From contig JAUNOY010000009.1 of assembly GCA_030536995.1 (NCBI GenBank), forward strand, positions 21,174 through 85,173: DNA of 64,000 nucleotides, read 5' to 3'. This document shows positions 1-64,000 of the stretch, piece by piece. Position 1 is the first letter of the stretch. The number at the start of each line of letters is the position of its first letter. Source of the DNA: Eubacteriales bacterium. Lineage in GTDB: Bacteria; Bacillota; Clostridia; Lachnospirales; Lachnospiraceae. A program made the translations under genes and the position numbers. The notes under the pieces were generated by a model that saw only the letters and a list, made by a program, of their open reading frames with translations, was not told where the DNA came from and ran no database searches.

Positions 1-490
1 TTCAAAGTTTCAAGGGTAATATATATGCTGGCTTCCAGTTTCTCCGCTTCCAGAATTTCTTTAATCTGCGCTGCACTTTTGCCCGCACCACGAAGTGCCA
101 GAGCATCCAGAACAGACTGACGCTGAGTAACGGAAATTCTCTGATTATCGACAACCTGTACCTTTCCCTCATAATCCTGAGCCATAGCCATAGCTGTGGA
201 ACAGGATGCGCTCAATCCGCTTGACATCGGAATATGCACAATTTCATCATACTCTTTTAAAAGAGTATCCCAAAGTCCGCAGATATCCGCCGGGCTGGGC
301 TGTGATGTGGAAATAGGTTCATCATTTTTTAGTCGCTCATAAAATTCTTCCTGAGAAAGAGTGATTCCTTCCAGGTATAATTTCTCATTAATATAAAAAG
401 GCATAGGCACTACAGATATGCCTAATTTACGTCCTTCATCCTGTGTAATGCCGCTGTTACTGTCTGTGACAATGGCAATTTTTCCCATAT
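1..490 (-). CDS. DegV family protein (fatty-acid-binding), N-terminal part
   Basis: The reverse strand reads from an ATG at 490, preceded by GGAGAA, to the window edge without a stop. The protein opens MGKIAIVTDSNSGIT, the standard DegV opening, followed by a Thr/Ser-rich ligand segment (PISTSQPSPADI) and the SSGLSASCSTA loop that holds the lipid carboxylate in this family. DegV proteins bind fatty acids; some (FakB) hand them to the FakA kinase, but no FakA is visible here, so the exact role is open. About 163 residues are present of a usual 280, so the C-terminal half lies outside the window. Confidence 0.9.
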
Positions 491-630
491 TGCATTCTCC
501 TTTTCTGTGTGTGTACTACAGTTCCCTGCATTACCTGTCCCTCGGTTATGTACATACTGAATTAAGTGTACCATATTTTTTTCACTATCTCAATTCCAAA
601 TCACAAATTTGTATAAAAATTGCATAATTA

Positions 631-659
631 TTGTTCCTAACTCTTTCCTGTGTTAAAAT
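631..659 (+). promoter_or_regulatory. Predicted sigma-A promoter of the LUD-domain gene
   Basis: TTGTTC (631-636), a 17-nt spacer, then TAAAAT (654-659) with an upstream TG giving an extended -10. It lies about 45 nt before the gene at 703, which has its own AAGGGG ribosome binding site. Confidence 0.6.
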
Positions 660-702
660 TAATTTACAAATACAGGAAACTTAAAAGAAAGGGGACTTCA
701 TT

Positions 703-1338
703 ATGTCATTTATCGAAAACAGTCACAGACTGGCTGCGGAAACCGTCATTAAGAAATTTGAAAAACGAAATATGGAAGCTTTTTACTGCGCCACGAAAGA
801 AGAAGCGAAAAATCTCGTACTCTCCTTCATTCCGGAAGGCTCTTCCGTTACATGGGGCGGTACAGAATCCATGAAGGAAGCCGGTATCTGCGATGTACTC
901 AGCACAGGAAACTATAACTTTATTGACCGTAAAGACGCAAAAACACCGGAGGAAGCCAGAGCTCTTTATGGAAAAATAGTCTGTGCCGACTATTTTCTCA
1001 CAAGTACCAACGCCTTCACAAAGAACGGAGAACTTGTTAACATAGACGGCGCCAGCAACCGCGTTGCCTGTATTGCCCATGGTCCTGCCAATGTAATCGT
1101 CCTTGCAAGCATGGACAAAATGTGCTCCACTATAGAAGAATGCATCGAACGCATCCATACTCATGCAGCTCCTCCAAACGCTCTTCGTGTAGGAGCAGAT
1201 ACCCCATGTACCAAAACCGGCGTCTGCGCAGACTGCACTTCCCCATCCTGCATCTGCTGCCAGACTCTTATCACCCGCTTTTCCAGAATTCCCGGAAGAA
1301 TCAAAATTGTACTTTGCAACGAAAAACTCGGATTCTAA
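703..1338 (+). CDS. LUD domain protein (lactate-utilisation LutC/DUF162-like)
   Basis: 211 residues. The whole protein fits the LUD (DUF162) fold: an N-terminal helix region, TWGGTESMKEAGI, DYFLTSTNAFTKNGELVNIDG and NRVACIAHGP, which are the conserved ligand-pocket blocks of the family. The C-terminus carries a cysteine cluster (CTKTGVCADC, then CICC) usual in the stand-alone clostridial version. LUD proteins take part in lactate or related 2-hydroxyacid oxidation in LutABC, but this copy stands alone with its own promoter and terminator and no LutA or LutB beside it, so the substrate is unknown. Start chosen at the ATG after AAAGGGGACTTCATT. Confidence 0.85.
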   Translation: MSFIENSHRLAAETVIKKFEKRNMEAFYCATKEEAKNLVLSFIPEGSSVTWGGTESMKEAGICDVLSTGNYNFIDRKDAKTPEEARALYGKIVCADYFLTSTNAFTKNGELVNIDGASNRVACIAHGPANVIVLASMDKMCSTIEECIERIHTHAAPPNALRVGADTPCTKTGVCADCTSPSCICCQTLITRFSRIPGRIKIVLCNEKLGF

Positions 1339-1378
1339 AAGGCTGTGCCGGAAAATCCCCGGCACAGCCTTTTTTATC
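1337..1378 (+). terminator. Rho-independent terminator after LUD gene
   Basis: AAAGGCTGTGCCGG, loop AAAATC, then CCGGCACAGCCTTT followed by a T run. It sits between the converging LUD and EI genes; the A run on the left arm would let it serve both strands. Confidence 0.9.
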
Positions 1379-1395
1379 TTTTTAAGAGATCCGAA

Positions 1396-3012
1396 TCAAT
1401 CCATCTCTCTTACAATCTTACGAACAGGCAGTACAAAGGTCGGAGAAACAGAAAGCTCATCCAGTCCCATTTCCACGAAACGCTCTGTGAGAGTTGTATC
1501 TGCTCCAAGCTCACCGCAGATACCTGCCCAGATTCCCTCTTTATGGGCATTATCCACTACCATCTTAATCATACGCAGGACTGCCTCATGATGAGAATCA
1601 TAGATGTTGTCAAGTTTCGCATTCTGACGGTCAATAGCAAGTGTGTACTGAGTCAGATCGTTGGTTCCGATACTGAAAAAATCAACCTCTTTTGCAAGAA
1701 GGTCACTGATCATAACAGCAGCCGGAGTCTCAATCATAACTCCCTGCTCTACATCATCCTTAAACGGAATGCCCTGCTCTGTCAGTTCCTTTTTCACTTC
1801 TGCAACAATTTCTTTAATCTGCAGAACCTCTTTTACAGAAATAATCATCGGATACATAATGGAAATATTTCCAAACATCGCCGCACGGAACAGAGCTCGC
1901 AACTGTGTCTTGAATACTTCCGGTCTGTCAAGACAGATACGAATTGCGCGATATCCCATTGCAGGATTCTCCTCATGCGCCATATTGAAGTAATCAATCT
2001 GCTTGTCAGCGCCGATGTCCAGAGTACGAATGATAACCTTCTTACCGGCCATATTCTGAGCAACTGTCTTATAAATCTGGAACTGCTCTTCCTCTGTAGG
2101 ATAGTTATCTTTCTCCAGATAAATAAATTCACTTCTGAAAAGACCGATACCTTCGGCATCATTTGCAAGAACACTTGCCACATCAGCTGTGCTTCCGATG
2201 TTTGCATAAAGGTGAAGCTTACGTCCGCTCTTTGTTTCTGTTTGTTTTCCCTTTAATTCCCTGAGCATGGTTCTCTGACGAAGCTCCTCATCCTTCAGTT
2301 CCTGATACTTCTTTAAAGTTTTTTCATCCGGTTCAAGGATAAGAGTTCCGTTTTTGCCATCCACAATTGCCATCATACCATTTACACTGTCATCATACTC
2401 AATGTTGATCAGAGCCGGAATATTCATAGTTCTGGCAAGGATTGCCGTATGAGAGTTAGAAGAACCTTTTCTTGTAACAAATGCCAGCACCTTGGATTTG
2501 TCCATCTGGACTGTTTCACTTGGCGCAAGGTCTTCTGCCACAATAATTGACGGCTCAGAAGCTTCCATATCCCCGTCTCCATGTCCGGAAAGAACTCTTA
2601 CAAGACGGTCGGAAATGTCTTTTACGTCTGCTGCTCTTGCTCTCATATAATCATCGTCCATGCTTGCAAACATAGATGCGAAGTTGTCACCTGTTGTAGC
2701 GACTGCATACTCTGCATTTACGCCCTCTGTGCGGATAATATTGCTGATAGAATCCAGATAATCCCCATCCTCCATCATCATCTGATGAACTTCAAAGATG
2801 GCTGCGCCTGACTCTCCTACTTCCTGAACTGCTTTATCGTAAAGCTTCTGAAGCTGTGCAAGCGCAGTTGCTTTCGCCTCGTCTACACGTTTTACTTCCG
2901 CTTCCACGTCCTCTATATGAAAACGCTTCACGCTTGTGTCTGCTTTCTGAAAAATAGAAATTTTTCCGATTGCAATTCCGGAAAATACGGATTTACCTTC
3001 AAATACTTTCAT
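1396..3012 (-). CDS. ptsI: PTS enzyme I (phosphoenolpyruvate-protein phosphotransferase)
   Basis: Cytosolic enzyme I takes phosphate from PEP and passes it to HPr, feeding all PTS sugar transporters. The translation has the N-terminal HPr-binding and swivel domains, the phospho-His motif (SSNSHTAILAR, about residue 190), then the PEP-binding TIM barrel with the MYPMI segment and the catalytic-Cys loop GICGELGAD near residue 500. About 538 residues, slightly short for EI (about 570) but complete. Two ATGs are adjacent; the second (3012) has the better distance to AGGAG. It follows ptsH by 27 nt and is surely co-transcribed with it. Confidence 0.95.
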   Translation of the reverse strand: MKVFEGKSVFSGIAIGKISIFQKADTSVKRFHIEDVEAEVKRVDEAKATALAQLQKLYDKAVQEVGESGAAIFEVHQMMMEDGDYLDSISNIIRTEGVNAEYAVATTGDNFASMFASMDDDYMRARAADVKDISDRLVRVLSGHGDGDMEASEPSIIVAEDLAPSETVQMDKSKVLAFVTRKGSSNSHTAILARTMNIPALINIEYDDSVNGMMAIVDGKNGTLILEPDEKTLKKYQELKDEELRQRTMLRELKGKQTETKSGRKLHLYANIGSTADVASVLANDAEGIGLFRSEFIYLEKDNYPTEEEQFQIYKTVAQNMAGKKVIIRTLDIGADKQIDYFNMAHEENPAMGYRAIRICLDRPEVFKTQLRALFRAAMFGNISIMYPMIISVKEVLQIKEIVAEVKKELTEQGIPFKDDVEQGVMIETPAAVMISDLLAKEVDFFSIGTNDLTQYTLAIDRQNAKLDNIYDSHHEAVLRMIKMVVDNAHKEGIWAGICGELGADTTLTERFVEMGLDELSVSPTFVLPVRKIVREMD

Positions 3013-3039
3013 CATCTATCTCCTAACTTAAGGACGAAA

Positions 3040-3297
3040 TTAAAGATTTGCTTCAAAGAAAGCTTTCATTACTTCTGCATCTGCTGCTTCTGTATCGCCT
3101 TCAACTGTTACTGTGATTTCATCGTTCTGCTTTACAGCAAGTCCCATGATTCCGAAGATTTTTTTCGCATCGCCTTTTTTCTCACCTTTGCAGATAGTGA
3201 TTGTACTTCCAAGCTTACCTGCCTCTTTAACAAGAAGTCCCGCCGGTCTTGCATGAATTCCCAGTTCATCTTTAATTACATAATTGAATGATACCAT
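3040..3297 (-). CDS. ptsH: HPr-family phosphocarrier protein
   Basis: 85 residues. The active-site His15 lies in GIHARPAG, as in all HPr proteins, so it can accept phosphate from enzyme I encoded just downstream. The regulatory serine normally phosphorylated by HPr kinase (position 46, KSIMG in Bacillus) is replaced by Lys46 (AKKIFGIMG). If the alignment is right, this HPr cannot form P-Ser-HPr and should not act as the CcpA co-repressor. A strong AGGAGG lies 7 nt before the ATG. It could be a Crh-like or secondary HPr, but pairing with ptsI and an intact His15 argue for the general PTS role. Confidence 0.93.
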   Translation of the reverse strand: MVSFNYVIKDELGIHARPAGLLVKEAGKLGSTITICKGEKKGDAKKIFGIMGLAVKQNDEITVTVEGDTEAADAEVMKAFFEANL

Positions 3298-3339
3298 AAC
3301 ATATTCCTCCTAAAAACTTTAGTTTACTGAATTACTGCC

Positions 3340-3369
3340 ATTATACCACACCTTCTATGGGTTCGACTA
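3340..3369 (-). promoter_or_regulatory. Predicted ptsHI promoter
   Basis: On the reverse strand an extended -10, TGGTATAAT (TATAAT at 3340-3345), sits about 42 nt before the ptsH start. The -35 is weak (around AGTCGA), which fits an extended -10 promoter. Confidence 0.6.
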
Positions 3370-3403
3370 TCTTTTTTTACATTTTGTTCAAATTTTTCTT
3401 CTT

Positions 3404-4405
3404 TTATTTGGCATTTTCACGGAAAAAGTGTAGTTTATTCAGGTAAAAAATATAGCCTGTGCCTGTAAACAATGCCGTTTTTCCCAGAGAAAGAATCCCT
3501 TCTGCTTCTGCGGGCGTTTGGGGAAGCATAAAATAAAGCCTTATATTTTCGCTCATCTCCCAAATTTTCCTCTGCCAGAAACCAAAATCTGACCACTTTC
3601 CCGGTATCCAGTCTCCTGGTATATCAAGCAGAGAAATCATCTTCCACAGAACCACCGTCAGAACAGCGACTCCCAACAATGTCCATGCAGTCCTGACCGC
3701 TCCCGTTTTTCCCTTTCTTTTTCCCAGTATTCTCACTGAAATATCAGCAGGCAGTAGAAACACCATAGAAATCATAACAATCCTGATAAAACCTGTGTTT
3801 TGTTTCTTACCGGACAACCCGTTTCTCATAAGAAATCCTTCTGTATCATCCCTGATAAAAACCCTGTCGTATGTCAGTTTTTTATCTTTTTGCGGCCGGA
3901 TATAGAGTACCTGCTGCGAAAAAGGAAGTACCTTTCTCACAGTATACTCTCTTCCCTGAAACTCAATTTTACCACCTGGCTGACAGCTTCCAAAAAGTAT
4001 ATCGGCAGTACGCCTGTCTATTACACAGCCTTCCCTGTCGTCCTCAGCAAACCCTCTGAGCCTCCAGTCAAATATCGTTTCATTTCCTGCAAGCCCCGCT
4101 GCAAAAACCTCCGTACTTCTGCTGTAATCCTTCTGGCTGATTTTTTCAAGCCCCATGTCTCTGTAAAAACAGACTTCTGCCGGATTACGGGTATTTTTTT
4201 CACTGTCCAGAATTTCCGATACGCGACTGTCATCCGGAACAGGTGAAAGCAAAAACACTGTATCCTTCTTCTCCTGCAGGACACTTCCGGCAGATATCAG
4301 CCCGCACAGGAACAATCCAAGAATTATTACTCCACAAAAGATTACCTTTATTCTGTCTGAAAAACCGATTTTGGGCGGGTATTTGCCCGCGCTGTTCCCT
4401 GTCAT
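3404..4405 (-). CDS. MacB/FtsX-like membrane protein (ABC permease-type, orphan)
   Basis: 333 residues. A first membrane segment (about 20-42) is followed by an external domain of roughly 160 residues. Its stretch GCVIDRRTADILFGSCQPGGKI and EYTVRKVLP resembles the MacB periplasmic core, where a VxxLFG.xxPxGKxI...YxVxGV pattern is typical. Membrane segments follow at about 207-225 and 240-260 and perhaps near the C-terminus. It overlaps the preceding adaptor gene by 4 nt (ATGA), so the two are translationally coupled. No ABC ATPase lies in the operon, so energy coupling, if any, comes from elsewhere. The assignment to the MacB/FtsX class is by pattern only; the protein is divergent. Confidence 0.6.
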   Translation of the reverse strand: MTGNSAGKYPPKIGFSDRIKVIFCGVIILGLFLCGLISAGSVLQEKKDTVFLLSPVPDDSRVSEILDSEKNTRNPAEVCFYRDMGLEKISQKDYSRSTEVFAAGLAGNETIFDWRLRGFAEDDREGCVIDRRTADILFGSCQPGGKIEFQGREYTVRKVLPFSQQVLYIRPQKDKKLTYDRVFIRDDTEGFLMRNGLSGKKQNTGFIRIVMISMVFLLPADISVRILGKRKGKTGAVRTAWTLLGVAVLTVVLWKMISLLDIPGDWIPGKWSDFGFWQRKIWEMSENIRLYFMLPQTPAEAEGILSLGKTALFTGTGYIFYLNKLHFFRENAK

Positions 4406-5745
4406 GGCTCCATCAGCCTTACACGGCTGCCGTCTGTGATTTCTCTGTCACTATAAGTAATAATCCTCTGATCTGCCGCAAGAATCCCCTCCTCAAGCGC
4501 AGCAATCGAAGTATTTTTATTTTTCACATCCACATGTACCTTACGCGCCACAAGCACTTCTCCAAGAACGGTTTCCTGTGTATCCGCTACATAAACGAAA
4601 TTTTTTCCATTTTCTTCCCCCAGCGCTCCCAGAGGTACGCAGGCACTATAAGGCCCTTCTTCCCGGGAAATTTCAAAATTCACATTTTCTCCGATTCTGA
4701 AATCAGCATCTGATACGGCAATGGATATTTTGCGAAGCTCCTGGTTCTCCTCTGTCTCTCCCACAGCCTCTATGATTCCTGTCTTTTCTATCCCGTCTGC
4801 ACCTGTAAGAGCCGCTTTTTCACCTGTCTGTACGTATTTAATCTCCTCTGCGCTCACAGTTGTTTCCACACGAAAAGTTCCTGTTGTTTCATAGAGCACC
4901 ATAGCTGCATCCTTCCCTGTCATACTTCCGGTTACTGCAGAAATACTCTTTACCACTCCGTCAACAGGCGCTTTCACCCGTCCTTTTCTTTTGAGGATTT
5001 TATTTAATTTTTCAAGCTCTTCCTGTGCCTGTGCCAGTTCTCTCTTCACATTTTCCACGGTACTGTCCCTGCTTTCTTCTACCCCGGCATCCTCAATTCC
5101 GCGTCTGGCTGCCAGTTTATCCTGATCTCTGCTCATAACTGCCTGATCAATAGCCTCCTGACACATCCTGATTTCGTCCAGCAACGCCTGCTCCTGTGTC
5201 TTATCCACTGGTTCATCTGTGAAATCGCTGGAAAGAGAGGCGTAATAATCCTCAAGCTTCTGTCTTGCTGCCTCTAGTGCCCTCTGCGCATTTGAAATGT
5301 TCACACCGCCGTTTCCCGCCGCTATGTTATAATCCTCCTGCGCCCTTCGAAGAGCTCTGTCCTTTGCCTCCTTTTTCATCTGAGCCTGACTCTCCAAATC
5401 GCCGATTTGCAGGGTTAATTCCTGTATCTCATCTTCTTTTTCCCGAATGATTTCTTTCATCTGCTTCACGGAATATACAAGAAGTGTTTCTCCTTTTTTC
5501 ACGGTCTGTCCCTCACGTACCAGGACCTGCGCCACGAGCTGATTTTCCAGGGCAAAAACCGCACGTTCCTTCGTCCCCTCAACTCTTCCGCTTCCCCGTA
5601 CAATGTGGGAGACTGTCTGATTTTGAATTTTTCCTGTCTCAACCTGCGCTACACTGATGGATGACGCAGCTCTTGATACTACAGTAAAAATAAGCATCGC
5701 TGCAAAAAACATTCCGCACCATTTCAAAATTTTCTTTCTGTCCAT
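4402..5745 (-). CDS. HlyD/RND-type membrane fusion (adaptor) protein
   Basis: 447 residues with an N-terminal membrane anchor (about 10-28), a biotinyl-lipoyl-like first half (VAQVLVREGQTVKKGETLLVY, near 75-95), a long coiled coil (about 100-260, rich in E, Q, K and R), then the second lipoyl half (KGRVKAPVDGVVKSISAVTG) and a beta-barrel region. Such proteins bridge an inner-membrane transporter to the cell exterior in Gram-positives. It lies between sugar-type permeases (2-nt gap) and the MacB-like permease (4-nt overlap), an unusual pairing that suggests one multi-part membrane machine. Confidence 0.85.
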   Translation of the reverse strand: MDRKKILKWCGMFFAAMLIFTVVSRAASSISVAQVETGKIQNQTVSHIVRGSGRVEGTKERAVFALENQLVAQVLVREGQTVKKGETLLVYSVKQMKEIIREKEDEIQELTLQIGDLESQAQMKKEAKDRALRRAQEDYNIAAGNGGVNISNAQRALEAARQKLEDYYASLSSDFTDEPVDKTQEQALLDEIRMCQEAIDQAVMSRDQDKLAARRGIEDAGVEESRDSTVENVKRELAQAQEELEKLNKILKRKGRVKAPVDGVVKSISAVTGSMTGKDAAMVLYETTGTFRVETTVSAEEIKYVQTGEKAALTGADGIEKTGIIEAVGETEENQELRKISIAVSDADFRIGENVNFEISREEGPYSACVPLGALGEENGKNFVYVADTQETVLGEVLVARKVHVDVKNKNTSIAALEEGILAADQRIITYSDREITDGSRVRLMEP

Positions 5746-5747
5746 TT

Positions 5748-6590
5748 TTACTCCTTAATCGCTGTTGAAATAATCCCCTGCTCCAGATAATCCTGTCCTG
5801 CAAGAAAAACAAGCACTGCAGGAATCAGTACGATAACCGAAACTGCAAAAGCTTTTCCTGCCTGTGACGCATCAATTTCCGGAAGATACAGGGACAAACA
5901 CCATAATTCTTTGTTTTTCAGAAATGCCATCGGCTGTTCAATCAAATTCCAGTATTCCAGAAATCCCAGAACAAGCGCTGAAATAATTCCGGGCGACCCC
6001 AGCGGAATGCCAAGCTTCCAGAAACAAAGCCACTCTCCTGCTCCGTCAATCCGTGCAGCCTCAAGAAGAGCCGCAGGAATTCCTTCAAAAAAACGATACA
6101 TAATAAACACCGGAAATGTAGAAAAAATTCCCGGAAGAATAATTCCCGCAAGCGTGTCCAAAAGCCCCAGTCCGTCAAGTACCAGATAATTACTGAGCAT
6201 CAATACCTGAAATGGCATCATCATCAAGGCAATATAAATCAAAAACAGGACATTTTTTCCGGGAAATTTATATTTTGCAAATCCCCATGCTGCAGGTACG
6301 CCAATCAGAATCTGTCCCACAAGAACTCCGGCTGTAATTTTCACAGAGTTCCAGAACATCACGAAAAATTCCGGCGAATCCAGCAATACCTCTATGTACG
6401 CCCGAAGCGTAGGATACAACGGCAGAAATTTCCACGATATATAGCCTCCCTCTCCTGTGAGAAAAGGTTCCAGTACCTGTTTTAATTCCTGACTTCCCAT
6501 AATTGATCCTGCCACTGTAAACAGAATGGGAAAAACAGCCAGAAAAACAAGCGCTGCCAGAATCCCATTCAGTAAATATTTGATTTTCAT
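5748..6590 (-). CDS. Carbohydrate ABC transporter permease, MalG type
   Basis: 280 residues, six predicted membrane segments, N-terminal TM at about 10-30. The ATPase-docking EAA loop reads LLEAARIDGAGEWLCFWKLGIPL, near residue 175, the CUT1 (MalG) form. It forms a heterodimer with the MalF-type partner encoded 4 nt upstream. No MsmK/UgpC-type ATPase is encoded nearby; a shared housekeeping ATPase is common for CUT1 systems in Firmicutes. Substrate cannot be told from sequence. Confidence 0.9.
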   Translation of the reverse strand: MKIKYLLNGILAALVFLAVFPILFTVAGSIMGSQELKQVLEPFLTGEGGYISWKFLPLYPTLRAYIEVLLDSPEFFVMFWNSVKITAGVLVGQILIGVPAAWGFAKYKFPGKNVLFLIYIALMMMPFQVLMLSNYLVLDGLGLLDTLAGIILPGIFSTFPVFIMYRFFEGIPAALLEAARIDGAGEWLCFWKLGIPLGSPGIISALVLGFLEYWNLIEQPMAFLKNKELWCLSLYLPEIDASQAGKAFAVSVIVLIPAVLVFLAGQDYLEQGIISTAIKE

Positions 6591-6594
6591 GCTT

Positions 6595-7443
6595 TTACTG
6601 CTCCTTTCCCCAGGTTTTCCATAAAAGAATAATCAATCCCAGAATAACAGCTCCGGTCACCACAGCAGCCGCAGACATTTTGTCAAGAGAAAGTTCCCTG
6701 TACCAGTTATTAAATAAGTGCTGCAAAAGATACATACTCTCCTGCGGATAATCCCCTGCCACCAGATACGCCTCCCGAAATACCTTGAAGGCATTGAGAA
6801 GAGACAGTACCGTAATTGTAAAAAAAGAAGGCATAAGATTGGGCAGTGTAATAGAAAGAAAGCATTTCCACTCTCCGGCTCCATCCACCTTTGCAGCCTC
6901 ATAAAGAGCCTGCGGAATCGCTGCCAGTCCAGCCATCCAGAGTATCATATCGTATCCCAGATTCCTCCAGAGATAACTGGCAACAAGAACATAAAAAGAA
7001 GCGTCTGTATTCATCCAGTCCAATGCAGGAAGAGATAAAGCTGCCAGAACCCCGTTAAGAATCCCTCTCTTATGAAACAGAAGCTTCCATAAAAGCACCA
7101 CCGATGCTACCGGAATCGCCATGGGAAGGAGAAACGTACTTTTCAAAAGCTGCTGCATTTTTTTCTGCCTTGTAAGAATCACGGCAATCAAAAGAGACAG
7201 ACATACCAGAAGAGGAATACAGACAAGAAAGAACCGCAGCGTATTCATGGCGGCAAGGCGAAACGCGCGGTTTTCAAACACTGCCACATAATTTTGGATT
7301 CCTGTAAATTCCCCGCTCACTGCCCCGAAAAAAGACCGCCTCACAACATCCATACTCGGAATCAGCCAGAAAAGACTGACTCCGGCAAGACTTGGAAGTA
7401 CAAACAACAGCCCTTTCCATGAGCCTTTCTTATATTTTTTCAT
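6595..7443 (-). CDS. Carbohydrate ABC transporter permease, MalF type
   Basis: 282 residues with a first membrane helix at about 12-32 and the EAA loop YEAAKVDGAGEWKCFLSITLPNL near 185. It is first in the leftward operon, directly below the divergent control region, and partners the MalG-type permease 4 nt downstream. The solute-binding lipoprotein that should feed it is transcribed in the opposite direction from the same control region (7699), so binding protein and channel are co-regulated but separately transcribed. Confidence 0.9.
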   Translation of the reverse strand: MKKYKKGSWKGLLFVLPSLAGVSLFWLIPSMDVVRRSFFGAVSGEFTGIQNYVAVFENRAFRLAAMNTLRFFLVCIPLLVCLSLLIAVILTRQKKMQQLLKSTFLLPMAIPVASVVLLWKLLFHKRGILNGVLAALSLPALDWMNTDASFYVLVASYLWRNLGYDMILWMAGLAAIPQALYEAAKVDGAGEWKCFLSITLPNLMPSFFTITVLSLLNAFKVFREAYLVAGDYPQESMYLLQHLFNNWYRELSLDKMSAAAVVTGAVILGLIILLWKTWGKEQ

Positions 7444-7514
7444 AAATTTGTTTTCCTCCGTAATACCTTCGCTCTGTACAACAATACAAAGCGTATATTT
7501 TCTGTGTTATCCTT

Positions 7515-7548
7515 AAGATAGCACAGTCATCTCTAAGGAATCTCTAAA
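7515..7548 (-). promoter_or_regulatory. Promoter with tandem TCS operator, leftward transport operon
   Basis: On the reverse strand: TTTAGAG (7542-7548), 4 nt, CTTAGAG (7531-7537), 10 nt, -10 TATCTT (7515-7520). The two heptamers are 11 bp apart, one helical turn, the usual spacing of OmpR-family half-sites, and they cover the -35 region. The same layout is seen at 7595, 10829 and 10873. Confidence 0.7.
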
Positions 7549-7594
7549 CTCCTTCCCGTCTTTTTCCGAAAAGCTTAAGAAATTCTTTTGTTTC

Positions 7595-7628
7595 TTTAGA
7601 GGAAGTTTAGAGAAAACACTGTTATCCT
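7595..7628 (+). promoter_or_regulatory. Promoter with tandem TCS operator, solute-binding protein gene
   Basis: TTTAGAG (7595-7601), 4 nt, TTTAGAG (7606-7612), 10 nt, -10 TATCCT (7623-7628). It mirrors the leftward site at 7515-7548, so the divergent transport genes should respond together. There is no good -35 hexamer, as expected for an activator-dependent promoter. Confidence 0.7.
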
Positions 7629-7698
7629 AAAAGCATCCTAGCTGTTGAACCTCTTCACAGTTACAGGTAAAATAAAAATAAGAACAGGAGGATGCAAT

Positions 7699-10062
7699 AT
7701 GCATAAAAATAAACAAATTACAAAGGGAGTCGCTTTCGCAGCAGCCGTTGCCCTTGCAGGAATGAGTCTTTCCGCATGTCAGAGCGGCGCGGCGGACAAA
7801 GGTTCCGATAACGGCATCTCCAAATCATCAGAAAATACAGAAGCCCCGGCTTCTGAGGAAAAAGCAATGGGACGCTATCTGGAGGAGACTATTTCCGTAC
7901 CTGAAGATGCGGGCAGTATCAGGAAATTTAAAATTCTTGATTCCGGTGTATACAGAATTCTTTATGAAAACAAGGATTTCACCCTCTGTATGGCAGAATC
8001 TCAGGATCAGGGCAAAACATGGAGTGAGGGCAAACCTGCTGCAGAGCTTCTCGGTCTTGAGAAATCCAGTTACTACTTCCCGGCTTCGGCGCTTGCCTCT
8101 GACGGCGGTATTTTCTTTACAGGTTACCCTTCTTCCGAAAATCAGGAGGAAGCGCTGCCCAGCCGTTATTTCTACCTTTCTCCGGAAGGAGAAATCCGGG
8201 AACTGGATTTAAGCGATTCCTTAAAAGACGACTATATTTTTATCGGTGATTTTACTGCCAAAAATACGATTCTGCTCCAGCCGATTTCCAACGGCATTAT
8301 GGAATTTGACACAGACGGCACCCTTTTAAATCACTACGAAAAAGGCGGTCATTCCGAATGCTTCGGCACTTCCGGAAAATATCTGACTGTCACTATTGAC
8401 GGCACAGTTCACTATTATAATCTGGAAACAGGTAAGCCGGTAGACAATATGGATGCCCTCACCACTCAGATGAGCTCCAATCCCGGCAATCTGGAACTGA
8501 CAAACACCTCCACCGTTCCCTTTGCTTTCACAGACGGAGACGATGAAAAGAGCCTTTTCTATGTAGATTCCACAGGGCTGTACCGTTATGCAGAAGGGGG
8601 AAATACTGTGGAGCAGCTCATTGACGGAAGCCTGAATTCCATCAGTTCTCCTGCTACCGGCTTTACAGGTCTGGAACATGACAAAGACGGAAACTTCTAT
8701 CTTACAGGCGTGGATTACAGTTCTGAGTCAGCATCCCGGGGATTCATTTACAAATACACCTATGACCCCAATACTTCTGCTGTGCCGGGCACAGAATTAA
8801 AAATCTATACTCTGAATGAGAGCAGTCTCCTGAAGCAGGCAGCAACGGTCTTCCAGAAAAAATATCCGGATATCTATCTCAATATCCAGACAGGAATGAG
8901 CGGAGACGATTCCTTTACCTCCTCCGACGCTGTCAAGGTTCTGAATACAGAAATCATGGCAGGCAAGGGACCTGACCTCCTTCTTCTGGACGGACTTCCG
9001 GAGGATACCTATATTGAAAAGGGGCTTCTGGAAGACATCAGCGGACTTTTCTCAGAGGCAGAGCTTCTTGATAATATAAAGGACGCCTACACCGGCGAAG
9101 ATGGAAAAATCTATGCAATGCCTGTGAAATTCGCTATCCCTCTGCTTCAGGGCAAAAAAGAGGACATTGCCTCTGTCACAGACCTGACTTCTCTGGCTGA
9201 CCTGGCAGAAGCACACAAAGACGAGTATGAAGCTTTCCGCCTCTTCTCATACAGTACCATGTCACCGGGCTTACTTTTGAAATGTCTTACAGATGTAAAT
9301 ATGCCGGCATGGCTCAAAGAGGACGGCACTCTGGATGGCGATGCTGTCGCCTCTTTCCTCGAAGACAGCAACCGGATTTATCAGACCAGCGCAGACATTG
9401 TAAAAGAATTAATTGCCGAATACGGAGAAGATTCCTTCTCTGCCCTGTCCTCAGAATACAGCAGACACAATATGGGCATCGGAGGTTCTGCACTGAGCGT
9501 TCTCGGAGGTAATTCACAGGCTGAATTCGGAGGTCTGTTTTCTCCTTCTGAGCTCAGCTATGTGGATTCTGTAAATAAAGCAGATTCTTCTCTTGGCGTG
9601 AAACTCTGGGATGGTCAGAGCAAAAATACCTTCTATCCTGAGCAGATTATAGGAATCAGCGCCAAGTCTGCAAATAAAGAAGCTGCGCAGAAATTCCTCT
9701 CCTTCCTCTTCAGTGAAGAAGGTCAGAAAATCGGCGCAGAAGTCGGTCTTCCTGTAAACAGAACCATTTATGAGGATGTAACTTACTGGACACAGGGGAC
9801 TCCGGGTAAAGTTATCAGCGTTGCCGGCACCGGAAACAATCAGACAGAAGAATATACAAAACTGGAAATTTGCCTTCCTTCTGAAGAAACAGTAAAGGAA
9901 ATCATCGCTTTGGGCAAAACCCTCACCGTACCTTCCAAGGACAACGCCATCATTCAGAATGCAGTCCTTGACGCAGGAACACGCTACATTAACGGAGAAT
10001 TATCTCTGGAAGAAGCTGTCAACGCAGTTACACAGGAAGTAAATTTATATTTATCTGAATAA
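7699..10062 (+). CDS. Propeller-like/solute-binding fusion lipoprotein (ABC substrate-binding)
   Basis: 787 residues from the ATG at 7699, which has AGGAGG 7 nt upstream; an in-frame ATG at 7645 has no ribosome site. A lipoprotein signal ends at LSAC (Cys27). Residues about 65-380 look beta-rich, with a BNR/Asp-box repeat (SQDQGKTW, near 101-108) and repeated DGxxYY/FYLTG-type strands, like a beta-propeller. From about 385 a family-1 type solute-binding domain follows (ELKIYTLNE, FQKKYPDIYLNIQTG, GKGPDLLLLDGLP, FLSFLFSEEGQKIGAEVGLPVNR). Ordinary CUT1 binding proteins are about 430 residues, so the N-terminal half is an addition, perhaps an extra ligand or polymer sensor. It most likely serves the permeases divergently encoded at 5748-7443. 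Confidence 0.85.
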   Translation: MHKNKQITKGVAFAAAVALAGMSLSACQSGAADKGSDNGISKSSENTEAPASEEKAMGRYLEETISVPEDAGSIRKFKILDSGVYRILYENKDFTLCMAESQDQGKTWSEGKPAAELLGLEKSSYYFPASALASDGGIFFTGYPSSENQEEALPSRYFYLSPEGEIRELDLSDSLKDDYIFIGDFTAKNTILLQPISNGIMEFDTDGTLLNHYEKGGHSECFGTSGKYLTVTIDGTVHYYNLETGKPVDNMDALTTQMSSNPGNLELTNTSTVPFAFTDGDDEKSLFYVDSTGLYRYAEGGNTVEQLIDGSLNSISSPATGFTGLEHDKDGNFYLTGVDYSSESASRGFIYKYTYDPNTSAVPGTELKIYTLNESSLLKQAATVFQKKYPDIYLNIQTGMSGDDSFTSSDAVKVLNTEIMAGKGPDLLLLDGLPEDTYIEKGLLEDISGLFSEAELLDNIKDAYTGEDGKIYAMPVKFAIPLLQGKKEDIASVTDLTSLADLAEAHKDEYEAFRLFSYSTMSPGLLLKCLTDVNMPAWLKEDGTLDGDAVASFLEDSNRIYQTSADIVKELIAEYGEDSFSALSSEYSRHNMGIGGSALSVLGGNSQAEFGGLFSPSELSYVDSVNKADSSLGVKLWDGQSKNTFYPEQIIGISAKSANKEAAQKFLSFLFSEEGQKIGAEVGLPVNRTIYEDVTYWTQGTPGKVISVAGTGNNQTEEYTKLEICLPSEETVKEIIALGKTLTVPSKDNAIIQNAVLDAGTRYINGELSLEEAVNAVTQEVNLYLSE

Positions 10063-10071
10063 GCAAATGAG

Positions 10072-10112
10072 GGGCGTGTGAAAAAACTTTCGTTTTTCAC
10101 ACGCCCTTTTTA
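10072..10112. terminator. Bidirectional terminator
   Basis: GGGCGTGTGAAAAA, loop ACTTTCG, TTTTTCACACGCCC then T5. It lies between the converging binding-protein and response-regulator genes and has A and T runs on both sides. Confidence 0.9.
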
Positions 10113-10116
10113 TTTC

Positions 10117-10794
10117 TCATTTATACACTTCCATCACATAACCTACGCCTCTCACAGTTCTGAGGTCTAACGTGCTCTCCACAGTTTTCAGTCTCCGCCT
10201 GAGAAAATGAATGTAATTATCAAGATTTCCTTCTTCCACATCGCTTTCCAGTCCCCATACGCGGTTCAGGAGTACGTTTCTCGGCAGAGTCTGCCCCGGA
10301 TTTCGCAAAAACACCTCCAGAAGCTCTCCCTCCCGTTTCGACAGCGTACACTCTTTTCCATTTCCTTTCAGCCGGTTGTCTTCCGGATCGAAGCTTATAT
10401 CTCCAAGATTCAGAAGAGACGTTTCCTTCCAGTTTCCCGGACGCCTGAAAATGCAGCGGATGCGGGCAAGAAGCTCAGAAAAAGCAAATGGCTTCACCAT
10501 ATAATCATCTGCGCCGCAGTTTAATCCCGTAAGCCTGTCATTAAGTTCCCCCAGAGCAGTAAGCATAATCACCGGCGTGGAAACATGCGCTTTTCGCGCA
10601 GCCTTCAATACAGAAACGCCGTCCATAGAAGGAAGCATCCTGTCAAGAATTACCAGATCGTGAGCTTTTTCCTGCATGTAATAAAGACCTTCCTCCCCGT
10701 CTGTACAGACGTCCGTCTCAAATCCTTCTTTTTCAAGCTGAAACCTCACAGATTCCGCCAGATCTCTATCGTCTTCAATCATCAGTATTTTCAA
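10117..10794 (-). CDS. OmpR-family response regulator
   Basis: 225 residues from a TTG at 10794. Upstream in-frame ATGs exist (10833, 10818), but the predicted -10 box covers 10829-10834, so a transcript would begin near 10822; the TTG has AAAGGCGG 6 nt before it. The receiver domain has the acidic pair ED/D (residues 7-9), phospho-acceptor Asp51 (LVILDRMLP), Thr (MLTALG) and Lys (VKPFAF). The C-terminal winged helix ends RTVRGVGYVMEVYK, typical of OmpR/PhoB. It is divergent from the histidine kinase at 10951, and both promoters carry the same direct-repeat site found at the transport genes, so it is probably the activator of that locus and of itself. Confidence 0.95.
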   Translation of the reverse strand: MKILMIEDDRDLAESVRFQLEKEGFETDVCTDGEEGLYYMQEKAHDLVILDRMLPSMDGVSVLKAARKAHVSTPVIMLTALGELNDRLTGLNCGADDYMVKPFAFSELLARIRCIFRRPGNWKETSLLNLGDISFDPEDNRLKGNGKECTLSKREGELLEVFLRNPGQTLPRNVLLNRVWGLESDVEEGNLDNYIHFLRRRLKTVESTLDLRTVRGVGYVMEVYK

Positions 10795-10828
10795 TATAAA
10801 ACCGCCTTTCTCTCGCATTATATTTTTT

Positions 10829-10862
10829 ATCATATCACAAAATTCTCTATTTTTTCTGTAAA
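10829..10862 (-). promoter_or_regulatory. Response-regulator promoter with tandem operator
   Basis: Reverse strand: TTTACAG (10856-10862), 4 nt, AATAGAG (10845-10851), 10 nt, -10 TATGAT (10829-10834). The spacing is identical to the three sister sites, although the heptamers are more degenerate, which would suit weaker autoregulation. Confidence 0.6.
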
Positions 10863-10872
10863 AAATTCTGAA

Positions 10873-10906
10873 TTTAGATTTAATTTAAAGATTTCCATGT
10901 TATACT
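10873..10906 (+). promoter_or_regulatory. Histidine-kinase promoter with tandem operator
   Basis: TTTAGAT (10873-10879), 4 nt, TTTAAAG (10884-10890), 10 nt, -10 TATACT (10901-10906), followed by the kinase ATG at 10951. Same architecture as at 7515, 7595 and 10829. Confidence 0.65.
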
Positions 10907-10950
10907 GAGCCTGTTAAGATACATCCATCATATTCAAAAAGGAGATACCT

Positions 10951-12219
10951 ATGTTTCGCAAATTTCATATACAGATGACTATTTTCTCCACCTTTATCAC
11001 AAGTACGATACTCGTCCTCATGGCCATTGCCTGCCTGTTTATTTCCGAAAAAGGCACAAGGGACAATATCTATACCTCCTTCCGGGATAATGCCAGCTCC
11101 TGTATTGCCCATCTTGAAAATCAGACCCTCATTTCCCATCAGTGGATTCAGAAAACAGAAAATTCCTACGGGCTGCATATTGATATCAGAGATAATGGAA
11201 ATCCTCTCTTTTTTCAGAAACTCAATCCCGATGCCGAAGTATCCGACGCAATGGAAAAAGCAGCGGAAATATCAAGAGACACTCAGGGGCTTGACCTTAC
11301 AACAACAGGAAATATGATTACAAAAACTGCTTATTTTAAAATGGCGCCTTATTACGCTGCCACTGCCCTCATTCCGAAAAAACAGGGAACCTTAAGCGTT
11401 ATCATTCTCTACCCTCTGGATTCCCTGAACAGGCAGCTTGCCACCCAGAGATTTTTCTTTGCAGGCGCAGTTCTGGCAGCTATTGCAGCTCTTGGCGTTT
11501 TTTCATGGTTTTTTACCAGAAAAATGATTCTGCCTCTGGCGGAAAGTCAACGAAAACAGACGCAATTTATTGCTGCAGCCTCCCATGAGCTTCGCTCTCC
11601 TCTTGCAGTCATTCTTTCCGGTATCTCCGCCCTGAAAAAAGCAGAGGCAGAGGAACAGCCCCGCTTTCTCAGTCTTATTGAAAAAGAAGGAACAAGAATG
11701 TCAAGACTTGTAAACGATATGCTTTCCCTTGCAAACGCAGACAACCATTCCTGGACAATGTTCCCCTCTTCCTGTGAACTGGATACTCTGCTTCTTGACA
11801 CCTACGAAAAATACGACTCCCTGATGGCAAAAAAACATCTGCGTTTTCATATAAATCTCCCTGCTTCCTCTCTTTCTCCCTGTATTTGCGACCCGGGAAG
11901 AATCAGTCAGGTTCTCGGGATTCTTCTTGACAATGCCATAAGCTATGTTCCGGAAGGAGGAACTGTCTGTCTTTCCTTAGAAGAGACAGAAAGCAATTTC
12001 CGGATTTCTGTCTCAGACAATGGTCCCGGTATTCCGGATGAAGCAAAAAAGACCATCTTTCAACGCTTCTACCGGGCTTCTGATTCCCGAAATGACAAAT
12101 CTCATTTTGGTCTTGGCTTATGCATTGCCAAAGAAATCATCGTTTTACACAAGGGAAGTATTGCAGTAACCGACGCTCCCGAAAGCGGCGCTTTATTCCT
12201 TATCAGACTTCCAAAGTAA
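10951..12219 (+). CDS. Membrane sensor histidine kinase
   Basis: 422 residues. TM1 is at about 10-31, an external sensor domain of about 135 residues follows (32-166), and TM2 is at about 168-188. A very short linker without a clear HAMP leads to the dimerisation/phosphoacceptor helix with His212 (ASHELRSPLAV). The catalytic domain has an N box (LLDNAISYVPEGG), a G1 box (SDNGPGIPDEA), an F box (IFQRFYR) and a G2 box (GLGLCIAKEII). AAGGAG lies 8 nt before the ATG. It is divergent from its likely partner regulator at 10117-10794. The external signal is unknown; location suggests it reports on the substrate or envelope state handled by the neighbouring transporter. Confidence 0.93.
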   Translation: MFRKFHIQMTIFSTFITSTILVLMAIACLFISEKGTRDNIYTSFRDNASSCIAHLENQTLISHQWIQKTENSYGLHIDIRDNGNPLFFQKLNPDAEVSDAMEKAAEISRDTQGLDLTTTGNMITKTAYFKMAPYYAATALIPKKQGTLSVIILYPLDSLNRQLATQRFFFAGAVLAAIAALGVFSWFFTRKMILPLAESQRKQTQFIAAASHELRSPLAVILSGISALKKAEAEEQPRFLSLIEKEGTRMSRLVNDMLSLANADNHSWTMFPSSCELDTLLLDTYEKYDSLMAKKHLRFHINLPASSLSPCICDPGRISQVLGILLDNAISYVPEGGTVCLSLEETESNFRISVSDNGPGIPDEAKKTIFQRFYRASDSRNDKSHFGLGLCIAKEIIVLHKGSIAVTDAPESGALFLIRLPK

Positions 12220-12237
12220 ACATACTTCTAAAAAACC

Positions 12238-12284
12238 AAAAGGACTTTTGCAAATGATAAAACATCTGCCGAAGTCCTTTTATG
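12238..12284. terminator. Bidirectional terminator
   Basis: AAAGGACTT and AAGTCCTTTT arms enclose an inner GCA/TGC pair. It sits between the converging kinase and efflux-permease genes. Confidence 0.75.
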
Positions 12285-12297
12285 ATTTCCTTATTAA

Positions 12298-13554
12298 TTA
12301 TTCACTTCTAAGCGCATCAATCGGATTTAAGTTCGCTGCTTTCACAGACGGGAGCAGTCCGAAGACAACACCGATCACTGTAGAAAACAGAACTGCAACA
12401 AGAATCGCCGGTACACTGATTGCCGTAGGCGAGCCCGAGAATTTGCCCACCACCTTCGACAATCCAATACCCAGAACAACTCCTACAATTCCGCCAATAC
12501 TGGTAAGTACAGCCGCCTCTGTAAGGAACTGTCCGAGAATTGTTTTCTTTCTGGCTCCGATTGCCTTCTTCAAACCAATTTCCCTTGTTCTTTCTGTAAC
12601 AGAAACAAGCATGATATTCATAACACCAATGCCACCGACAAGAAGGGAAATACTTGCAATCCATATAAGCTGATTGTTTGTCCTCTTGCTCAGATTCTGA
12701 AGATCTCTTACCTGCTGCATAATATCATCTGCCTGATACTTCAGTTCTGTAGCGTTATGCTTATTGTTTATTGCCTCATTGAGAACCTCTGCCGCTGCAT
12801 TTCCAACTGTACTCATAGCATCTGTACTGTCTGCTTTAATGATTGCATTTTCTGCTTCATCAAACTGGAAAGGAATCGGCCAGCATGCATTGGGAATCAT
12901 CACACAGCCAATCACATTCTGGGAGTATGTCCAATACTCGTCAATTGATTCGATATTCGGCTGGTAATCTGCATCCTGACGGACAATTCCAACCACTGTA
13001 AAAGGCTCCTGACTGATTTCAATCGTCTTTCCAAGAGGATTTTCTCCGGGGAAAAGGTTTTCTGCCGCATTACTATCCACAAGGGCAACTTTTCGATAAG
13101 ACTTATAATCCGCATCTACAAATCCACGACCTGACTGAACAGAATAGCCGCAGGTACTCAGATAATTGATGTCTATGCCATATACGCTTCCTCCCTGAAG
13201 ACTGTTGTTATTGTAGTACACACTGTTTGTACCTGTTCTGCTGTTAAAAAATGTAGCGTTCTTTACATGTTCAAGTTCACGCACTTTTTGTTTCAGCTCT
13301 TCTGTAAGAACAGGCGTCACCGCATTGCTTCCGTATTCCGGATTGTACTGCATATCTCCTTCTTTCAGATATACATTTACCGTATTCGTTCCGGCTCCGA
13401 TCAGATCTTCTTTAATCTGTTCACTTGTTCCCTTAATGGTGGAAACAATTGCAATAATGGATGCAATACCAATAATAATACCAAGCATCGTCAGGAAAGA
13501 TCTCATCATATGGGACCAGATTCCCTGAAAAGCAAGACGTATATTCTCTAACAT
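12298..13554 (-). CDS. MacB-type ABC transporter permease
   Basis: 418 residues. TM1 at about 20-42 (SFLTMLGIIIGIASIIAIVS), then a MacB periplasmic core domain (about 45-270) with YFLTT-like elements such as NLFPGENPLGKTIEI and PFTVVGIV, and a C-terminal FtsX block of three membrane segments from about 285 to 405 with ERTREIGLKKAIGARKKTI, the ATPase-coupling loop. It is last in a four-gene leftward operon with its ATPase (15555) and two adaptors. Together they form a MacAB-like exporter, probably for a peptide, antimicrobial or lipid. Confidence 0.93.
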   Translation of the reverse strand: MLENIRLAFQGIWSHMMRSFLTMLGIIIGIASIIAIVSTIKGTSEQIKEDLIGAGTNTVNVYLKEGDMQYNPEYGSNAVTPVLTEELKQKVRELEHVKNATFFNSRTGTNSVYYNNNSLQGGSVYGIDINYLSTCGYSVQSGRGFVDADYKSYRKVALVDSNAAENLFPGENPLGKTIEISQEPFTVVGIVRQDADYQPNIESIDEYWTYSQNVIGCVMIPNACWPIPFQFDEAENAIIKADSTDAMSTVGNAAAEVLNEAINNKHNATELKYQADDIMQQVRDLQNLSKRTNNQLIWIASISLLVGGIGVMNIMLVSVTERTREIGLKKAIGARKKTILGQFLTEAAVLTSIGGIVGVVLGIGLSKVVGKFSGSPTAISVPAILVAVLFSTVIGVVFGLLPSVKAANLNPIDALRSE

Positions 13555-13568
13555 GAAATCTCTCCTTT

Positions 13569-15548
13569 CTAACCGTTGTAACCGTACATCTTATCCAGTG
13601 TTACTTCCTTCGTCTTCGCGCCTTCTACCACTGTTTTTCCATAAGGGAATGCAATCAGGTCATCTGTGGTGATTCCGTCTTTTACAAGCACACTGTATCC
13701 ATTGTCCACATTTCCGCCTACTGTAAGGTACTGCTTTTTCAGAACTCCCTTGTCGTCTTTGTAGACATAGCTCTTGCCATTCTCTGTGCGGACAAAAGCC
13801 TTCTGGAGAACAAGGCTGCCTTTTACAGACTGGGAGCTTTCCAGATTAATTGTGATAAAGTCATAATCACGGAACTTTATCGACTTATCAAGAACCTCCG
13901 CAGTAAGGCTGTAATAGGATGCATTCGGATTACTCATTCCCGCATATACGCTTCCGGAAATAGGATACTCGGAAATCTCCATGACTTTTGCTTCAAATTC
14001 TCCCTTATCATAGCTAATACAGTTCAGCACTGTCCCTTCTCCAATCTGATCCAGAAAAAGCTCGCTGACAGCGCCGACTACATAATAACCGTCTCCGCTT
14101 TTTACTTTGATAAAAGCAGAACCATCTGTCTTTTTCGTTACAGTATCGCCTACATAAGTAACGATTCCATCCAGCTTGCTGCTGATTAGCTTACGGTTTA
14201 CTTTTTTCTCCAATTTACCGATTTTGATGTTGCTTTCCTGAATATCAAGCTTCAAATTCGCAATCTTTCTCTGCTGATACTTGATGGCTTCTTCTCTGCT
14301 TACTGTTGTGCTTCCCGCTCCACCTCCCGGAGTTCCCGGTTCATCCGGCACCTGAGGTTCATAGGTCATCGCATCGGAAAGAGTAAATTCCGACTCCACA
14401 TATTCATACACAGGCTGAGTCAGAAAACTGCCGTTTATAAGGTAATATCCTGTGCAGGAAAGAGTTCTGTCCTGATAATCTCCAATTGTATCATTTTGAT
14501 GGAATTCAAGTCGGAACCAATATCCTCCCTCTTTTTCCACCTTTGTTCCATCTGCACTGTATCCTGCCATCTTATTTAAGAAAGATCCCATAGCCGTTAC
14601 ACTGCCCCTTGCGCTACTCACAAGAAATACCAGGGGATCTTTTTCCGTTCCTGTTCCCGTAAATGGTACGGAATTGGCATCCAGCTTATCATAGAACTTT
14701 TCTCTTCCGTCTGTTACCCCTTCCATCTCATCTGTAAAATAAGGGTCATAATAAGATGTATTTTCGTCCAGCTCGGGAGTCGGCGTAGGCGATGGTTTCG
14801 GCGTATCATTTTGTCCAGAAGTAATATCATCTCCGCTATTTCCATCAGAAATTTCTTCTCCTGATGTGAAATCTCCGGCTGACGGATCCTGATATTCCGG
14901 CTCCGTTAATGCTTCATCAACTGCTGCCTGCCCCGGATTTTCTGTCCCTGCACCATTGACATCGGGCTCTTCTTCCAGTTCTCCATCCGCAAACGCACTT
15001 AACAGAAGTCGCGGAACTGCTGCTGCCAGATAAGTATCCCCATTATTCCGCTCGGTAAGAGATGCCATTTCATTATCATCTGTATCATCCGGAACATCCA
15101 TATTATCCAGATTATCTGCGCTTCCGCCTCCGTCTTCTTCCAGAATCGGACCTCCGTTCTTAAGGCTGTTCAATCTGTTTACCGCTCTGTTTAAATCCTG
15201 TTCCAGTTTCTTATGCTTCAATCTTGCAATATTCAGCTCCATTTCCACCAGAGTCGTATCAAAGGAAATCAAAGGATCCCCTTTTTTTACAGTATCTCCC
15301 TCTGCTACATAGACCTGATCAATAATCATATCGCTGTCAACAGAGACATTCTGCGCAACGCTCGTCGTAACATTGCCGTCAATACTTGTCGTAGGCATAA
15401 AGTAATCAGAAACAAGATTGCTTACACTTGTAACCATAACCTCTTTTTGGTTATTTTTCCGAAGCTGAAGAAGACCCGCCGCTGCACCTGTTCCTGCCAG
15501 TGCGACAACTAATGCTCCTATAATTACACGTTTCACTATTTTATGCAT
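13569..15548 (-). CDS. HlyD-family adaptor with large inserted domain
   Basis: 659 residues, longer than usual adaptors (about 350-450). N-terminal TM at about 9-27; first lipoyl half VAEGDTVKKGDPLISFD near 80-95. A low-complexity acidic insertion (about 135-260, rich in D, E, G, N, P) and a globular insert (about 260-400) lie inside the hairpin, before the returning coiled coil (KYQQRKIANLKLDIQESNIK) and the second lipoyl half (SSKLDGIVTYVGDTV). Barrel and membrane-proximal domains follow. A 14-nt gap separates it from the permease. The insert may carry a substrate-binding or wall-spanning function. Confidence 0.85.
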   Translation of the reverse strand: MHKIVKRVIIGALVVALAGTGAAAGLLQLRKNNQKEVMVTSVSNLVSDYFMPTTSIDGNVTTSVAQNVSVDSDMIIDQVYVAEGDTVKKGDPLISFDTTLVEMELNIARLKHKKLEQDLNRAVNRLNSLKNGGPILEEDGGGSADNLDNMDVPDDTDDNEMASLTERNNGDTYLAAAVPRLLLSAFADGELEEEPDVNGAGTENPGQAAVDEALTEPEYQDPSAGDFTSGEEISDGNSGDDITSGQNDTPKPSPTPTPELDENTSYYDPYFTDEMEGVTDGREKFYDKLDANSVPFTGTGTEKDPLVFLVSSARGSVTAMGSFLNKMAGYSADGTKVEKEGGYWFRLEFHQNDTIGDYQDRTLSCTGYYLINGSFLTQPVYEYVESEFTLSDAMTYEPQVPDEPGTPGGGAGSTTVSREEAIKYQQRKIANLKLDIQESNIKIGKLEKKVNRKLISSKLDGIVTYVGDTVTKKTDGSAFIKVKSGDGYYVVGAVSELFLDQIGEGTVLNCISYDKGEFEAKVMEISEYPISGSVYAGMSNPNASYYSLTAEVLDKSIKFRDYDFITINLESSQSVKGSLVLQKAFVRTENGKSYVYKDDKGVLKKQYLTVGGNVDNGYSVLVKDGITTDDLIAFPYGKTVVEGAKTKEVTLDKMYGYNG

Positions 15549-15554
15549 TCTGTG

Positions 15555-16226
15555 TCACCCCTTTTCTCGCAGTTCGCCGTCACGGATGGTAACCACTCTT
15601 TTCGCATGAGCCGCAATGTCCGGGTCATGAGTAATCATAAGCACTGAAACTCCTTCATCGTTCAATTTCTGAAACAGCTCCATAACCTGAGCTCCTGATT
15701 TACTGTCCAAAGCTCCTGTAGGTTCATCCGCAAGAAGAAGTCTCGGACTGTTCACAATTGCTCTTGCAATAGCCACTCTCTGCATCTGTCCTCCTGAAAG
15801 CTGATTCGGACGGAAGTCTACTCTATCTGCCAGCCCTACTCTTTCCAGGGCACGTAACGCCCGTTCTTTTCGTTCTTTTTTCGGAACTTTTGCATAATTA
15901 AGCGGCATTTCCACATTTGACAAAGCGCTCTGTTTCGGCAGAAGATGAAAGCTCTGGAATACGAAGCCGATCTTGTGAAGTCTGATATCTGACATGGCAT
16001 TTTCCGAACATTTCCCGATATCCTCACCATCCAGGAAAAAAGTTCCTTCTGTCGCCTTATCAAGGCAGCCTATGATATTCATAAGCGTTGTCTTTCCGGA
16101 ACCGGAAGGCCCCATAATCGCTACATACTCCCCTTCTTCCATGGAAAAATTTACATCTTTCAATACCGGAACTTTCATCTTTCCCTGCTGGTACTCTTTA
16201 TAAATTCCTTTTAATTCCAGTATCAT
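15555..16226 (-). CDS. MacB/LolD-type ABC transporter ATP-binding protein
   Basis: 223 residues with all ABC motifs: Walker [11 protein letters not shown] (about 39-48), Q loop [10 protein letters not shown], signature [14 protein letters not shown], Walker [13 protein letters not shown] and H loop MITHD. This is the LolD/MacB subfamily that powers FtsX-type permeases such as the one at 12298. Its start overlaps the stop of the upstream adaptor gene by 4 nt (ATGA), which indicates coupled translation. Confidence 0.96.
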
Positions 16227-17698
16227 CCTTCAGCGCCTCCTATGATCTCAGTCTCTGCAGATTCACTCTCCGTACCAGGCGCTCCATCCATCGGAATCAG
16301 CTCTTCTCCGTCAGTAAAACCGTCAGAAATCTCGCCGGAATCCATATCTGACATTCCGTCTTCACCAACCATTTCGCCTCCTGACATATCTGCTTCTTCC
16401 ATATCGTTTGTCACCATTTCCTCATCAAGAGGAGCTTCCATATCCAGACCCTCATCAGGATTTACATCTGCGCCCATCATCTGTGTGATATCTCCAACCT
16501 CTGTCGCGTTTCCTTCCTCAAGAACATCTGTCGGGAATGCAATACAATCTTTCTTCGTCAGACCGTCTACAATCTCATATTCGCCAAGCTCATCGTCGTG
16601 CTTGCCAAGAATAACCGGACGTTTTTCCAGCCTGTTCTTCTCGTCGGCTGCCCATACAAAAGGATTCTCCGTATCTGCTCCTACAATATAGTAGTCACTA
16701 AGCCACAAACCTTCCTTCACATCTGCCTGTCCCAGATCTCTTTCAATATATACGTGCTGCCCAAGCATCAGTCCTTCTGAAGATTCCAGCTCCACATAAA
16801 ACGGATATGAAGTAGATGTGGTTTGTTCGTCGGTGGTACTCATCCCGAAATACATATCATTTTCATCTTCTGAGCTGCCATTCTGCATATCCACCTCTCC
16901 CATGGTTCCCTTCCAGGTAAGATTCTGATCCACTCTGGAGCGAATGATCACAGGCTCTCCGGGTGTCACTTCATTCATCTCATTTACTTTTCCCTTAATC
17001 CTGTACGCACCAGTGCTCAGAATCTTGATAAAAGCATTGCTCTGTTCTTCATCGCTTCCGTAATTAATCCCCTCGTCAATAACCTCTCCATCTTCACTGG
17101 TCATCTTGGACGTGTCAATCTTCTGGATAACACCATCCAGCGTACTGCGTACCTCAGTATTTACAGTCGCGCTCTGGAGCCGCTCAATTTCCGCAGCTTT
17201 ACTCTTCTGGTCATATTCATTTTTCTTAAGACTCATTTTATTGGTTTCAATCTCAATGGTGTAAGAAAGCTGTTCACTTTGCTTTGCCTTCTTTTTTTCT
17301 TTAATGAGCGTATTAATCTGCTCCTGAAGGCTGATCGCCTCATTCTTCAGACGGTCAAAGTCAAGCTGTGCCTGCTGAAGATCTTCCTGAATACTGCTTA
17401 AATCATATTCAAAAAGCAGCTGACCTTTCTTTACCTCTTCGCCCTCTTTCACCCGTACTTCTTTCACCTTACGACCGCTCTCAATCTCAACATCTACTGT
17501 TTCCTGCGGTTCCACTACACCTGCATAACGGTTCATAACTCCGGAAGTCACACCTGTCAGCTCCTCTATGGAGGATACAAATACGACCGTATCATTCCCC
17601 GGCTGCTGGCTGTTGCCCCGGAAATAATACCATGAGCCGGCGCCGATGACCCCCGCTGCTATCAGAATTCCCAGAACGATTAAAATTCGTTTTTTCAT
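16223..17698 (-). CDS. HlyD/MacA-family adaptor with acidic C-terminal tail
   Basis: 491 residues. TM at about 5-27 (ILIVLGILIAAGVIGAGSWYYF), a lipoyl half (EVRVKEGEEVKKGQLLFEYD), coiled coil (about 100-180), the returning lipoyl half (TLDGVIQKID) and a barrel domain up to about 395. The last 90 or so residues are almost all D, E, G, M and S, a highly negative tail not seen in typical MacA. First gene of the efflux operon. Having two different adaptors in one operon suggests a hetero-oligomeric conduit, or two alternative ones. Confidence 0.87.
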   Translation of the reverse strand: MKKRILIVLGILIAAGVIGAGSWYYFRGNSQQPGNDTVVFVSSIEELTGVTSGVMNRYAGVVEPQETVDVEIESGRKVKEVRVKEGEEVKKGQLLFEYDLSSIQEDLQQAQLDFDRLKNEAISLQEQINTLIKEKKKAKQSEQLSYTIEIETNKMSLKKNEYDQKSKAAEIERLQSATVNTEVRSTLDGVIQKIDTSKMTSEDGEVIDEGINYGSDEEQSNAFIKILSTGAYRIKGKVNEMNEVTPGEPVIIRSRVDQNLTWKGTMGEVDMQNGSSEDENDMYFGMSTTDEQTTSTSYPFYVELESSEGLMLGQHVYIERDLGQADVKEGLWLSDYYIVGADTENPFVWAADEKNRLEKRPVILGKHDDELGEYEIVDGLTKKDCIAFPTDVLEEGNATEVGDITQMMGADVNPDEGLDMEAPLDEEMVTNDMEEADMSGGEMVGEDGMSDMDSGEISDGFTDGEELIPMDGAPGTESESAETEIIGGAEG

Positions 17699-17737
17699 AG
17701 CTGCCTCCCTGTTTTATGTAAGTCGAATCAGGAACAC

Positions 17738-17790
17738 TCAGGCGATCCTGATCATTTCTAAATTATATCACAGCCCATTCTTCAGGCTGA
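17738..17790 (-). promoter_or_regulatory. Predicted efflux-operon promoter with leader palindrome
   Basis: Reverse strand: extended -10 TGATATAAT (TATAAT at 17762-17767) with a poor -35. A dyad with AGCC/GGCT arms lies just upstream (about 17772-17788), and a 14-bp palindrome, TCAGG-N4-CCTGA (17738-17751), lies just after the expected start. Both could bind a regulator. Confidence 0.45.
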
Positions 17791-17944
17791 AATCTTTACT
17801 TTCCTATCATATCAGATTTATAAAAAAAAGAAAAGAATTCTTCCTCACCATTGCAAATTTCATATTTTCTTCATGGTTTTTTATAAAAAAATTATAGAAA
17901 TCACATATTTTGTAACGGAAAAACCAGCGAATTTGTACGTCTTT

Positions 17945-17973
17945 TTGACATATATAAGAATTTCTGGTAAAAT
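17945..17973 (+). promoter_or_regulatory. Strong sigma-A promoter of the lipoprotein gene
   Basis: TTGACA (17945-17950), 17-nt spacer, TAAAAT (17968-17973): a consensus -35 and near-consensus -10, 31 nt before the ATG at 18005. Confidence 0.85.
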
Positions 17974-18004
17974 AGAGAAAATCACTTTGAAAGGAAAGAA
18001 ACTT

Positions 18005-19132
18005 ATGAAGACTGCAAAGCGTCTGATGATTCTTCTCCCTGTCCTCTTTCTCCTTTCCGCAGCCCTTATCATGGGCTGTACTCACTGGAATAAGTCAGAA
18101 GTCAAAGGTATCATCAAAAGCGAACTGGATTTGTTAAAAAATCTGGACTCTGAAACAGCCCGGAAGTACATATCCTACAAAGAATTTTTCCCAGACGCCA
18201 AGGGAAACACGGAACTTTCTGAAGAAATCAAAGAAGTTTTTTCCCTCTTTTTCCGGGATTTTGATTACAAAATTCTGGATATCAGCGTCGATAACAAGGA
18301 CAAATGCGCTTCGGCCTCTCTCAGGCTCTCAACTATTGACGCCCATAGCCTGGCAAAGGATTTTGCCGCGTCACTTCTTAAAACCGAGATTCTGGAAGCT
18401 GCCCAAAACGCCTCACAGGACACAAAAGCTGCCGTTTCCCTTGAAGAGCATTACCTTCTTCTCAATCATTTGCTCAAAACACAGGAATACAAAACATCGG
18501 AAACAAACTGTACCATACAGCTTGTCAATACCGGAAATACGCAGGATGAAAACTGGGAGATTAAACGCACCCACTCTCTGGAGAATGACCTTGTCGGCGG
18601 TCTCATGACTTATCTGTCCGATCCGGATATCCTTTCCCCTGAGGATACTCTGACTGTCTATCTCAAAACACTGAAAAAAATGAATCTGGATGAAATCAGC
18701 AATTATCTTGGTGTTGTAAGTATTATGAATGCTTCTGATCCGTCCAAAAGCTCTATTGCCTCTGCACTTGCAGAACAGATTCACCAGACCTTTAATTTTA
18801 AAATCAAAGAATGCAATATAGAAGGATATCACGCAGTTGTAACTACAGAAATTACAACCTTTGACAGTGATGCCATTCTGACAGAATATCAGAAAGAACT
18901 GGATTCCTATCTTGCTTCACCGGATGCCGTAATCGACGGCTCTTCGAAGCGTTACGAAAAATCCCTGAATGTCCTTCTGGATTGCATCAAAAACAACAAA
19001 GCTACCAGAACTGTTGAAGTTGCCTTTATCCTTGTAAATGACGGTGTCTCATGGAAATTACAGGATGCGGGAACTGCTTTGGGGGATGCCATTTTGGGAA
19101 TTCTCAGTATCTCCCCTGTTGACGAAGCCTAA
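18005..19132 (+). CDS. Uncharacterised lipoprotein
   Basis: 375 residues from the ATG at 18005, which follows AAAGGAAAG. An upstream in-frame start at 17873 is ruled out because it lies before the promoter. The signal sequence ends in a lipobox-like IMGC (Cys about 24), so the product is probably a lipid-anchored surface protein. The mature part is mixed alpha/beta with repeated patterns around LDLLKNLDSETARKYI and DPSKSSIASALAEQI, suggesting two similar domains of about 150 residues; this resembles the DUF5105 type of Firmicute lipoproteins, but I cannot confirm it. It is a single-gene transcript with its own promoter and terminator. Confidence 0.75.
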   Translation: MKTAKRLMILLPVLFLLSAALIMGCTHWNKSEVKGIIKSELDLLKNLDSETARKYISYKEFFPDAKGNTELSEEIKEVFSLFFRDFDYKILDISVDNKDKCASASLRLSTIDAHSLAKDFAASLLKTEILEAAQNASQDTKAAVSLEEHYLLLNHLLKTQEYKTSETNCTIQLVNTGNTQDENWEIKRTHSLENDLVGGLMTYLSDPDILSPEDTLTVYLKTLKKMNLDEISNYLGVVSIMNASDPSKSSIASALAEQIHQTFNFKIKECNIEGYHAVVTTEITTFDSDAILTEYQKELDSYLASPDAVIDGSSKRYEKSLNVLLDCIKNNKATRTVEVAFILVNDGVSWKLQDAGTALGDAILGILSISPVDEA

Positions 19133-19176
19133 AAAAATACAGGCAGGGAAATAAAATTCCCTGTCTGTATTTTTTA
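19133..19176. terminator. Bidirectional terminator
   Basis: AATACAGGCAGGGAA, loop ATAAAA, TTCCCTGTCTGTATT, flanked by A and T runs. It serves both the lipoprotein gene and the leftward aspS operon. Confidence 0.92.
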
Positions 19177-19196
19177 TGTTACATATTCTATATTTT

Positions 19197-20996
19197 TTAT
19201 TCTTCTGTCTCTTCCTCTACATTAACAGCAAGCGCCAGTTCTTTTAACTGTGCCTCGCTTGCAGCGCTTGGAGCCTTTGTCATAAGGCAGGACGCATCTT
19301 TTACCTTAGGGAATGCGATGACATCACGGATACTGTCAACCTTCGCCATAAGCATAACCAGACGGTCAAGACCATAAGCCAGTCCTGCATGAGGCGGTAC
19401 TCCGTATTTGAACGCATCCAGAAGGAAACCGAACTGCTCATATGCATCTTCTTTTGTGAATCCAAGTTCCTGGAACATTCTTTCCTGAATGTCATTCTGA
19501 TGGATTCTGACACTTCCGCCGCCAATCTCATTTCCGTTAAGTACGATATCATATGCTTTCGCACGAACCTTACCCGGATCTGTATCAAGAAGCTCAAGGT
19601 CTTCTTCCATAAGCATGGTAAACGGATGATGCATTGCTGTGTAACGGTTCTCCTCCTCATTCCACTCAAGAAGCGGGAATTCTGTTACCCATACGAAACA
19701 GAACTCATTCTTATCAAGGAGATCCATCTGTTTTGCAAGCTCCAGACGAAGAGCGCCAAGAACATCGTAAACCAGTTTTTTCTTATCTGCTGCAAAGAGA
19801 AGAAGGTCTCCGTCCTTACCGTCCATAGCTTTTACAAGCGCATCCATTTCCTCATCTGTCATGAACTTCGCAAATGAAGACTTTCTGGTGCCGTCCTCTG
19901 CAATGGCAATATAAGCAAGACCTTTTGCACCATATCCCTTGGCAAACTCAACCAGCTTGTCAATTTTCTTACGCGGCATGGAACCCTGTCCTTCTGCATT
20001 AATGCCTCGAACACTTCCGCCATTTTCCAGCGCACCGGTAAATACACTGAAACCGCAATCTTTTACGATATCGCTGACATCGTGCAGTTCCATTCCAAAA
20101 CGCATATCCGGTTTATCGGAACCGAATCTGTCCATTGCTTCCTGCCATGTGATTCTCTGAATCGGAAGCTTCACATCCACATCCAGAACCTCTTTGAACA
20201 GATAAGCCAGGAATCTTTCGTTTACGTCGATAACATCATCTACATCTACAAAAGAAAGCTCCATATCGATCTGTGTAAACTCCGGCTGTCTGTCAGCACG
20301 AAGGTCCTCGTCACGGAAGCATTTCGCAATCTGAATGTAACGGTCGTAACCGGAACACATCAGAAGCTGCTTATAAAGCTGCGGAGACTGTGGAAGTCCG
20401 TAGAAATGTCCCGGGTGAACGCGAGATGGCACAAGATAGTCTCTTGCTCCTTCCGGTGTTGTTTTGCCAAGCATAGGAGTCTCGATTTCAAGAAATCCCT
20501 CTTTTGCAAAAAACGCTCTTGTAAGCATTGCCACACGGCTTCTCAACATCAGATTTCTCTGTAAATCCGGTCTTCTCAGATCCATATAGCGGTATTTCAG
20601 ACGGATTTCATCTTTTGTTTTACTGTTCTCTTCAATCGGGAACGGAGGCACCTCTGATTCCGCCAGAACACGCAGGCTTCTCACAACAAGCTCAAGTTCT
20701 CCTGTTGCAAGATTCGGATTCACAGCTCCGCCTCGTTTCTCTACGGTACCTGTAACAGCGATGACAAATTCGCTTCTAAGCTTTCCTGCTTTTGCAAAGC
20801 CTTCCTCATCTATGGTTCCGTTTTCGAAGATTAACTGCATGATTCCGGAACGGTCTCTTAAATCCACAAATACGATACCGCCTTTATCACGGGCTTTCTG
20901 AACCCATCCCATAAGGACGATTTCCTGTCCAATCATGTCTTTTGTTACTTCTGCACATCGGCATGTTCTGTGCAGACCTTTCATACTTTCAGCCAT
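19197..20996 (-). CDS. aspS: Aspartyl-tRNA synthetase
   Basis: 599 residues, full length for a bacterial-type AspRS. N-terminal OB fold (VLMGWVQKARDKGGIVFVDLRD), class II motif 2 (FRDEDLRADRQPEFTQIDMEL), the bacterial GAD insertion, and motif 3 (GLAYGLDRLVML) near the C-terminus. It charges tRNA-Asp, or also tRNA-Asn if non-discriminating. It follows hisS by 29 nt, the common clostridial hisS-aspS pair, and ends the long leftward operon at the terminator at 19133. No T-box is visible in the short gap. Confidence 0.98.
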   Translation of the reverse strand: MAESMKGLHRTCRCAEVTKDMIGQEIVLMGWVQKARDKGGIVFVDLRDRSGIMQLIFENGTIDEEGFAKAGKLRSEFVIAVTGTVEKRGGAVNPNLATGELELVVRSLRVLAESEVPPFPIEENSKTKDEIRLKYRYMDLRRPDLQRNLMLRSRVAMLTRAFFAKEGFLEIETPMLGKTTPEGARDYLVPSRVHPGHFYGLPQSPQLYKQLLMCSGYDRYIQIAKCFRDEDLRADRQPEFTQIDMELSFVDVDDVIDVNERFLAYLFKEVLDVDVKLPIQRITWQEAMDRFGSDKPDMRFGMELHDVSDIVKDCGFSVFTGALENGGSVRGINAEGQGSMPRKKIDKLVEFAKGYGAKGLAYIAIAEDGTRKSSFAKFMTDEEMDALVKAMDGKDGDLLLFAADKKKLVYDVLGALRLELAKQMDLLDKNEFCFVWVTEFPLLEWNEEENRYTAMHHPFTMLMEEDLELLDTDPGKVRAKAYDIVLNGNEIGGGSVRIHQNDIQERMFQELGFTKEDAYEQFGFLLDAFKYGVPPHAGLAYGLDRLVMLMAKVDSIRDVIAFPKVKDASCLMTKAPSAASEAQLKELALAVNVEEETEE

Positions 20997-21025
20997 AACA
21001 AATACTCCTCTTTCTATGTTATTTA

Positions 21026-22282
21026 TTACATTTTATCTCTGAAAAACTCGATTACCTCTGTGTAACCTTCCGAAGCAAGCTGATCCTTCTGGAATTTCTT
21101 GTTCTTCTTCATAATGGAAATATTGACCTGTGTTCCGGCGCTTCTTTCTTCCTCCGCCTTTTTCAGAATCTCCATTAATTTATCAGCCGGCATGTTCTTC
21201 TCAATCAGGTACGCCTTCTTTCCTGCGCCTGTCGGAATCTGATAATCTCTTTCCAGAAGAAGCATAACAATTCTCTCAAATCCGATAGAAAAACCGCAAG
21301 CACAAGTATTATTTCCTGTAAACTTACCGATCATCTCATCGTAGCGTCCGCCGCCGCCCACGCTTCCGCCGAATTCATCCATAGCAATCTCGAAGATTGG
21401 TCCTGTATAATAAGACATACCGCGGACAAGCGTCGGGTCAAAGGAAATTTTAAAGTCCGCTGTCTTCACTGCGTCTACAGTGGAAATAATGGTTGCCAGA
21501 TCCTCTGCAATTTTCGGATCAAGCACACCTTCCAGTTTCTCTTTACAATAGCGCACACCTTCAATATCATTGGTGATTTCCTTGAAAAGGCCTAAATATT
21601 TATCAATACATTCTTTGGCAAAGCCTTCTTTTTCCAGTTCCTGTGCAACACCTTCCAGGCCAATCTTGTCCATCTTATCAAGAATAATGAAAACAGTGTC
21701 AAAACTCTCCTCCGGAAAACCGCTGTACTGTGCCATTGCTTTCAGAATCTTTCGATCATTAATACGGATGGTAAAGTTATGGAAATCCAGTTTTCCAAGA
21801 AGAGTTGTGGTCGCAAGTACCAGCTCGATCTCTGCAAGATAAGTCGGCTCGCCCAGAATGTCAATGTCGCACTGCATAAACTGACGGAAACGTCCTCTCT
21901 GAGGGCGGTCTGCTCTCCATACATTTCCCATCTGAAGCGCTTTAAACGGAGCCGGGAGCTCATTGGCATTGTTGGAATAATAACGGGAAAGAGGAACTGT
22001 CAGATCGTAGCGGAGACCGGAATCTACCAGATCTGCTTCTTCCTTTGCCTGCTCAAGCTTCAGCTTCTCTCCTCTTTTTAAGATCTTGAAAATCAGCTTC
22101 TCATTTTCTCCGCCCTGTTTGCTGCAGAGATTTTCAATATGCTCCACACATGGAGTCTCAATTGCAGAGAATCCAAATGTTCCATAGGTTTCCCGAATCA
22201 TATTCATCACATAATTACGGATTTCCATCTCTCTTGGTAAAATATCTTTCATACCGGTTACCGGCTTCTTCTTTAATGCCAT
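21026..22282 (-). CDS. hisS: Histidyl-tRNA synthetase
   Basis: 418 residues with class II motifs: GMKDILP at the N-terminus, motif 2 FRADRPQRGRFRQFMQCD (here WRADRPQ...), HisA LVRGMSYYTGPIFE, and motif 3 ACGFSIGFERIVML. The C-terminal anticodon-binding domain is shorter than usual but recognisable (SAGTQVNISIMKKNKKFQKDQL). It has a ribosome site AGGAGG 6-7 nt upstream and lies 11 nt after the HD-GYP gene in the same operon. Confidence 0.97.
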   Translation of the reverse strand: MALKKKPVTGMKDILPREMEIRNYVMNMIRETYGTFGFSAIETPCVEHIENLCSKQGGENEKLIFKILKRGEKLKLEQAKEEADLVDSGLRYDLTVPLSRYYSNNANELPAPFKALQMGNVWRADRPQRGRFRQFMQCDIDILGEPTYLAEIELVLATTTLLGKLDFHNFTIRINDRKILKAMAQYSGFPEESFDTVFIILDKMDKIGLEGVAQELEKEGFAKECIDKYLGLFKEITNDIEGVRYCKEKLEGVLDPKIAEDLATIISTVDAVKTADFKISFDPTLVRGMSYYTGPIFEIAMDEFGGSVGGGGRYDEMIGKFTGNNTCACGFSIGFERIVMLLLERDYQIPTGAGKKAYLIEKNMPADKLMEILKKAEEERSAGTQVNISIMKKNKKFQKDQLASEGYTEVIEFFRDKM

Positions 22283-22293
22283 GTTATCCTCCT

Positions 22294-22854
22294 TTATCTA
22301 TGTACCACTCTCTGAAATGCCAGGAAAATCTGCATATCAAAGTTTTTTACTTCTTCTATCATTAATTCCATTGTCGTCTGCATATCAAATGCTTTGCGAT
22401 AGGATCTGTCTGAACTCAGTGCAGCATATACGTCGCATACCCTGAGAATCCTTGCTCCTATAGGAATCTCCTCTCCTGCTTTATTGGAGGGATATCCGCT
22501 TCCATCGTAATTCTCATGATGATACAGGATACTTTCCAGTACAAAATCAGAATATCCCTGATTTTTCAGTTCCTCGTACCCCAGCGTCGAATGCATACGA
22601 ACAAATTTTAATTCCTCTATAACCAACGGGTCTTTCTCCTGACCGTTAATATAGCCGGTAAGTTTGAGTTTTCCGATATCATGAAGCATTCCGGCAATTG
22701 CAAGCTCATAACACTGTTCTTCGGAAAGTCCAAGTTCTTTGGCGACCTCATAGGCAAGATTGCTGACAATCTTACCGTGGTTCAATTCGCCTTCCAGATT
22801 AAATTCCAGTATCCGCTTCTGGATGTTCGGAGTCATCTTTTGTATTGTATTCAA
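22294..22854 (-). CDS. HD-GYP domain protein (putative cyclic-di-GMP phosphodiesterase)
   Basis: 186 residues, essentially a bare HD-GYP domain: the HD pair in MLHDIGKL, HxxxG elements (MHSTLGYEEL), the diagnostic HHENYDGSGYP and RVCDVYAAL. These residues bind two or three metals and hydrolyse cyclic dinucleotides. No sensor domain is attached; the C-terminal end is short (VKNFDMQIFLAFQRVV). It is inserted between hemZ and hisS, which are usually adjacent or close in related genomes, and is co-directional with both. Confidence 0.88.
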   Translation of the reverse strand: MNTIQKMTPNIQKRILEFNLEGELNHGKIVSNLAYEVAKELGLSEEQCYELAIAGMLHDIGKLKLTGYINGQEKDPLVIEELKFVRMHSTLGYEELKNQGYSDFVLESILYHHENYDGSGYPSNKAGEEIPIGARILRVCDVYAALSSDRSYRKAFDMQTTMELMIEEVKNFDMQIFLAFQRVVHR

Positions 22855-22871
22855 AACATTCCCTCCTCTAC

Positions 22872-24392
22872 TTATAACCAGGCAGCTATACCTTTCCTTT
22901 TTCTGTCAATCATTTCATCAATACGGGAAATATAATTTGCCACATCTTTTACATTCTCCACACGTTCAATCCTGTTTCCGTGGTCAAAAACCAACTTGGA
23001 AGAACCACCTGCGCCAAGTGCGATAATTGGTTGCTTTTCCTCCATAATCAGTATATTGTAAATTCCGGCTTTGTCAACCTTTGCATAGCCGACATTCTCA
23101 AAATTTCCCTTCATATTTTTCTGACGGTAGAGATAATACGGCTCCATTCCCATTTCACGGGCAGTTTTCATCGTCAGAGCCATAATCTCCTGATTATTCT
23201 CAAAGGTCATTTCCTGATATTTTTCCTTAAACATATTCAGACGTGCCGCCCGCTTCACTGCAAGCGAATGTACGGTCACGCTGTCAGGATCCAGCCTTCG
23301 TATTTCTTCCAATGTGTGTTCTACCATGGAAATATCCTCTCCCGGCAAGCCCACAATAAGATCCATGTTAATATTGTTATATCCAAGTTCTCTTGCGATA
23401 CCAAATGCCCTTTTAGTCTCATCCACTGTATGACGCCTTCCGATGATCTCCAGTGTCTCCTGATTCATGGTCTGGGGATTGACCGAGATTCTTGTCACAG
23501 GAAATTCAGAAAGAGCCTTTAATTTATCCTCCGTAATACTGTCCGGTCTCCCTGCTTCCACTGTAAACTCCACAACTCCATCGTAACCGAAGCATTCTCC
23601 TACTGTATCAAGAAGTACTCTTAACTGATGAGGCTCCAGAGTCGTCGGAGTTCCGCCTCCTATATAAATCGTGTCAAGCTTGCGTCCCCTCATCATTTGC
23701 GCTACAGCGCGAACTTCTCTGCACAGAGCTTCCACATATTCATCAACCCGTTTCTGCCACAGCTTCAGGGGATATGAGCTGAAAGAGCAGTAAAGACAGA
23801 TGCTTGGACAAAAAGGAATTCCGATATAAAGGCTGTAACCATTCTCGTAATCAATATCTTTCAAGATGTCTCTTTCTCTGTTCGCAATTGTAACTGCAAG
23901 AGCTGTTTTCTCCGGACTTACCAGATATCTGTTACGCAGTTCCTCAGCTGCTTCCTCACTGCTTTTTCCTGACTCAATAAGAGCCATAGCCAGCTTTGCC
24001 GGACGAATTCCCGTAAGATTTCCCCAGGGAAGCTCTCTTCCTGTAAGCTTTACAAGAACCTTATAAAGCGCCATTTTGATGGCATCCTTATTTTTTTTTC
24101 GGATACTGCGTCTGCTTTCCTCATCAACAGAAGCTTCTTTGTCCTGTGTTTTTTTATCTTTTGAAGAATAGCCGGAAATAACAGAAGCACTTGCTACACC
24201 TTTGTGCTCAGAGCTTTCATAGTTGAGCAGCCAGCTATCCTCATCCCGTTCCACACGGAAGCGGAGGTCATACTCTCCTTCTGTCTCTTCGCAGAAAGTA
24301 TGGATCTCCGCCTCCGGATAAAACGCTTTAATCAATTCATATACGTCATGTTCAAATTCTGTGTCAAGAAACACAATACCTATTTTATACAA
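22872..24392 (-). CDS. hemZ: Coproporphyrinogen dehydrogenase HemZ (radical SAM)
   Basis: About 506 residues. The N-terminal alpha/beta region (about 1-170) is the HemZ-specific extension, followed by the radical SAM barrel with CPSICLYCSF (CxxxCxxC) and the GG motif YIGGGTPTTL. HemZ/HemN-like enzymes decarboxylate coproporphyrinogen III, but many clostridial members lack haem synthesis genes, so the true substrate is uncertain. I chose the TTG at 24392 because AGAGGT sits 8 nt upstream; an ATG at 24413 lacks a ribosome site. Either start overlaps the end of the MBL gene (24385), implying coupled translation. Confidence 0.88.
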   Translation of the reverse strand: MYKIGIVFLDTEFEHDVYELIKAFYPEAEIHTFCEETEGEYDLRFRVERDEDSWLLNYESSEHKGVASASVISGYSSKDKKTQDKEASVDEESRRSIRKKNKDAIKMALYKVLVKLTGRELPWGNLTGIRPAKLAMALIESGKSSEEAAEELRNRYLVSPEKTALAVTIANRERDILKDIDYENGYSLYIGIPFCPSICLYCSFSSYPLKLWQKRVDEYVEALCREVRAVAQMMRGRKLDTIYIGGGTPTTLEPHQLRVLLDTVGECFGYDGVVEFTVEAGRPDSITEDKLKALSEFPVTRISVNPQTMNQETLEIIGRRHTVDETKRAFGIARELGYNNINMDLIVGLPGEDISMVEHTLEEIRRLDPDSVTVHSLAVKRAARLNMFKEKYQEMTFENNQEIMALTMKTAREMGMEPYYLYRQKNMKGNFENVGYAKVDKAGIYNILIMEEKQPIIALGAGGSSKLVFDHGNRIERVENVKDVANYISRIDEMIDRKRKGIAAWL

Positions 24393-25011
24393 ATGGATTA
24401 TACCTCTTTTCATATCCAATGGTCGTTGCCGCATCGTGCCCCGGATAAACATCCGTCTCTTCCGGAAGGGATTCCAGAAGCTTGTGAAGGCTTCTCACAA
24501 TCTCAGCCGTGCTTCCTCCCGGGAAATCTGTTCTTCCTACCGAACCGTAAAACAGGGTATCTCCGCTGAACAAAATTCCCTCCTCACGGATATAATAACA
24601 GCAGCTTCCTTTCGTATGTCCGGGTGTATGAATCATCTGAACAGAGAAACCTGCCGCCTCAAAAACATCCAGGTCATTTAAAAATCTGTCCGGCTTCACA
24701 GAACATCCCTCTCCATAATAAGCAGTCATATTTACTGACGGCTCACGAAGCATCTCTTCTTCCTGACGACAGGCATATATGGGAATCTTATATTTCTCCT
24801 TTACCTCATTGGCTGCCAGGATATGGTCAAAATGACCGTGTGTAAGAAGAATACCCACCGGCTTGCCGTTCATCTGGGAAACCTGCTGAAAAATCTTCTC
24901 TGCATTGGCTGCCGGATCTACGATAAGAAGCTCCCCTGTCTCTTTATTCTGTAAAAAATAACAGTTGGTATATACCGAACCAAGGATACATTTCTGTAAT
25001 TCTGATTTCAT
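24385..25011 (-). CDS. MBL-fold metallo-hydrolase (glyoxalase II-like)
   Basis: 208 residues with the zinc motif THGHFDH, then downstream ligands in HTPGHTKGSCCYY and FSGDTLF...SVGRTDFPGG and a final YPGHDAATT. This is the YcbL/GloB-like branch of the family, likely a thioesterase acting on hydroxyacyl-glutathione-like or other thioesters. It is conserved next to relA and hemZ in Clostridia. The gene overlaps hemZ by a few codons and follows relA by 70 nt. Confidence 0.92.
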   Translation of the reverse strand: MKSELQKCILGSVYTNCYFLQNKETGELLIVDPAANAEKIFQQVSQMNGKPVGILLTHGHFDHILAANEVKEKYKIPIYACRQEEEMLREPSVNMTAYYGEGCSVKPDRFLNDLDVFEAAGFSVQMIHTPGHTKGSCCYYIREEGILFSGDTLFYGSVGRTDFPGGSTAEIVRSLHKLLESLPEETDVYPGHDAATTIGYEKRYNPFV

Positions 25012-25080
25012 TTCACTGTTCCTTTCTGATTACCGTTCAATCGATTCTCAGTAACCTTTTCCGAAAACGTACAGGGAACT

Positions 25081-27411
25081 TTATCCCCTTGTACGCTCTA
25101 CATCTATGATGCTGTCTACCTGGCGAATCTTTTCAATCAGAGAATTCAGTTCTTCTTTGCTTGTCACTTCAAAACTGAGCGAAATTGTCGCTTTTTCCTG
25201 CTTGCTGATACGGCTGTTCATACTGCGGACATCAATCTTTCTCTCTGTAAGGATTTTGGAAAGATCAACCAGAATACCCGTACGATTGTTCGCATAAATC
25301 TGAATCTCCGCCATATATTTCTCAGAAGCTTTCGCTGCTTCCGGACGCTGCCATTCCGCTTCTATCAAACGGCTTCTGTCAATTTCAGACATATTCAGAA
25401 CATTAACACAGTCTGTACGGTGTATTGTAATTCCTCGTCCTCTTGTGACAAAGCCCACGATTTCATCTCCCGGAATCGGGCTGCAGCATTTAGAAAAACG
25501 TACTGCAACATCATGAATCCCCTTAACCACAATACCGCTCTTACTCTTGGCAATGTGAAGCTTATCCTGATTCTCAGATGCAGCCTCGAGAACCTGTTCA
25601 TCTGTAAGATTCTTCTTCGTCTCTTTATCATAGGCTTCCATCAGTTTATTAAATACCTGACCTTCTTTCAGACCGCCATGTCCGATTGCGGCAAGTACAG
25701 ATTCCCAGTCACGGAAGCCGTATTTGCGCATAACAGCTTCAAGATACTGGTTTTTTGTATAATTGCTGATTTTATAGCCTTTTGCCTTTGCATACTGGGC
25801 AAGCATCTCCTTACCCTTTAAAATATTATCCTCTTTTAATTCCTTCTTAAACCACTGGTTAATCTTATTTTTTGCCTGTGTACTCTTAACCAGTTTCAGC
25901 CAGTCGCGGCTTGGCCCCTGTGAATTCTGAGAAGTGATAATCTCGATTCTGTCTCCATTTTGAATCTGATATTCGATGGGAACAAGCTTCCCGTTGACTC
26001 TCGCGCCGACCATCTTATTTCCTACTGCACTATGTACACAGTAGGCGAAATCAATAGGGGTGGAACCATTAGGCAGTGTTTTTACATCTCCCTGAGGAGT
26101 AAAACAGTAGACACTGTCTGCAAAAAGATCGAGGTCATTTTTGAGAAGGCTCATAAATTCTCTGTTATCAGACATGTCTCTCTGCCACTCCAGAATCTGG
26201 CGCAGCCAGTTCAGCTTCTCTTCCTCACTCTTGCCTACAGGCGCCTTACCGTCTGATGTTTCTTTATATTTCCAGTGTGCTGCAATACCGTATTCTGCTG
26301 TACGATGCATTTCGTAGGTACGGATCTGTATCTCAAAAGGCTGTCCGTTAGGACCGATCAGGGTCGTGTGGAGAGACTGATACATATTTGGTTTCGGCAT
26401 TGCGATATAGTCTTTAAATCGTCCGGGAATCGGCTTATACATCTCATGGATAACTCCAAGAGCAGCATAACAGTCTTTCACAGAATCAACAAGGATACGA
26501 ACTGCAAAGAGATCGTAAATCTGATCAATGGTCTTATCCTGATTGACCATTTTTTTATAAATACTGAAAAAATGCTTGATACGTCCATCTACCTGCGCAT
26601 CAATATTTGCATCTTCCATATGTTGTTTTACCTGCTGGACAATAGAACTCACAAATTTCTGACGCTCGCTTTTACGCAGAGCAACTTTTTCAACCAGATC
26701 ATAGTAAACGTCCGGCTTCAGATATTTCAGGGAAAGGTCGTCGAGTTCTACTTTCACTTTAGAAATACCGAGACGCTGGGCTATCGGTGCATAAATATCC
26801 ATTGTCTCTCTCGCTTTTTCCTGCTGCTTCTCAGGGCGCATATACTGCAATGTTCTCATGTTATGGAGACGGTCTGCCAGTTTGATCAGGATAACACGGA
26901 TATCCTTTGCCATGGCAAGAAACATTTTTCTTAAATTCTCAGCCTGTACCTCTACCTTATCCGCAGAATAAGATAACTGCCCCAATTTGGTAACGCCGTC
27001 CACAAGAAGCGCTACCTCCGGACTGAATCTGTCAGACACTTCCTCCACAGTCATCCAGGTATCTTCTACTGCATCGTGGAGAAGTCCTGCTACAATCGTC
27101 TCCTTATCAAGCTCCAGATCCGCCAAGATAATCGCTACACAAAGAGGATGGATAATGTAAGGCTCACCGGATTTTCTTTTCTGGTCTTTATGGGCGTCAC
27201 TGGCAATTTCATATGCTCTCTGTATCATCGAAATATCTGTTGACGGATGATATTTGCGCACACTTTTAATCAGTTCCTCATATAATACCTCAGGTGCTGT
27301 AAAATCATGCATGGATTTCACCGCCGCGTCCGCCCGTTTCACGGAATCAATTTTCGCCTGTTCTGTCTGCGCAGCATTTTTTTTATTTTCTGTACTTTTT
27401 GTCTCTGCCAT
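25081..27411 (-). CDS. relA: Bifunctional (p)ppGpp synthetase/hydrolase
   Basis: 776 residues from the ATG at 27411 with AGGTG 7 nt upstream; a longer in-frame start at 27465 would run into apt. Domains in order: HD hydrolase (about 75-225, VAGLLHDAVEDT), RelA/SpoT synthetase (about 265-400, FKDYIAMPKPNMYQSLHTT), TGS (about 445-510, VKTLPNGSTPIDFAYCVHS), helical and zinc-finger region with CCSPIPGDEIVGF, and the C-terminal ACT domain (EIQIYANNRTGILVDLSKIL). Makes and degrades the stringent-response alarmone on the ribosome. It follows apt by 34 nt in the same operon. Confidence 0.97.
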   Translation of the reverse strand: MAETKSTENKKNAAQTEQAKIDSVKRADAAVKSMHDFTAPEVLYEELIKSVRKYHPSTDISMIQRAYEIASDAHKDQKRKSGEPYIIHPLCVAIILADLELDKETIVAGLLHDAVEDTWMTVEEVSDRFSPEVALLVDGVTKLGQLSYSADKVEVQAENLRKMFLAMAKDIRVILIKLADRLHNMRTLQYMRPEKQQEKARETMDIYAPIAQRLGISKVKVELDDLSLKYLKPDVYYDLVEKVALRKSERQKFVSSIVQQVKQHMEDANIDAQVDGRIKHFFSIYKKMVNQDKTIDQIYDLFAVRILVDSVKDCYAALGVIHEMYKPIPGRFKDYIAMPKPNMYQSLHTTLIGPNGQPFEIQIRTYEMHRTAEYGIAAHWKYKETSDGKAPVGKSEEEKLNWLRQILEWQRDMSDNREFMSLLKNDLDLFADSVYCFTPQGDVKTLPNGSTPIDFAYCVHSAVGNKMVGARVNGKLVPIEYQIQNGDRIEIITSQNSQGPSRDWLKLVKSTQAKNKINQWFKKELKEDNILKGKEMLAQYAKAKGYKISNYTKNQYLEAVMRKYGFRDWESVLAAIGHGGLKEGQVFNKLMEAYDKETKKNLTDEQVLEAASENQDKLHIAKSKSGIVVKGIHDVAVRFSKCCSPIPGDEIVGFVTRGRGITIHRTDCVNVLNMSEIDRSRLIEAEWQRPEAAKASEKYMAEIQIYANNRTGILVDLSKILTERKIDVRSMNSRISKQEKATISLSFEVTSKEELNSLIEKIRQVDSIIDVERTRG

Positions 27412-27445
27412 ATGTTTCACCTGCCTATACACAATCTGCTGTGCT

Positions 27446-27970
27446 TTATTTTCCTTCGTATACAATTACGGATTCAACATCATATTTCGCCAGACGTTCT
27501 CTTCCCTTAAGTCCGGCAAGCTCCATGAGGAAAACAATTTTTACCACTTCTCCTCCAAGCTCCTCCACCAGCTTTACTGCTGCTTCAATGGTTCCTCCTG
27601 TCGCAATAAGGTCATCAATGATAGCAACCTTCTGCCCCGGTTTGATAGAATCCCTGTGCATTTCAATCTCTGCACTTCCGTATTCAAGGTCATAACTCAT
27701 AGATACCGTTTCACAGGGGAGTTTGCCTTTTTTACGTACCGGAACAAATGGTTTATGAAGATTATACGCGATAGGTACGCCAAAAATAAATCCTCTTGAT
27801 TCTGTACCGACAATCACATCCACATCTGTATCTTTCAAAAAGTCCTGCATGGAATCAATTGCAAGCTGCAGACCGTCTGCATCCTGCAGGATACTTGTCA
27901 CATCACGGAAAATAATACCCGGTTCCGGAAAATCCGGAATACTTCTAACGTATTCTTCTATTTTTTTCAT
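27446..27970 (-). CDS. apt: Adenine phosphoribosyltransferase
   Basis: 174 residues with the PRPP-binding motif VAIIDDLIATGGT and the adenine-binding loop ESRGFIFG; overall length and the opening IPDFPEPGIIFRDVT are those of Apt. It converts adenine plus PRPP into AMP (purine salvage) and is first in the apt-relA-MBL-hemZ-hisS-aspS transcript, preceded by AAGGAG. Confidence 0.97.
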   Translation of the reverse strand: MKKIEEYVRSIPDFPEPGIIFRDVTSILQDADGLQLAIDSMQDFLKDTDVDVIVGTESRGFIFGVPIAYNLHKPFVPVRKKGKLPCETVSMSYDLEYGSAEIEMHRDSIKPGQKVAIIDDLIATGGTIEAAVKLVEELGGEVVKIVFLMELAGLKGRERLAKYDVESVIVYEGK

Positions 27971-28022
27971 ATCTGTCTCCTTATCTCTGAACAGTTAAAA
28001 CTTATCATAATAAATAATGTAT

Positions 28023-28051
28023 AGTATACCACTTTTTTTTTCCAGAATCAA
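28023..28051 (-). promoter_or_regulatory. Predicted promoter of the apt-relA operon
   Basis: Reverse strand TTGATT (28046-28051), exactly 17 nt, TATACT (28023-28028). It lies about 53 nt before the apt ATG and is the only good promoter seen for the long operon. Confidence 0.8.
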
Positions 28052-28078
28052 TGCAAACCCGACAGGGTTCGCATCTTT

Positions 28079-29791
28079 TCAACAGTAGTTCTGTATTACA
28101 ATCTGAAGATTTTCCTTTCCCATATACCGGTTAATCTCCGGATAATAGGTAACAGAGATAGTTTCTCTGCTTTTTGCAAACCGTATAAATTCTTCTGCTT
28201 CTCCGAAATACATTCCATCTATCACCGCACTGGTTTCATCCATAAGGCGCAGTTTTGCCACATTTCGATTTTTGCCCAAAATCCTGCTTTCTAAAACACG
28301 AAGATTTTTCTGGGCAAATAATGGCTTGGTATTTCCCTTTCCAAACGGCTCAAGAAGACTTATTTCCTCCACCAGATTTTTTGTGATATACGAAATCGGC
28401 ATAGGAACGTCAATGGTAACCTTCGGTCGGAGATCCTCCTCTGTTAGAGTACAGTTTTCATTGAGTCTCCGTCTTAAAAGATCCACGTTTTCTTCCTCCA
28501 CAGACAGCCCCGCCGCCATTGGATGTCCCCCGAACTGTACCATAAGTTCTGCGCATTTGACCAGCTCTTCAAACATCGAATATCCTTCTATCGAGCGTCC
28601 GCTTCCCTTCACACAGGTTTCCCCCTTCGTCAGAACAAAGGAAGGTTTGTTATATTTTTCTCTGATTCGTCCTGCTATAATCCCGGCCAGACTCTCATGG
28701 CAATCCGGAAGATACACTACAAGAACCCTGTCATTTTTAAGTTCTGTCGTTTCTACCTGCTCTATGGCATCTTCCTTTCCCTTCTCTGTCAAAGCCTTCC
28801 TGCTCTCATTCAAAGCAGTGAGATCTCCTGCAAGCCTCGCAGCCTCGTCTTCATCTTCTGTGTTCAACAGCGCCAGAGAACGGGCTGCAGTATCAAGACG
28901 TCCGCTGGCATTGATGCAGGGACCAAGAACAAATCCCACATGATAGGAGGTTATTCTGCTGCCGCCCAGTCCATTTGTATGTATCAGGGCCCGAAGACCT
29001 TTATTTTTTGTTTCGGCAAGGCGTTTCAGTCCTTCTTTGACAAGAATTCTGTTTTCCCCCTGAAGGTCCATTACATCGCCGACTGTTGCGATTGCAGCCA
29101 GCTCCAGATAATCCTCCAGCTCTGTTTCCGATATCCCGAACCTGTCATAAAGAGCTGTTATCAGCTTAAAAGCCACGACTGCACCGCAGATTTTTTTATT
29201 GGGATAACAACAGTCCGGCTGCTTCGGGTTGATAACTGCGTCTGCCAGAGGAAGAATCAGTTCCCGTCCGTTTTCTGTTTCCCTATATGGAATTTCATGG
29301 TGATCTGTAATTATCACAGTCAGACCTTTTTCCTTTGCAGTCTGTATTTCCTGCGCTGCGGCAATCCCATTATCGCAGGTAACAATCGTGTCAACTCCGT
29401 CTTCTGCCGCTTTCTCAATAAGATGTGCGCGGATACCGTAACCGTCTGCAACCCTGTCCGGAATATAGGTGTCAACTTCTGCTCCAACCCTTTTTAATCC
29501 TTTCAAAAGAATATAGGTAGAGGTCACTCCGTCAATATCATAATCGCCGATAATCCGGATTTTTACATGGTCATGGATTTTTTTTTCAAGAATTCCCACT
29601 GCTTTTTCGATATCCTTTAAAAGCCAGGGTGAGGGCAGATCATCAAGCCCTCCATAAAGGTACTTTCGTATTTCTTCCTCCTCAATCACATCACGATTTC
29701 TTATAAGACGCGCAACCACCTGATCAATCCCAAATTTTTCTCCAATTCCCGCGAAATCTGCACGCTTCGCAGTCAATACCCACTTTTCCAT
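28079..29791 (-). CDS. recJ: Single-stranded-DNA-specific exonuclease RecJ
   Basis: 570 residues from the ATG at 29791, which is preceded by AGGAGGAG; longer in-frame starts upstream cover the secDF terminator hairpin. DHH motifs are clear: IIGDYDIDGVTSTYIL (DxD), VTCDNGIAA, IITDHHEIP, and the DHHA1 domain with GGHPMAAG (about residue 410). The C-terminal OB fold follows (LEPFGKGNTKPLF). RecJ degrades 5'-ended single strands in recombination and mismatch or excision repair. Confidence 0.96.
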   Translation of the reverse strand: MEKWVLTAKRADFAGIGEKFGIDQVVARLIRNRDVIEEEEIRKYLYGGLDDLPSPWLLKDIEKAVGILEKKIHDHVKIRIIGDYDIDGVTSTYILLKGLKRVGAEVDTYIPDRVADGYGIRAHLIEKAAEDGVDTIVTCDNGIAAAQEIQTAKEKGLTVIITDHHEIPYRETENGRELILPLADAVINPKQPDCCYPNKKICGAVVAFKLITALYDRFGISETELEDYLELAAIATVGDVMDLQGENRILVKEGLKRLAETKNKGLRALIHTNGLGGSRITSYHVGFVLGPCINASGRLDTAARSLALLNTEDEDEAARLAGDLTALNESRKALTEKGKEDAIEQVETTELKNDRVLVVYLPDCHESLAGIIAGRIREKYNKPSFVLTKGETCVKGSGRSIEGYSMFEELVKCAELMVQFGGHPMAAGLSVEEENVDLLRRRLNENCTLTEEDLRPKVTIDVPMPISYITKNLVEEISLLEPFGKGNTKPLFAQKNLRVLESRILGKNRNVAKLRLMDETSAVIDGMYFGEAEEFIRFAKSRETISVTYYPEINRYMGKENLQIVIQNYC

Positions 29792-29820
29792 TATACTCCT
29801 CCTGCTGTTTTCTCTTCTGC

Positions 29821-29871
29821 TTTTCAAAATACAGGAAAACTCTCCCCGGAAAACTTCCTGTAATTTGAAAA
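29821..29871. repeat. 17-bp inverted repeat between recJ and secDF
   Basis: Arms 29821-29837 and 29855-29871 match at 16 of 17 positions (TTTTCAAAATACAGGAA and its partner) around a 17-nt loop containing CCCCGG. It lies in the recJ leader, downstream of the secDF terminator, and would fold in RNA. Role unknown. Confidence 0.6.
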
Positions 29872-29902
29872 ACATCCCGAGATATAAAATACCCCGGGAT
29901 TG
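29872..29902 (-). terminator. secDF terminator
   Basis: Reverse strand: ATCCCGGGGT, loop, CTCGGGAT followed by GTTTTT. It lies 10 nt after the secDF stop codon. Confidence 0.75.
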
Positions 29903-29909
29903 TTTTATC

Positions 29910-32303
29910 TTATTTTTCTTCGTTCTTTGCCGCTTCCTGTGCTGCAAGACGTTCTGCTACTCTTTTTCTGTTTTTTTTCTTCGGCTGGTTCGGGTCAGCT
30001 TTCGGAGCTTCCTGCACATTTTTCTTTCCGGCTGTATTCTTTGTTGCCTGAGCAGGTCCTGCAACCGCTTTTACAGGCTGTGCATTTCCTGTAAATTTCT
30101 TTCTCATCACATACCACATTGCACCGGTGATACATACGGATGAATAAGCGCCTACAAGAATACCTACCATAAGAGGAGCTGCGAACTCACGGATGGAAGA
30201 TACACCCATGATATAAAGCACTGCTACCATAACGAAGGTTGTGAAAGAAGTATAAATACTTCTTGTTAATGTCTGTGTGATACTTGCATTTACCACATCC
30301 TCAAGTACATCGAGACGTTTGCTTCCGTGAAGATTCTCGCGGATACGGTCAAAGATGACGATTGTTGCATTGATGGAGTAACCTACAATTGTAAGCATAC
30401 ATGCAATAAACGTGTTACCTACGGAAACTCTTGCAAGAGCATAGAATGCAAGTACAACAAGTACATCGTGAAGAAGCGCAAATACCGCACTGCTTGCAAA
30501 ACGGATATCTTTAAATCTGAACCAGATGTAAAGAAGCATGCAGATTGTCGCTACGATAACGGCGATTGCCGCATCCTTACGCATCTCATTACTTACTGTA
30601 GCAGAAATGTTATCTGCGGAAATCAGTTTCTCATCTACATCAAAATTCTCAACAAGAGCCTTATTTAACGCTTCACGCTCATCAAGGTCAAGAGAACGTG
30701 TCTTGATGATTACCTGATTGGAGCCGACAACCTTGGTAGGCTGAACATTTTTATCACCTGTCACTTTTTCTACTACAGGAACTACCTCAGAGTCAATGGT
30801 CTTAATGTCCATGTCTTCGTTAAAGGTAACATTTGTAGCTGTACCGCCTGAGAAATCAAGGCTGTAGTTCAGCGCTTTCTTGCCCATCTGCTGGTTCACA
30901 AGCATGAGAATCGGACCGCTGAGTACAAGGAGCAGTGAAAGGATAAAGAATACTTTTCTCTTTCCAAGGAACTGAATTGCTTTTCTTTCTACTGTTCTTC
31001 CGTAGAATTTTTCATCGCGGACACCCACTGCGTAAAGTGCATACATGATTACTCTGGAAACAACCAGGGCTGTAAACATGGAAATGACAATACCGAGTGC
31101 AAGTGTATAAGCAAAACCTTTTACTGTACCGGAACCAAGCCACATCAGCACGAGCGCCGCAATAAGAGTTGTGATATTTCCATCGAAAATTGCGGAAAAC
31201 GCTTTGCTGAAACCTGCTTTAATGGCATTTCTTACGGAAGTTCCTGCGCCGATTTCCTCACGGATACGCGCATAGATAATTACATTGGCATCTACCGCCA
31301 TACCGATACCGAGAATAATACCTGCAATACCCGGAAGCGTAAGGGTAATGTCAAATGCGTTCAAAGTAATCAGCATCAGCGCTGTATAGAAAATCAGGGC
31401 AATGGATGCCACAGCGCCCGGAACGCGGTATACAAATATCATAAACAGAATTACGATTGCAAGACCAATTGCTGCCGCTTTTACGCTTGTTGCAATCGCT
31501 TCCTCTCCAAGCTGTGCTGCTACAACGCTGGAACGGAGTTCTTCCAGTTCCAGACTCAGAGAACCGATACGGATATAAGAAGCAAGCGACTGTGCCTCCT
31601 CAAGGCTTCCCATTCCATCGATCTGTGCTTTTCCATCAGGAATAGCTGTTTTTACATTCGGAGCGCTTACTACATTATTATCGTAAATAATGGCAATCTG
31701 TTTGCCGATATTCTTTTCTGTAGCTTCTGCAAATTTCTTTTTTCCATCCTCTGTAAGAGTCAGGCTGACTGCGTATTCTTTGGAACCTGTTGTCTGATCC
31801 TGGAATGCGCCGCCTTCTGCTGCTGCCACATCGTAGCCCTCCAGCACAACGCTTCCTGCTTCTCTGATCTCATCTAAGTCTCTTGCAAGAACGTAGCCTG
31901 TTTCGCCCAGAGTGATATTTTCATTTCCCTCTTCATCTGCTGCTTCGACAAAGCACAGAGAACCCGGCTTTCCTAATTCAGCAAGAATCGCATTGGCATC
32001 TGTAACACCCGGGATTGCTACGTTGATACGGTCAGTTCCCTCTTTTGTTACCTGTGCCTCTGTACTGTACTGATCAACACGTTTCTGCAGCTTGTAAATG
32101 GTATCCGCCATATCTTCGCTGCTTGGATTACTTTCCTTGGTCTGGTATGTAATGCTGACACCGCCTGCAAGATCGAGACCTGTTTTAATGTTCTTCGCTG
32201 CACCTGTGCCTGTAGGTCCTAAGCCCACTGCGGCTGTGTAGCAGAAAAACACGGTAAGGATCGCGGTGAGCAGAAGCACTACAACTCCTCTACTTTTTTT
32301 CAT
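29910..32303 (-). CDS. secDF: Fused protein translocase SecD-SecF
   Basis: 797 residues and twelve predicted membrane helices. The SecD half has TM1 at about 7-25, the motif GLDLAGGVSITYQT, a large P1 loop, then DVNVIIYARIREE (the proton-relay D). The SecF half starts near 445 with LDFSGGTATNV and ends in VIFDRIRENL...LTRSIYTSFTTF. It uses the proton gradient to pull secreted proteins outward with SecYEG. The C-terminus adds a Lys/Ala-rich tail of about 50 residues. Fusion of D and F is common in Firmicutes. Confidence 0.97.
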   Translation of the reverse strand: MKKSRGVVVLLLTAILTVFFCYTAAVGLGPTGTGAAKNIKTGLDLAGGVSITYQTKESNPSSEDMADTIYKLQKRVDQYSTEAQVTKEGTDRINVAIPGVTDANAILAELGKPGSLCFVEAADEEGNENITLGETGYVLARDLDEIREAGSVVLEGYDVAAAEGGAFQDQTTGSKEYAVSLTLTEDGKKKFAEATEKNIGKQIAIIYDNNVVSAPNVKTAIPDGKAQIDGMGSLEEAQSLASYIRIGSLSLELEELRSSVVAAQLGEEAIATSVKAAAIGLAIVILFMIFVYRVPGAVASIALIFYTALMLITLNAFDITLTLPGIAGIILGIGMAVDANVIIYARIREEIGAGTSVRNAIKAGFSKAFSAIFDGNITTLIAALVLMWLGSGTVKGFAYTLALGIVISMFTALVVSRVIMYALYAVGVRDEKFYGRTVERKAIQFLGKRKVFFILSLLLVLSGPILMLVNQQMGKKALNYSLDFSGGTATNVTFNEDMDIKTIDSEVVPVVEKVTGDKNVQPTKVVGSNQVIIKTRSLDLDEREALNKALVENFDVDEKLISADNISATVSNEMRKDAAIAVIVATICMLLYIWFRFKDIRFASSAVFALLHDVLVVLAFYALARVSVGNTFIACMLTIVGYSINATIVIFDRIRENLHGSKRLDVLEDVVNASITQTLTRSIYTSFTTFVMVAVLYIMGVSSIREFAAPLMVGILVGAYSSVCITGAMWYVMRKKFTGNAQPVKAVAGPAQATKNTAGKKNVQEAPKADPNQPKKKNRKRVAERLAAQEAAKNEEK

Positions 32304-32341
32304 TGTTTTTCCCTTCTTTTAATGCATTAGTCCGCAAAGGC

Positions 32342-33706
32342 TTATTCAGCCAGAGCAGCTTTTATCATGATAGCGCACTCCACACGCTTCCTCTGGAGTT
32401 CGCATCCGATTTCATAATTACCGTTGATATCTCCCTGGAAATGGAAGGCATTGGCAGCACATCCGCCGCTGCAGTAGAAGCGTGCAAAGCAGTCCTTACA
32501 TGCCTCTTTTGTATATACATTACACTGACCGAATTCCTTCTGAATATCAGGTCTTGTAATTCCCTCGTCCACATTTCCCATAAGATATTTCTCTTCGCCT
32601 ACAAACTGATGGCATGGGTATAAATCGCCCCACGGTGTTACCGCAAGGTACTCTGTACCTGAGCCGCAGCCGGACAGTCTCTTATATACGCACGGTCCGC
32701 CTGTAAGGTCGATCATAAAGTGGAAGAAATTGAAGCCGTTTCCGGCTTTTTCCCTTTTGATCATTTCCTTTGCCAGAGTATCGTACTCCTCCATAATCTG
32801 AGGAATATCCTCCGGACGGATTGCATAATCCTCCGTATCCTCTGCAACTACAGGTTCAACAGAAATCTGTTTAAAACCAAGGTCCGCAAGATGAAGAACA
32901 TCCTTGGAAAAATCAAGATTATGATGGGTAAATGTTCCTCTCACATAATACTTGTCCTGATTTCTGGACTCTGCAAATTTCTGGAACTTAGGCATGATCA
33001 AATCATAGCTTCCTGCTCCCTTTCGGAATGGACGCATAAAGTCATGCACTTCTTTACGTCCGTCCACACTTAATACGACATTGGACATTTCCTTATTACA
33101 GAATTCCATAACCTCGTCATTTAATAAAACGCCGTTGGTAGTCAGAGTAAATCGGAAATTCTTATTATGAAGCTTTTCCTGCTCACGACCATATTTTACC
33201 AGGTCTTTTACAACCTGCCAATTCATCAGCGGCTCCCCGCCGAAGAAGTCCACTTCCAGATTCTTTCTTGAACCGGAATTGGCGATAAGAAAATCCAGCG
33301 CCTTCTTGCCCACTTCAAAGGACATCAGAGCGCGTCTTCCATGGTATTCGCCCTCTTCTGCAAAACAGTAACGACATGCCAGATTACAGTCATGTGCGAT
33401 ATGCAGACAGAGCGCCTTCACAACTGTCTGACGGTGGTCAGAAAACTCTTCAATCGCCTTTTCATAAATATCTTTTGTGAAAAGCATTCCCTCTTCCACA
33501 AGCTTCTCACATTCTGTAATAGAAGTTTCGATATCTTCTTTTTTATATGTATTTTCTAATTTCCGGACAATTGTCTCGCAGCTGTCCCCTTCTTCCAAAA
33601 GAGGCAGCACATCATAGGTTACTTCATCCACAAGATGGATGCATCCGCTGTTAATGTCCAGAACGATGTTATAGCCATTGTTTTTATAACGGTGAATCAG
33701 GCTCAT
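32342..33706 (-). CDS. scfB: SCIFF peptide radical SAM maturase
   Basis: About 454 residues from the ATG at 33706, with GAAAGGA upstream; another in-frame ATG lies 18 nt earlier. An N-terminal RiPP-recognition-like domain comes first (about 1-90), then the radical SAM core with CNLACRYCF and a C-terminal SPASM-like cysteine region (CGSGTEYLAVTPWGDLYPCHQ, CNVYTKEACKDCFARFYCSGGCAAN) for auxiliary FeS clusters. It installs Cys-to-Thr thioether bridges in the adjacent SCIFF peptide (33795). The scfA-scfB pair is nearly universal in Clostridia; the product's biological role is unknown. Confidence 0.95.
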   Translation of the reverse strand: MSLIHRYKNNGYNIVLDINSGCIHLVDEVTYDVLPLLEEGDSCETIVRKLENTYKKEDIETSITECEKLVEEGMLFTKDIYEKAIEEFSDHRQTVVKALCLHIAHDCNLACRYCFAEEGEYHGRRALMSFEVGKKALDFLIANSGSRKNLEVDFFGGEPLMNWQVVKDLVKYGREQEKLHNKNFRFTLTTNGVLLNDEVMEFCNKEMSNVVLSVDGRKEVHDFMRPFRKGAGSYDLIMPKFQKFAESRNQDKYYVRGTFTHHNLDFSKDVLHLADLGFKQISVEPVVAEDTEDYAIRPEDIPQIMEEYDTLAKEMIKREKAGNGFNFFHFMIDLTGGPCVYKRLSGCGSGTEYLAVTPWGDLYPCHQFVGEEKYLMGNVDEGITRPDIQKEFGQCNVYTKEACKDCFARFYCSGGCAANAFHFQGDINGNYEIGCELQRKRVECAIMIKAALAE

Positions 33707-33740
33707 TTTCTCGAATCCTTTCATTCTTTTTCTGTACGAA

Positions 33741-33767
33741 GAAAAGCAGCGGTTTTTACCCCGCTGC
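33741..33767 (-). terminator. Attenuator-like hairpin between scfA and scfB
   Basis: Reverse strand GCAGCGG, 8-nt loop, CCGCTGC then TTTTC. The short, interrupted T run suggests partial termination that would yield more peptide mRNA than maturase mRNA. Confidence 0.65.
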
Positions 33768-33794
33768 CCTTTTCCTTTTATACACAGCTATTTC

Positions 33795-33935
33795 TTATTT
33801 GTGCTCGCAGCTCTGATTTCCTACTGTACAGGATGTTTTGCAAGCAGACTGGCAGGATGTCTGGCACTCACCGCATCCGCCTTTTTTTACTGTGTTCTGT
33901 AAGTTCTTTGTATTCAATGTTTTGATATGTTCCAT
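33795..33935 (-). CDS. scfA: SCIFF RiPP precursor (six cysteines in forty-five residues)
   Basis: 46 residues opening MEHIKTLNTKNLQ; the second half holds six cysteines at 21, 24, 28, 32, 36 and 43 (CGECQTSCQSACKTSC and QSC). That is the SCIFF pattern. A near-perfect AAGGAGG lies 8 nt before the ATG, consistent with high expression. It is the substrate of the ScfB maturase encoded 89 nt downstream. Confidence 0.95.
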   Translation of the reverse strand: MEHIKTLNTKNLQNTVKKGGCGECQTSCQSACKTSCTVGNQSCEHK

Positions 33936-33989
33936 AGTGGTATCCTCCTTATTTTTCGTAACTTATGGTATCGTTACGTATCTTGTCAT

Positions 33990-34018
33990 AGTATATCACA
34001 AAACTTCTGATTTTGAAA
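33990..34018 (-). promoter_or_regulatory. Predicted scfA promoter
   Basis: Reverse strand TTTCAA (34013-34018), 17 nt, TATACT (33990-33995), with an upstream TG giving an extended -10. About 55 nt before the scfA ATG. Confidence 0.7.
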
Positions 34019-34027
34019 GTGTTTTTT

Positions 34028-34378
34028 TTACGACAACATACCTCCCAGAGCTCCGCCTCCCACACACATAAAAAAAGTAGTGACAGCGTGGGCCAGGGTC
34101 ATATCCCAACGACCTTTTGCCAAAAAGGAAACTGCCAGAAAAAGAACGTAATATGCAATTCCCAGAATAAATCCCCAGAAATATTTTTCCTTCCGTACCA
34201 TCTTTCCTGTCAAAAATCCTCCAAACAGACAGGCAATCACATATACTGCAACAATCCCCGCAGCAGCCGTTGTCTCTCCCAGGTCAAAAGCAAAAAGGAG
34301 AAATGCAAGCAACATAAGCGCCGCTCCTGTCAGTATATAAGAAGCAAGCAAAGATTTCAGTATCGCTTTTCCCTTCAT
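34028..34378 (-). CDS. TIGR04086-type small membrane protein
   Basis: 116 residues with four hydrophobic helices (about 12-32, 38-58, 66-86, 95-115) and a KEKYFWG loop. Size, topology and its position just upstream of the SCIFF genes match the TIGR04086 family of clostridial membrane proteins, whose function is unknown. Start chosen at the ATG at 34378, 8 nt after GGGAGGG. No catalytic motif is visible. Confidence 0.75.
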   Translation of the reverse strand: MKGKAILKSLLASYILTGAALMLLAFLLFAFDLGETTAAAGIVAVYVIACLFGGFLTGKMVRKEKYFWGFILGIAYYVLFLAVSFLAKGRWDMTLAHAVTTFFMCVGGGALGGMLS

Positions 34379-34456
34379 AAACAAAACCCTCCCCTAGAAC
34401 AATATATGGAACGATTTTGTGCTTTATTCATTTTCAGAATGTATCTGCTTCTTCCA

Positions 34457-36172
34457 TCATTTCTTTTTCGTTTTCAAATAAATTACTGCGCCAATCAAAA
34501 TCGCTGCTGCAAGAACAAGAGCAACAAACGGAAGAATTGCCGTTGTATCTCCGGTCTCTACTGCATGACTGCCTGAAGACTGACTGCTGTTCTGACCATT
34601 GGCGTTATTTCCTGTTACTCCATTATTTCCTGATGCTCCGTTCTGACCGGAATCGGAACCATTTCCGCTGATTCCTGTGGAGTTTCCTGCGCCGCTGTTT
34701 CCTGATGTTACGTTCTGACCGGAATCGGAACCATTTCCGCTGATTCCTGTGGAGTTTCCAACGCCTCCTGTTCCATTGCTTCCACCATTGTTTGTTCCAG
34801 ATCCGGTGTTTGTACCGCCGTTATTTCCGGAAGTACCGTTTTCCCCCGGCTTTCCTGTAACAGATGGGGTCGGAGTAACCGTAGGTTTCACCTCGTCTCC
34901 AATCGGGAAATCAGGTCCTATCATCTGCATACTGCCTGCGATTCCAAAGGGACTGAAGGAGTGGGTGCTGAAGACCATAACTCCTCCTTCTACGCTTGGA
35001 ACGATTGTTTCTGTGGCACCATTATCAAGAAGGTGTTCAACTGTATAGTCGTACCCCTCCTTAACAGGAACCGTTACACTGATATATTCTCCATCCGGGA
35101 TTTCATATTCCGTATTATTCTGCAAATCCCAAAGTTCAAATTCATAGGATTTAAAAATCTCAGCCTCTGATTCGTTGGCAAATTCATAGCTCTCGCCGCT
35201 TGTCACGCGAAACTGCACATACCACGGAAGATTTATGCCAGAAACGGAAATTCCCTCGCAGCTATGATTCATAATGGCATGCTGAAGCTTCTCTTCCTCT
35301 GTAAGACTTTCCGGCAATTCTGTAGGACGTTCATCCTCTTCGTCAAAATCTTCCGGGTCGTCGAAAATATTGCTGTCGTTCCCTTCTGAACCTGGCTCTT
35401 CCTGATCAGGTACCTCCTCTACAGCTCCAGTTTCATCTTTATCAGCGCTGTTGTTCTGGCTGCTCTCCTCCTCTGGAACTTCGCCGTTATCCTCCTGACC
35501 GTCTGCACCGCCAGCCTCTGTGCTGTCTGACTCTGCACTGTCTTCGGAATTCTCTTCCTCTGATTCGCCGTCTTCCGGAAGGATTTCTGCATCCGCATTT
35601 TCATCGGCACTCTCTTCTGAAGGTTCTTCTGTGTCTGCCTCATTTTCATCGGAGACACCCGTATCCTCCTTCTCATCCTCCCATTCGCCGGAAGTCTCTT
35701 CTTCTACAGCGTCCATATCCTCGGACTCTGTTTCCTGTGATTCCTCCGTTTCCTCGAGTTCACCTGTCTCCTCATCCATATCATCTCCGGCAATACTGCT
35801 TACAATTACATGGATGTGGCTCACAACTCCTCCCAGTTCTTTGTCCCAGCCTTCCATATCTGTCAGGTCAATTCCCTCTTCGGGCACAAAAACAGCCTCA
35901 CAGGACTGTACATGTTCCGTGAGTTCAATCGAATCGTCCACCCATTTCAATTTACCGTATTTATTATCCGGAAAACCAACTTCTGCAAGACTTACCGGGT
36001 CAGTTACGGTGATATTATCCGGAAATAAATCTTCCGATTTAATACCGGAAGCGCTCTCCACACTGTTCTCTGCTGCCAAAACCACCGGCAACTGGCTTCC
36101 AAGTAACGCTGCTGATAAGGCTGCAGCCGCCAAAAAACGTACACTCTTCTCAAATCTTCTATCTTTTTTCAT
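34457..36172 (-). CDS. Acidic cell-surface protein with sortase-like C-terminal anchor
   Basis: 571 residues. A signal peptide (about 1-33, cut after VLAA) is followed by a short folded region (35-130), then a roughly 160-residue tract of mostly Glu, Asp and Ser, and a beta-rich domain (about 290-430). After that come a Gly/Asn/Ser linker with a 21-residue tandem repeat, a VETGD motif, a hydrophobic helix and a KTKKK tail. That tail layout is a cell-wall sorting signal, though the motif lacks the LPxTG leucine-proline. The folded parts match nothing I recognise. The protein probably extends from the wall; charge and repeats suggest a stalk. No sortase gene is nearby. Confidence 0.75.
   Translation of the reverse strand: MKKDRRFEKSVRFLAAAALSAALLGSQLPVVLAAENSVESASGIKSEDLFPDNITVTDPVSLAEVGFPDNKYGKLKWVDDSIELTEHVQSCEAVFVPEEGIDLTDMEGWDKELGGVVSHIHVIVSSIAGDDMDEETGELEETEESQETESEDMDAVEEETSGEWEDEKEDTGVSDENEADTEEPSEESADENADAEILPEDGESEEENSEDSAESDSTEAGGADGQEDNGEVPEEESSQNNSADKDETGAVEEVPDQEEPGSEGNDSNIFDDPEDFDEEDERPTELPESLTEEEKLQHAIMNHSCEGISVSGINLPWYVQFRVTSGESYEFANESEAEIFKSYEFELWDLQNNTEYEIPDGEYISVTVPVKEGYDYTVEHLLDNGATETIVPSVEGGVMVFSTHSFSPFGIAGSMQMIGPDFPIGDEVKPTVTPTPSVTGKPGENGTSGNNGGTNTGSGTNNGGSNGTGGVGNSTGISGNGSDSGQNVTSGNSGAGNSTGISGNGSDSGQNGASGNNGVTGNNANGQNSSQSSGSHAVETGDTTAILPFVALVLAAAILIGAVIYLKTKKK
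34643..34765. repeat. 63-bp tandem repeat within the surface-protein gene
   Basis: Two copies of a unit containing GACCGGAATCGGAACC and GCTGATTCCTGTGGAG, 63 bp apart, encode TGISGNGSDSGQN repeats in the wall-spanning linker. Near-identity at DNA level suggests recent slippage or duplication. Confidence 0.75.
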
Positions 36173-36553
36173 CTCTATACCTCTGTCTGTTCTTCTTCAA
36201 ATTTCTAATATCTTATCGTAAACAATAACATATTTGTCTTTATGTATTGTAGTTATCTATTTTCCTCAGCGGAGTTTTTAATTTCCACTTTAAACTATAT
36301 TAAAATTTTACATATTCGTAAATCTTTTGTAATATTTTTTCTTTTTTATCAAGGGAATTATAACACGATTTCTACAATTAAAACAGTCTTTTTTTCACTT
36401 TTTATGTGGGATTTTCAGACAGATTCTTATCTGTTTTTTGTCGTTGGTATTTTTCCCATTGCTTTTTTTCCAAAAATCGGTTATATTTACAGCTAACAAT
36501 ATTTAAATATGGGCAAAATTATCTGCCCTCAATCAAAAAGGAGTGTAATTATT
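36173..36553 (+). promoter_or_regulatory. AT-rich intergenic region with predicted promoter
   Basis: Very AT-rich divergent spacer between the surface-protein gene and the CNNM gene. The only element I can support is TTGCTT (36459-36464), 17 nt, TATATT (36482-36487) facing right. No small gene, RNA or long repeat was seen in the rest. Confidence 0.45.
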
Positions 36554-37831
36554 TTGGATTCAAGTGTCCTAATCCAGGCAGTGTCTATTTTAGTCCTGGT
36601 ACTTCTCTCAGCTTTCTTTTCTTCTGCTGAGACATCTATGACAACCGTAAACAAGATTCGTATTCAGGCTCTCGCAGAACAGGGCGATCGACGCGCACGC
36701 ATTCTTGAAAAAGTCATTTCCGATTCCGGAAAAATGCTCAGTGCGATTCTGATCGGAAACAACCTCGTGAATATGGCTGCGTCTGCCATGATGACAACTT
36801 TGACCATTGAAGTTATCGGAAACGCCTATGTGGGTCTTGCAACCGGTGCTCTTACCCTGATTATCCTGATTTTTGGTGAAATCACACCGAAAACTCTTGC
36901 AACTATCCACTCTGAGAAACTTGCTTTAGCGTATGCCAGAATTATTTATATCCTGACGATCATCCTGACTCCTGTCATTTTTATCATTGGAAAATGTTCT
37001 TCAGGCGTTCTTTTCCTTTTACGGGTTGATCCCAATGCAAAGACAAATACCATGACAGAGCATGAATTACGTACACTGGTAAATGTCGGTCAGGAAGAAG
37101 GTGTTATTGAACGTGAAGAAAAACAGATGATTTACAACGTGTTTGACTTCGGCGATTCCACCGCCCGAGATGTAATGGTTCCACGAATTGACATGACATT
37201 TATTGACGTCAATTCCACTTACGATGAACTGATTGCAATTTTTGCAGAGGACATGCATACACGTTTTCCGGTTTATGAGGAAAACACGGACAATGTCATC
37301 GGAATCATCAATATGAAAGACCTTCTGATCTTCCCCAAGGATGAGAAATTCTCCATCCGGAAGATTTTGCGTGAGCCTTATTTCACCTATGAGTACAAAG
37401 CTACCGCAGACCTGATGATTGAAATGCGAAAAGCATCTCTGAACCTTGCCATCGTACTTGACGAATACGGCGCTACCGCAGGTCTTGTCACCTTAGAAGA
37501 CCTTCTGGAAGAAATCGTCGGAGAAATCCGTGACGAATACGATGAAGATGAGGAGGAGGATTTAAAAGAAATCCAGCCGGGACGCGAATACATAGCTCTC
37601 GGTTCTGCCAAACTGGATGACATCAACGAAAACCTCAACATCCATCTGGAATCAGAAGACTACGATTCCATAGGCGGCTACATCATCGAACAGCTAGACA
37701 GTCTTCCAACCCAGGGACAATCTGTCACTCTTGAAAACGGAATCCGGCTTGTCGTAGACGACCTGAACAAAAAGCGAATTGAACAGGTACACATCTGGCT
37801 TCCGGAAAAAACATCGGACGAGGAGGAATAA
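36554..37831 (+). CDS. CNNM/CorC (hemolysin-like, TlyC) membrane protein
   Basis: 425 residues from a TTG at 36554 that has AAAAGGAG about 10 nt upstream; an ATG at 36509 has none. Order: CNNM/DUF21 membrane domain (about 1-180) opening with FFSSAETSMTTVN, two CBS domains (about 200-325; DVMVPRIDM, VYEENTDNVIGIINMKDLL), and a C-terminal CorC_HlyC transporter-associated domain (IALGSAKLDDINENL). Members export or balance Mg2+ or Co2+; true haemolysin activity is not expected. A strong terminator follows. Confidence 0.92.
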   Translation: MDSSVLIQAVSILVLVLLSAFFSSAETSMTTVNKIRIQALAEQGDRRARILEKVISDSGKMLSAILIGNNLVNMAASAMMTTLTIEVIGNAYVGLATGALTLIILIFGEITPKTLATIHSEKLALAYARIIYILTIILTPVIFIIGKCSSGVLFLLRVDPNAKTNTMTEHELRTLVNVGQEEGVIEREEKQMIYNVFDFGDSTARDVMVPRIDMTFIDVNSTYDELIAIFAEDMHTRFPVYEENTDNVIGIINMKDLLIFPKDEKFSIRKILREPYFTYEYKATADLMIEMRKASLNLAIVLDEYGATAGLVTLEDLLEEIVGEIRDEYDEDEEEDLKEIQPGREYIALGSAKLDDINENLNIHLESEDYDSIGGYIIEQLDSLPTQGQSVTLENGIRLVVDDLNKKRIEQVHIWLPEKTSDEEE

Positions 37832-37860
37832 TTCTCCCGCCCCACTTTATCTTTTTATCA

Positions 37861-37902
37861 CAAAAGCCGTTCCGGTTCTGCAATGAACCGAAACGGCTTT
37901 TC
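37861..37902. terminator. Bidirectional terminator
   Basis: AAAAGCCGTTCCGGTTC, loop TGCAAT, GAACCGAAACGGCTTTT. It lies between the converging CNNM and YdcF genes. Confidence 0.92.
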
Positions 37903-37939
37903 TATATTCTGTCTGATACATTCTGTATATAAACATCTT

Positions 37940-38542
37940 TTATTTCATAAATATCTCAAACTGTTCTACAATTCTTGTGACCTCACCCATCACAGATTTC
38001 ACTCCTTCCGGTGTTTTTCGCCAGTTTTCCCTTGTAATCCCGTCTGCGTCCACAGGAACAACCATAAATTCCGTCTCCGGAAAAACTCTCTGATAGTACA
38101 TCAGACATCTTCTTGCATGATGGTTTTTGCAGCAGAGGATCGCTTTTTTTACAGAAATCCCTTCTTTTTCTACTGTTTCTCTGGAAAAAAGAGCATTTTC
38201 AAAAGTATATGTTGCCCGATCTTCTCTGAGTACAGCCCTTTCCGGTACTCCATTTTTCTTTAGAACATCACATAAAAATTCCCACTCTGTCTCGTATATC
38301 CCGTCATACCTGTCCTCTTTTTCTAATACACCTGTAAACTTTCCCAGAGTAACGCTGAATCTGCCGCTTGGCAATACTCTGGGTGCAATTCCTTCCTTAT
38401 AAAGCTGTGCCGCTTTCTCCGCCATTCTCGGATATCTGTTTCCCGGCACGAAAATAATATCTGCTTTCTCCGCCTTATTTTCTACAAATATAAATTCTTC
38501 TATTTTTTTCAAAAAATCCTCATACTGCATGTCCGCTTTCAT
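37940..38542 (-). CDS. YdcF/SanA-like DUF218 protein
   Basis: About 200 residues. DUF218 motifs: ADIIFVPGNRYPRMAEKAAQLY at the N-terminus (normally DxIVVLGGG..R...A..LY) , EDRATYTFENALFSRETVE and a conserved CCKNHHARRCLMYYQ. Relatives are implicated in envelope polysaccharide handling; the enzymatic role is unsettled. It lacks the membrane helices of ElyC/SanA, so it is probably cytosolic. The ATG at 38542 is 6 nt from GAGGG. Confidence 0.8.
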   Translation of the reverse strand: MKADMQYEDFLKKIEEFIFVENKAEKADIIFVPGNRYPRMAEKAAQLYKEGIAPRVLPSGRFSVTLGKFTGVLEKEDRYDGIYETEWEFLCDVLKKNGVPERAVLREDRATYTFENALFSRETVEKEGISVKKAILCCKNHHARRCLMYYQRVFPETEFMVVPVDADGITRENWRKTPEGVKSVMGEVTRIVEQFEIFMK

Positions 38543-38696
38543 ATTCATCCCTCGTCATCCTCTTCTGTCATTAATCTGTGAGTTTCTTTCCATGCCCCCA
38601 TATATCATATAAGGGAGAAGAATCCAGATTTCTCAATTCTGTACCCTCCCCCTTCACCATTCTCAAGAAACCAAATCTTTTCAAAAGGTTTCCATA

Positions 38697-39461
38697 TTAT
38701 CTCGTCACAATCAAGGTACTGTATCCATCGTCCCGCAATCTCTGTTCCATAGCAATTGCATTCCCGATTTCCCGGTATGCTCCTACCTGAACTTTATAAA
38801 ACTCTCCATCCATAAGAAGATAAGCCGGATAGCCCTTATCTTCCAGTTGATACAGCATTCTGTCCGCATTTTCCCTCACCCTGAAAACGCCTGTCTGAAC
38901 TCTGTACAAAGATTTTTCCATATTCTGAGCCTCATCCAGAGTTCCGAGAATCGCTCCTGCAATTGCATCTGCAATTTCCTGAAATTTTTCTTCAAATAAC
39001 TTGTTATCTTTATCGGAATTGATAAATCCGGTCTCAATGAGCAACGCAGGAATCCGCGTTCTGCGAAGAACTACCAGACCCGGCCGAGCCTTTACTCCAA
39101 GTTCCTTAAATCCAACCTCTCCAAGTGCCCCCAGAATATTTTCGGCCATCTCATATTTCAAACCCTTTTTATCATAGATCAGCACTTCCGCTCCATTGTA
39201 TTGATTTGCCTCAGGGCTGCTGTTACGGTGAAAGGAGATAAAAAGGTCAGCTCCTGACTGATTCGCAATCTGGGCTTTCTCAAAAGGCGTCTGATAAACA
39301 TCCGTCGTTCTTGTATATAAAACGTCGATACCGTTGGCTGCAAGAATTTTACCTACTGCCAGCGTCAGACGAAGATTGTCTTCCTTTTCCTGTTTTCCTT
39401 CGTATTGAGCCCCCGGATCCTTTCCCCCGTGCCCTGCATCCAGCATAATTGTATAAGCCAT
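38697..39461 (-). CDS. N-acetylmuramoyl-L-alanine amidase (Amidase_3) with SPOR domain
   Basis: 254 residues from the ATG at 39461. Amidase_3 fold with the zinc ligands in LDAGHGGKDPG, the Glu in KQEKEDNLRLTLAVG, SFHRNSSPEANQ and the catalytic Glu in LLIETGFINSD. Residues about 180-254 form a SPOR-like peptidoglycan-binding repeat (YRVQTGVFRVRENADRML, YKVQVGAYREIGNAIAM). It would cleave the bond between MurNAc and L-Ala. No signal peptide is visible, even in the longer in-frame extension to 39590, which is odd for a wall hydrolase. Confidence 0.87.
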   Translation of the reverse strand: MAYTIMLDAGHGGKDPGAQYEGKQEKEDNLRLTLAVGKILAANGIDVLYTRTTDVYQTPFEKAQIANQSGADLFISFHRNSSPEANQYNGAEVLIYDKKGLKYEMAENILGALGEVGFKELGVKARPGLVVLRRTRIPALLIETGFINSDKDNKLFEEKFQEIADAIAGAILGTLDEAQNMEKSLYRVQTGVFRVRENADRMLYQLEDKGYPAYLLMDGEFYKVQVGAYREIGNAIAMEQRLRDDGYSTLIVTR

Positions 39462-39675
39462 ATTAGAAAAACCTTTCCTGTTCTCCCTTATAGAATATGT
39501 CGCTGAAGCGAAAAAGCCACAGGATGCGCAGATATATTCAAACCTCGCCCTGCATTCTGGCGCGGGATTCCCTTCGTCACGGTCAGACATAACAGACTTC
39601 CTACGAATGTCAGCTCACTGGGTGTCCACCTTCATTGAAATTTATATTCCCATAGAGATTGCTTCATTAAATTTC

Positions 39676-40146
39676 TCAGATTTTCCCTTCTCTTTTCAGA
39701 TATTCCAGAAATGCATCACAGCCCTCTGTTACATCCTCATAAGTCTCATCAAAATTTCCGGTATACCAAGGGTCCGCAATATCCCTGTCCGAGCCTGCAA
39801 AGCTCAAAAGCTTATACACCTTCCCGTCCGGATCTCCCTTCAGCATCCTGTTAAGATTCTTAATATTCCACTGATCCATACCGATGACGTAATCGGCATC
39901 CTCATAATCCTTCCACGTAATCTGCTTCGCCCTGTGAGGAACCAACGGAATATTCATTTCACGCAATTTATTCACAGTCCCCCTGTGAGGCGGATTCCCA
40001 ATCTCCTCCCTGCTGGTCGCAAAACTATCAATAACAAACCTGTCCGCCAATCCCAAGGCTTTTACCTTGTGGGTGAATACGCTTTCGGCCAGGGTGGAAC
40101 GGCAGATATTGCCGTGGCAAATAAATAGTACCTTTATTTTCTCCAT
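39676..40146 (-). CDS. Low-molecular-weight protein-tyrosine phosphatase
   Basis: 156 residues with the active-site loop CHGNICRST (CX5R) at residues 10-18 and the general-acid motif DPWYTGNF near the C-terminus. Family members dephosphorylate tyrosine in cytosolic proteins, often regulating exopolysaccharide kinases. This is the last chromosomal-type gene before the integrated elements begin. Confidence 0.93.
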   Translation of the reverse strand: MEKIKVLFICHGNICRSTLAESVFTHKVKALGLADRFVIDSFATSREEIGNPPHRGTVNKLREMNIPLVPHRAKQITWKDYEDADYVIGMDQWNIKNLNRMLKGDPDGKVYKLLSFAGSDRDIADPWYTGNFDETYEDVTEGCDAFLEYLKREGKI

Positions 40147-40264
40147 TTTATCTCCTCATATCCTCTCAAAGCCTTATAAATACTGGCTTTTCAGCCTTTG
40201 TACATTTTTTACTTGAAGGGTTCTTTTTCTTATAAATTCTTGTATTTTCTCATGTTTTTTCGGG

Positions 40265-40290
40265 CATTTGTGTTACAAATGGGTTATTTT
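40265..40290. repeat. Candidate left end of element 1 (12-bp direct repeat)
   Basis: The 12-mer ATGGGTTATTTT (40279-40290) recurs exactly at 55509-55520. It lies 17 nt after the integrase stop codon, where an attachment core is expected. An overlapping short palindrome, CATTTGT/ACAAATG, is at 40265-40280. The 12-mer could also be a chance match in AT-rich DNA. Confidence 0.4.
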
Positions 40291-40306
40291 TAAAGTCCCT
40301 AATCCC

Positions 40307-41569
40307 TTATGAAATAAGGCTTACGTGAGTTATTTGTGCATGTTTTTGGGTTACAAACTTTTTCTTTTCCAGTTCATCCCTTGCTTCTTTTAATCTGGCA
40401 AGTTCTTTCTTTGCATCATCATAGCCGGTGTGCGTATAAACATTAAGTGTTACAGATACATCTGAATGTCCCATCAGATATTGTAGCGTCTTTGGATTCA
40501 TCCCTGAATTGGCCATATTGGTACAATAAGTATGCCTGCATACATGAGGAGTAATTGGCGGCAACTGCAACAAATGTTCACGATTATATTTTTCTCTTGC
40601 ATGCTGCATGTACTTTTCCCAGTGAAGTGCAACCATTGGTCTTCCATTCTTGTCCAGAAACAGAAATCCTCCATATCCATCCACCATCGGCTCACGTTTT
40701 GGTTTCCTTCTATTCTTCAAGATTCGAAGAAATGCCTCTTTTACATCCGCTTCCATTGGAAGTAACCGAGTACCACTTGTTGTCTTTGTAGATACGATGA
40801 TATACTTCATTTCTCGAGTTCTTTGCAACTGATGATTCACATTGATAATATCTTCTTTAAAGTCCAAGTCTTTTACAGTAAGCCCACAAAATTCAGATAT
40901 TCTAAGACCTGTCTTGAATAAGATATAAAATGCATCATAATACTGATTATAATGTGGATCATTCTTTACAAACTCGAGAAATTTTGCCTCATCTTCCGGA
41001 GAAACAGCGTGTCTTTTCTGACTGTCATTAACAAGTACTGTACCTAATTCAAATCCAAATGGATTTTTTAGAATCAAGTCATCATCCACAGCCATTTGAA
41101 AAGCAGGTCTTAAAACACCTCTGATGGAATGAATGGAACTATATCCTCTACCATCTCTTTGTAGTTTTATCAGAAAAATCTTTGCGTCAGAAAGTTTCAC
41201 ATCATCCACTTTCTTATAAGCGAATTCTTCCTTTTTCAATACATTCACCACAAATTTGTAATTCGCTAAAGTATTATGCTTTACTCCTGTTTTCAGGGAA
41301 AGATATCGTTCCACAAGTTCAAGCACTGTAATGTTACTTCCTGTAATCCCTTGCATCTGTAAAGACTGAACTTTTCTTTCTTTTTCCCTGAGAGAAAGAT
41401 CTGCCCGTTTACCTTCCGGCATCTTATCTGCTTCTGTCAATCTCCAACTATATAATATTTTACGCTTACCAAGTGAATCTGTATATTTATAGCGGTAACG
41501 TCCACTTGGTTCCTGCCATTCTCCTTGCTGGAGAACTCTGCCTTTATCATCACGTCTCTTTGAAATCAT
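40307..41569 (-). CDS. int: Tyrosine recombinase/integrase of element 1
   Basis: 420 residues, full length for the Tn916-like integrase group. N-terminal arm-binding domain (GRYRYKYTDSLGKRKILYSW), SAM-like core-binding domain (about 75-160), catalytic domain with Arg in KTGLRISEFCGL, Lys-region SGTRLLPM, HVCRHTYCTN (HxxR), YLMGHSDVSVTLNVYTHTGY (His and nucleophile Tyr). GGAGG precedes the ATG by 7 nt. It should excise and insert the mobile unit with the Xis encoded at 41656. Two close relatives lie at 55907 and 60387. Confidence 0.95.
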   Translation of the reverse strand: MISKRRDDKGRVLQQGEWQEPSGRYRYKYTDSLGKRKILYSWRLTEADKMPEGKRADLSLREKERKVQSLQMQGITGSNITVLELVERYLSLKTGVKHNTLANYKFVVNVLKKEEFAYKKVDDVKLSDAKIFLIKLQRDGRGYSSIHSIRGVLRPAFQMAVDDDLILKNPFGFELGTVLVNDSQKRHAVSPEDEAKFLEFVKNDPHYNQYYDAFYILFKTGLRISEFCGLTVKDLDFKEDIINVNHQLQRTREMKYIIVSTKTTSGTRLLPMEADVKEAFLRILKNRRKPKREPMVDGYGGFLFLDKNGRPMVALHWEKYMQHAREKYNREHLLQLPPITPHVCRHTYCTNMANSGMNPKTLQYLMGHSDVSVTLNVYTHTGYDDAKKELARLKEARDELEKKKFVTQKHAQITHVSLIS

Positions 41570-41582
41570 ATCCTACCTCCAA

Positions 41583-41622
41583 GGGGACGCAACATGATAT
41601 TGTTAGTATATCATGTAACCCC
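41583..41622. repeat. Hairpin between xis and int of element 1
   Basis: GGGG outer pair and ACATGATAT/ATATCATGT inner arms (41592-41600, 41608-41616). A related core, CATATTGTTAATATACCATG, lies upstream of the second integrase (57125-57169). Possible attenuator of int or a recombinase/Xis site. Confidence 0.6.
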
Positions 41623-41655
41623 TAATTCGAACACCTCCTTCTTTTAAATTTCATT

Positions 41656-41859
41656 TTATATCGCACTGAGTGTGTCAATAAATTTTTCAAATCTTGTTCG
41701 TTTTATCTGTACACGATTCCCATTCCAAAGCAAATACTCTGCATTTGGATTGTCACTGACTAACTTACGAAGCTTTCCTTCTCCAATACGAAAATAGGAT
41801 GCTGCCTCTTCAATGGATAATGTATACTTCTTCCAATAAGGTATATCATAACTTGTCAT
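41656..41859 (-). CDS. xis: Excisionase (Tn916 Xis-like)
   Basis: 67 residues from the ATG at 41859, which has AAGGAGG 8 nt upstream; the longer frame to 41958 lacks support. MerR-like winged helix: [27 protein letters not shown] then a Lys/Arg wing and FEKFIDTL. It bends the element ends to direct excision. It is paired with the integrase 86 nt downstream. Confidence 0.88.
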
Positions 41860-41961
41860 TTGTATGCCTCCTTCTATTATCTTTGTTTTTGACATTGGCG
41901 GCTGGCAAAGGTATCTATAAAGACTGCCAATGCCAAAGTAGTTTTTTGCCAATGTCATCCT

Positions 41962-43869
41962 TTATTCTGTGATTAACGCAACTGTTTTTCTTCCCTGACA
42001 CCAGTCGTAGCTCAATCTGCTTTCCAATTGCTTTCTTGCATCTCTTCCTGTTCTGGAAGAAATCCCATAGGCTAGTAGTTCTGCCTCTAATTCTTCTAAA
42101 CACATCACTTTTCGTTTGGTTAATAACTCCAGGATCAACTTCTGTGCCTTTTCCAGTTTCGTTTCCTTTTTCGTTCCTGCTTTCCCCATCAGCAGATCTT
42201 CAATGGATATATCGTATTCTCCTAACCATTTTAAGCCTTCTTCTCCTAAAGAAAACGCTACCGGATTTTCTTTTTTAGCAAGAGAATCCTTTTGCTGATA
42301 TACCACTCGGATATCCTGTTCCTTCTCTTTTTCCACCTTTTCTACAAATAAGATGCTTCGTACTGCCGCTGCGATATCAATGGATCCCAGGGAACGGTAA
42401 TCGCTCTGACTTCCCGATGACTTATTCAAATGTCCAATGAGAACAATGGCACATCCAGTTCTCTCTGCAATCGTACTGAGATGTCGAAATAAGGGACGGA
42501 TCTCATTCGCCCGGTTCATATCCACATTGGCTCCCAGATAAGCCTGTATGGGATCCATGATCATGAGGCGTACATTATTCTGTCGGATGGCTTTTTCAAT
42601 CCGATCGTCCGTCATAGAAAGCTGTTTTTCATCTTCATTGATGAATCGCACCCTTGTCATATCTGCACCACATTTTGCTAATCTAGGCTTAATGGTATCT
42701 GCTATCCCATCCTCTGCTGTTTGATACAACACATTAAAGGGTTCTATGGGAAGTGCATTGGGAAGTTCTTTTCCATTCGTACAGTATGCGGCGATTGCCA
42801 TTGCAAGCCATGTTTTTCCTTTTCCCGGATTCCCCTGGATCAAAGTAACCTTTCCAAAGGGAATGAACGGATACCATAGCCACTGGACCACCGTTTCCTC
42901 AACCTCCGACATCTTCATGACCGGAACTGGTTTTTCCCTGGCATCTCTCCAACACATCTGCTTTGCCATATTTTCTACCGGAACTTCTGCTACCAGACAT
43001 TCATTCCAGTCTTTCTTCACCGGTTCTAATCGGTACACACTCAATTTCTCTGGAATAAGAGAAACAAACTGCCTGCATCTCTCATTTCCAGGCTCATCAT
43101 TATCCAGACACAAGTAGATGGAATGGATATGAGGATATTCTGTATACATCCGTTTCATTGCTTTTTCACTCAATCCTCCTAGGGAAATATAACTATGCTT
43201 TTCCCATTCTTCCGGAACTGCGGTGATATAAGACAAAAGATCAATGGGAGATTCAAACACAAATAGTTTTTCATCCGTTCCTATATGGCCAAATCCATAG
43301 GCTTTTTCCGAACCTCTTGCTTCCCCACGATATCGGTTCTCATCGGTTCCCCGCATAGCTGCATATCTGGGATTCTGTTCTTTGTCTCTTCCAACGAATA
43401 CCACATTGTGATAGTTTTTACTTTCATAAATATCCCCCTTTGCAATCATCTGATCTACCAGCTGTTCCGATAGTTTTCTCTGTTCAATGAGATACTTCCT
43501 TGCAATCTCACAGCTTTCATTTCTTTCTGGCAGTTCCAATCCAGGCAAGGGGATGGGGCAGACCTTCTGTCTGCCTGCATCTTCCTTCGCCGTTCTTCTG
43601 TTGGTTTCTCCAACTCCCTCTTCTCCTAATAATTCTTTGACTGCCTCTGCAAAAGAAAGACCGTAGAATTCTTTCATAAAATCGATGGCATGACCGCCTT
43701 TATTCTGACTAAAACGATACCATTCATTCTTGTTGATCATCACACTGTCATGTCGTAACCACCGGTATTCCTTCCCACATCGTTTGAACTGTTCTCCTCT
43801 CCCAGAAAGGAAAACATATAAATCGGTATCATCTGCTCTTTGAATCTGTTCTCTTGTATATTCTTCCAT
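41962..43869 (-). CDS. Primase/TOPRIM-RepA-type helicase fusion of a mobile element
   Basis: 635 residues. The N-terminus (about 1-85) is a CHC2-like zinc-domain remnant (FKRCGKEYRWLRHDSVMINKNEWYRFSQNKGG); a DUF3991/TOPRIM region follows (about 110-290, LGGLSEKAMK, IYLCLDNDEPGNE). The C-terminal half is a RepA-type hexameric ATPase: Walker A GNPGKGKTWLAMA (about 345-357), Walker B LMIMDPIQAYLG, and IVLIGHLNKSSG with a sensor Arg region. It likely primes and unwinds element DNA after transfer. AGGAGG precedes the ATG. Confidence 0.85.
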   Translation of the reverse strand: MEEYTREQIQRADDTDLYVFLSGRGEQFKRCGKEYRWLRHDSVMINKNEWYRFSQNKGGHAIDFMKEFYGLSFAEAVKELLGEEGVGETNRRTAKEDAGRQKVCPIPLPGLELPERNESCEIARKYLIEQRKLSEQLVDQMIAKGDIYESKNYHNVVFVGRDKEQNPRYAAMRGTDENRYRGEARGSEKAYGFGHIGTDEKLFVFESPIDLLSYITAVPEEWEKHSYISLGGLSEKAMKRMYTEYPHIHSIYLCLDNDEPGNERCRQFVSLIPEKLSVYRLEPVKKDWNECLVAEVPVENMAKQMCWRDAREKPVPVMKMSEVEETVVQWLWYPFIPFGKVTLIQGNPGKGKTWLAMAIAAYCTNGKELPNALPIEPFNVLYQTAEDGIADTIKPRLAKCGADMTRVRFINEDEKQLSMTDDRIEKAIRQNNVRLMIMDPIQAYLGANVDMNRANEIRPLFRHLSTIAERTGCAIVLIGHLNKSSGSQSDYRSLGSIDIAAAVRSILFVEKVEKEKEQDIRVVYQQKDSLAKKENPVAFSLGEEGLKWLGEYDISIEDLLMGKAGTKKETKLEKAQKLILELLTKRKVMCLEELEAELLAYGISSRTGRDARKQLESRLSYDWCQGRKTVALITE

Positions 43870-43884
43870 CTTCTAAAATTCCTC

Positions 43885-45432
43885 CTATAACTCCATTCCA
43901 TGATGTTTCTTCTTTCGTTTCATGGTTCTCACTGCTTCTTTTGTTTCTGTGGATTGCTCCCGCTTGTTTGTTTCTGGAAGAGAGACACCTTCTCCTTCCT
44001 CTGCCATCAAAGCCTCCACATGATTTTTGATTCCCTCATACTTTCGTAACATCGCATGGATCCGTTTATCTTCTTTTCGTAAAGCAGCTATCTCTTCTGA
44101 TAAACGAGCGGCTTCTCGTTTCCATTGTCCTTCTGGAATCTTCCCACTTGGATCCAGGTTTTCTTTTAAGATTCTTTCCGAACGATAATATCCGCTAAGT
44201 TCCTTCTTATGTTCCTCTTTGAATTTTTCCCTGCCAAAATATTTCTTCTTTAATTCCAGATAAACAGGTCTTGTTTCAAAATACTCTTTCATTGCATAAA
44301 GATTGCTGTTGACACTTCGCAAAGCAGACAGTTGTTGATTCAACCGCTGACTTACCTCTTTTAGCTGAGTATCTAATTCCTGGATTTTCTCTGTCAGCTG
44401 TTCTGGGGTTCTCACATCCTGCTCTTCCAGAAAGCGGATCGTCTCTGCAAATTGTTTCAGATTTGTATTCTTCGCCTTTTGTGTTCCATAAGCGTAGGAT
44501 TCTGCAACTGCATTTCTCTTGTCATAATAGTTTCTTAGATAATCCGCTAAAGTTGGCTGATGTAAGAACACCATCCGTTCCATCAACTGGCTTTGTCGAA
44601 GCAAAGACCATTGAAGAAGATTCTTTGCCCGTTCTTTCATATCATTTAAGGCTCGGATGAGTCGGTTTAAACTTCCCAGTGCGGTTGAAATCCCTCTTGC
44701 TTCCATTGCCTGTACATTCGGTCCTTCATGCACCATCGGGATCTTATCAATCCCCCGTTCCTCATAAGATCTGGCATCGACTCTTTCTGTAAGTCCTTTT
44801 TCTTCATACAGTTCGTTACACATCTTCGCCCAGGCACTTCTCAATTCTTCCAAGGTTTCTTTCCTGCTCCAATCCGTTGTATGTACCGCCCGAAATACCG
44901 GTTGTCCTTTCTGATTCAAAACCGGCTGTCCATCCGGTGTTAATACTGGAACCTTTTTTTGTTTTTGTCCCCAGATACCATCTTCCTGTAAAGGGCGGAT
45001 GGGCACCATGATGTGCATATGGGGATTGGGTATTTTATCCTTTGCCTTCTTCGGATCATGGATCGCTAGATCTGCGATCATCCCTCTTGCGACTAACTGT
45101 TCTTCTACGAATCTTCTTGCAAGCTCAATATTTTCTTCCATGGAAAACTCATTCATCAAGGCAATATCAAAGCTGTGTGCCAGCTGTGCTTTCTTATTCC
45201 CTTCGATCCATTCCACCTCATTCCAAAGGGTCTCTCTGTCTTTGAATCTCTCCGGAGCCTGTTTGGGAAGATGGATCTCCGCTAATACCACACCGCCTTT
45301 TCTCGTATAATCACTTACTTCTCCATAATACGTACATTCCAATTTTGTACCGGCTCGGTAAGCAGCACTGGCAATGGCAGACTGTCCTTTTCCTCTGGAT
45401 AATTGATTCAGATGAAAGTGATAACATCCCAT
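43885..45432 (-). CDS. mobL: MobA/MobL family relaxase (MOBQ)
   Basis: 515 residues from the ATG at 45432; the frame continues to a GTG at 45459 that has no proper ribosome site. The relaxase domain (about 1-220) opens with CYHFHLNQLSRGKGQSAIASAAYRAG, typical of MobA/MobL, and contains the metal-binding histidines in NPHMHIMVPIRPL. A long coiled-coil region (about 330-500) follows. It nicks the oriT (46000-46034) for conjugative mobilisation. No type IV secretion genes are in view, so the element is probably mobilised in trans or relies on genes elsewhere. Confidence 0.93.
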   Translation of the reverse strand: MGCYHFHLNQLSRGKGQSAIASAAYRAGTKLECTYYGEVSDYTRKGGVVLAEIHLPKQAPERFKDRETLWNEVEWIEGNKKAQLAHSFDIALMNEFSMEENIELARRFVEEQLVARGMIADLAIHDPKKAKDKIPNPHMHIMVPIRPLQEDGIWGQKQKKVPVLTPDGQPVLNQKGQPVFRAVHTTDWSRKETLEELRSAWAKMCNELYEEKGLTERVDARSYEERGIDKIPMVHEGPNVQAMEARGISTALGSLNRLIRALNDMKERAKNLLQWSLLRQSQLMERMVFLHQPTLADYLRNYYDKRNAVAESYAYGTQKAKNTNLKQFAETIRFLEEQDVRTPEQLTEKIQELDTQLKEVSQRLNQQLSALRSVNSNLYAMKEYFETRPVYLELKKKYFGREKFKEEHKKELSGYYRSERILKENLDPSGKIPEGQWKREAARLSEEIAALRKEDKRIHAMLRKYEGIKNHVEALMAEEGEGVSLPETNKREQSTETKEAVRTMKRKKKHHGMEL

Positions 45433-45433
45433 C

Positions 45434-45856
45434 TTACTCATCTCCCTGTGGCAGTTCACCTCGTTGCATCGCCTTTAATAGTGCTTCCTCTTCTGCAAAT
45501 TCTCGTTCTTTCGCTTCTGCAGTTTCCGCCCGTCCACGAACCATTTCATGAACGACATCACAAAACTTACAAGCGGGATCATGAAGAAGTTCATCCATCA
45601 GCTGATAAAATTCTGCCTCTGTCAGATATTTGGTATCTTTACAGATTGCTTCTATGGCTGCTCCCTTCTGGATCAACAGATGGGTTCGTGCCTTTCGTTT
45701 TTTCTTTTTCTGTGTATCCAGATAATTCAAGGATCTCTGGATCCTGTGCTCTGCCTGTTCCTTCTCAAGCTTTGCCTGTTTCAATGCAGCTTCTGTTTTT
45801 TCAATCTCATAAAGTGCTTCCTGAGTATATTCCTGAAATGTTTTCTTCTTCGCCAT
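45434..45856 (-). CDS. DUF3847-like mobilisation accessory protein
   Basis: 140 residues from the ATG at 45856 (AAGGAG about 12 nt upstream); the frame stays open to 45955. N-terminal half is a Lys/Glu-rich coiled coil, then a conserved-looking DTKYLTEAEFYQLMDELLHDPACKFC segment. DUF3847 proteins occur between ssb or oriT and MobA/MobL relaxases in Firmicute mobilisable elements and may assist the relaxosome. Its stop lies 1 nt before the relaxase start. Confidence 0.75.
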   Translation of the reverse strand: MAKKKTFQEYTQEALYEIEKTEAALKQAKLEKEQAEHRIQRSLNYLDTQKKKKRKARTHLLIQKGAAIEAICKDTKYLTEAEFYQLMDELLHDPACKFCDVVHEMVRGRAETAEAKEREFAEEEALLKAMQRGELPQGDE

Positions 45857-45999
45857 ATCGTTCTTTTTCTCCTTTTTCAACTCTTCAATTTTCTCTGTTA
45901 CGGGATAGGCATTTCTGCCGGAAGGGGAACCCTTCTTCGGATGGATCATCCGCAAACACTTTCGGAATTCCCCTTCAGAAAGATGCTACTTCCGTAGGA

Positions 46000-46034
46000 C
46001 GCACATACCTTGTAAGGTATATAAGTGCGCTCTT
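46000..46034 (+). other. oriT: Putative origin of transfer (oriT), MOBQ type
   Basis: An inverted repeat CGCACaTACCTT/AAGGTAtataaGTGCG (46000-46029) runs into TAAGTGCGCTCTT (46022-46034). The nic region of MOBQ plasmids such as RSF1010 is, from memory, TAAGTGCGCCCT, a match at all but one position. It lies directly upstream of the mobilisation genes, as expected. Confidence 0.8.
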
Positions 46035-46058
46035 CTGCTTTCAGCATCCGAGTTTTTC

Positions 46059-46463
46059 TTACTCAAACGGAAGTTCTTCTCCGTCTGGAAGATGCATAAA
46101 TCCATCTGGATCGGTATCTTCTTTCTTTTCTGATCCTGACAGTTTCTTCCCTTCTGCGAAATAATGTTCTTCTACGATCACGTTAGTGGCATAAACTTTA
46201 TTCCCCTCCTGATTCACATAGCTTCCTGTCTGGATCCGTCCGCTTACTAAAATCTTCAAACCTTTTTTCAGATATTTTTCTGCAAACTCAGCATTCTTCC
46301 CAAAGGTAACACAAGAAATAAAATCTGTTTCTGCCTTTCCATCCTTTCGATATCGTCTGTCTACTGCCAGCGTGTATCGTGCCATTGCAGTACTGTTTTC
46401 ATCCTGGAGATATTTCACCTCCGGATCTTTTGTCAGTCTTCCCATTAAGATTGTTTTGTTCAT
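46059..46463 (-). CDS. ssb: Single-stranded DNA-binding protein
   Basis: 134 residues, a full OB fold (MNKTILMGRLTKDPEV, FISCVTFGKNAEFAEKYLKKG, GSYVNQEGNKVYATNVIVEEHYF). The acidic tail ends GEELPFE, close to the DDDLPF tip that recruits repair and replication partners. It protects transferred single-stranded DNA. GGAG precedes the ATG; the oriT lies just downstream. Confidence 0.94.
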   Translation of the reverse strand: MNKTILMGRLTKDPEVKYLQDENSTAMARYTLAVDRRYRKDGKAETDFISCVTFGKNAEFAEKYLKKGLKILVSGRIQTGSYVNQEGNKVYATNVIVEEHYFAEGKKLSGSEKKEDTDPDGFMHLPDGEELPFE

Positions 46464-46478
46464 GTAGTTTCTCCTTTC

Positions 46479-46660
46479 TCTTTTCGTTTTTTCTTTGTTC
46501 TTGAATCAGGCCCGATTCTTTTAAGGCAAATGTAATTTGTTCCTCATATATCAGAACGTAGAGAGGGCTTTTTACAAATAAAAAATGAATTTTATTTATT
46601 TGCCCTCATATAACGAAAGGTTCAGAGGGAAAAATACAGGGTGGAAAAGGAAATTTTTTA
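46479..46660. repeat. Intergenic region with 62-bp-spaced imperfect repeats
   Basis: CCTCATATA occurs at 46542 and 46604, and AGAGGG at 46562 and 46624, so a CCTC...GAGGG unit of about 26 bp recurs with a 62-bp pitch. A hairpin (GGGC...AAATAAA/TTTATTT...GCCC, about 46564-46606) lies between. No gene is visible. It could be an origin or control region for the ssb-mob operon. Confidence 0.45.
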
Positions 46661-46667
46661 TTTTTCT

Positions 46668-46716
46668 GCATAAAAAATACCCCTACGACTTCAAAATTGA
46701 AATCATAGGGGCATTT
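46668..46716 (-). terminator. Terminator after the SIR2 gene
   Basis: Reverse strand: GCCCCTATGATTTCAA, loop, TTGAAGTCGTAGGGG then TATTTTTT. It closes the defence block 165 nt after the SIR2 stop. The interval in between shows no gene. Confidence 0.85.
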
Positions 46717-46878
46717 TGTCTTTCTGATTTTCTTATCAACTCTTGATAATAGCATCCTCTTATTTGAAATTAGATTTGATATACATTTTAAATACTCTGA
46801 CTTTTTACAATCATGTCACATATCCTATTTCAACAGTACATACCTGTTTACAATAACAGCCTAACATTCATCATTCTA

Positions 46879-49800
46879 TTAAGACCAAATATTTGATATC
46901 TCGTAGTTTTTTATTTTCATAGCTTTTTCAACACATTGTTTTAATTCGTCTGTTTCTTCTGTTCCAGTTGTCTTAACACTTTTATAATACTGATGTAATG
47001 CCTCCACACAATTGTATAAGCCATCCAAATAATACCGTTCACCTTGACTTGCTAAATCTTCATATATGTCTATACACTTACTGATAGATACTGTAATATA
47101 TCTCTGAGTTTCTTCCTTAGCAAAAAAAGGTTGCCTGAGCAATGGTGTCAAATGAATCCACAATGTTTTTGAATACTCTATATCTAAATATTTTATTGAG
47201 CTAAAAAATTTTTCAAACGATACATTTTGAATGCAATTTTCTTTTAAAAATACCAAACATTGTATTCCTGTAAATACACTTGAATAAAGTTTTTTATTTT
47301 TCGTCAATATAATATTTTCAAACATATCAACACATTCTTCAAATTCATTTTTCTCAGTCATTTCTAGTATATCGATTGCAATGGTACTAATTCGGCAATC
47401 CGATAATGCTGTCTTAATTTTTTCAATCAGTGGATACACCTCTGTAATCAATTGATTTTGTATAGCTTCACAATAGATAAGTGCAACAAGTTCCTCAATT
47501 ACTAGAAACTTATTTTCACATTCATCTTTTTCTCCCATAAAATTATCTTTTAATAAGCTTTTTTCATGGATTATGAAATCATATGAGCGAGTCAAAATGG
47601 TGCTTGCAAGTTCTTTATTTAAAATCACCTCACTACATTTTCTCAGGGAAATTTTCGATGTCGAATAAAAAAAGCTAAAATAATCTCGGACACTTCCATA
47701 TGAATTATTTCCCACACGCCCTGTTGGTGTTACACTTTTCACATATTCTGTATTCATCAAATATGTATAATATAATTTTGAAAAATCAACTGATTCTGGA
47801 TACGGTAATCCCTCCCAAATAAATGGATAGTATAATTCTGTTGTCGGCAGGGTATCTTTATCATTCTTCCAAAAGGCTGTTATAATATCGTCTCGATATT
47901 TTTCTAATGGTTTATTATTCCACAATACTAATAAGCAAGATAATCCATTATCTCTTTCACATATATTTTCACTTAGACTCGCACGAAGTGCTTTTTCATA
48001 AAATATTTCCACATCTTCTTCATATATTTCAAATGATACATCATTAAAATAACTAGCCAAATGATATTGTGCATCAAACTCAGAAAAAATAATATTCTGA
48101 CAAGTATTTGCAATATTTCCATTAAATCTGGTTGAAATTATCTGCAGAATCTTTTTTATATCTCTAACCATAAAAGGATCTTCCTTTTGACTAAATCTGC
48201 ATAATATTTCCAAAAATGCAATTATATTTGCATCTTCTATAAATACTGCCAACCGCGATAATATGCTTAAGATGTTCTTCACTGATACAAAATATTTTTT
48301 TCTATCATAACTATCTTCTACAGCATACATCTTTACAATTTCAATCAATTTTTCAAAAAGAGATTGTTTTTCTAAATCATCTATATTTAAAAGGGTTTTC
48401 CGTGTGAAAATTTGATTGATAACTTTTTCTTGATTTGTCCTAACAGCTAATGACATTTTCCAATAAGCATATTTACTCGAATTCACTATCTCATCATATA
48501 CACGTGGAAGCAATCTTGCTTGATCCGAAAATATCGGCAAGCACAATCTATCTATTCCAAGAATAAAAACAAACGAATTTTTGTAACAAGTATCTTCTCC
48601 TGAATAAACTACTGTAACACTCTTATTGGAATTAAGACTAAACGGCACTATTCTTTCTTCTTTTTTTCTATCTTTTTCAAAGAAAACTTGCTCCAGCTTT
48701 TCCCTTTGTTCAACAATAATACGTCTTGTGTTATATGAATTATCATAATACTTATTGTCAGCGTATTCCTCCTTTATTTCCCAATTTCCAATTCTATAAC
48801 ATAAATTTAGATATCCCAAATATGAAGCATATATTTCATCTGATAACTTCATCTGCGCCAATTCCGCTGAACACTCGCTTAATATCTTGTCTGCAATATC
48901 ATTCTTTGACAATTGTTTATACAACGCTGCTTTTTTTACTTTATACTCAAATGATGGTGTTTCTATCTCTTCAATCAGCTGTTTCGCTTCCTCGTAACCA
49001 AACAATGAAATGTGATTTTTCATTTTTTCAATAAGGGATTCATTTTTATAATATGGGATTTTATTACAATATACCTCACATCTTTCCATGCAAGCATCAT
49101 ATAACTCTTTTTTACCATCGATTCTATACATTTCTGCCAAATACAATAATATCTCACATAACGTTTCTATTTGTGAATTTTTCTCAATTAACTTTTCTGT
49201 TACTTTTTCTAAGTATTCAGCATTTTTATCTTCTAAAACAACCAAACATTTTCTTAGTATTTTAATAATAGTTGAAATTAGCTTCTCTGGTACTTTTTCC
49301 TGATTATGAACCAATTTCAGCACTACATTAAAATGTTCTAAGAAATAATTTGCATATTTAACCCTTTTTTCTTCCGGGAGTAAAATGTACGGCTCTATCA
49401 ACTTTTCAACTTTATGTGAATAGTTTTTCAACTTTTCAAAGTACTCTTCTTTTTCCGCTTCCTTAGGTTGCCAAAATATATCAACATTCTGGTATGGCCT
49501 TTCCAAATAAATATCTTTTTCACTCTGATTTTTTTCTAATAAACCAACAAATTCTGAAATTGCCTGATAGTGTCGATTTTCTTCCTGTCGAGATACTAAT
49601 CCAGAAATATCTACTATAGTAATCCCCTTATTTTCCAACAGTTTTCTCTCTGGTGCACTGAGTTTTTCATATAAACCAATCAAATAAATCATTGGACAGT
49701 ATTCACCCATATTGTCTCGTAACCAACCAAGCCAGCTTTGAAAATTGGGGTCATCCCCGGAAAATCCAAGTAAGCATAATCTAGTTTCAAGCATCGCTTG

Positions 49801-50424
49801 CTGTACAGTATTAACTAATGCTGAATATTTATCTGGGTATGTTCTATAATCTTCATCGCTTATTATATATGGTTTTACTTGTGGAATACTACCGTGCAAC
49901 TTGATTATCCGTGGCTTTATACTCCCTGGCAAATCATTTTGAGAATATATGATTTCATAGTTATTCTCACGATAAATCATATCTACCGTCTGCTCCAAAA
50001 GAGTATCATAATTTGTTGTAAAAATATCTGACCAATGTAATTTTAAAAGTCTTTTATGTAATTCTCCCGGAACAAACATTTCGTCTGCAATGGACTGTTC
50101 TATCAAATTGTTTATTTTATTTCTATCAAAATTAGCAATATATTCATCTGCCAGCTTTGTGACGTTTTTCCCAGATGTTTTTATAATCCTTTGTCTATTC
50201 CATTCCTCTTTTTCTTGTTCTTCTAATGGTTCCGGATATAGTTCCTCATACATTTTTTCAGCAAGTTCGCTCCAATTTGGTGGTTGTATACTTGCCCTTC
50301 CTTTACTCTGTGCATTTTTTGAAAATCCAGCTCCAATCATTAGCGAAACATCCCCATATTTTCTTGGTTCTTTTAATCGCTGTGCAATATCATTTATATA
50401 AGAATAAACAGTCTTATCACTCAT
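46879..50424 (-). CDS. Large SIR2-domain protein (predicted NADase defence effector)
   Basis: 1181 residues. Residues about 20-290 form a SIR2-like NAD-binding domain: GAGFS (31-35), TTNYD with Asn138, KLHGSI with His177 and LLGFSGDDPNF (218-228). These Asn and His positions fit the active sites of defence sirtuins that destroy NAD+. The remaining 850-odd residues are mostly helical, without a motif I recognise, and resemble the long sensor parts of DSR-type proteins (about 1000 residues). Its base composition is clearly AT-richer than the core genes. It lies 52 nt after the methyltransferase stop and shares its direction. Probably an abortive-infection protein; no partner or inhibitor gene is apparent. 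Confidence 0.85.
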   Translation of the reverse strand: MSDKTVYSYINDIAQRLKEPRKYGDVSLMIGAGFSKNAQSKGRASIQPPNWSELAEKMYEELYPEPLEEQEKEEWNRQRIIKTSGKNVTKLADEYIANFDRNKINNLIEQSIADEMFVPGELHKRLLKLHWSDIFTTNYDTLLEQTVDMIYRENNYEIIYSQNDLPGSIKPRIIKLHGSIPQVKPYIISDEDYRTYPDKYSALVNTVQQAMLETRLCLLGFSGDDPNFQSWLGWLRDNMGEYCPMIYLIGLYEKLSAPERKLLENKGITIVDISGLVSRQEENRHYQAISEFVGLLEKNQSEKDIYLERPYQNVDIFWQPKEAEKEEYFEKLKNYSHKVEKLIEPYILLPEEKRVKYANYFLEHFNVVLKLVHNQEKVPEKLISTIIKILRKCLVVLEDKNAEYLEKVTEKLIEKNSQIETLCEILLYLAEMYRIDGKKELYDACMERCEVYCNKIPYYKNESLIEKMKNHISLFGYEEAKQLIEEIETPSFEYKVKKAALYKQLSKNDIADKILSECSAELAQMKLSDEIYASYLGYLNLCYRIGNWEIKEEYADNKYYDNSYNTRRIIVEQREKLEQVFFEKDRKKEERIVPFSLNSNKSVTVVYSGEDTCYKNSFVFILGIDRLCLPIFSDQARLLPRVYDEIVNSSKYAYWKMSLAVRTNQEKVINQIFTRKTLLNIDDLEKQSLFEKLIEIVKMYAVEDSYDRKKYFVSVKNILSILSRLAVFIEDANIIAFLEILCRFSQKEDPFMVRDIKKILQIISTRFNGNIANTCQNIIFSEFDAQYHLASYFNDVSFEIYEEDVEIFYEKALRASLSENICERDNGLSCLLVLWNNKPLEKYRDDIITAFWKNDKDTLPTTELYYPFIWEGLPYPESVDFSKLYYTYLMNTEYVKSVTPTGRVGNNSYGSVRDYFSFFYSTSKISLRKCSEVILNKELASTILTRSYDFIIHEKSLLKDNFMGEKDECENKFLVIEELVALIYCEAIQNQLITEVYPLIEKIKTALSDCRISTIAIDILEMTEKNEFEECVDMFENIILTKNKKLYSSVFTGIQCLVFLKENCIQNVSFEKFFSSIKYLDIEYSKTLWIHLTPLLRQPFFAKEETQRYITVSISKCIDIYEDLASQGERYYLDGLYNCVEALHQYYKSVKTTGTEETDELKQCVEKAMKIKNYEISNIWS

Positions 50425-50475
50425 CTAAATACCTCTTTTGCAGAAATAACTTTTTACTCTAAAATATAGGTCAAA

Positions 50476-51858
50476 TCATTCTTCATCAAATATATTATTC
50501 AATGTCTTCTCCATATCTGCCACCAGATTAACCACCAGTGCATTTCCCATCATAAATCTGCGTTTTCTCAATGGCATCTCCACTGTTTCTCCCTTAACCA
50601 GACAATACTTTGTATGATCTGTAGGAAATCCTTGAATTCGTTCTGCTTCTGTTGCGGTAAGCAATCTCACTCTTCCAGTCATTTTATCTTTCACAATATG
50701 AGTTGTTCTACTAAATCCACCTTCAGATGTCAGCATTGTACGTGCCGGTTTATCTTCCTGATCAATCATAGAAATAGCACCCTCTGAGAATACATATTCA
50801 TGACCTGTCGAACTTGTACGTAACAATTTTTTTGCACCTTTCAGGTACTGCCAGGTCTGTCTATCCTCCTTTGGAAGACGCTGTTCAGTTTCATCACTAT
50901 GTGTAACCGCAGGATCCGTATAATATAATTTTTCTTCTGGAATAAAATACTGTTCTTCTACTGCTCCAGTTTCCATAACATCACCAAGAGTTATCTGCTT
51001 TCCATGATAATCCGGAACAGTCTTCATTGTATATATTATTCCGTCTTTCATTATTCCAGAATTTTCAAATGCACATTGAAATGTTTCGGACACTTCACCT
51101 ACTTCTACCGGCAGTTCCTTAATCTTCATCTTAGCAGATTCTGCTTTATTTACCGGAAATGTTTCTGCAAAAAAGCCTTCTTTTAAGATTACATTTTCCA
51201 TGCATTCTTTCTTGCCTTCTTCCAATACATCTGCACATCCAATTGTATTTAAAATTCTATCCGCATATTTTGTATTATTTTTATAAGCAAAAATAAATGT
51301 TCTACGGCGTCTCTGCTGATACCCATATTCTGCAGCATTTATCACACGCCATTCCACTGTATATCCTTCATCTCGAAAACATGCGAGAATCACACCAAAA
51401 TCTCTACCTCTTTGTTTTGCAGGAGATTTTAATAATCTATCAACATTTTCTAATAATACGAATGGTGGCTTCTTGGCTTCTAAGGTCTCACGTATTGACC
51501 ACCATAAAATTCCTTTTTTTCCCTCAAGTCCTTTGGAAGTAGCTAATGAAGATGCTACAGAATAGTCCTGGCACGGGAATCCGCCGACTAACAGGTTAAA
51601 ATCAGGAAGTGTTGTTTTATCTACATCTTCAATATTATAATTTGTGGTATCTTCACCATTATTATCTAATCGTGTTCCGAATCGGTATACATAACAATCA
51701 TGTGCATACTGTGTACTTTTCTCTGCCGGCTCCCACTGGCTAAACCAAACTGTATCCCATTTTTCTTCTTTACCATAATCTTCTGCTGTTCTTATATTAT
51801 TAAGTCCACATCTAAATCCACCTACTCCGGCAAACAATTCGCAAACTGTTTTCTTCAC
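50476..51858 (-). CDS. DNA (cytosine-5) methyltransferase, Sau3AI-type system
   Basis: 460 residues from a GTG (AGAGGT 8 nt upstream). All main C5 motifs are present in order: ELFAGVGGF (I), GGFPCQDYS with nucleophile Cys96 (IV), LLENVD (VI), QQRRRRTF (VIII), a target-recognition region (about 230-400), and ERIQGFP plus MGNALVVNLV (IX/X). Paired with a Sau3AI-family nuclease, it probably methylates the C in GATC. It has its own promoter containing GATC sites (51886-51937). Confidence 0.94.
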   Translation of the reverse strand: MKKTVCELFAGVGGFRCGLNNIRTAEDYGKEEKWDTVWFSQWEPAEKSTQYAHDCYVYRFGTRLDNNGEDTTNYNIEDVDKTTLPDFNLLVGGFPCQDYSVASSLATSKGLEGKKGILWWSIRETLEAKKPPFVLLENVDRLLKSPAKQRGRDFGVILACFRDEGYTVEWRVINAAEYGYQQRRRRTFIFAYKNNTKYADRILNTIGCADVLEEGKKECMENVILKEGFFAETFPVNKAESAKMKIKELPVEVGEVSETFQCAFENSGIMKDGIIYTMKTVPDYHGKQITLGDVMETGAVEEQYFIPEEKLYYTDPAVTHSDETEQRLPKEDRQTWQYLKGAKKLLRTSSTGHEYVFSEGAISMIDQEDKPARTMLTSEGGFSRTTHIVKDKMTGRVRLLTATEAERIQGFPTDHTKYCLVKGETVEMPLRKRRFMMGNALVVNLVADMEKTLNNIFDEE

Positions 51859-51885
51859 TTTATATTACCTCTTCTTTTATTATTC

Positions 51886-51937
51886 GAACGATCGTTCTTT
51901 ACATATAATATCTTATTTTATTGTTTTTGTAAAGATC
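51886..51937 (-). promoter_or_regulatory. Methyltransferase promoter with GATC-centred palindrome
   Basis: Reverse strand: TTTACA (51928-51933), 17 nt, TATTAT (51905-51910). The perfect 12-bp palindrome GAACGATCGTTC (51886-51897) lies at the expected transcription start, and a second GATC (51934-51937) touches the -35. Methylation of these sites, or binding of a regulator, could tune expression. Confidence 0.7.
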
Positions 51938-51938
51938 C

Positions 51939-53348
51939 TTATTTAAATAATTCTAAAATAAGTTGATCTACTTCTGCTTTATTTTTTATCTCACCAATAT
52001 CAATGACTTTCCATTTATTTTCATTGAGTACAATTCTTTCTTCTTCATTTAATCCATCAAAAAAAGCCCACTTTTTTGACTGTACTTTAAATTTAGGTGC
52101 ATATACTTCTCCATTTATTCGAATTTTACCAGTATTATACTCTATACCAATATCAGAAAGTCTTTCTTTCAATTCAAGGATAGAATCAAAGATATTACTC
52201 TTCTTAATTTGAAGCTGATTTGTTTGATTCATAGAATATTCATATAAACTTAAGTCGTTCCATTGAGAGGTTGTATTAGGATGTAAATCTGACAAATAAC
52301 TTCTTTTACACTGTTCATCTAAAATTTTTTGCATTCCCTTAGGATACCCTTTTGCAATACCAACTGCTTTTATTAAAGAATAATCTCCCGCAGCATACTC
52401 TCTACTAATCCAATCAACATATCTCATTAGTTGTAAAGGAAAATCCCTTGTTGCTTTTCCTTTTTTCAGCTCTATAACCATATATTTTTCTATTGGTTTT
52501 TCGGTGTCTGGAAAATTCTCCAAATATCTGTATGCAAAAATATCCATTTTATCAATATATGCTAACGGTTTAAAAGGAGAAGCTATAACCTGATGTGTCA
52601 CATAATCATACTTTTCGCCTTCAAATCCATTTTTTGAAATGAAATCTATCATCCAGGCCTCTAGTAGCATTTCCGTATTTATTTCATTTTTTTCATAATT
52701 AAACTCTTTTATTATAGTTTCTTCAGGACTGATACGATACTTTTCCACATCAAATTGTAAAATCCGTTCATGTTCTGATGTACTGTATTCAAAATACTTC
52801 TGTTTGTCTCTGTTTTTTAAATAAATACATTCTTTTAACGCTCTATTTTCTTCATCATCTATCTTTATAAAAGTAACATCTTGAAAAGCTCTCAACATTC
52901 TGAATGCTGATGGTCTATATGACAGTACCTCATCCATATCAACGCCTTCTGCAAAAAAATGTTGATCTGGCTCAAAGAGACATAACCACCTATACTCTGG
53001 TCCCAATTGCATCAATGGTTGATCTGCTTCTACTACTTTTTCTTTTCTTTCAAAATTATTTGCATCCAAAAAATTTTTATATTTGCAATCTATTCCCACA
53101 TTGACCAATTTCCCAACTCCATAAATGCGTCTATCAGATAAAAAATACACATTATCACCAGCTTGCATCGAACAATAGTCTGCCAATACCGCCGCCATAA
53201 CTTGTTTACTTTTATTACCTGAACTTTCATTTTCCTGTACTGAAAGTTTATCATTTGGTACTTTTGATGCATATAATCCTTGCCTAATACACTTCTTTAC
53301 CCCTTCAATATTCTCTTCTTTATATATAGAAAAAATGAAACCTGCCAT
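51939..53348 (-). CDS. Two-domain protein with NucS/DUF91-like nuclease in R-M operon
   Basis: 469 residues from the ATG at 53348 (AAGGAGG upstream). The N-terminal part (about 1-160) opens GFIFSIYKEENIEGVKKCI and has QAGDNVYFLSDRRIYGVGKLVN, a pattern like PUA/EVE-type readers of modified bases. The C-terminal part (about 225-350) fits a PD-(D/E)XK nuclease of the NucS/DUF91 kind: Glu229, Asp269 (KMDIFAY), Glu293-x-Lys295 (VIELKKGKA) and Gln306 (QLMRYV). It sits between the restriction enzyme and the methyltransferase. It is not part of classical Sau3AI systems as I know them; perhaps an accessory, modification-dependent nuclease. Function not established. Confidence 0.7.
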   Translation of the reverse strand: MAGFIFSIYKEENIEGVKKCIRQGLYASKVPNDKLSVQENESSGNKSKQVMAAVLADYCSMQAGDNVYFLSDRRIYGVGKLVNVGIDCKYKNFLDANNFERKEKVVEADQPLMQLGPEYRWLCLFEPDQHFFAEGVDMDEVLSYRPSAFRMLRAFQDVTFIKIDDEENRALKECIYLKNRDKQKYFEYSTSEHERILQFDVEKYRISPEETIIKEFNYEKNEINTEMLLEAWMIDFISKNGFEGEKYDYVTHQVIASPFKPLAYIDKMDIFAYRYLENFPDTEKPIEKYMVIELKKGKATRDFPLQLMRYVDWISREYAAGDYSLIKAVGIAKGYPKGMQKILDEQCKRSYLSDLHPNTTSQWNDLSLYEYSMNQTNQLQIKKSNIFDSILELKERLSDIGIEYNTGKIRINGEVYAPKFKVQSKKWAFFDGLNEEERIVLNENKWKVIDIGEIKNKAEVDQLILELFK

Positions 53349-53349
53349 A

Positions 53350-54780
53350 CTATTCCTCCTTGAATCGATCATCTAACTGCGACAAAATATAACTATTATT
53401 CAACCAGAAACATTGCTTTGGATACTGTCTTCCGTCTGGGAGTTCATAAGTATCTTTTGCATTTTGTGCATGTGGTCTTACATGGCACACTGGATTTTCT
53501 GATGATTTTGGAAAATTATTATAATTCTTCCCATTTTTCTTTTCTATCTGAAGACCTTCGCGAAGTATTCTCTGCGTCCTTTCCCAAACTGCCTTCACAC
53601 TACCTTCCAAATCATCATACGGAATGTTCCAGAACTGACAGCCTTTTAATCTTAATTCATCTTGTTGATCAAACTTATAAACTACAAACAAAAATCTAGT
53701 CTCACGTAAATAATTTCCGAATGTAGAATCTTCCCAGTCTTCCTCTACTAACTCTTTAAATTTAAAAGTAGGAAATGACATATTTTCTTTTATCTTATTA
53801 TTTTTCTCAATACGTATCGTCTTAACTACTACATTAGCTTTTTCAAATTCTTCCGCATGGTTTCCTTTTATTCCCAACATCCGATATGCTAACATTGCCT
53901 CCAGACTTTTCGGTTTCTTTTGATATTCTATATGAAATTTATTACATAAATCAGTAACTGACCAATCATAATACGCATCTATTTTACACACAACATACTC
54001 TTCAAAAGATTCCTCTGCCGTACCCTTTATAATCGGTTCATATGTATTTTTTCCAGGAATAATATAATTGTTCAGGACATATGTCATGTAGGAATTCTTA
54101 AATGCAAATGCCCGCGGTTTTGCTAATTCATCACTAAATGGCTGCTTCCTCCGATTTTTCGATGTTGCTGCCTTTGGTGCTGCTCCTAGATACAAAGTAT
54201 CTCCTTCAGATAGTTCATGTGCTTTTCCGTTTCGGATTTTCTCAACAATAACCGCAAAATCATGTGCTATGATTTTTATATCTTGCTCTGGCGGTGCAAA
54301 CAGCTTCACATATCCAATACGATAATCCAATCGGTTCTTTATCTCTTGTTGATACAGATAATACACTAATAAAATCAATCGAGCCTTTTGCCACATATGA
54401 CTATCTTCAAATGTTTCATTAACAACTGAAAAATAGTCAATCATGGTCAATATCAATCTTTCCTTGGCTACCAGTGTCCCATTCTTGTTTTGTTTGTACG
54501 GTGTTACTTTTAATTCTACACCTGCTTTATCAAAATCTGGACGTGCATCATTATTCGTCTGATAGTGAAAATATCTCTCTTCTATCAGTTCTCCCAGACC
54601 ACCTTTTCGCTTCTTATTCTCGTGCTTTACTTCATAATTTGTTGTCTCCCTGACAACCATAGCTTTGATGATATCATCCTGCTTACACACATCTGCAAAT
54701 GTTTTTCCAATCAACCTTTTTGCATATGTTTCAATTGAAATAGGATCCGTTTCATCGTATTCTTCCAAATAATTCATCAT
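53350..54780 (-). CDS. Sau3AI-family type II restriction endonuclease
   Basis: 476 residues. The N-terminal catalytic half has KGGLGELIEERYF...NNDARPDFDKAGVELKVTPYK, the MutH/Sau3AI active-site pattern (Glu64, Asp82, Glu89, Lys91). The C-terminal half is a second MutH-like, non-catalytic, allosteric domain (about 250-470). Sau3AI itself is of similar length with this layout and cuts before GATC, so the same specificity is likely. Its ATG overlaps the vsr stop by one base (TAATG) and its stop lies 1 nt before the next start, so translation is tightly coupled. Confidence 0.9.
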   Translation of the reverse strand: MMNYLEEYDETDPISIETYAKRLIGKTFADVCKQDDIIKAMVVRETTNYEVKHENKKRKGGLGELIEERYFHYQTNNDARPDFDKAGVELKVTPYKQNKNGTLVAKERLILTMIDYFSVVNETFEDSHMWQKARLILLVYYLYQQEIKNRLDYRIGYVKLFAPPEQDIKIIAHDFAVIVEKIRNGKAHELSEGDTLYLGAAPKAATSKNRRKQPFSDELAKPRAFAFKNSYMTYVLNNYIIPGKNTYEPIIKGTAEESFEEYVVCKIDAYYDWSVTDLCNKFHIEYQKKPKSLEAMLAYRMLGIKGNHAEEFEKANVVVKTIRIEKNNKIKENMSFPTFKFKELVEEDWEDSTFGNYLRETRFLFVVYKFDQQDELRLKGCQFWNIPYDDLEGSVKAVWERTQRILREGLQIEKKNGKNYNNFPKSSENPVCHVRPHAQNAKDTYELPDGRQYPKQCFWLNNSYILSQLDDRFKEE

Positions 54781-55253
54781 TACATTTCCTCTTCATCGTC
54801 TACTTCTTCCAGTTTCTGGTCAAATATTGTCTCTTCTATCACTCTAACGCACTGTTCTGTATCGTTCAGAATATCTTTTCCCCAGAAATGTATCACGGTC
54901 CACCCCATAAAATTTAATTGTTGATCCTTTTCTTCATCTCTCTGGATATTCCGCTCTATTTTCTTAACCCAATAATCCGGATTTTTTCCTTTTTCTAATC
55001 GTGGCTTCAATATTTCCCAATCTTTTCCATGAAAAAACTCACTGTCACAAAAAATCGCAATACGATACTTAGTTAGAACAATATCCGGCCTTCCCGGCAA
55101 TCCCTTGTAATTTTTTCGATAACGAAATCCCCTATGCCATAGTGCCTTTCTCAACACAACCTCTATACTTGTATCTTTTCCACGTATTCTACTCATGTTT
55201 TTATGGCTTTTTTCCGTAACTTCTCCATGAAAACGCGGTTCTTTTATTGACAT
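54780..55253 (-). CDS. vsr: Very short patch repair endonuclease (Vsr)
   Basis: 157 residues with the Vsr core: MSRIRGKDTSIEVVLRKALW, GRPDIVLTKYRIAIFCDSEFFHG (metal ligand Asp57; His75) and the aromatic wedge region. Vsr nicks at T:G mismatches that arise when 5-methylcytosine deaminates, so its presence with a C5 methyltransferase is logical. First gene of the restriction operon; the C-terminal tail is acidic (VDDEEEM). Confidence 0.93.
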   Translation of the reverse strand: MSIKEPRFHGEVTEKSHKNMSRIRGKDTSIEVVLRKALWHRGFRYRKNYKGLPGRPDIVLTKYRIAIFCDSEFFHGKDWEILKPRLEKGKNPDYWVKKIERNIQRDEEKDQQLNFMGWTVIHFWGKDILNDTEQCVRVIEETIFDQKLEEVDDEEEM

Positions 55254-55288
55254 AATACATCTACCTACATTAATATATAATCCGTTTT

Positions 55289-55317
55289 ATTATAACAAAT
55301 CATCATTTAATATTCAA
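55289..55317 (-). promoter_or_regulatory. Promoter of the restriction operon
   Basis: Reverse strand TTGAAT (55312-55317), 17 nt, TATAAT (55289-55294): near-consensus, 36 nt before the vsr ATG. No operator is evident, and no C-protein gene is present. Confidence 0.82.
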
Positions 55318-55401
55318 TTTTTTTCAAATATAGACCATCTAGTTTTCATTCCGTCTATTTATCATGTTTTATTTTGTGAAATCCCCTTCATCTTTCACAT
55401 A

Positions 55402-55445
55402 AAAAAACTGTAAGCTTTTCAACATAGAAAGAACTTACAGTTTTA
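55402..55445. terminator. Terminator-like hairpin upstream of vsr
   Basis: AAAACTGTAAG and CTTACAGTTTT arms around a 19-nt loop with A/T runs on both sides. It would insulate the restriction operon from transcription across the element junction. Confidence 0.8.
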
Positions 55446-55508
55446 TCATTATCATGTCACATCCCAAAATTATAGTTATTTTTCTTGTAACACTCGCACG
55501 AAAAATCT

Positions 55509-55530
55509 ATGGGTTATTTTCGGGTTATTT
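55509..55530. repeat. Candidate right end of element 1 (12-bp direct repeat)
   Basis: ATGGGTTATTTT (55509-55520) matches 40279-40290 exactly; a second GGGTTATTT follows at 55522-55530. It lies between the restriction operon and the remnant of the next element, so 40279-55520 may be one 15.2-kb insertion. Confidence 0.4.
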
Positions 55531-55906
55531 CTTGCCCACAAATACATTTCAAGTATTGATTTTACTGACTTTTTAAGGAGTTCTTCAAAGAGTGCCGTGG
55601 CAGATGAATAATACTTTTAACATAATTTTTTCGTACCTTTCTTTGCCATGTTTTGCCCGAGTTTGCTAGGTTTTTCCTTGATTTTAAAATCTTTTTCTTA
55701 CCAACGGAAAAATCCGTAGCTTGGCATAAAATGGCATATATTTGTATCGTTTGGACTTCAATGTTGGTATGAATATTGGTAAACTGGTAAATTCATACCA
55801 ACGTAGTTTTTTCTTGAATTTACTGGGGTTTTCGGTTATTGGTTGTTCTTGTTTTGTGTAATCTTAATTCTAGATATTGGTATGACTAAGCGTACCAACA
55901 ATTCCT
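55531..55906. repeat. Gene-free region with inverted repeats (element 2 left end)
   Basis: No gene is seen. A perfect 12-bp inverted repeat, GTTGGTATGAAT (55763-55774) / ATTCATACCAAC (55791-55802), with TTGGTAAACTGG in its loop, is followed by a second dyad TTGGTA/TACCAA (55877-55899). The repeated TTGGTATGA words just downstream of an integrase gene suggest recombinase arm sites or an attachment region. Confidence 0.55.
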
Positions 55907-57100
55907 TTACACAATTTTCATCTTTGCTAATTCATCTCTTGCATCTTCAAAACTCACATGCGTATAAACATCCAAAGTTACTCCAATCTCTGAATGTCCC
56001 ATCAACTACTGTAATGTCTTCGGGTTCATTCCTGCCAGCGCCATATTTGTACAATATGTATGTCTACATACATGCGGTGTAATCTTGGGCATCTGTACTT
56101 TATAAATGCTGTTATACTTTGCACAGATATGGTCAAAATACTTTTGCCAATGTAATGCGACCATTGGCATCCCATTCTTGTCCAGATATAAGAATCCAAC
56201 ATACTTTCCTATCATTGGTTCTTTTTTCGGTACTTTACGCTTTTTCAAAATCGTTTTAAAGCACTCATATACCTCTGGTGTCATCGGAAGTACTCTTTTG
56301 CCTGAATTGGTCTTTGTCTGCTCAATCACATACTCCATATCAGATAAACGTTGCAATTGATGATTAATGTCTATGGTTCTTTCTTCCATGTCAATATCGT
56401 GGATTGTCAAACCACAGAATTCTGATATTCTCATTCCAGTTTTAAATAAAATGTAGATACCCTCATAATATTTTGAAAAATGTGAATCTTCCTTTACAAA
56501 TTTTAAGAAATCTCTTTCCTGCTTCTTTGTAATCGCTTCTCTACGGATAGAATTGTTAATGATTACCGTTGCCAGTTGGAATTCAAATGGATTCTTTAAA
56601 AGAACATCATCATCGACCGCCATCTGAAATGCTGGACGAAGTACACCACGAATAGTATGAATAGAACTATATCCACGTCCGTTATTCTGCATCTGAATCA
56701 GCCACAATTTTGCATCCGAGATACGGATGTCGCTAATTTTACGTCCACCGAACTCGTCTTTCTTCAAAACATTAATCACTGTCTTGTAACCAGCCTGTGT
56801 TGATTTACGAACGCCGGTTTTCAATGCAACATATCGTTCCACTAATTCAAGAACTGTATAACTGCTCCCTGAATACTTTCCATACAAAAGCTGACGCTTT
56901 TTCATTTCTTCAATCTGAACACGTAATGCAATACAATCTTTCTTTCCAACTGGAAGTTTATCGTTAGTCTCCAATTTCCAACTGTAGAAGCATTTCTGTT
57001 TTCCGTTCTCGTAATACGTATAACGGTATCTTCCTTCTTTGTCTTGGCTTTCTCCTTCTCTTAAAACTCGATTCTTATGATCTTTTCTTCCTGATTTCAT
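55907..57100 (-). pseudogene. Integrase pseudogene of element 2 (amber stop before catalytic Tyr)
   Basis: The frame is open from the ATG at 57100 to an in-frame TAG at 56006-56008, after 364 codons. It then continues in the same frame for 32 more codons to a TAA at 55907. The TAG replaces the Tyr of the conserved LQYLMGHS, and the sequence after it (LMGHSEIGVTLDVYTHVSF) still encodes the conserved His and nucleophile Tyr. All upstream motifs are intact (KTGMRISEFCGL, HVCRHTYCTN). A single base change explains the break, so inactivation is recent. Closely related to the integrases at 40307 and 60387. Confidence 0.9.
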
Positions 57101-57124
57101 AGAATATTCCTCCTAAAATAGGAG

Positions 57125-57169
57125 AAGCCTCTGCCATAGCATATTGTTAATATACCATGAAAGAGGCTT
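57125..57169. repeat. Hairpin upstream of integrase pseudogene
   Basis: Outer arms AAGCCTC (57125-57131) and GAGGCTT (57163-57169); the centre is related to the hairpin at 41583-41622 upstream of integrase 1. It lies between the helicase gene stop and the integrase start and may also act as a weak terminator. Confidence 0.55.
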
Positions 57170-57196
57170 GGTTTCTACGTTTAATTCAAACTCCCA

Positions 57197-58687
57197 TTAA
57201 ATACTTCTGTCTTTAACACGTAACAGTGTTTCAAATAATTCCACGTTATCTCGAACTATAATACATAATTTTTCGCGCGCTCTAGAAATATTCTGATAGA
57301 ACAATCGGGGAAACAAATAATTCGGATTTGGATGTTCTTTTGCCTGAAGAACCCCATCTGCATTATATCTAAAGCTACTATCTAAAATTACAAGTACGCT
57401 GTCGAATTCTTGACCTATAACCTGATGCGAGTTAATGTATTGCGAATAATGATCAATGGGATTACTTACATATTGCGAAGGAGTAAATGTAATAAACGTG
57501 TATCCTTTTTCTATATAGAAATTGCTAATAATATCTGATTCACGAAGATCTTTTGCAAAAACAATATCAATATTATCATACGAAATGTTACCTTTAGCCT
57601 TATCAGCCAATCGCATCATATTCCGAATAAATGAATGTATCTCCTTGTTTGTTCGTATTTTGTCCGTAAGCTTAAACTCTATAAAGTCTTTTAATTCATT
57701 TAATCTTCCCGGATTATTTCTTCTTACTTCAGTTTTAGAAAGTGATTGAGCAAAATCATATGAAAAGATGCAAGTTTTTATCTTTCCTTCGCTATACGCT
57801 TCTAAAATCAAATCCAAACTAGACTTATACAATCTCTGAGTTTCATCTACACATACGATCGGATATTTATCGATAATATCTTTCGTAACAGATTTTGCAG
57901 ATATGACCGACACATTTGATAATTTAGAATTCAGATGTTTATGTCCATCTGATAATACTCCACAATGCACTACACATACTTGATTATCTGTACTTAATTC
58001 CTTTGCTATATCATATAACAATAATGTTTTTCCTGTACCTGCCGCCCCTTTTATTCCCCATAAACCATCTTTTTTTCTTAAAAGCTCTTTTTTGATAGAA
58101 TCTTGTTGCCCGGACAAATAATAATGACCAGCAAGAAATTTTTCAGGTGTATTCAAGGGAGAAATCAAATATTCTTTTGGTCTAAAAAGATTTTCAATGT
58201 TTTGATTTATTGGTTTATTTATTTTTCTTAATTTGTCCAATAATTCCTCGTAGGAGCATTCTTTTAATCCATCATCATACTTATATATTTTCACAGACTT
58301 ATCATTCTCTTTTATCAAAGAAAAACTGTATATTTCTTTGCCAATATGGGATAAATAATATCTGTTCTGCTGTAATTGAAATTCTATTCTAGCTTCATCA
58401 ATCGCCTGACTTTTCAATTCAACATTGATAATCTTACCATCTTCATTAATTTTTAGAAGATCAAACTCTTTTCCTATTTGTGGTATTGAAAAAGAATAAA
58501 ACCAATCATCTAATAATTCATAATTTTTATCTCGAAATCTCAGATTATTAATCATAATCTTTATCAACTCTATTTCTTCACAACGCACTTTTATGCTTTC
58601 AGCTCTTTGTGATAAGCACTTTTCATACAATGGATATAGTTCTATTTCGGAAAGTCTTGTTAATACATATAAGTTAGTAGCACGCAT
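57197..58687 (-). CDS. PD-(D/E)XK nuclease fused to DUF2075 SF1-like helicase
   Basis: 496 residues. The N-terminal part (about 40-125) carries a likely nuclease core: EFDLLKI (Asp76), NVELKSQ (Glu90-x-Lys92) and Gln107. From about 185 a DUF2075/SF1 ATPase follows: Walker A KGAAGTGKTLL (213-223), Walker B IVCVDETQR (277-285), a motif III-like FSYDFAQSLS, and motif VI-like SRAREKLCIIV near the C-terminus. AGAGG precedes the ATG. Stand-alone nuclease-helicases of this type occur in defence islands. It is downstream of a protein kinase gene (58786) with its own predicted promoter in between. Confidence 0.8.
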   Translation of the reverse strand: MRATNLYVLTRLSEIELYPLYEKCLSQRAESIKVRCEEIELIKIMINNLRFRDKNYELLDDWFYSFSIPQIGKEFDLLKINEDGKIINVELKSQAIDEARIEFQLQQNRYYLSHIGKEIYSFSLIKENDKSVKIYKYDDGLKECSYEELLDKLRKINKPINQNIENLFRPKEYLISPLNTPEKFLAGHYYLSGQQDSIKKELLRKKDGLWGIKGAAGTGKTLLLYDIAKELSTDNQVCVVHCGVLSDGHKHLNSKLSNVSVISAKSVTKDIIDKYPIVCVDETQRLYKSSLDLILEAYSEGKIKTCIFSYDFAQSLSKTEVRRNNPGRLNELKDFIEFKLTDKIRTNKEIHSFIRNMMRLADKAKGNISYDNIDIVFAKDLRESDIISNFYIEKGYTFITFTPSQYVSNPIDHYSQYINSHQVIGQEFDSVLVILDSSFRYNADGVLQAKEHPNPNYLFPRLFYQNISRAREKLCIIVRDNVELFETLLRVKDRSI

Positions 58688-58704
58688 TTCTATTTCCTCT
58701 TTTG

Positions 58705-58760
58705 TAATCAGTAATCTATAACACTGATTATACCATGCCTCTATTCATATGTATCAACAT
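58705..58760 (-). promoter_or_regulatory. Promoter with overlapping palindrome, nuclease-helicase gene
   Basis: Reverse strand extended -10 TGGTATAAT (TATAAT at 58727-58732), with TTGATA about 19 nt upstream. A dyad TAATCAGT (58705-58712) / ACTGATTA (58723-58730) overlaps the -10 and the start point: either an operator for an unlinked repressor or a 5' mRNA hairpin. Confidence 0.5.
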
Positions 58761-58785
58761 ATTTCCACCTTCCCCCACTCAATAT

Positions 58786-60294
58786 CTAATTCTGTATTAT
58801 TTCCTCTAGCATTGGTTCAATACCTTCATTTATCAAATCCTCAACCATAGCCTGTGCATTAAATCGGTTTACGTCCCATGCAACAAACCTAAGAATGTTT
58901 GCAGCAATTTCTTTTACAACAAACGAATATCTTCCCAATATTACTCTTTTTGCGAAAGACGAATACACATCGTATGCTTCATAAGATCGACCACAAACTG
59001 CCTGATATGCCTTATCTATACTTTGAATCACAAACTCTGCGTGCGAATCATCTATAGCCATAAATTTTAACAAAGCTTCAGCAAAACCATTTCTATATGA
59101 TTGCATTTTTTTAGCTATCTCTTCTCCTGAAAGATTATATAAATAACTTTCAATTTCGTCATCAAACTGTTTACTCTGTATTTTTTTATCAATACGTTCC
59201 TGATTTTCAGCTTGTTTATTATACTCTACTGACTTTTCAAAAAACTGAGACAGTTTTCCGGCGTCTGCATAACGGTATGACGAATCACTATTAGTAGCTT
59301 TTTCTGCCACATTGCGGAATATATGATGCGAATTTCTAGGATCTCTTGTCATAATAAAATTAATGAGACGCCCTAAAGAATATACATCACTTCTTTTATC
59401 GCCATCTCTCAATAACATAAACTGTTCAGGCGCACAATAATAATATTGACCTACTGCATTGGTATGCATTGTTTGATGCGAAGTAAAAACATTTAAATCT
59501 TTACCCAAACCAAAATCAGCAATTTTTATAACACCTGACATAATAAAAATATTATTTGGACTTAAGTCTCTATGTATAATATCTTTTTTATGAACTTCCG
59601 TCATGACATGTAAAATTTGACGTACACAATTAATTTTAGTTTCATCTGGAAGATTATTATCTAAAATATATCTATCCAAAGTTATTTCGGCTGGTTCCAT
59701 TGTATATGACATATTTCCACTATCAAACGAATACACTTCAATTATCCCGAAAGTTCCTTGCAAACTTTTAGTAATTTCAAATTCTCGTTTAAATCTACTT
59801 CGGATACTTTTATCTGTAAGGAAATCCTCTTTCAGTTTTTTCTGAATTAATCCTGTCGATTTTTGTCTATACACCATGGCAAAGCCACCACTACCAACAA
59901 GTATTAAATCATCATTTTCTTTCACAAGATGATATTCCTCCCCCTTCCTAGTTATCTTATATTGATCCGGTTTTAAAATACGATTAAATTCGTCTAAAAT
60001 AATCTGAGCCTTTTCCGCTGCTTCTACTTCTGTCATAGCATGTTCTGCCATTAAATATGATTTACTCAATACAATTTTCAAAAACGTATTTATTCTATTT
60101 TTATTAATCAAATCAACTAATTTATTAAATACATATATCCAACGTGATGGAAATCCTTGTCCATATTTATCTGCTCCTTGATAATAACGATTAAAGAAAT
60201 CCACAAGTTTAGGACCACTCTTATAAATATAATATTCCCCAACATCTCCACAAAATATATGCGAAATCTGTTTCAAAGAATCTTCACTTAACAT
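58786..60294 (-). CDS. Hanks-type Ser/Thr protein kinase with unknown N-terminal domain
   Basis: 502 residues, no membrane segment. Residues 1-125 form a helical domain I do not recognise (it contains FFNRYYQGADKYGQGFPSRW); its position and style recall the N-terminal domains of AbiJ-type abortive-infection proteins, but that is a guess. The kinase domain has GSGGFAMVY (134-142), Lys152/153, Glu171, HRDLSPNNIF with Asp243 and Asn248, DFG (260-262), APEQF and SDVYSLG, so it should be active. The C-terminal 150 residues are helical. AGAGGT precedes the ATG. No cognate phosphatase or PASTA domain is found, so it is not the housekeeping PrkC/Stk1 kinase. Confidence 0.82.
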   Translation of the reverse strand: MLSEDSLKQISHIFCGDVGEYYIYKSGPKLVDFFNRYYQGADKYGQGFPSRWIYVFNKLVDLINKNRINTFLKIVLSKSYLMAEHAMTEVEAAEKAQIILDEFNRILKPDQYKITRKGEEYHLVKENDDLILVGSGGFAMVYRQKSTGLIQKKLKEDFLTDKSIRSRFKREFEITKSLQGTFGIIEVYSFDSGNMSYTMEPAEITLDRYILDNNLPDETKINCVRQILHVMTEVHKKDIIHRDLSPNNIFIMSGVIKIADFGLGKDLNVFTSHQTMHTNAVGQYYYCAPEQFMLLRDGDKRSDVYSLGRLINFIMTRDPRNSHHIFRNVAEKATNSDSSYRYADAGKLSQFFEKSVEYNKQAENQERIDKKIQSKQFDDEIESYLYNLSGEEIAKKMQSYRNGFAEALLKFMAIDDSHAEFVIQSIDKAYQAVCGRSYEAYDVYSSFAKRVILGRYSFVVKEIAANILRFVAWDVNRFNAQAMVEDLINEGIEPMLEEIIQN

Positions 60295-60386
60295 TTCGAC
60301 ACACCTCTTATTTGCTACTAAACATTTTAATTTATTCCTAAACTAATTATAATTCTTAGTACTCAGAAAATCTAGCAGCTTTCCAT

Positions 60387-61583
60387 CTATATAGTTCCAC
60401 TCACCTTCGCCACTTCTTTTTTCGCCTCTTCATACCCAAAGTGCGTATACACATCCATTGTCGTCACCACTTCCGAGTGCCCCATCAGATACTGCAATGA
60501 CTTCGGATTCATCCCTGCCCTAGCCATATTAGTACAATAAATATGGCTGCACACATGTGGTGTAATCCCTGGCAACTGCACCGTATGTGTTCGATTATAT
60601 TTCCCCACCATATGTTTAAAATATTTCTCCCAATGTCCTGCAACTTTTGGCATTCCATTCTTATCCAGAAATAAAAATCCAATTTTGTTATCAATCATCG
60701 GCTCTACTTTCGGGCGTCTTCTCGCCTTTAATATACGCTGGAAACATTCATACACTCCCTGCGTCATCGGAATGTCTCTGACACCGCAATCCGACTTCGT
60801 TTGCGTGATTGCATATTGCATGTCCGATAATCGCAGCAACTGATGATTCACCTGTATGATCCGCTCTTTCATATCGATATCTGCTAACGTTAATCCACAG
60901 AATTCTGATATACGAAGTCCGGTATGAAATAAAATATACACTGCATCATAATACTTGCCGTAATGTTTGTCCGTCTGAATGAATTCCAGAAAACGGTTCT
61001 GCTGTTCCAGTGTAACAGAGATTCTTTTCTGGGAATCATTTTTAATCACATCCTGCATTTTAAAGTTGAATGGATTTTTCAGTAACAAATCATCGTCTAC
61101 TGCCATCTGAAATGCCGGCCTCAATACACCTCGGATATTATTGATGGAGCTGTAACCTCTTCCTCCATTCTGCAATTCTACAAACCACATCTTTGCATCA
61201 GAAATCTTTACATCTTTAATCTTTCGTTTTCCAAATCTATCTCTTTTCAGAATATTAATCGTAGTCTGATATCCTTCTTTGGTGGATTGCTGCACACCCT
61301 GTTTCTGAGCAACATATCGCTCCACCAAATCAATGACCGTATAATCTCCACTCACACATTTTCCAAATAACATCTCCTGACGTTGTAATTCTGCAACCTT
61401 TTCTCTCAGAGAAATATCTGGTCTTTTGCCGACAGGCATTTTGTCTGTCGGCTCCAGTTTCCAGCTATATAAGGATTTTTGTTTTCCGTTTGCGTAATAT
61501 GTGTAGCGGTATCTTCCGTCCAGTTGCTGACTCTCGCGTGGTCGGAGAACTCTGTTTTTATGGTCTCTTCTTCTGGTATTCAC
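60387..61583 (-). CDS. int: Tyrosine recombinase/integrase of element 3
   Basis: 398 residues from a GTG (GGGAG about 9 nt upstream). Same domain order as the integrase at 40307. Catalytic residues: Arg in HTGLRISEFCGL, HVCSHIYCTN, GHSEVVTTMDVYTHFGY. The usual HxxR box here reads HVCSH, so the second catalytic Arg (CRH in the two paralogues) is Ser; this may weaken or abolish activity. Directly preceded by its Xis (16-nt gap). Confidence 0.9.
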   Translation of the reverse strand: MNTRRRDHKNRVLRPRESQQLDGRYRYTYYANGKQKSLYSWKLEPTDKMPVGKRPDISLREKVAELQRQEMLFGKCVSGDYTVIDLVERYVAQKQGVQQSTKEGYQTTINILKRDRFGKRKIKDVKISDAKMWFVELQNGGRGYSSINNIRGVLRPAFQMAVDDDLLLKNPFNFKMQDVIKNDSQKRISVTLEQQNRFLEFIQTDKHYGKYYDAVYILFHTGLRISEFCGLTLADIDMKERIIQVNHQLLRLSDMQYAITQTKSDCGVRDIPMTQGVYECFQRILKARRRPKVEPMIDNKIGFLFLDKNGMPKVAGHWEKYFKHMVGKYNRTHTVQLPGITPHVCSHIYCTNMARAGMNPKSLQYLMGHSEVVTTMDVYTHFGYEEAKKEVAKVSGTI

Positions 61584-61599
61584 AAATGCTCACTCCCTT

Positions 61600-61797
61600 C
61601 TAAATGCAACTCGTCTGGTCCAGGAACCTTTCGAATTTTCCACGTTTGATTTTTGTAAATGCTCCATTCTTTAAAACAAATTCCGCTGTCGGATTTTCAT
61701 CTACGATTTTTCGAATCTTCTTCTGTCCGATTCCAAAATAATCCGCAGCCTCTTCAATTGATAATGCATACTTTTCCCAAATTGGGATTTTGAACAT
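61600..61797 (-). CDS. xis: Excisionase of element 3 (Tn916 Xis-like)
   Basis: 65 residues: YALSIEEAADYFGIGQKKIRKIVDENP then FTKIKRGKFERFLDQ, clearly homologous to the Xis at 41656. It lies 18 nt after the DnaC-like gene and 16 nt before int, in one tight transcript. Confidence 0.88.
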   Translation of the reverse strand: MFKIPIWEKYALSIEEAADYFGIGQKKIRKIVDENPTAEFVLKNGAFTKIKRGKFERFLDQTSCI

Positions 61798-61815
61798 AAG
61801 CAGTTCCCCCTTCCT

Positions 61816-62643
61816 CTATTTCTTACCTTCTATATATTTCTTTAATTTATTATCACGTTCGATTTTTCGCATATGTGGTCCCTGAATCCGAATCGGAATA
61901 CACATCTCCAGTACTCTGTCGTAAATACGTTTTCGAGCAATGTTTGTCTCATTTTGCATTTCGTTCAAGGTCAGATTTGTTGTTATGATCAATGGTTTAT
62001 TCGAACGATATCTGGCATCAATCACATTATAAACTTGTTCCAATCCATAGTCAGTGCCTCGTTCCATGCCGAGATCATCTATGATGAGCAAACGATTTCT
62101 GCATAAGCTTTGTATGTATTCATTTCTATCTGCGTAATGACTATTGAGGTCATTTAGGATTGTTGCAAAATTTGTCATCAGCACCGTAACTTCCTGTTCC
62201 AGCAATGCATTGGCAATACAACCAACCATATATGATTTTACAGTTCCAACTCCACCCCAAAGGAGAAGTCCATTGTTTTCCTTTTCTTTTTCCTCCCAGT
62301 TCACAACATAATCTCCTGCTTCTTTCATCTTCGGATTTAATCCGTTATCATTTTCAAAAGTCCAGTTATTCATGTATTTGTCTGTAAAACATTTTGCACG
62401 CAAACGACTGACTTCCTGTTCGTGCTCCAATTGTTTCATACGCTGTTCCATTCGTTCGTTTTCAGTTCTTCTGCAAAGGCACATACGCGGATGCGTTCTC
62501 CTGCCAAGCCATTCTTTTCCTTCTGGCAAATACGCTTCTTTCGGTTCGTGACATACACCACAATGCAACAATCCATCTTCTCCGTAATAATCCGGAACTT
62601 CTACACCTTCATGATCCATATTTATTTTTTCTGCGTTCATCAT
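61816..62643 (-). CDS. DnaC/IstB-like AAA+ helicase loader
   Basis: 275 residues. An N-terminal zinc-binding region (CGVCHEP...CLCRR, about 28-55) comes before an AAA+ domain with Walker A LWGGVGTVKSYMV (a variant: the usual GTGKT is GTVKS), Walker B LLIIDDLGMERGT and a sensor-1 LIITTNLTLNEM. Such proteins load the replicative helicase at the element's origin, working with the initiator encoded just upstream, whose stop codon overlaps this start (ATGA). Confidence 0.9.
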   Translation of the reverse strand: MMNAEKINMDHEGVEVPDYYGEDGLLHCGVCHEPKEAYLPEGKEWLGRRTHPRMCLCRRTENERMEQRMKQLEHEQEVSRLRAKCFTDKYMNNWTFENDNGLNPKMKEAGDYVVNWEEKEKENNGLLLWGGVGTVKSYMVGCIANALLEQEVTVLMTNFATILNDLNSHYADRNEYIQSLCRNRLLIIDDLGMERGTDYGLEQVYNVIDARYRSNKPLIITTNLTLNEMQNETNIARKRIYDRVLEMCIPIRIQGPHMRKIERDNKLKKYIEGKK

Positions 62644-63152
62644 AAACTTTCTCCTTCCTTGAACGAATAATCCAAAAATCGCTCATCTCTTTGGTTATTG
62701 TAATTAAGTGATTTATTATAGTTATTAGTGGACGGATACCTGGCTTTATTAGGTGCGGATTTATAGCCTACTGCCTGTTGCTTTTCTGGCTTTATAACAG
62801 GCGGTTTACTGACTGTATCTGCACCAACAGGAATCTTAATGTATAAATGATTTGCCCGTCCAAAATCTGCTCGTACACGTTCCAACAATCCTTCTCTAGT
62901 CAATTCATTGAGTGAGTTCTTAATTGCTGTCATGCCTTTATTCATATCCTTTGCCATATCTTCAATCGTATAGGTGCAATATACATGCCCCTCATCATCT
63001 TCCCAAACATTCTTCTGAGATAAATTTGCGCGATTTAGTAACAATGCAAACAGAATCTTCGATGTGCTGGAAATATCAACATCTAATATAAATTGTGGCA
63101 ATGGAAAATATCGCGGCAATGGGGTTCCACGTTCCATATAAATAGTCTCCAA
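62640..63152 (-). CDS. Replication initiator-like winged-helix protein
   Basis: About 170 residues from a TTG at 63152 (AGGAG 9 nt upstream); an ATG at 63137 is also possible. Opening MERGTPLPRYFPLPQFIL and a winged helix (about 30-105, YTIEDMAKDMNKGMTAIKNSLNELTREGLLERV) resemble RepA-N/DnaD-type initiators of Firmicute elements. The C-terminal tail (about 115-170) is low-complexity (NNYNKSLNYNN) and resembles the partner-binding end of DnaD. Likely binds repeats upstream (63226-63684) and recruits the DnaC-like loader. Confidence 0.7.
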   Translation of the reverse strand: METIYMERGTPLPRYFPLPQFILDVDISSTSKILFALLLNRANLSQKNVWEDDEGHVYCTYTIEDMAKDMNKGMTAIKNSLNELTREGLLERVRADFGRANHLYIKIPVGADTVSKPPVIKPEKQQAVGYKSAPNKARYPSTNNYNKSLNYNNQRDERFLDYSFKEGESL

Positions 63153-63225
63153 AATCAATCACTCCTAGTGTTTTTTATTACGGCAAATGTTTGAACTAAT
63201 GCCGTGGGGATTTTTGAAAAATTTT

Positions 63226-63684
63226 CCTCTACATCGATAAACAAAAATCTTTAGAATGACGCGTCAAATTTTATATTTCCAAAAACTTCTCTTTACTTTG
63301 TTTATGAGGTCAGAAATCATCAAATCTGCCGAAAAAATATTAATATTTCTTCCAAAAAGACCTCCCACCTTGTTTATGGGGTCAAAATTCATCGAATCTG
63401 CCCATATTTTCTTGAACTTTTTTAATTTTTCTTTTTTTCAGACAGAATCATTCCCCTCTACTTCTTTTATGGGGACGCACAAAGAGCACTTTGATGAAAA
63501 TTAATTCAAAATAATTTCCCCTTCATATATCTGTAGGGGACTATCTATCTGAGTTTCAACGATGGTTTTCTAAAAGTTTTTCAAAAATTCATCCTCCTAC
63601 TTTTCTGGTGGGGACGGAAATTAAGCGATTTGGTGTGATTTCTATAAAATTTTTTTAATATTTCCCTCTACCTTCTTTATGGGG
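63226..63684. repeat. Array of seven degenerate hairpin-like units, about 70-bp pitch
   Basis: Related units begin at 63226, 63288, 63361, 63453, 63518, 63593 and 63664. The best copies read CCCTCTACCTTCTTTATGGGG (20-22 bp, CCCC/GGGG ends able to pair) and are followed by GACGAAAATNA-like sequence. Intervals are 62, 73, 92, 65, 75 and 71 bp. The first copy is partial. They lie upstream of the initiator gene. Too degenerate for CRISPR; iterons of an origin or protein-binding sites are plausible. Confidence 0.6.
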
Positions 63685-63746
63685 ATGAAAAACAGCTATT
63701 CTAACGATAGATTTTGAAAGTTTTTTTATTTTCGTACACAAAAAGA

Positions 63747-63796
63747 AAAATGCCCTGATCAACCAACATTTCTTGTCAGTCAATCAAGGCATTTCC
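63747..63796. terminator. Terminator-like hairpin
   Basis: AAATGCCcTGAT and ATCAaGGCATTT arms with a loop of about 25 nt. It probably ends transcription of a gene entering from beyond the right edge. Confidence 0.55.
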
Positions 63797-64000
63797 GCTT
63801 AACTAATAAATATTCTGTTGTAAATAATCTCAGAACAAGTTCCACCATGTTTAACGAAAATGATTTTATCATTCTTCTTACATTGTCACTTGCTGGAGAT
63901 TATCATTCCCCAAACCCACAAGACACAGTATTTTTCTAGAGCAACTTCCACCGCGTGATACAGAAACTCAATTTATGGTTCTTTAATCACACGAACTTGC
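63797..64000. other. Window edge, element 3 interior, no clear gene
   Basis: No convincing reading frame. A reverse-strand frame ending in TAA at 63973-63975 could be the last eight codons of a gene outside the window. Two copies of a CAASTTCCACC motif (63836 and 63942) are about 106 bp apart. Confidence 0.3.

Follow-up and report, generated by a model that had tools for sequence, protein, structure and literature searches.

Operators of OmpR/PhoB-family response regulators consist of two direct repeats with a period of about 11 bp. The Pho box stands in place of the -35 element, and its half-site sequence differs from the TTTAGAG described here; to our knowledge, few such two-component regulons have been worked out in gut Lachnospiraceae. 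The Pho box of enterobacteria comprises two 11-bp direct repeats (PMC3978041), and the operator of CiaR, from the streptococcal CiaRH system, reads TTTAAG-N5-TTTAAG and lies 10 nt from the -10 box (PMC3091779).

Here we describe a locus of related design in a 64,000-nucleotide stretch of a gut Blautia (Lachnospiraceae) genome, called the window below (Table 1). Its sites share with those of CiaR a direct repeat of 11-bp period, similar letters, the 10 nt to the -10 box and a small regulon with many separate promoters (PMC3091779). However, the half-site is a TTTAGAG 7-mer with N4 rather than TTTAAG with N5, the recognition helix region of the regulator is NLDNYIHFLRRRL rather than the VVEVYVSKVRKKL given for CiaR in the same source, the -10 box is extended by a TG, and the targets seen are a transporter, its own two-component system and lipoproteins rather than small RNAs. 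The two 11-bp direct repeats recall the Pho box (PMC3978041), and PhoB (TIGR02154) is the best NCBIfam match of the regulator, albeit at 194 bits, well below the cut-off of 296.2.

The transporter resembles a CUT1 sugar importer, with a BPD_transp_1 permease pair of MalF/MalG type, one binding protein of CUT1-type sugar-binding fold and no ATPase gene in the operon, and is predicted to be one; a single MalK-type ATPase match lies elsewhere in the genome. In contrast to CUT1 systems, the binding protein has an N-terminal propeller-like domain, the operon adds HlyD-like and MacB-core-like proteins, and an OmpR-type two-component system sits inside the locus. The binding protein also gave a profile match to designed propellers (Scone-E, E 7e-9) with no stretch passing alone, which is only a hint. 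The architecture is a known design, while specificity and regulon appear new; searches of an open-access library, from which subscription journals are mostly absent, did not turn up the motif.

Table 1 Operator-promoters and genes of the locus, with positions in the window.
Feature	Position	Strand	Sequence or protein evidence	Mismatches to TTTAGAG x2	Trinucleotide ahead of -10	Matrix score (bits) and rank
Operator-promoter 1, permease operon	7515-7548	-	TTTAGAG-ATTC-CTTAGAG-N10-TATCTT	1	TGC	34.2, 2
Operator-promoter 2, binding protein	7595-7628	+	TTTAGAG-GAAG-TTTAGAG-N10-TATCCT	0	TGT	39.4, 1
Operator-promoter 3, response regulator	10829-10862	-	TTTACAG-AAAA-AATAGAG-N10-TATGAT	3	TGA	27.6, 4
Operator-promoter 4, histidine kinase	10873-10906	+	TTTAGAT-TTAA-TTTAAAG-N10-TATACT	2	TGT	29.5, 3
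333-aa protein, probably membrane-bound, last gene of permease operon	3404..4405	-	Weak MacB_PCD (periplasmic core), below gathering cut-off			
HlyD/RND-adaptor-like membrane fusion protein, permease operon	4402..5745	-	HlyD_3; RND_mfp below cut-off			
MalG/UgpE-like ABC permease	5748..6590	-	BPD_transp_1; UgpE-like below cut-off			
MalF/UgpA-like ABC permease	6595..7443	-	BPD_transp_1; GlcT/UgpA-like below cut-off			
Lipoprotein-type solute-binding protein, 787 aa	7699..10062	+	All-beta propeller-like N-terminal domain (~59-360), CUT1-type sugar-binding domain (~362-787)			
OmpR/PhoB-family response regulator, 225 aa, probable TTG start	10117..10794	-	Response_reg 2e-27, Trans_reg_C 2.4e-18, both above gathering cut-offs			
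Sensor histidine kinase, 422 aa	10951..12219	+	HisKA, HATPase_c			

The original prediction placed four sites at the positions and strands listed, and all of them stand: the 7-4-7-10-6 spacing of heptamers, gaps and -10 box was verified for each, and a matrix trained on 93 sites from relatives, with the window excluded, ranks the four highest among all window positions, far above chance. The next-best position scores 10.2 bits, and 60 simulated windows (order-2 Markov) gave a mean maximum of 6.5 bits and a highest value of 15.3 bits. On mismatch counts alone, both sites at the two-component genes are weak, and a scan of the organism's own genome with up to three mismatches returned seven matches (four in the locus) versus 15 for a reversed control pattern. 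We nevertheless accept these sites as real because the conservation-based matrix places all four at the top. A chance origin is ruled out by the relatives' loci and the inside-gene control presented below, as well as by the matrix scores against simulated windows. Operator-promoter 1 ends 71 nt ahead of the start codon of the MalF-like permease.

Aligned sites define an element in which an 11-bp direct repeat, TTTAGAGAWWN x2, lies ten bases from an extended -10 box, TGnTATnaT, so that the half-site unit is longer than the heptamer originally noted. A gap of 4 separates the half-sites in 82 pairs, versus at most 9 pairs at any other gap from 0 to 15, and TAnnnT follows the repeat at 10 nt in 73 of 81 pairs, with at most 8 at other distances. 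The TG one base ahead of the -10 box, which was outside the search pattern, occurs in 95%/90% of 101 sites. Little information was seen 5' of the first repeat, where a third half-site was looked for. We also discarded a helical phasing of head-to-head pairs, for which 32 distances of at least 16 gave a best period of 11.0 (R 0.43, p 0.009 versus jitter) but p 0.09 on unique distances.

Orthologous loci share the motif in their upstream regions, the check on which the original prediction had staked itself. Across 37 related loci (600 kb), we counted 95 matches with up to three mismatches, versus 0–6 for each of 25 permuted heptamers. Among 39 Blautia loci, the site precedes the permease gene in 28/30, the binding protein gene in 31/32, the response regulator gene in 23/30 and the kinase gene in 23/29 cases, even though gene order is reshuffled, and the inside-gene control for the same loci gave 0/121; these counts cover genes with at least 120 nt upstream to the contig end and matches above 250 bits (above 200 for the response regulator). 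At seven of the 30 regulator genes and six of the 29 kinase genes a site within four mismatches is absent, two of these six kinase genes having a site with an AATAAT-type -10 box; the putative autoregulation is less conserved than the predicted control of the transporter. More widely, 30 of 299 Lachnospiraceae genomes hold a near-perfect site, and 28 of these 30 encode the binding protein, which is present in 54 genomes. In an exact-pattern scan of one genome per species (84,980 species), 92 of the 117 stretches listed, which are a lower bound and no random sample, encode at least one strong homologue from the locus (>100 bits for the binding protein, >200 bits for response regulator, kinase, MalF or MalG). 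A protein search found no close relatives in the genome-contig collection, and a single distant match (27%, Subdoligranulum variabile) in plasmid records.

Additionally, the sites track the adjacent response regulator, which has the receiver domain and winged-helix Trans_reg_C domain of the OmpR/PhoB family and a recognition helix region GNLDNYIHFLRRRL; the earlier suggestion of a two-component operator with 11-bp half-site period is thus supported by comparison. Among 64 Blautia genomes, 30 have both regulator match and site, 30 have neither and 2+2 are discordant, that is, a site is present in 30/32 regulator-bearing genomes versus 2/32 others. Fisher's p values for the co-occurrences described here (4e-22, 3e-13) treat related genomes as independent and come from sets compiled by hand. 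Two of the exceptions (G301, G333) have the regulator with no site within two mismatches of the 20-base pattern, and two (G327, G299) have a 2-mismatch site with no regulator match, that of G327 preceding a D-Ala-D-Ala carboxypeptidase gene. No site was found in L098 and L099, whose regulators have a very similar helix. The DNA-reading helix region is highly conserved in the aligned regulators (28 rows). Even at 44% identity, a regulator whose helix is the related GNVDSYISFLRKRL retains the site 34 nt ahead of its own start codon.

We consider it very probable that the adjacent response regulator uses the four sites as its operators, acting as an activator with positive autoregulation. Two regulator molecules would bind the 11-bp repeats head-to-tail, on one face of the DNA at the -35 position, and recruit RNA polymerase to the extended -10 box, as PhoB and CiaR do. 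The analysis shows sequence, spacing, conservation and co-occurrence with the regulator; we infer which protein binds the sites, activation over repression, phosphorylation and the ligand. The neighbouring kinase would sense an extracytoplasmic signal, upon which expression of the permease operon and of the genes for binding protein, regulator and kinase would rise together, making the locus a positively autoregulated uptake and sensing module. In an AF2 model of the kinase (mean pLDDT 86.3), two long helices, which we read as membrane helices, flank one alpha/beta domain; to call this domain PAS/Cache-like would be a reading of secondary structure only, and sequence profile matches were confined to the kinase core.

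It is unlikely that the same regulator instead represses these promoters, with the signal relieving repression. The repeat does overlap the would-be -35 contact of the polymerase. Against repression, there is little information beyond the repeat and the -10 box, and the 10-nt distance to the extended -10 box is strict, which is the look of activator-dependent promoters in this regulator family. Also, CiaR sites with the same spacing belong to CiaR-activated promoters (PMC3091779).

We give still less credence to a different OmpR-family regulator (for example of WalR/PhoP type) binding the sites with the adjacent pair as a passenger. A weaker related motif precedes the carboxypeptidase gene in regulator-less Blautia (2–3 mismatches in G263, G312 and G341), and a different regulator may therefore recognize such sites; G328 has two further regulators with partly similar helices, YIGFLRRKL and YISYLRKKL. 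The strong sites, however, track the adjacent regulator and locus among genomes, and among 15 other regulators, from eight Blautia genomes lacking the adjacent regulator and from the organism's own genome, VRTVDVHIRRLREKI is the helix seen most often and none has an upstream match with fewer than seven mismatches (rows L273 and L286 being misread). It is highly improbable that a sigma factor reads the repeat directly, as a promoter element and not an operator: its fixed distance to the -10 box would fit, but two tandem copies with an 11-bp period, at few places per genome and rare in genomes without the locus, are operator-like.

Of 23 complete Blautia layouts, only the window has the gene order MalF- SBP+ RR- HK+ (SBP, RR and HK denote binding protein, response regulator and kinase); 17 read MalF- RR+ SBP- HK+, and two more match these 17 but for a doubled SBP. 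A repeat search of both flanks found no long inverted repeats; we therefore rejected phase variation by inversion and treat the order as a fixed rearrangement, one strain being compared with the other layouts.

The original prediction of a closed, autoregulated circuit fits this genome (92.5% complete) as far as scanned, but not the family. Elsewhere in the family, the operator stands ahead of an unannotated lipoprotein family without a Pfam match at 40/127 exact sites, where the longest ORF starting within 450 nt was taken and 11 sites lacking any ORF of 100 aa with a start within 600 nt were counted as none. Unlinked permease operons have the operator too, that of G308 lying ~90 kb from the rest of the locus and that of G310 on a separate contig, and an integrative-element branch among the relatives carries an FtsX/MacB-type exporter. 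As a distal target in the organism's own genome, we considered the carboxypeptidase gene, preceded by a site with three mismatches and an extended -10 box (C17). Upstream sites with up to three mismatches occur in 9/21 regulator-bearing, 3/7 regulator-less and 0/2 distant-regulator genomes (30 of 51 orthologue matches covered; row G339 misplaced by a cut flank, G329 slightly), and in view of these counts we do not claim this target. Two other own-genome matches, C9 (-10 box TTTTCT) and C15 (TATATA), are likewise not claimed.

More tentatively, one operator code and one regulator subfamily may define an envelope or nutrient sensing regulon across Lachnospiraceae, coupling the propeller-fused binding protein, CUT1 permeases, HlyD/MacB-core-like partners, the lipoprotein family and, in the integrative-element branch, the FtsX/MacB-type exporter; the binding protein may then be a co-sensor of the kinase and not (only) part of an importer. 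With its fixed architecture, the perfect site at 7595 is an easy footprinting target, and the four promoters are usable as reporters in ligand screens. Our analysis provides an operator code and a likely target list for a two-component system that many gut Lachnospiraceae carry, and adds an unannotated lipoprotein family to the predicted response.

In the original prediction, four promoters at a transport locus share the operator pattern TTTAGAG-N4-TTTAGAG-N10-TANNNT. Judged by mismatch counts within the source genome, only the two transporter sites are conspicuous, and at 3 mismatches the pattern gave fewer matches than its reversed control (7 versus 15); the reality of the sites was decided instead by comparison with relatives. 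In 37 related loci (L067-L099 and L102-L105; 600 kb, window excluded), the pattern produced 95 matches at ≤3 mismatches, whereas 25 permuted heptamers gave 0-6 apiece, which bears out the predicted conservation upstream of orthologous loci. Scored with a matrix of 93 sites from relatives, the four sites take ranks 1-4 in the window and the next position falls 17 bits lower, showing that they had been correctly observed.

The locus comprises seven genes, and its two divergent intergenic regions contain all four sites, one directed at each of four transcription units. The binding-protein and regulator genes, which converge, are separated by an inverted repeat, perfect over 14 bp and carrying A/T tails, that is probably a bidirectional terminator. 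Immediately next to the permease operon lie genes whose sequences suggest PTS enzyme I and HPr; homologues of each occur in 3/37 relatives' stretches. Convergent with the kinase lies a putative MacAB-type operon encoding a permease, a 659-aa HlyD-like protein, an ABC ATPase and a 491-aa HlyD-like protein. It is retained close to 25/37 related loci (the 491-aa gene in 22/37), with ATPase identities of 87.8-92.8% among the 12 matches listed; no site at ≤4 mismatches was found upstream of it in the window.

Features of the locus, its surroundings and related stretches (window coordinates unless stated)
Feature	Coordinates	Strand	Remarks
Putative PTS enzyme I and HPr genes	1396-3297	-	
333-aa protein	3404-4405	-	permease operon
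HlyD-like protein	4402-5745	-	permease operon
MalG-like permease	5748-6590	-	permease operon
MalF-like permease	6595-7443	-	permease operon
Site	7515-7548	-	permease operon
Site	7595-7628	+	binding protein
Binding protein	7699-10062	+	787 aa
Binding protein and regulator block	7699-10794		
Inverted repeat	10072-10106		
OmpR/PhoB-family response regulator	10117-10794	-	
Site	10829-10862	-	regulator
Site	10873-10906	+	kinase
Histidine kinase	10951-12219	+	
Putative MacAB-type operon	12298-17698	-	
D-Ala-D-Ala carboxypeptidase (Peptidase_S11) gene	2845-3846 of L101	-	contig C17 of the source genome
Distant regulator/kinase module and neighbouring ABC/two-component module	4963-10925 and 11530-16045 of L225		on a putative element

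The 101 distinct sites from 39 loci, a set that takes in the window part, give the consensus TTTAGAGAWWN TTTAGAGAWWN NNN TGnTATnaT. Both the 11-bp repeat spacing and the 10-nt distance to the -10 are rigid, and the TG of an extended -10, which lies outside the search pattern, appeared unprompted. Since information upstream of the first repeat is ≤0.26 bits per position, the element has neither a third unit nor a separate -35. Head-to-head pairs 12-14 bp apart account for 22/67, and outside the Blautia set 13/27 are at 13-14 bp, a frequent divergent spacing that may point to a compact bidirectional promoter; in the window, the distances within the two pairs are 46 and 10 bp.

Within Blautia, the binding protein is encoded in 31/64 genomes (E 1e-10) and the regulator is matched in 32/64 (E 1e-60), two of these matches (G307, G314) being distant only, at 44% identity. 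In the 39 loci, a site at ≤4 mismatches within 500 bp upstream precedes 28/30 permease, 31/32 binding-protein, 23/30 regulator and 23/29 kinase genes, compared with 0/121 control segments within the same genes; regulator and kinase sites are thus less conserved than transporter sites. The two permease genes without a site (L080, L082) immediately follow the binding-protein gene in the same orientation. An exact repeat also marks the permease operon in genome G308, where the binding protein is encoded ~90 kb away, and in G310, where the two are on different contigs.

The order MalF- RR+ SBP- HK+ (response regulator, solute-binding protein, histidine kinase) is found in 17 of 23 complete Blautia layouts, or 19 with doubled SBP counted, and the window's order is unique among the 23. 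Relative to the 17, its SBP and RR block is inverted, and both breakpoints fall in the divergent promoter regions; no long inverted repeats flanking this block were found in the window.

In PhoB-type activation, two 11-bp direct repeats replace the -35 at a fixed step from the -10, and the four sites have this same arrangement. They also share their period and distance to the -10 with the streptococcal CiaR operator (PMC3091779). The DNA-reading helix region of the regulator is highly conserved among 28 aligned regulators. This PhoB- and CiaR-like arrangement, together with the conserved helix region, makes it very probable that the four sites serve the adjacent regulator as activating operators and that it regulates its own expression positively, and the operator reading of the original prediction holds as far as sequence tells.

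Some genomes depart from this pairing: in G301 and G333 the regulator is present but a site at ≤2 mismatches is not, loci L098 and L099 encode it with no site found, and G327 and G299 carry a site with 2 mismatches but no match to the regulator. The Fisher p values of the co-occurrence counts (4e-22 and 3e-13) leave kinship among the genomes out of account. That another OmpR-family regulator binds the four sites is very improbable, though slightly less so, and the main reading slightly less certain, because two regulators of genome G328 have partly similar helices. Weaker related motifs also precede the carboxypeptidase gene in genomes lacking the regulator: orthologues with a site at ≤3 mismatches number 9/21 in regulator-bearing versus 3/7 in regulator-less Blautia. 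The start of the C17 carboxypeptidase gene has a 3-mismatch site with an extended -10.

Under activation by the adjacent regulator, this protein would bind the four sites and activate their promoters, that of its own gene included. The kinase is modelled with one alpha/beta domain flanked by two long helices. The binding protein is predicted to have an all-beta N-terminal domain containing an SQDQGKTW stretch, which we take to be Asp-box-like, and a C-terminal sugar-binding domain whose closest match is Clostridium thermocellum CbpC. Importers of such Firmicute type are usually energised by an ATPase encoded elsewhere, and the single MalK-type ATPase gene, located elsewhere in the source genome, could serve this one.

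Beyond the genus, 30 of 299 Lachnospiraceae genomes have a site that differs from the 19 fixed bases at one position at most, compared with 1/299 for the reversed control. The binding protein is encoded by 28 of these 30 and by 54/299 overall, 26 of them without such a site. An exact-pattern scan of 84,980 species, one genome each, matched at least 117 stretches. Among the matches listed, most are, judging by record titles, from Lachnospiraceae or other Clostridia, including Neglectibacter and Ruminococcus flavefaciens, one record each from Nostocales and Campylobacteraceae looks like chance, and 92/117 stretches have a strong homologue of the binding protein, regulator, kinase or permease. 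The first gene after 127 sites, again among matches listed, encodes the binding protein (43), a member of one lipoprotein family (40), the regulator (21), the permease (8), the kinase (1) or another protein (3), with none found for 11.

These lipoproteins (for example in L124, L135, L198 and L207) are acidic, share a conserved C-terminal region and mostly measure 165-245 aa; in some stretches among the matches listed their gene is not at the transporter locus. No Pfam match at E 0.1 was obtained for the four members scanned, and the source genome has no clear member (best E 9e-4, first 94 positions only). Strong Blautia members include some adjoining the distant regulator. The L225 element, which looks like a conjugative, Tn916-like one, has the same site at a distant regulator/kinase pair and also encodes two FtsX/MacB permeases, an ATPase and a lipoprotein of the new family; a second ABC/two-component module adjoins this set. 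Its 34-bp site is near-identical in G307, G314, G159, G148 and G104.

Systems of this kind are well known; what appears to be new here is the operator sequence, the regulon and its spread.
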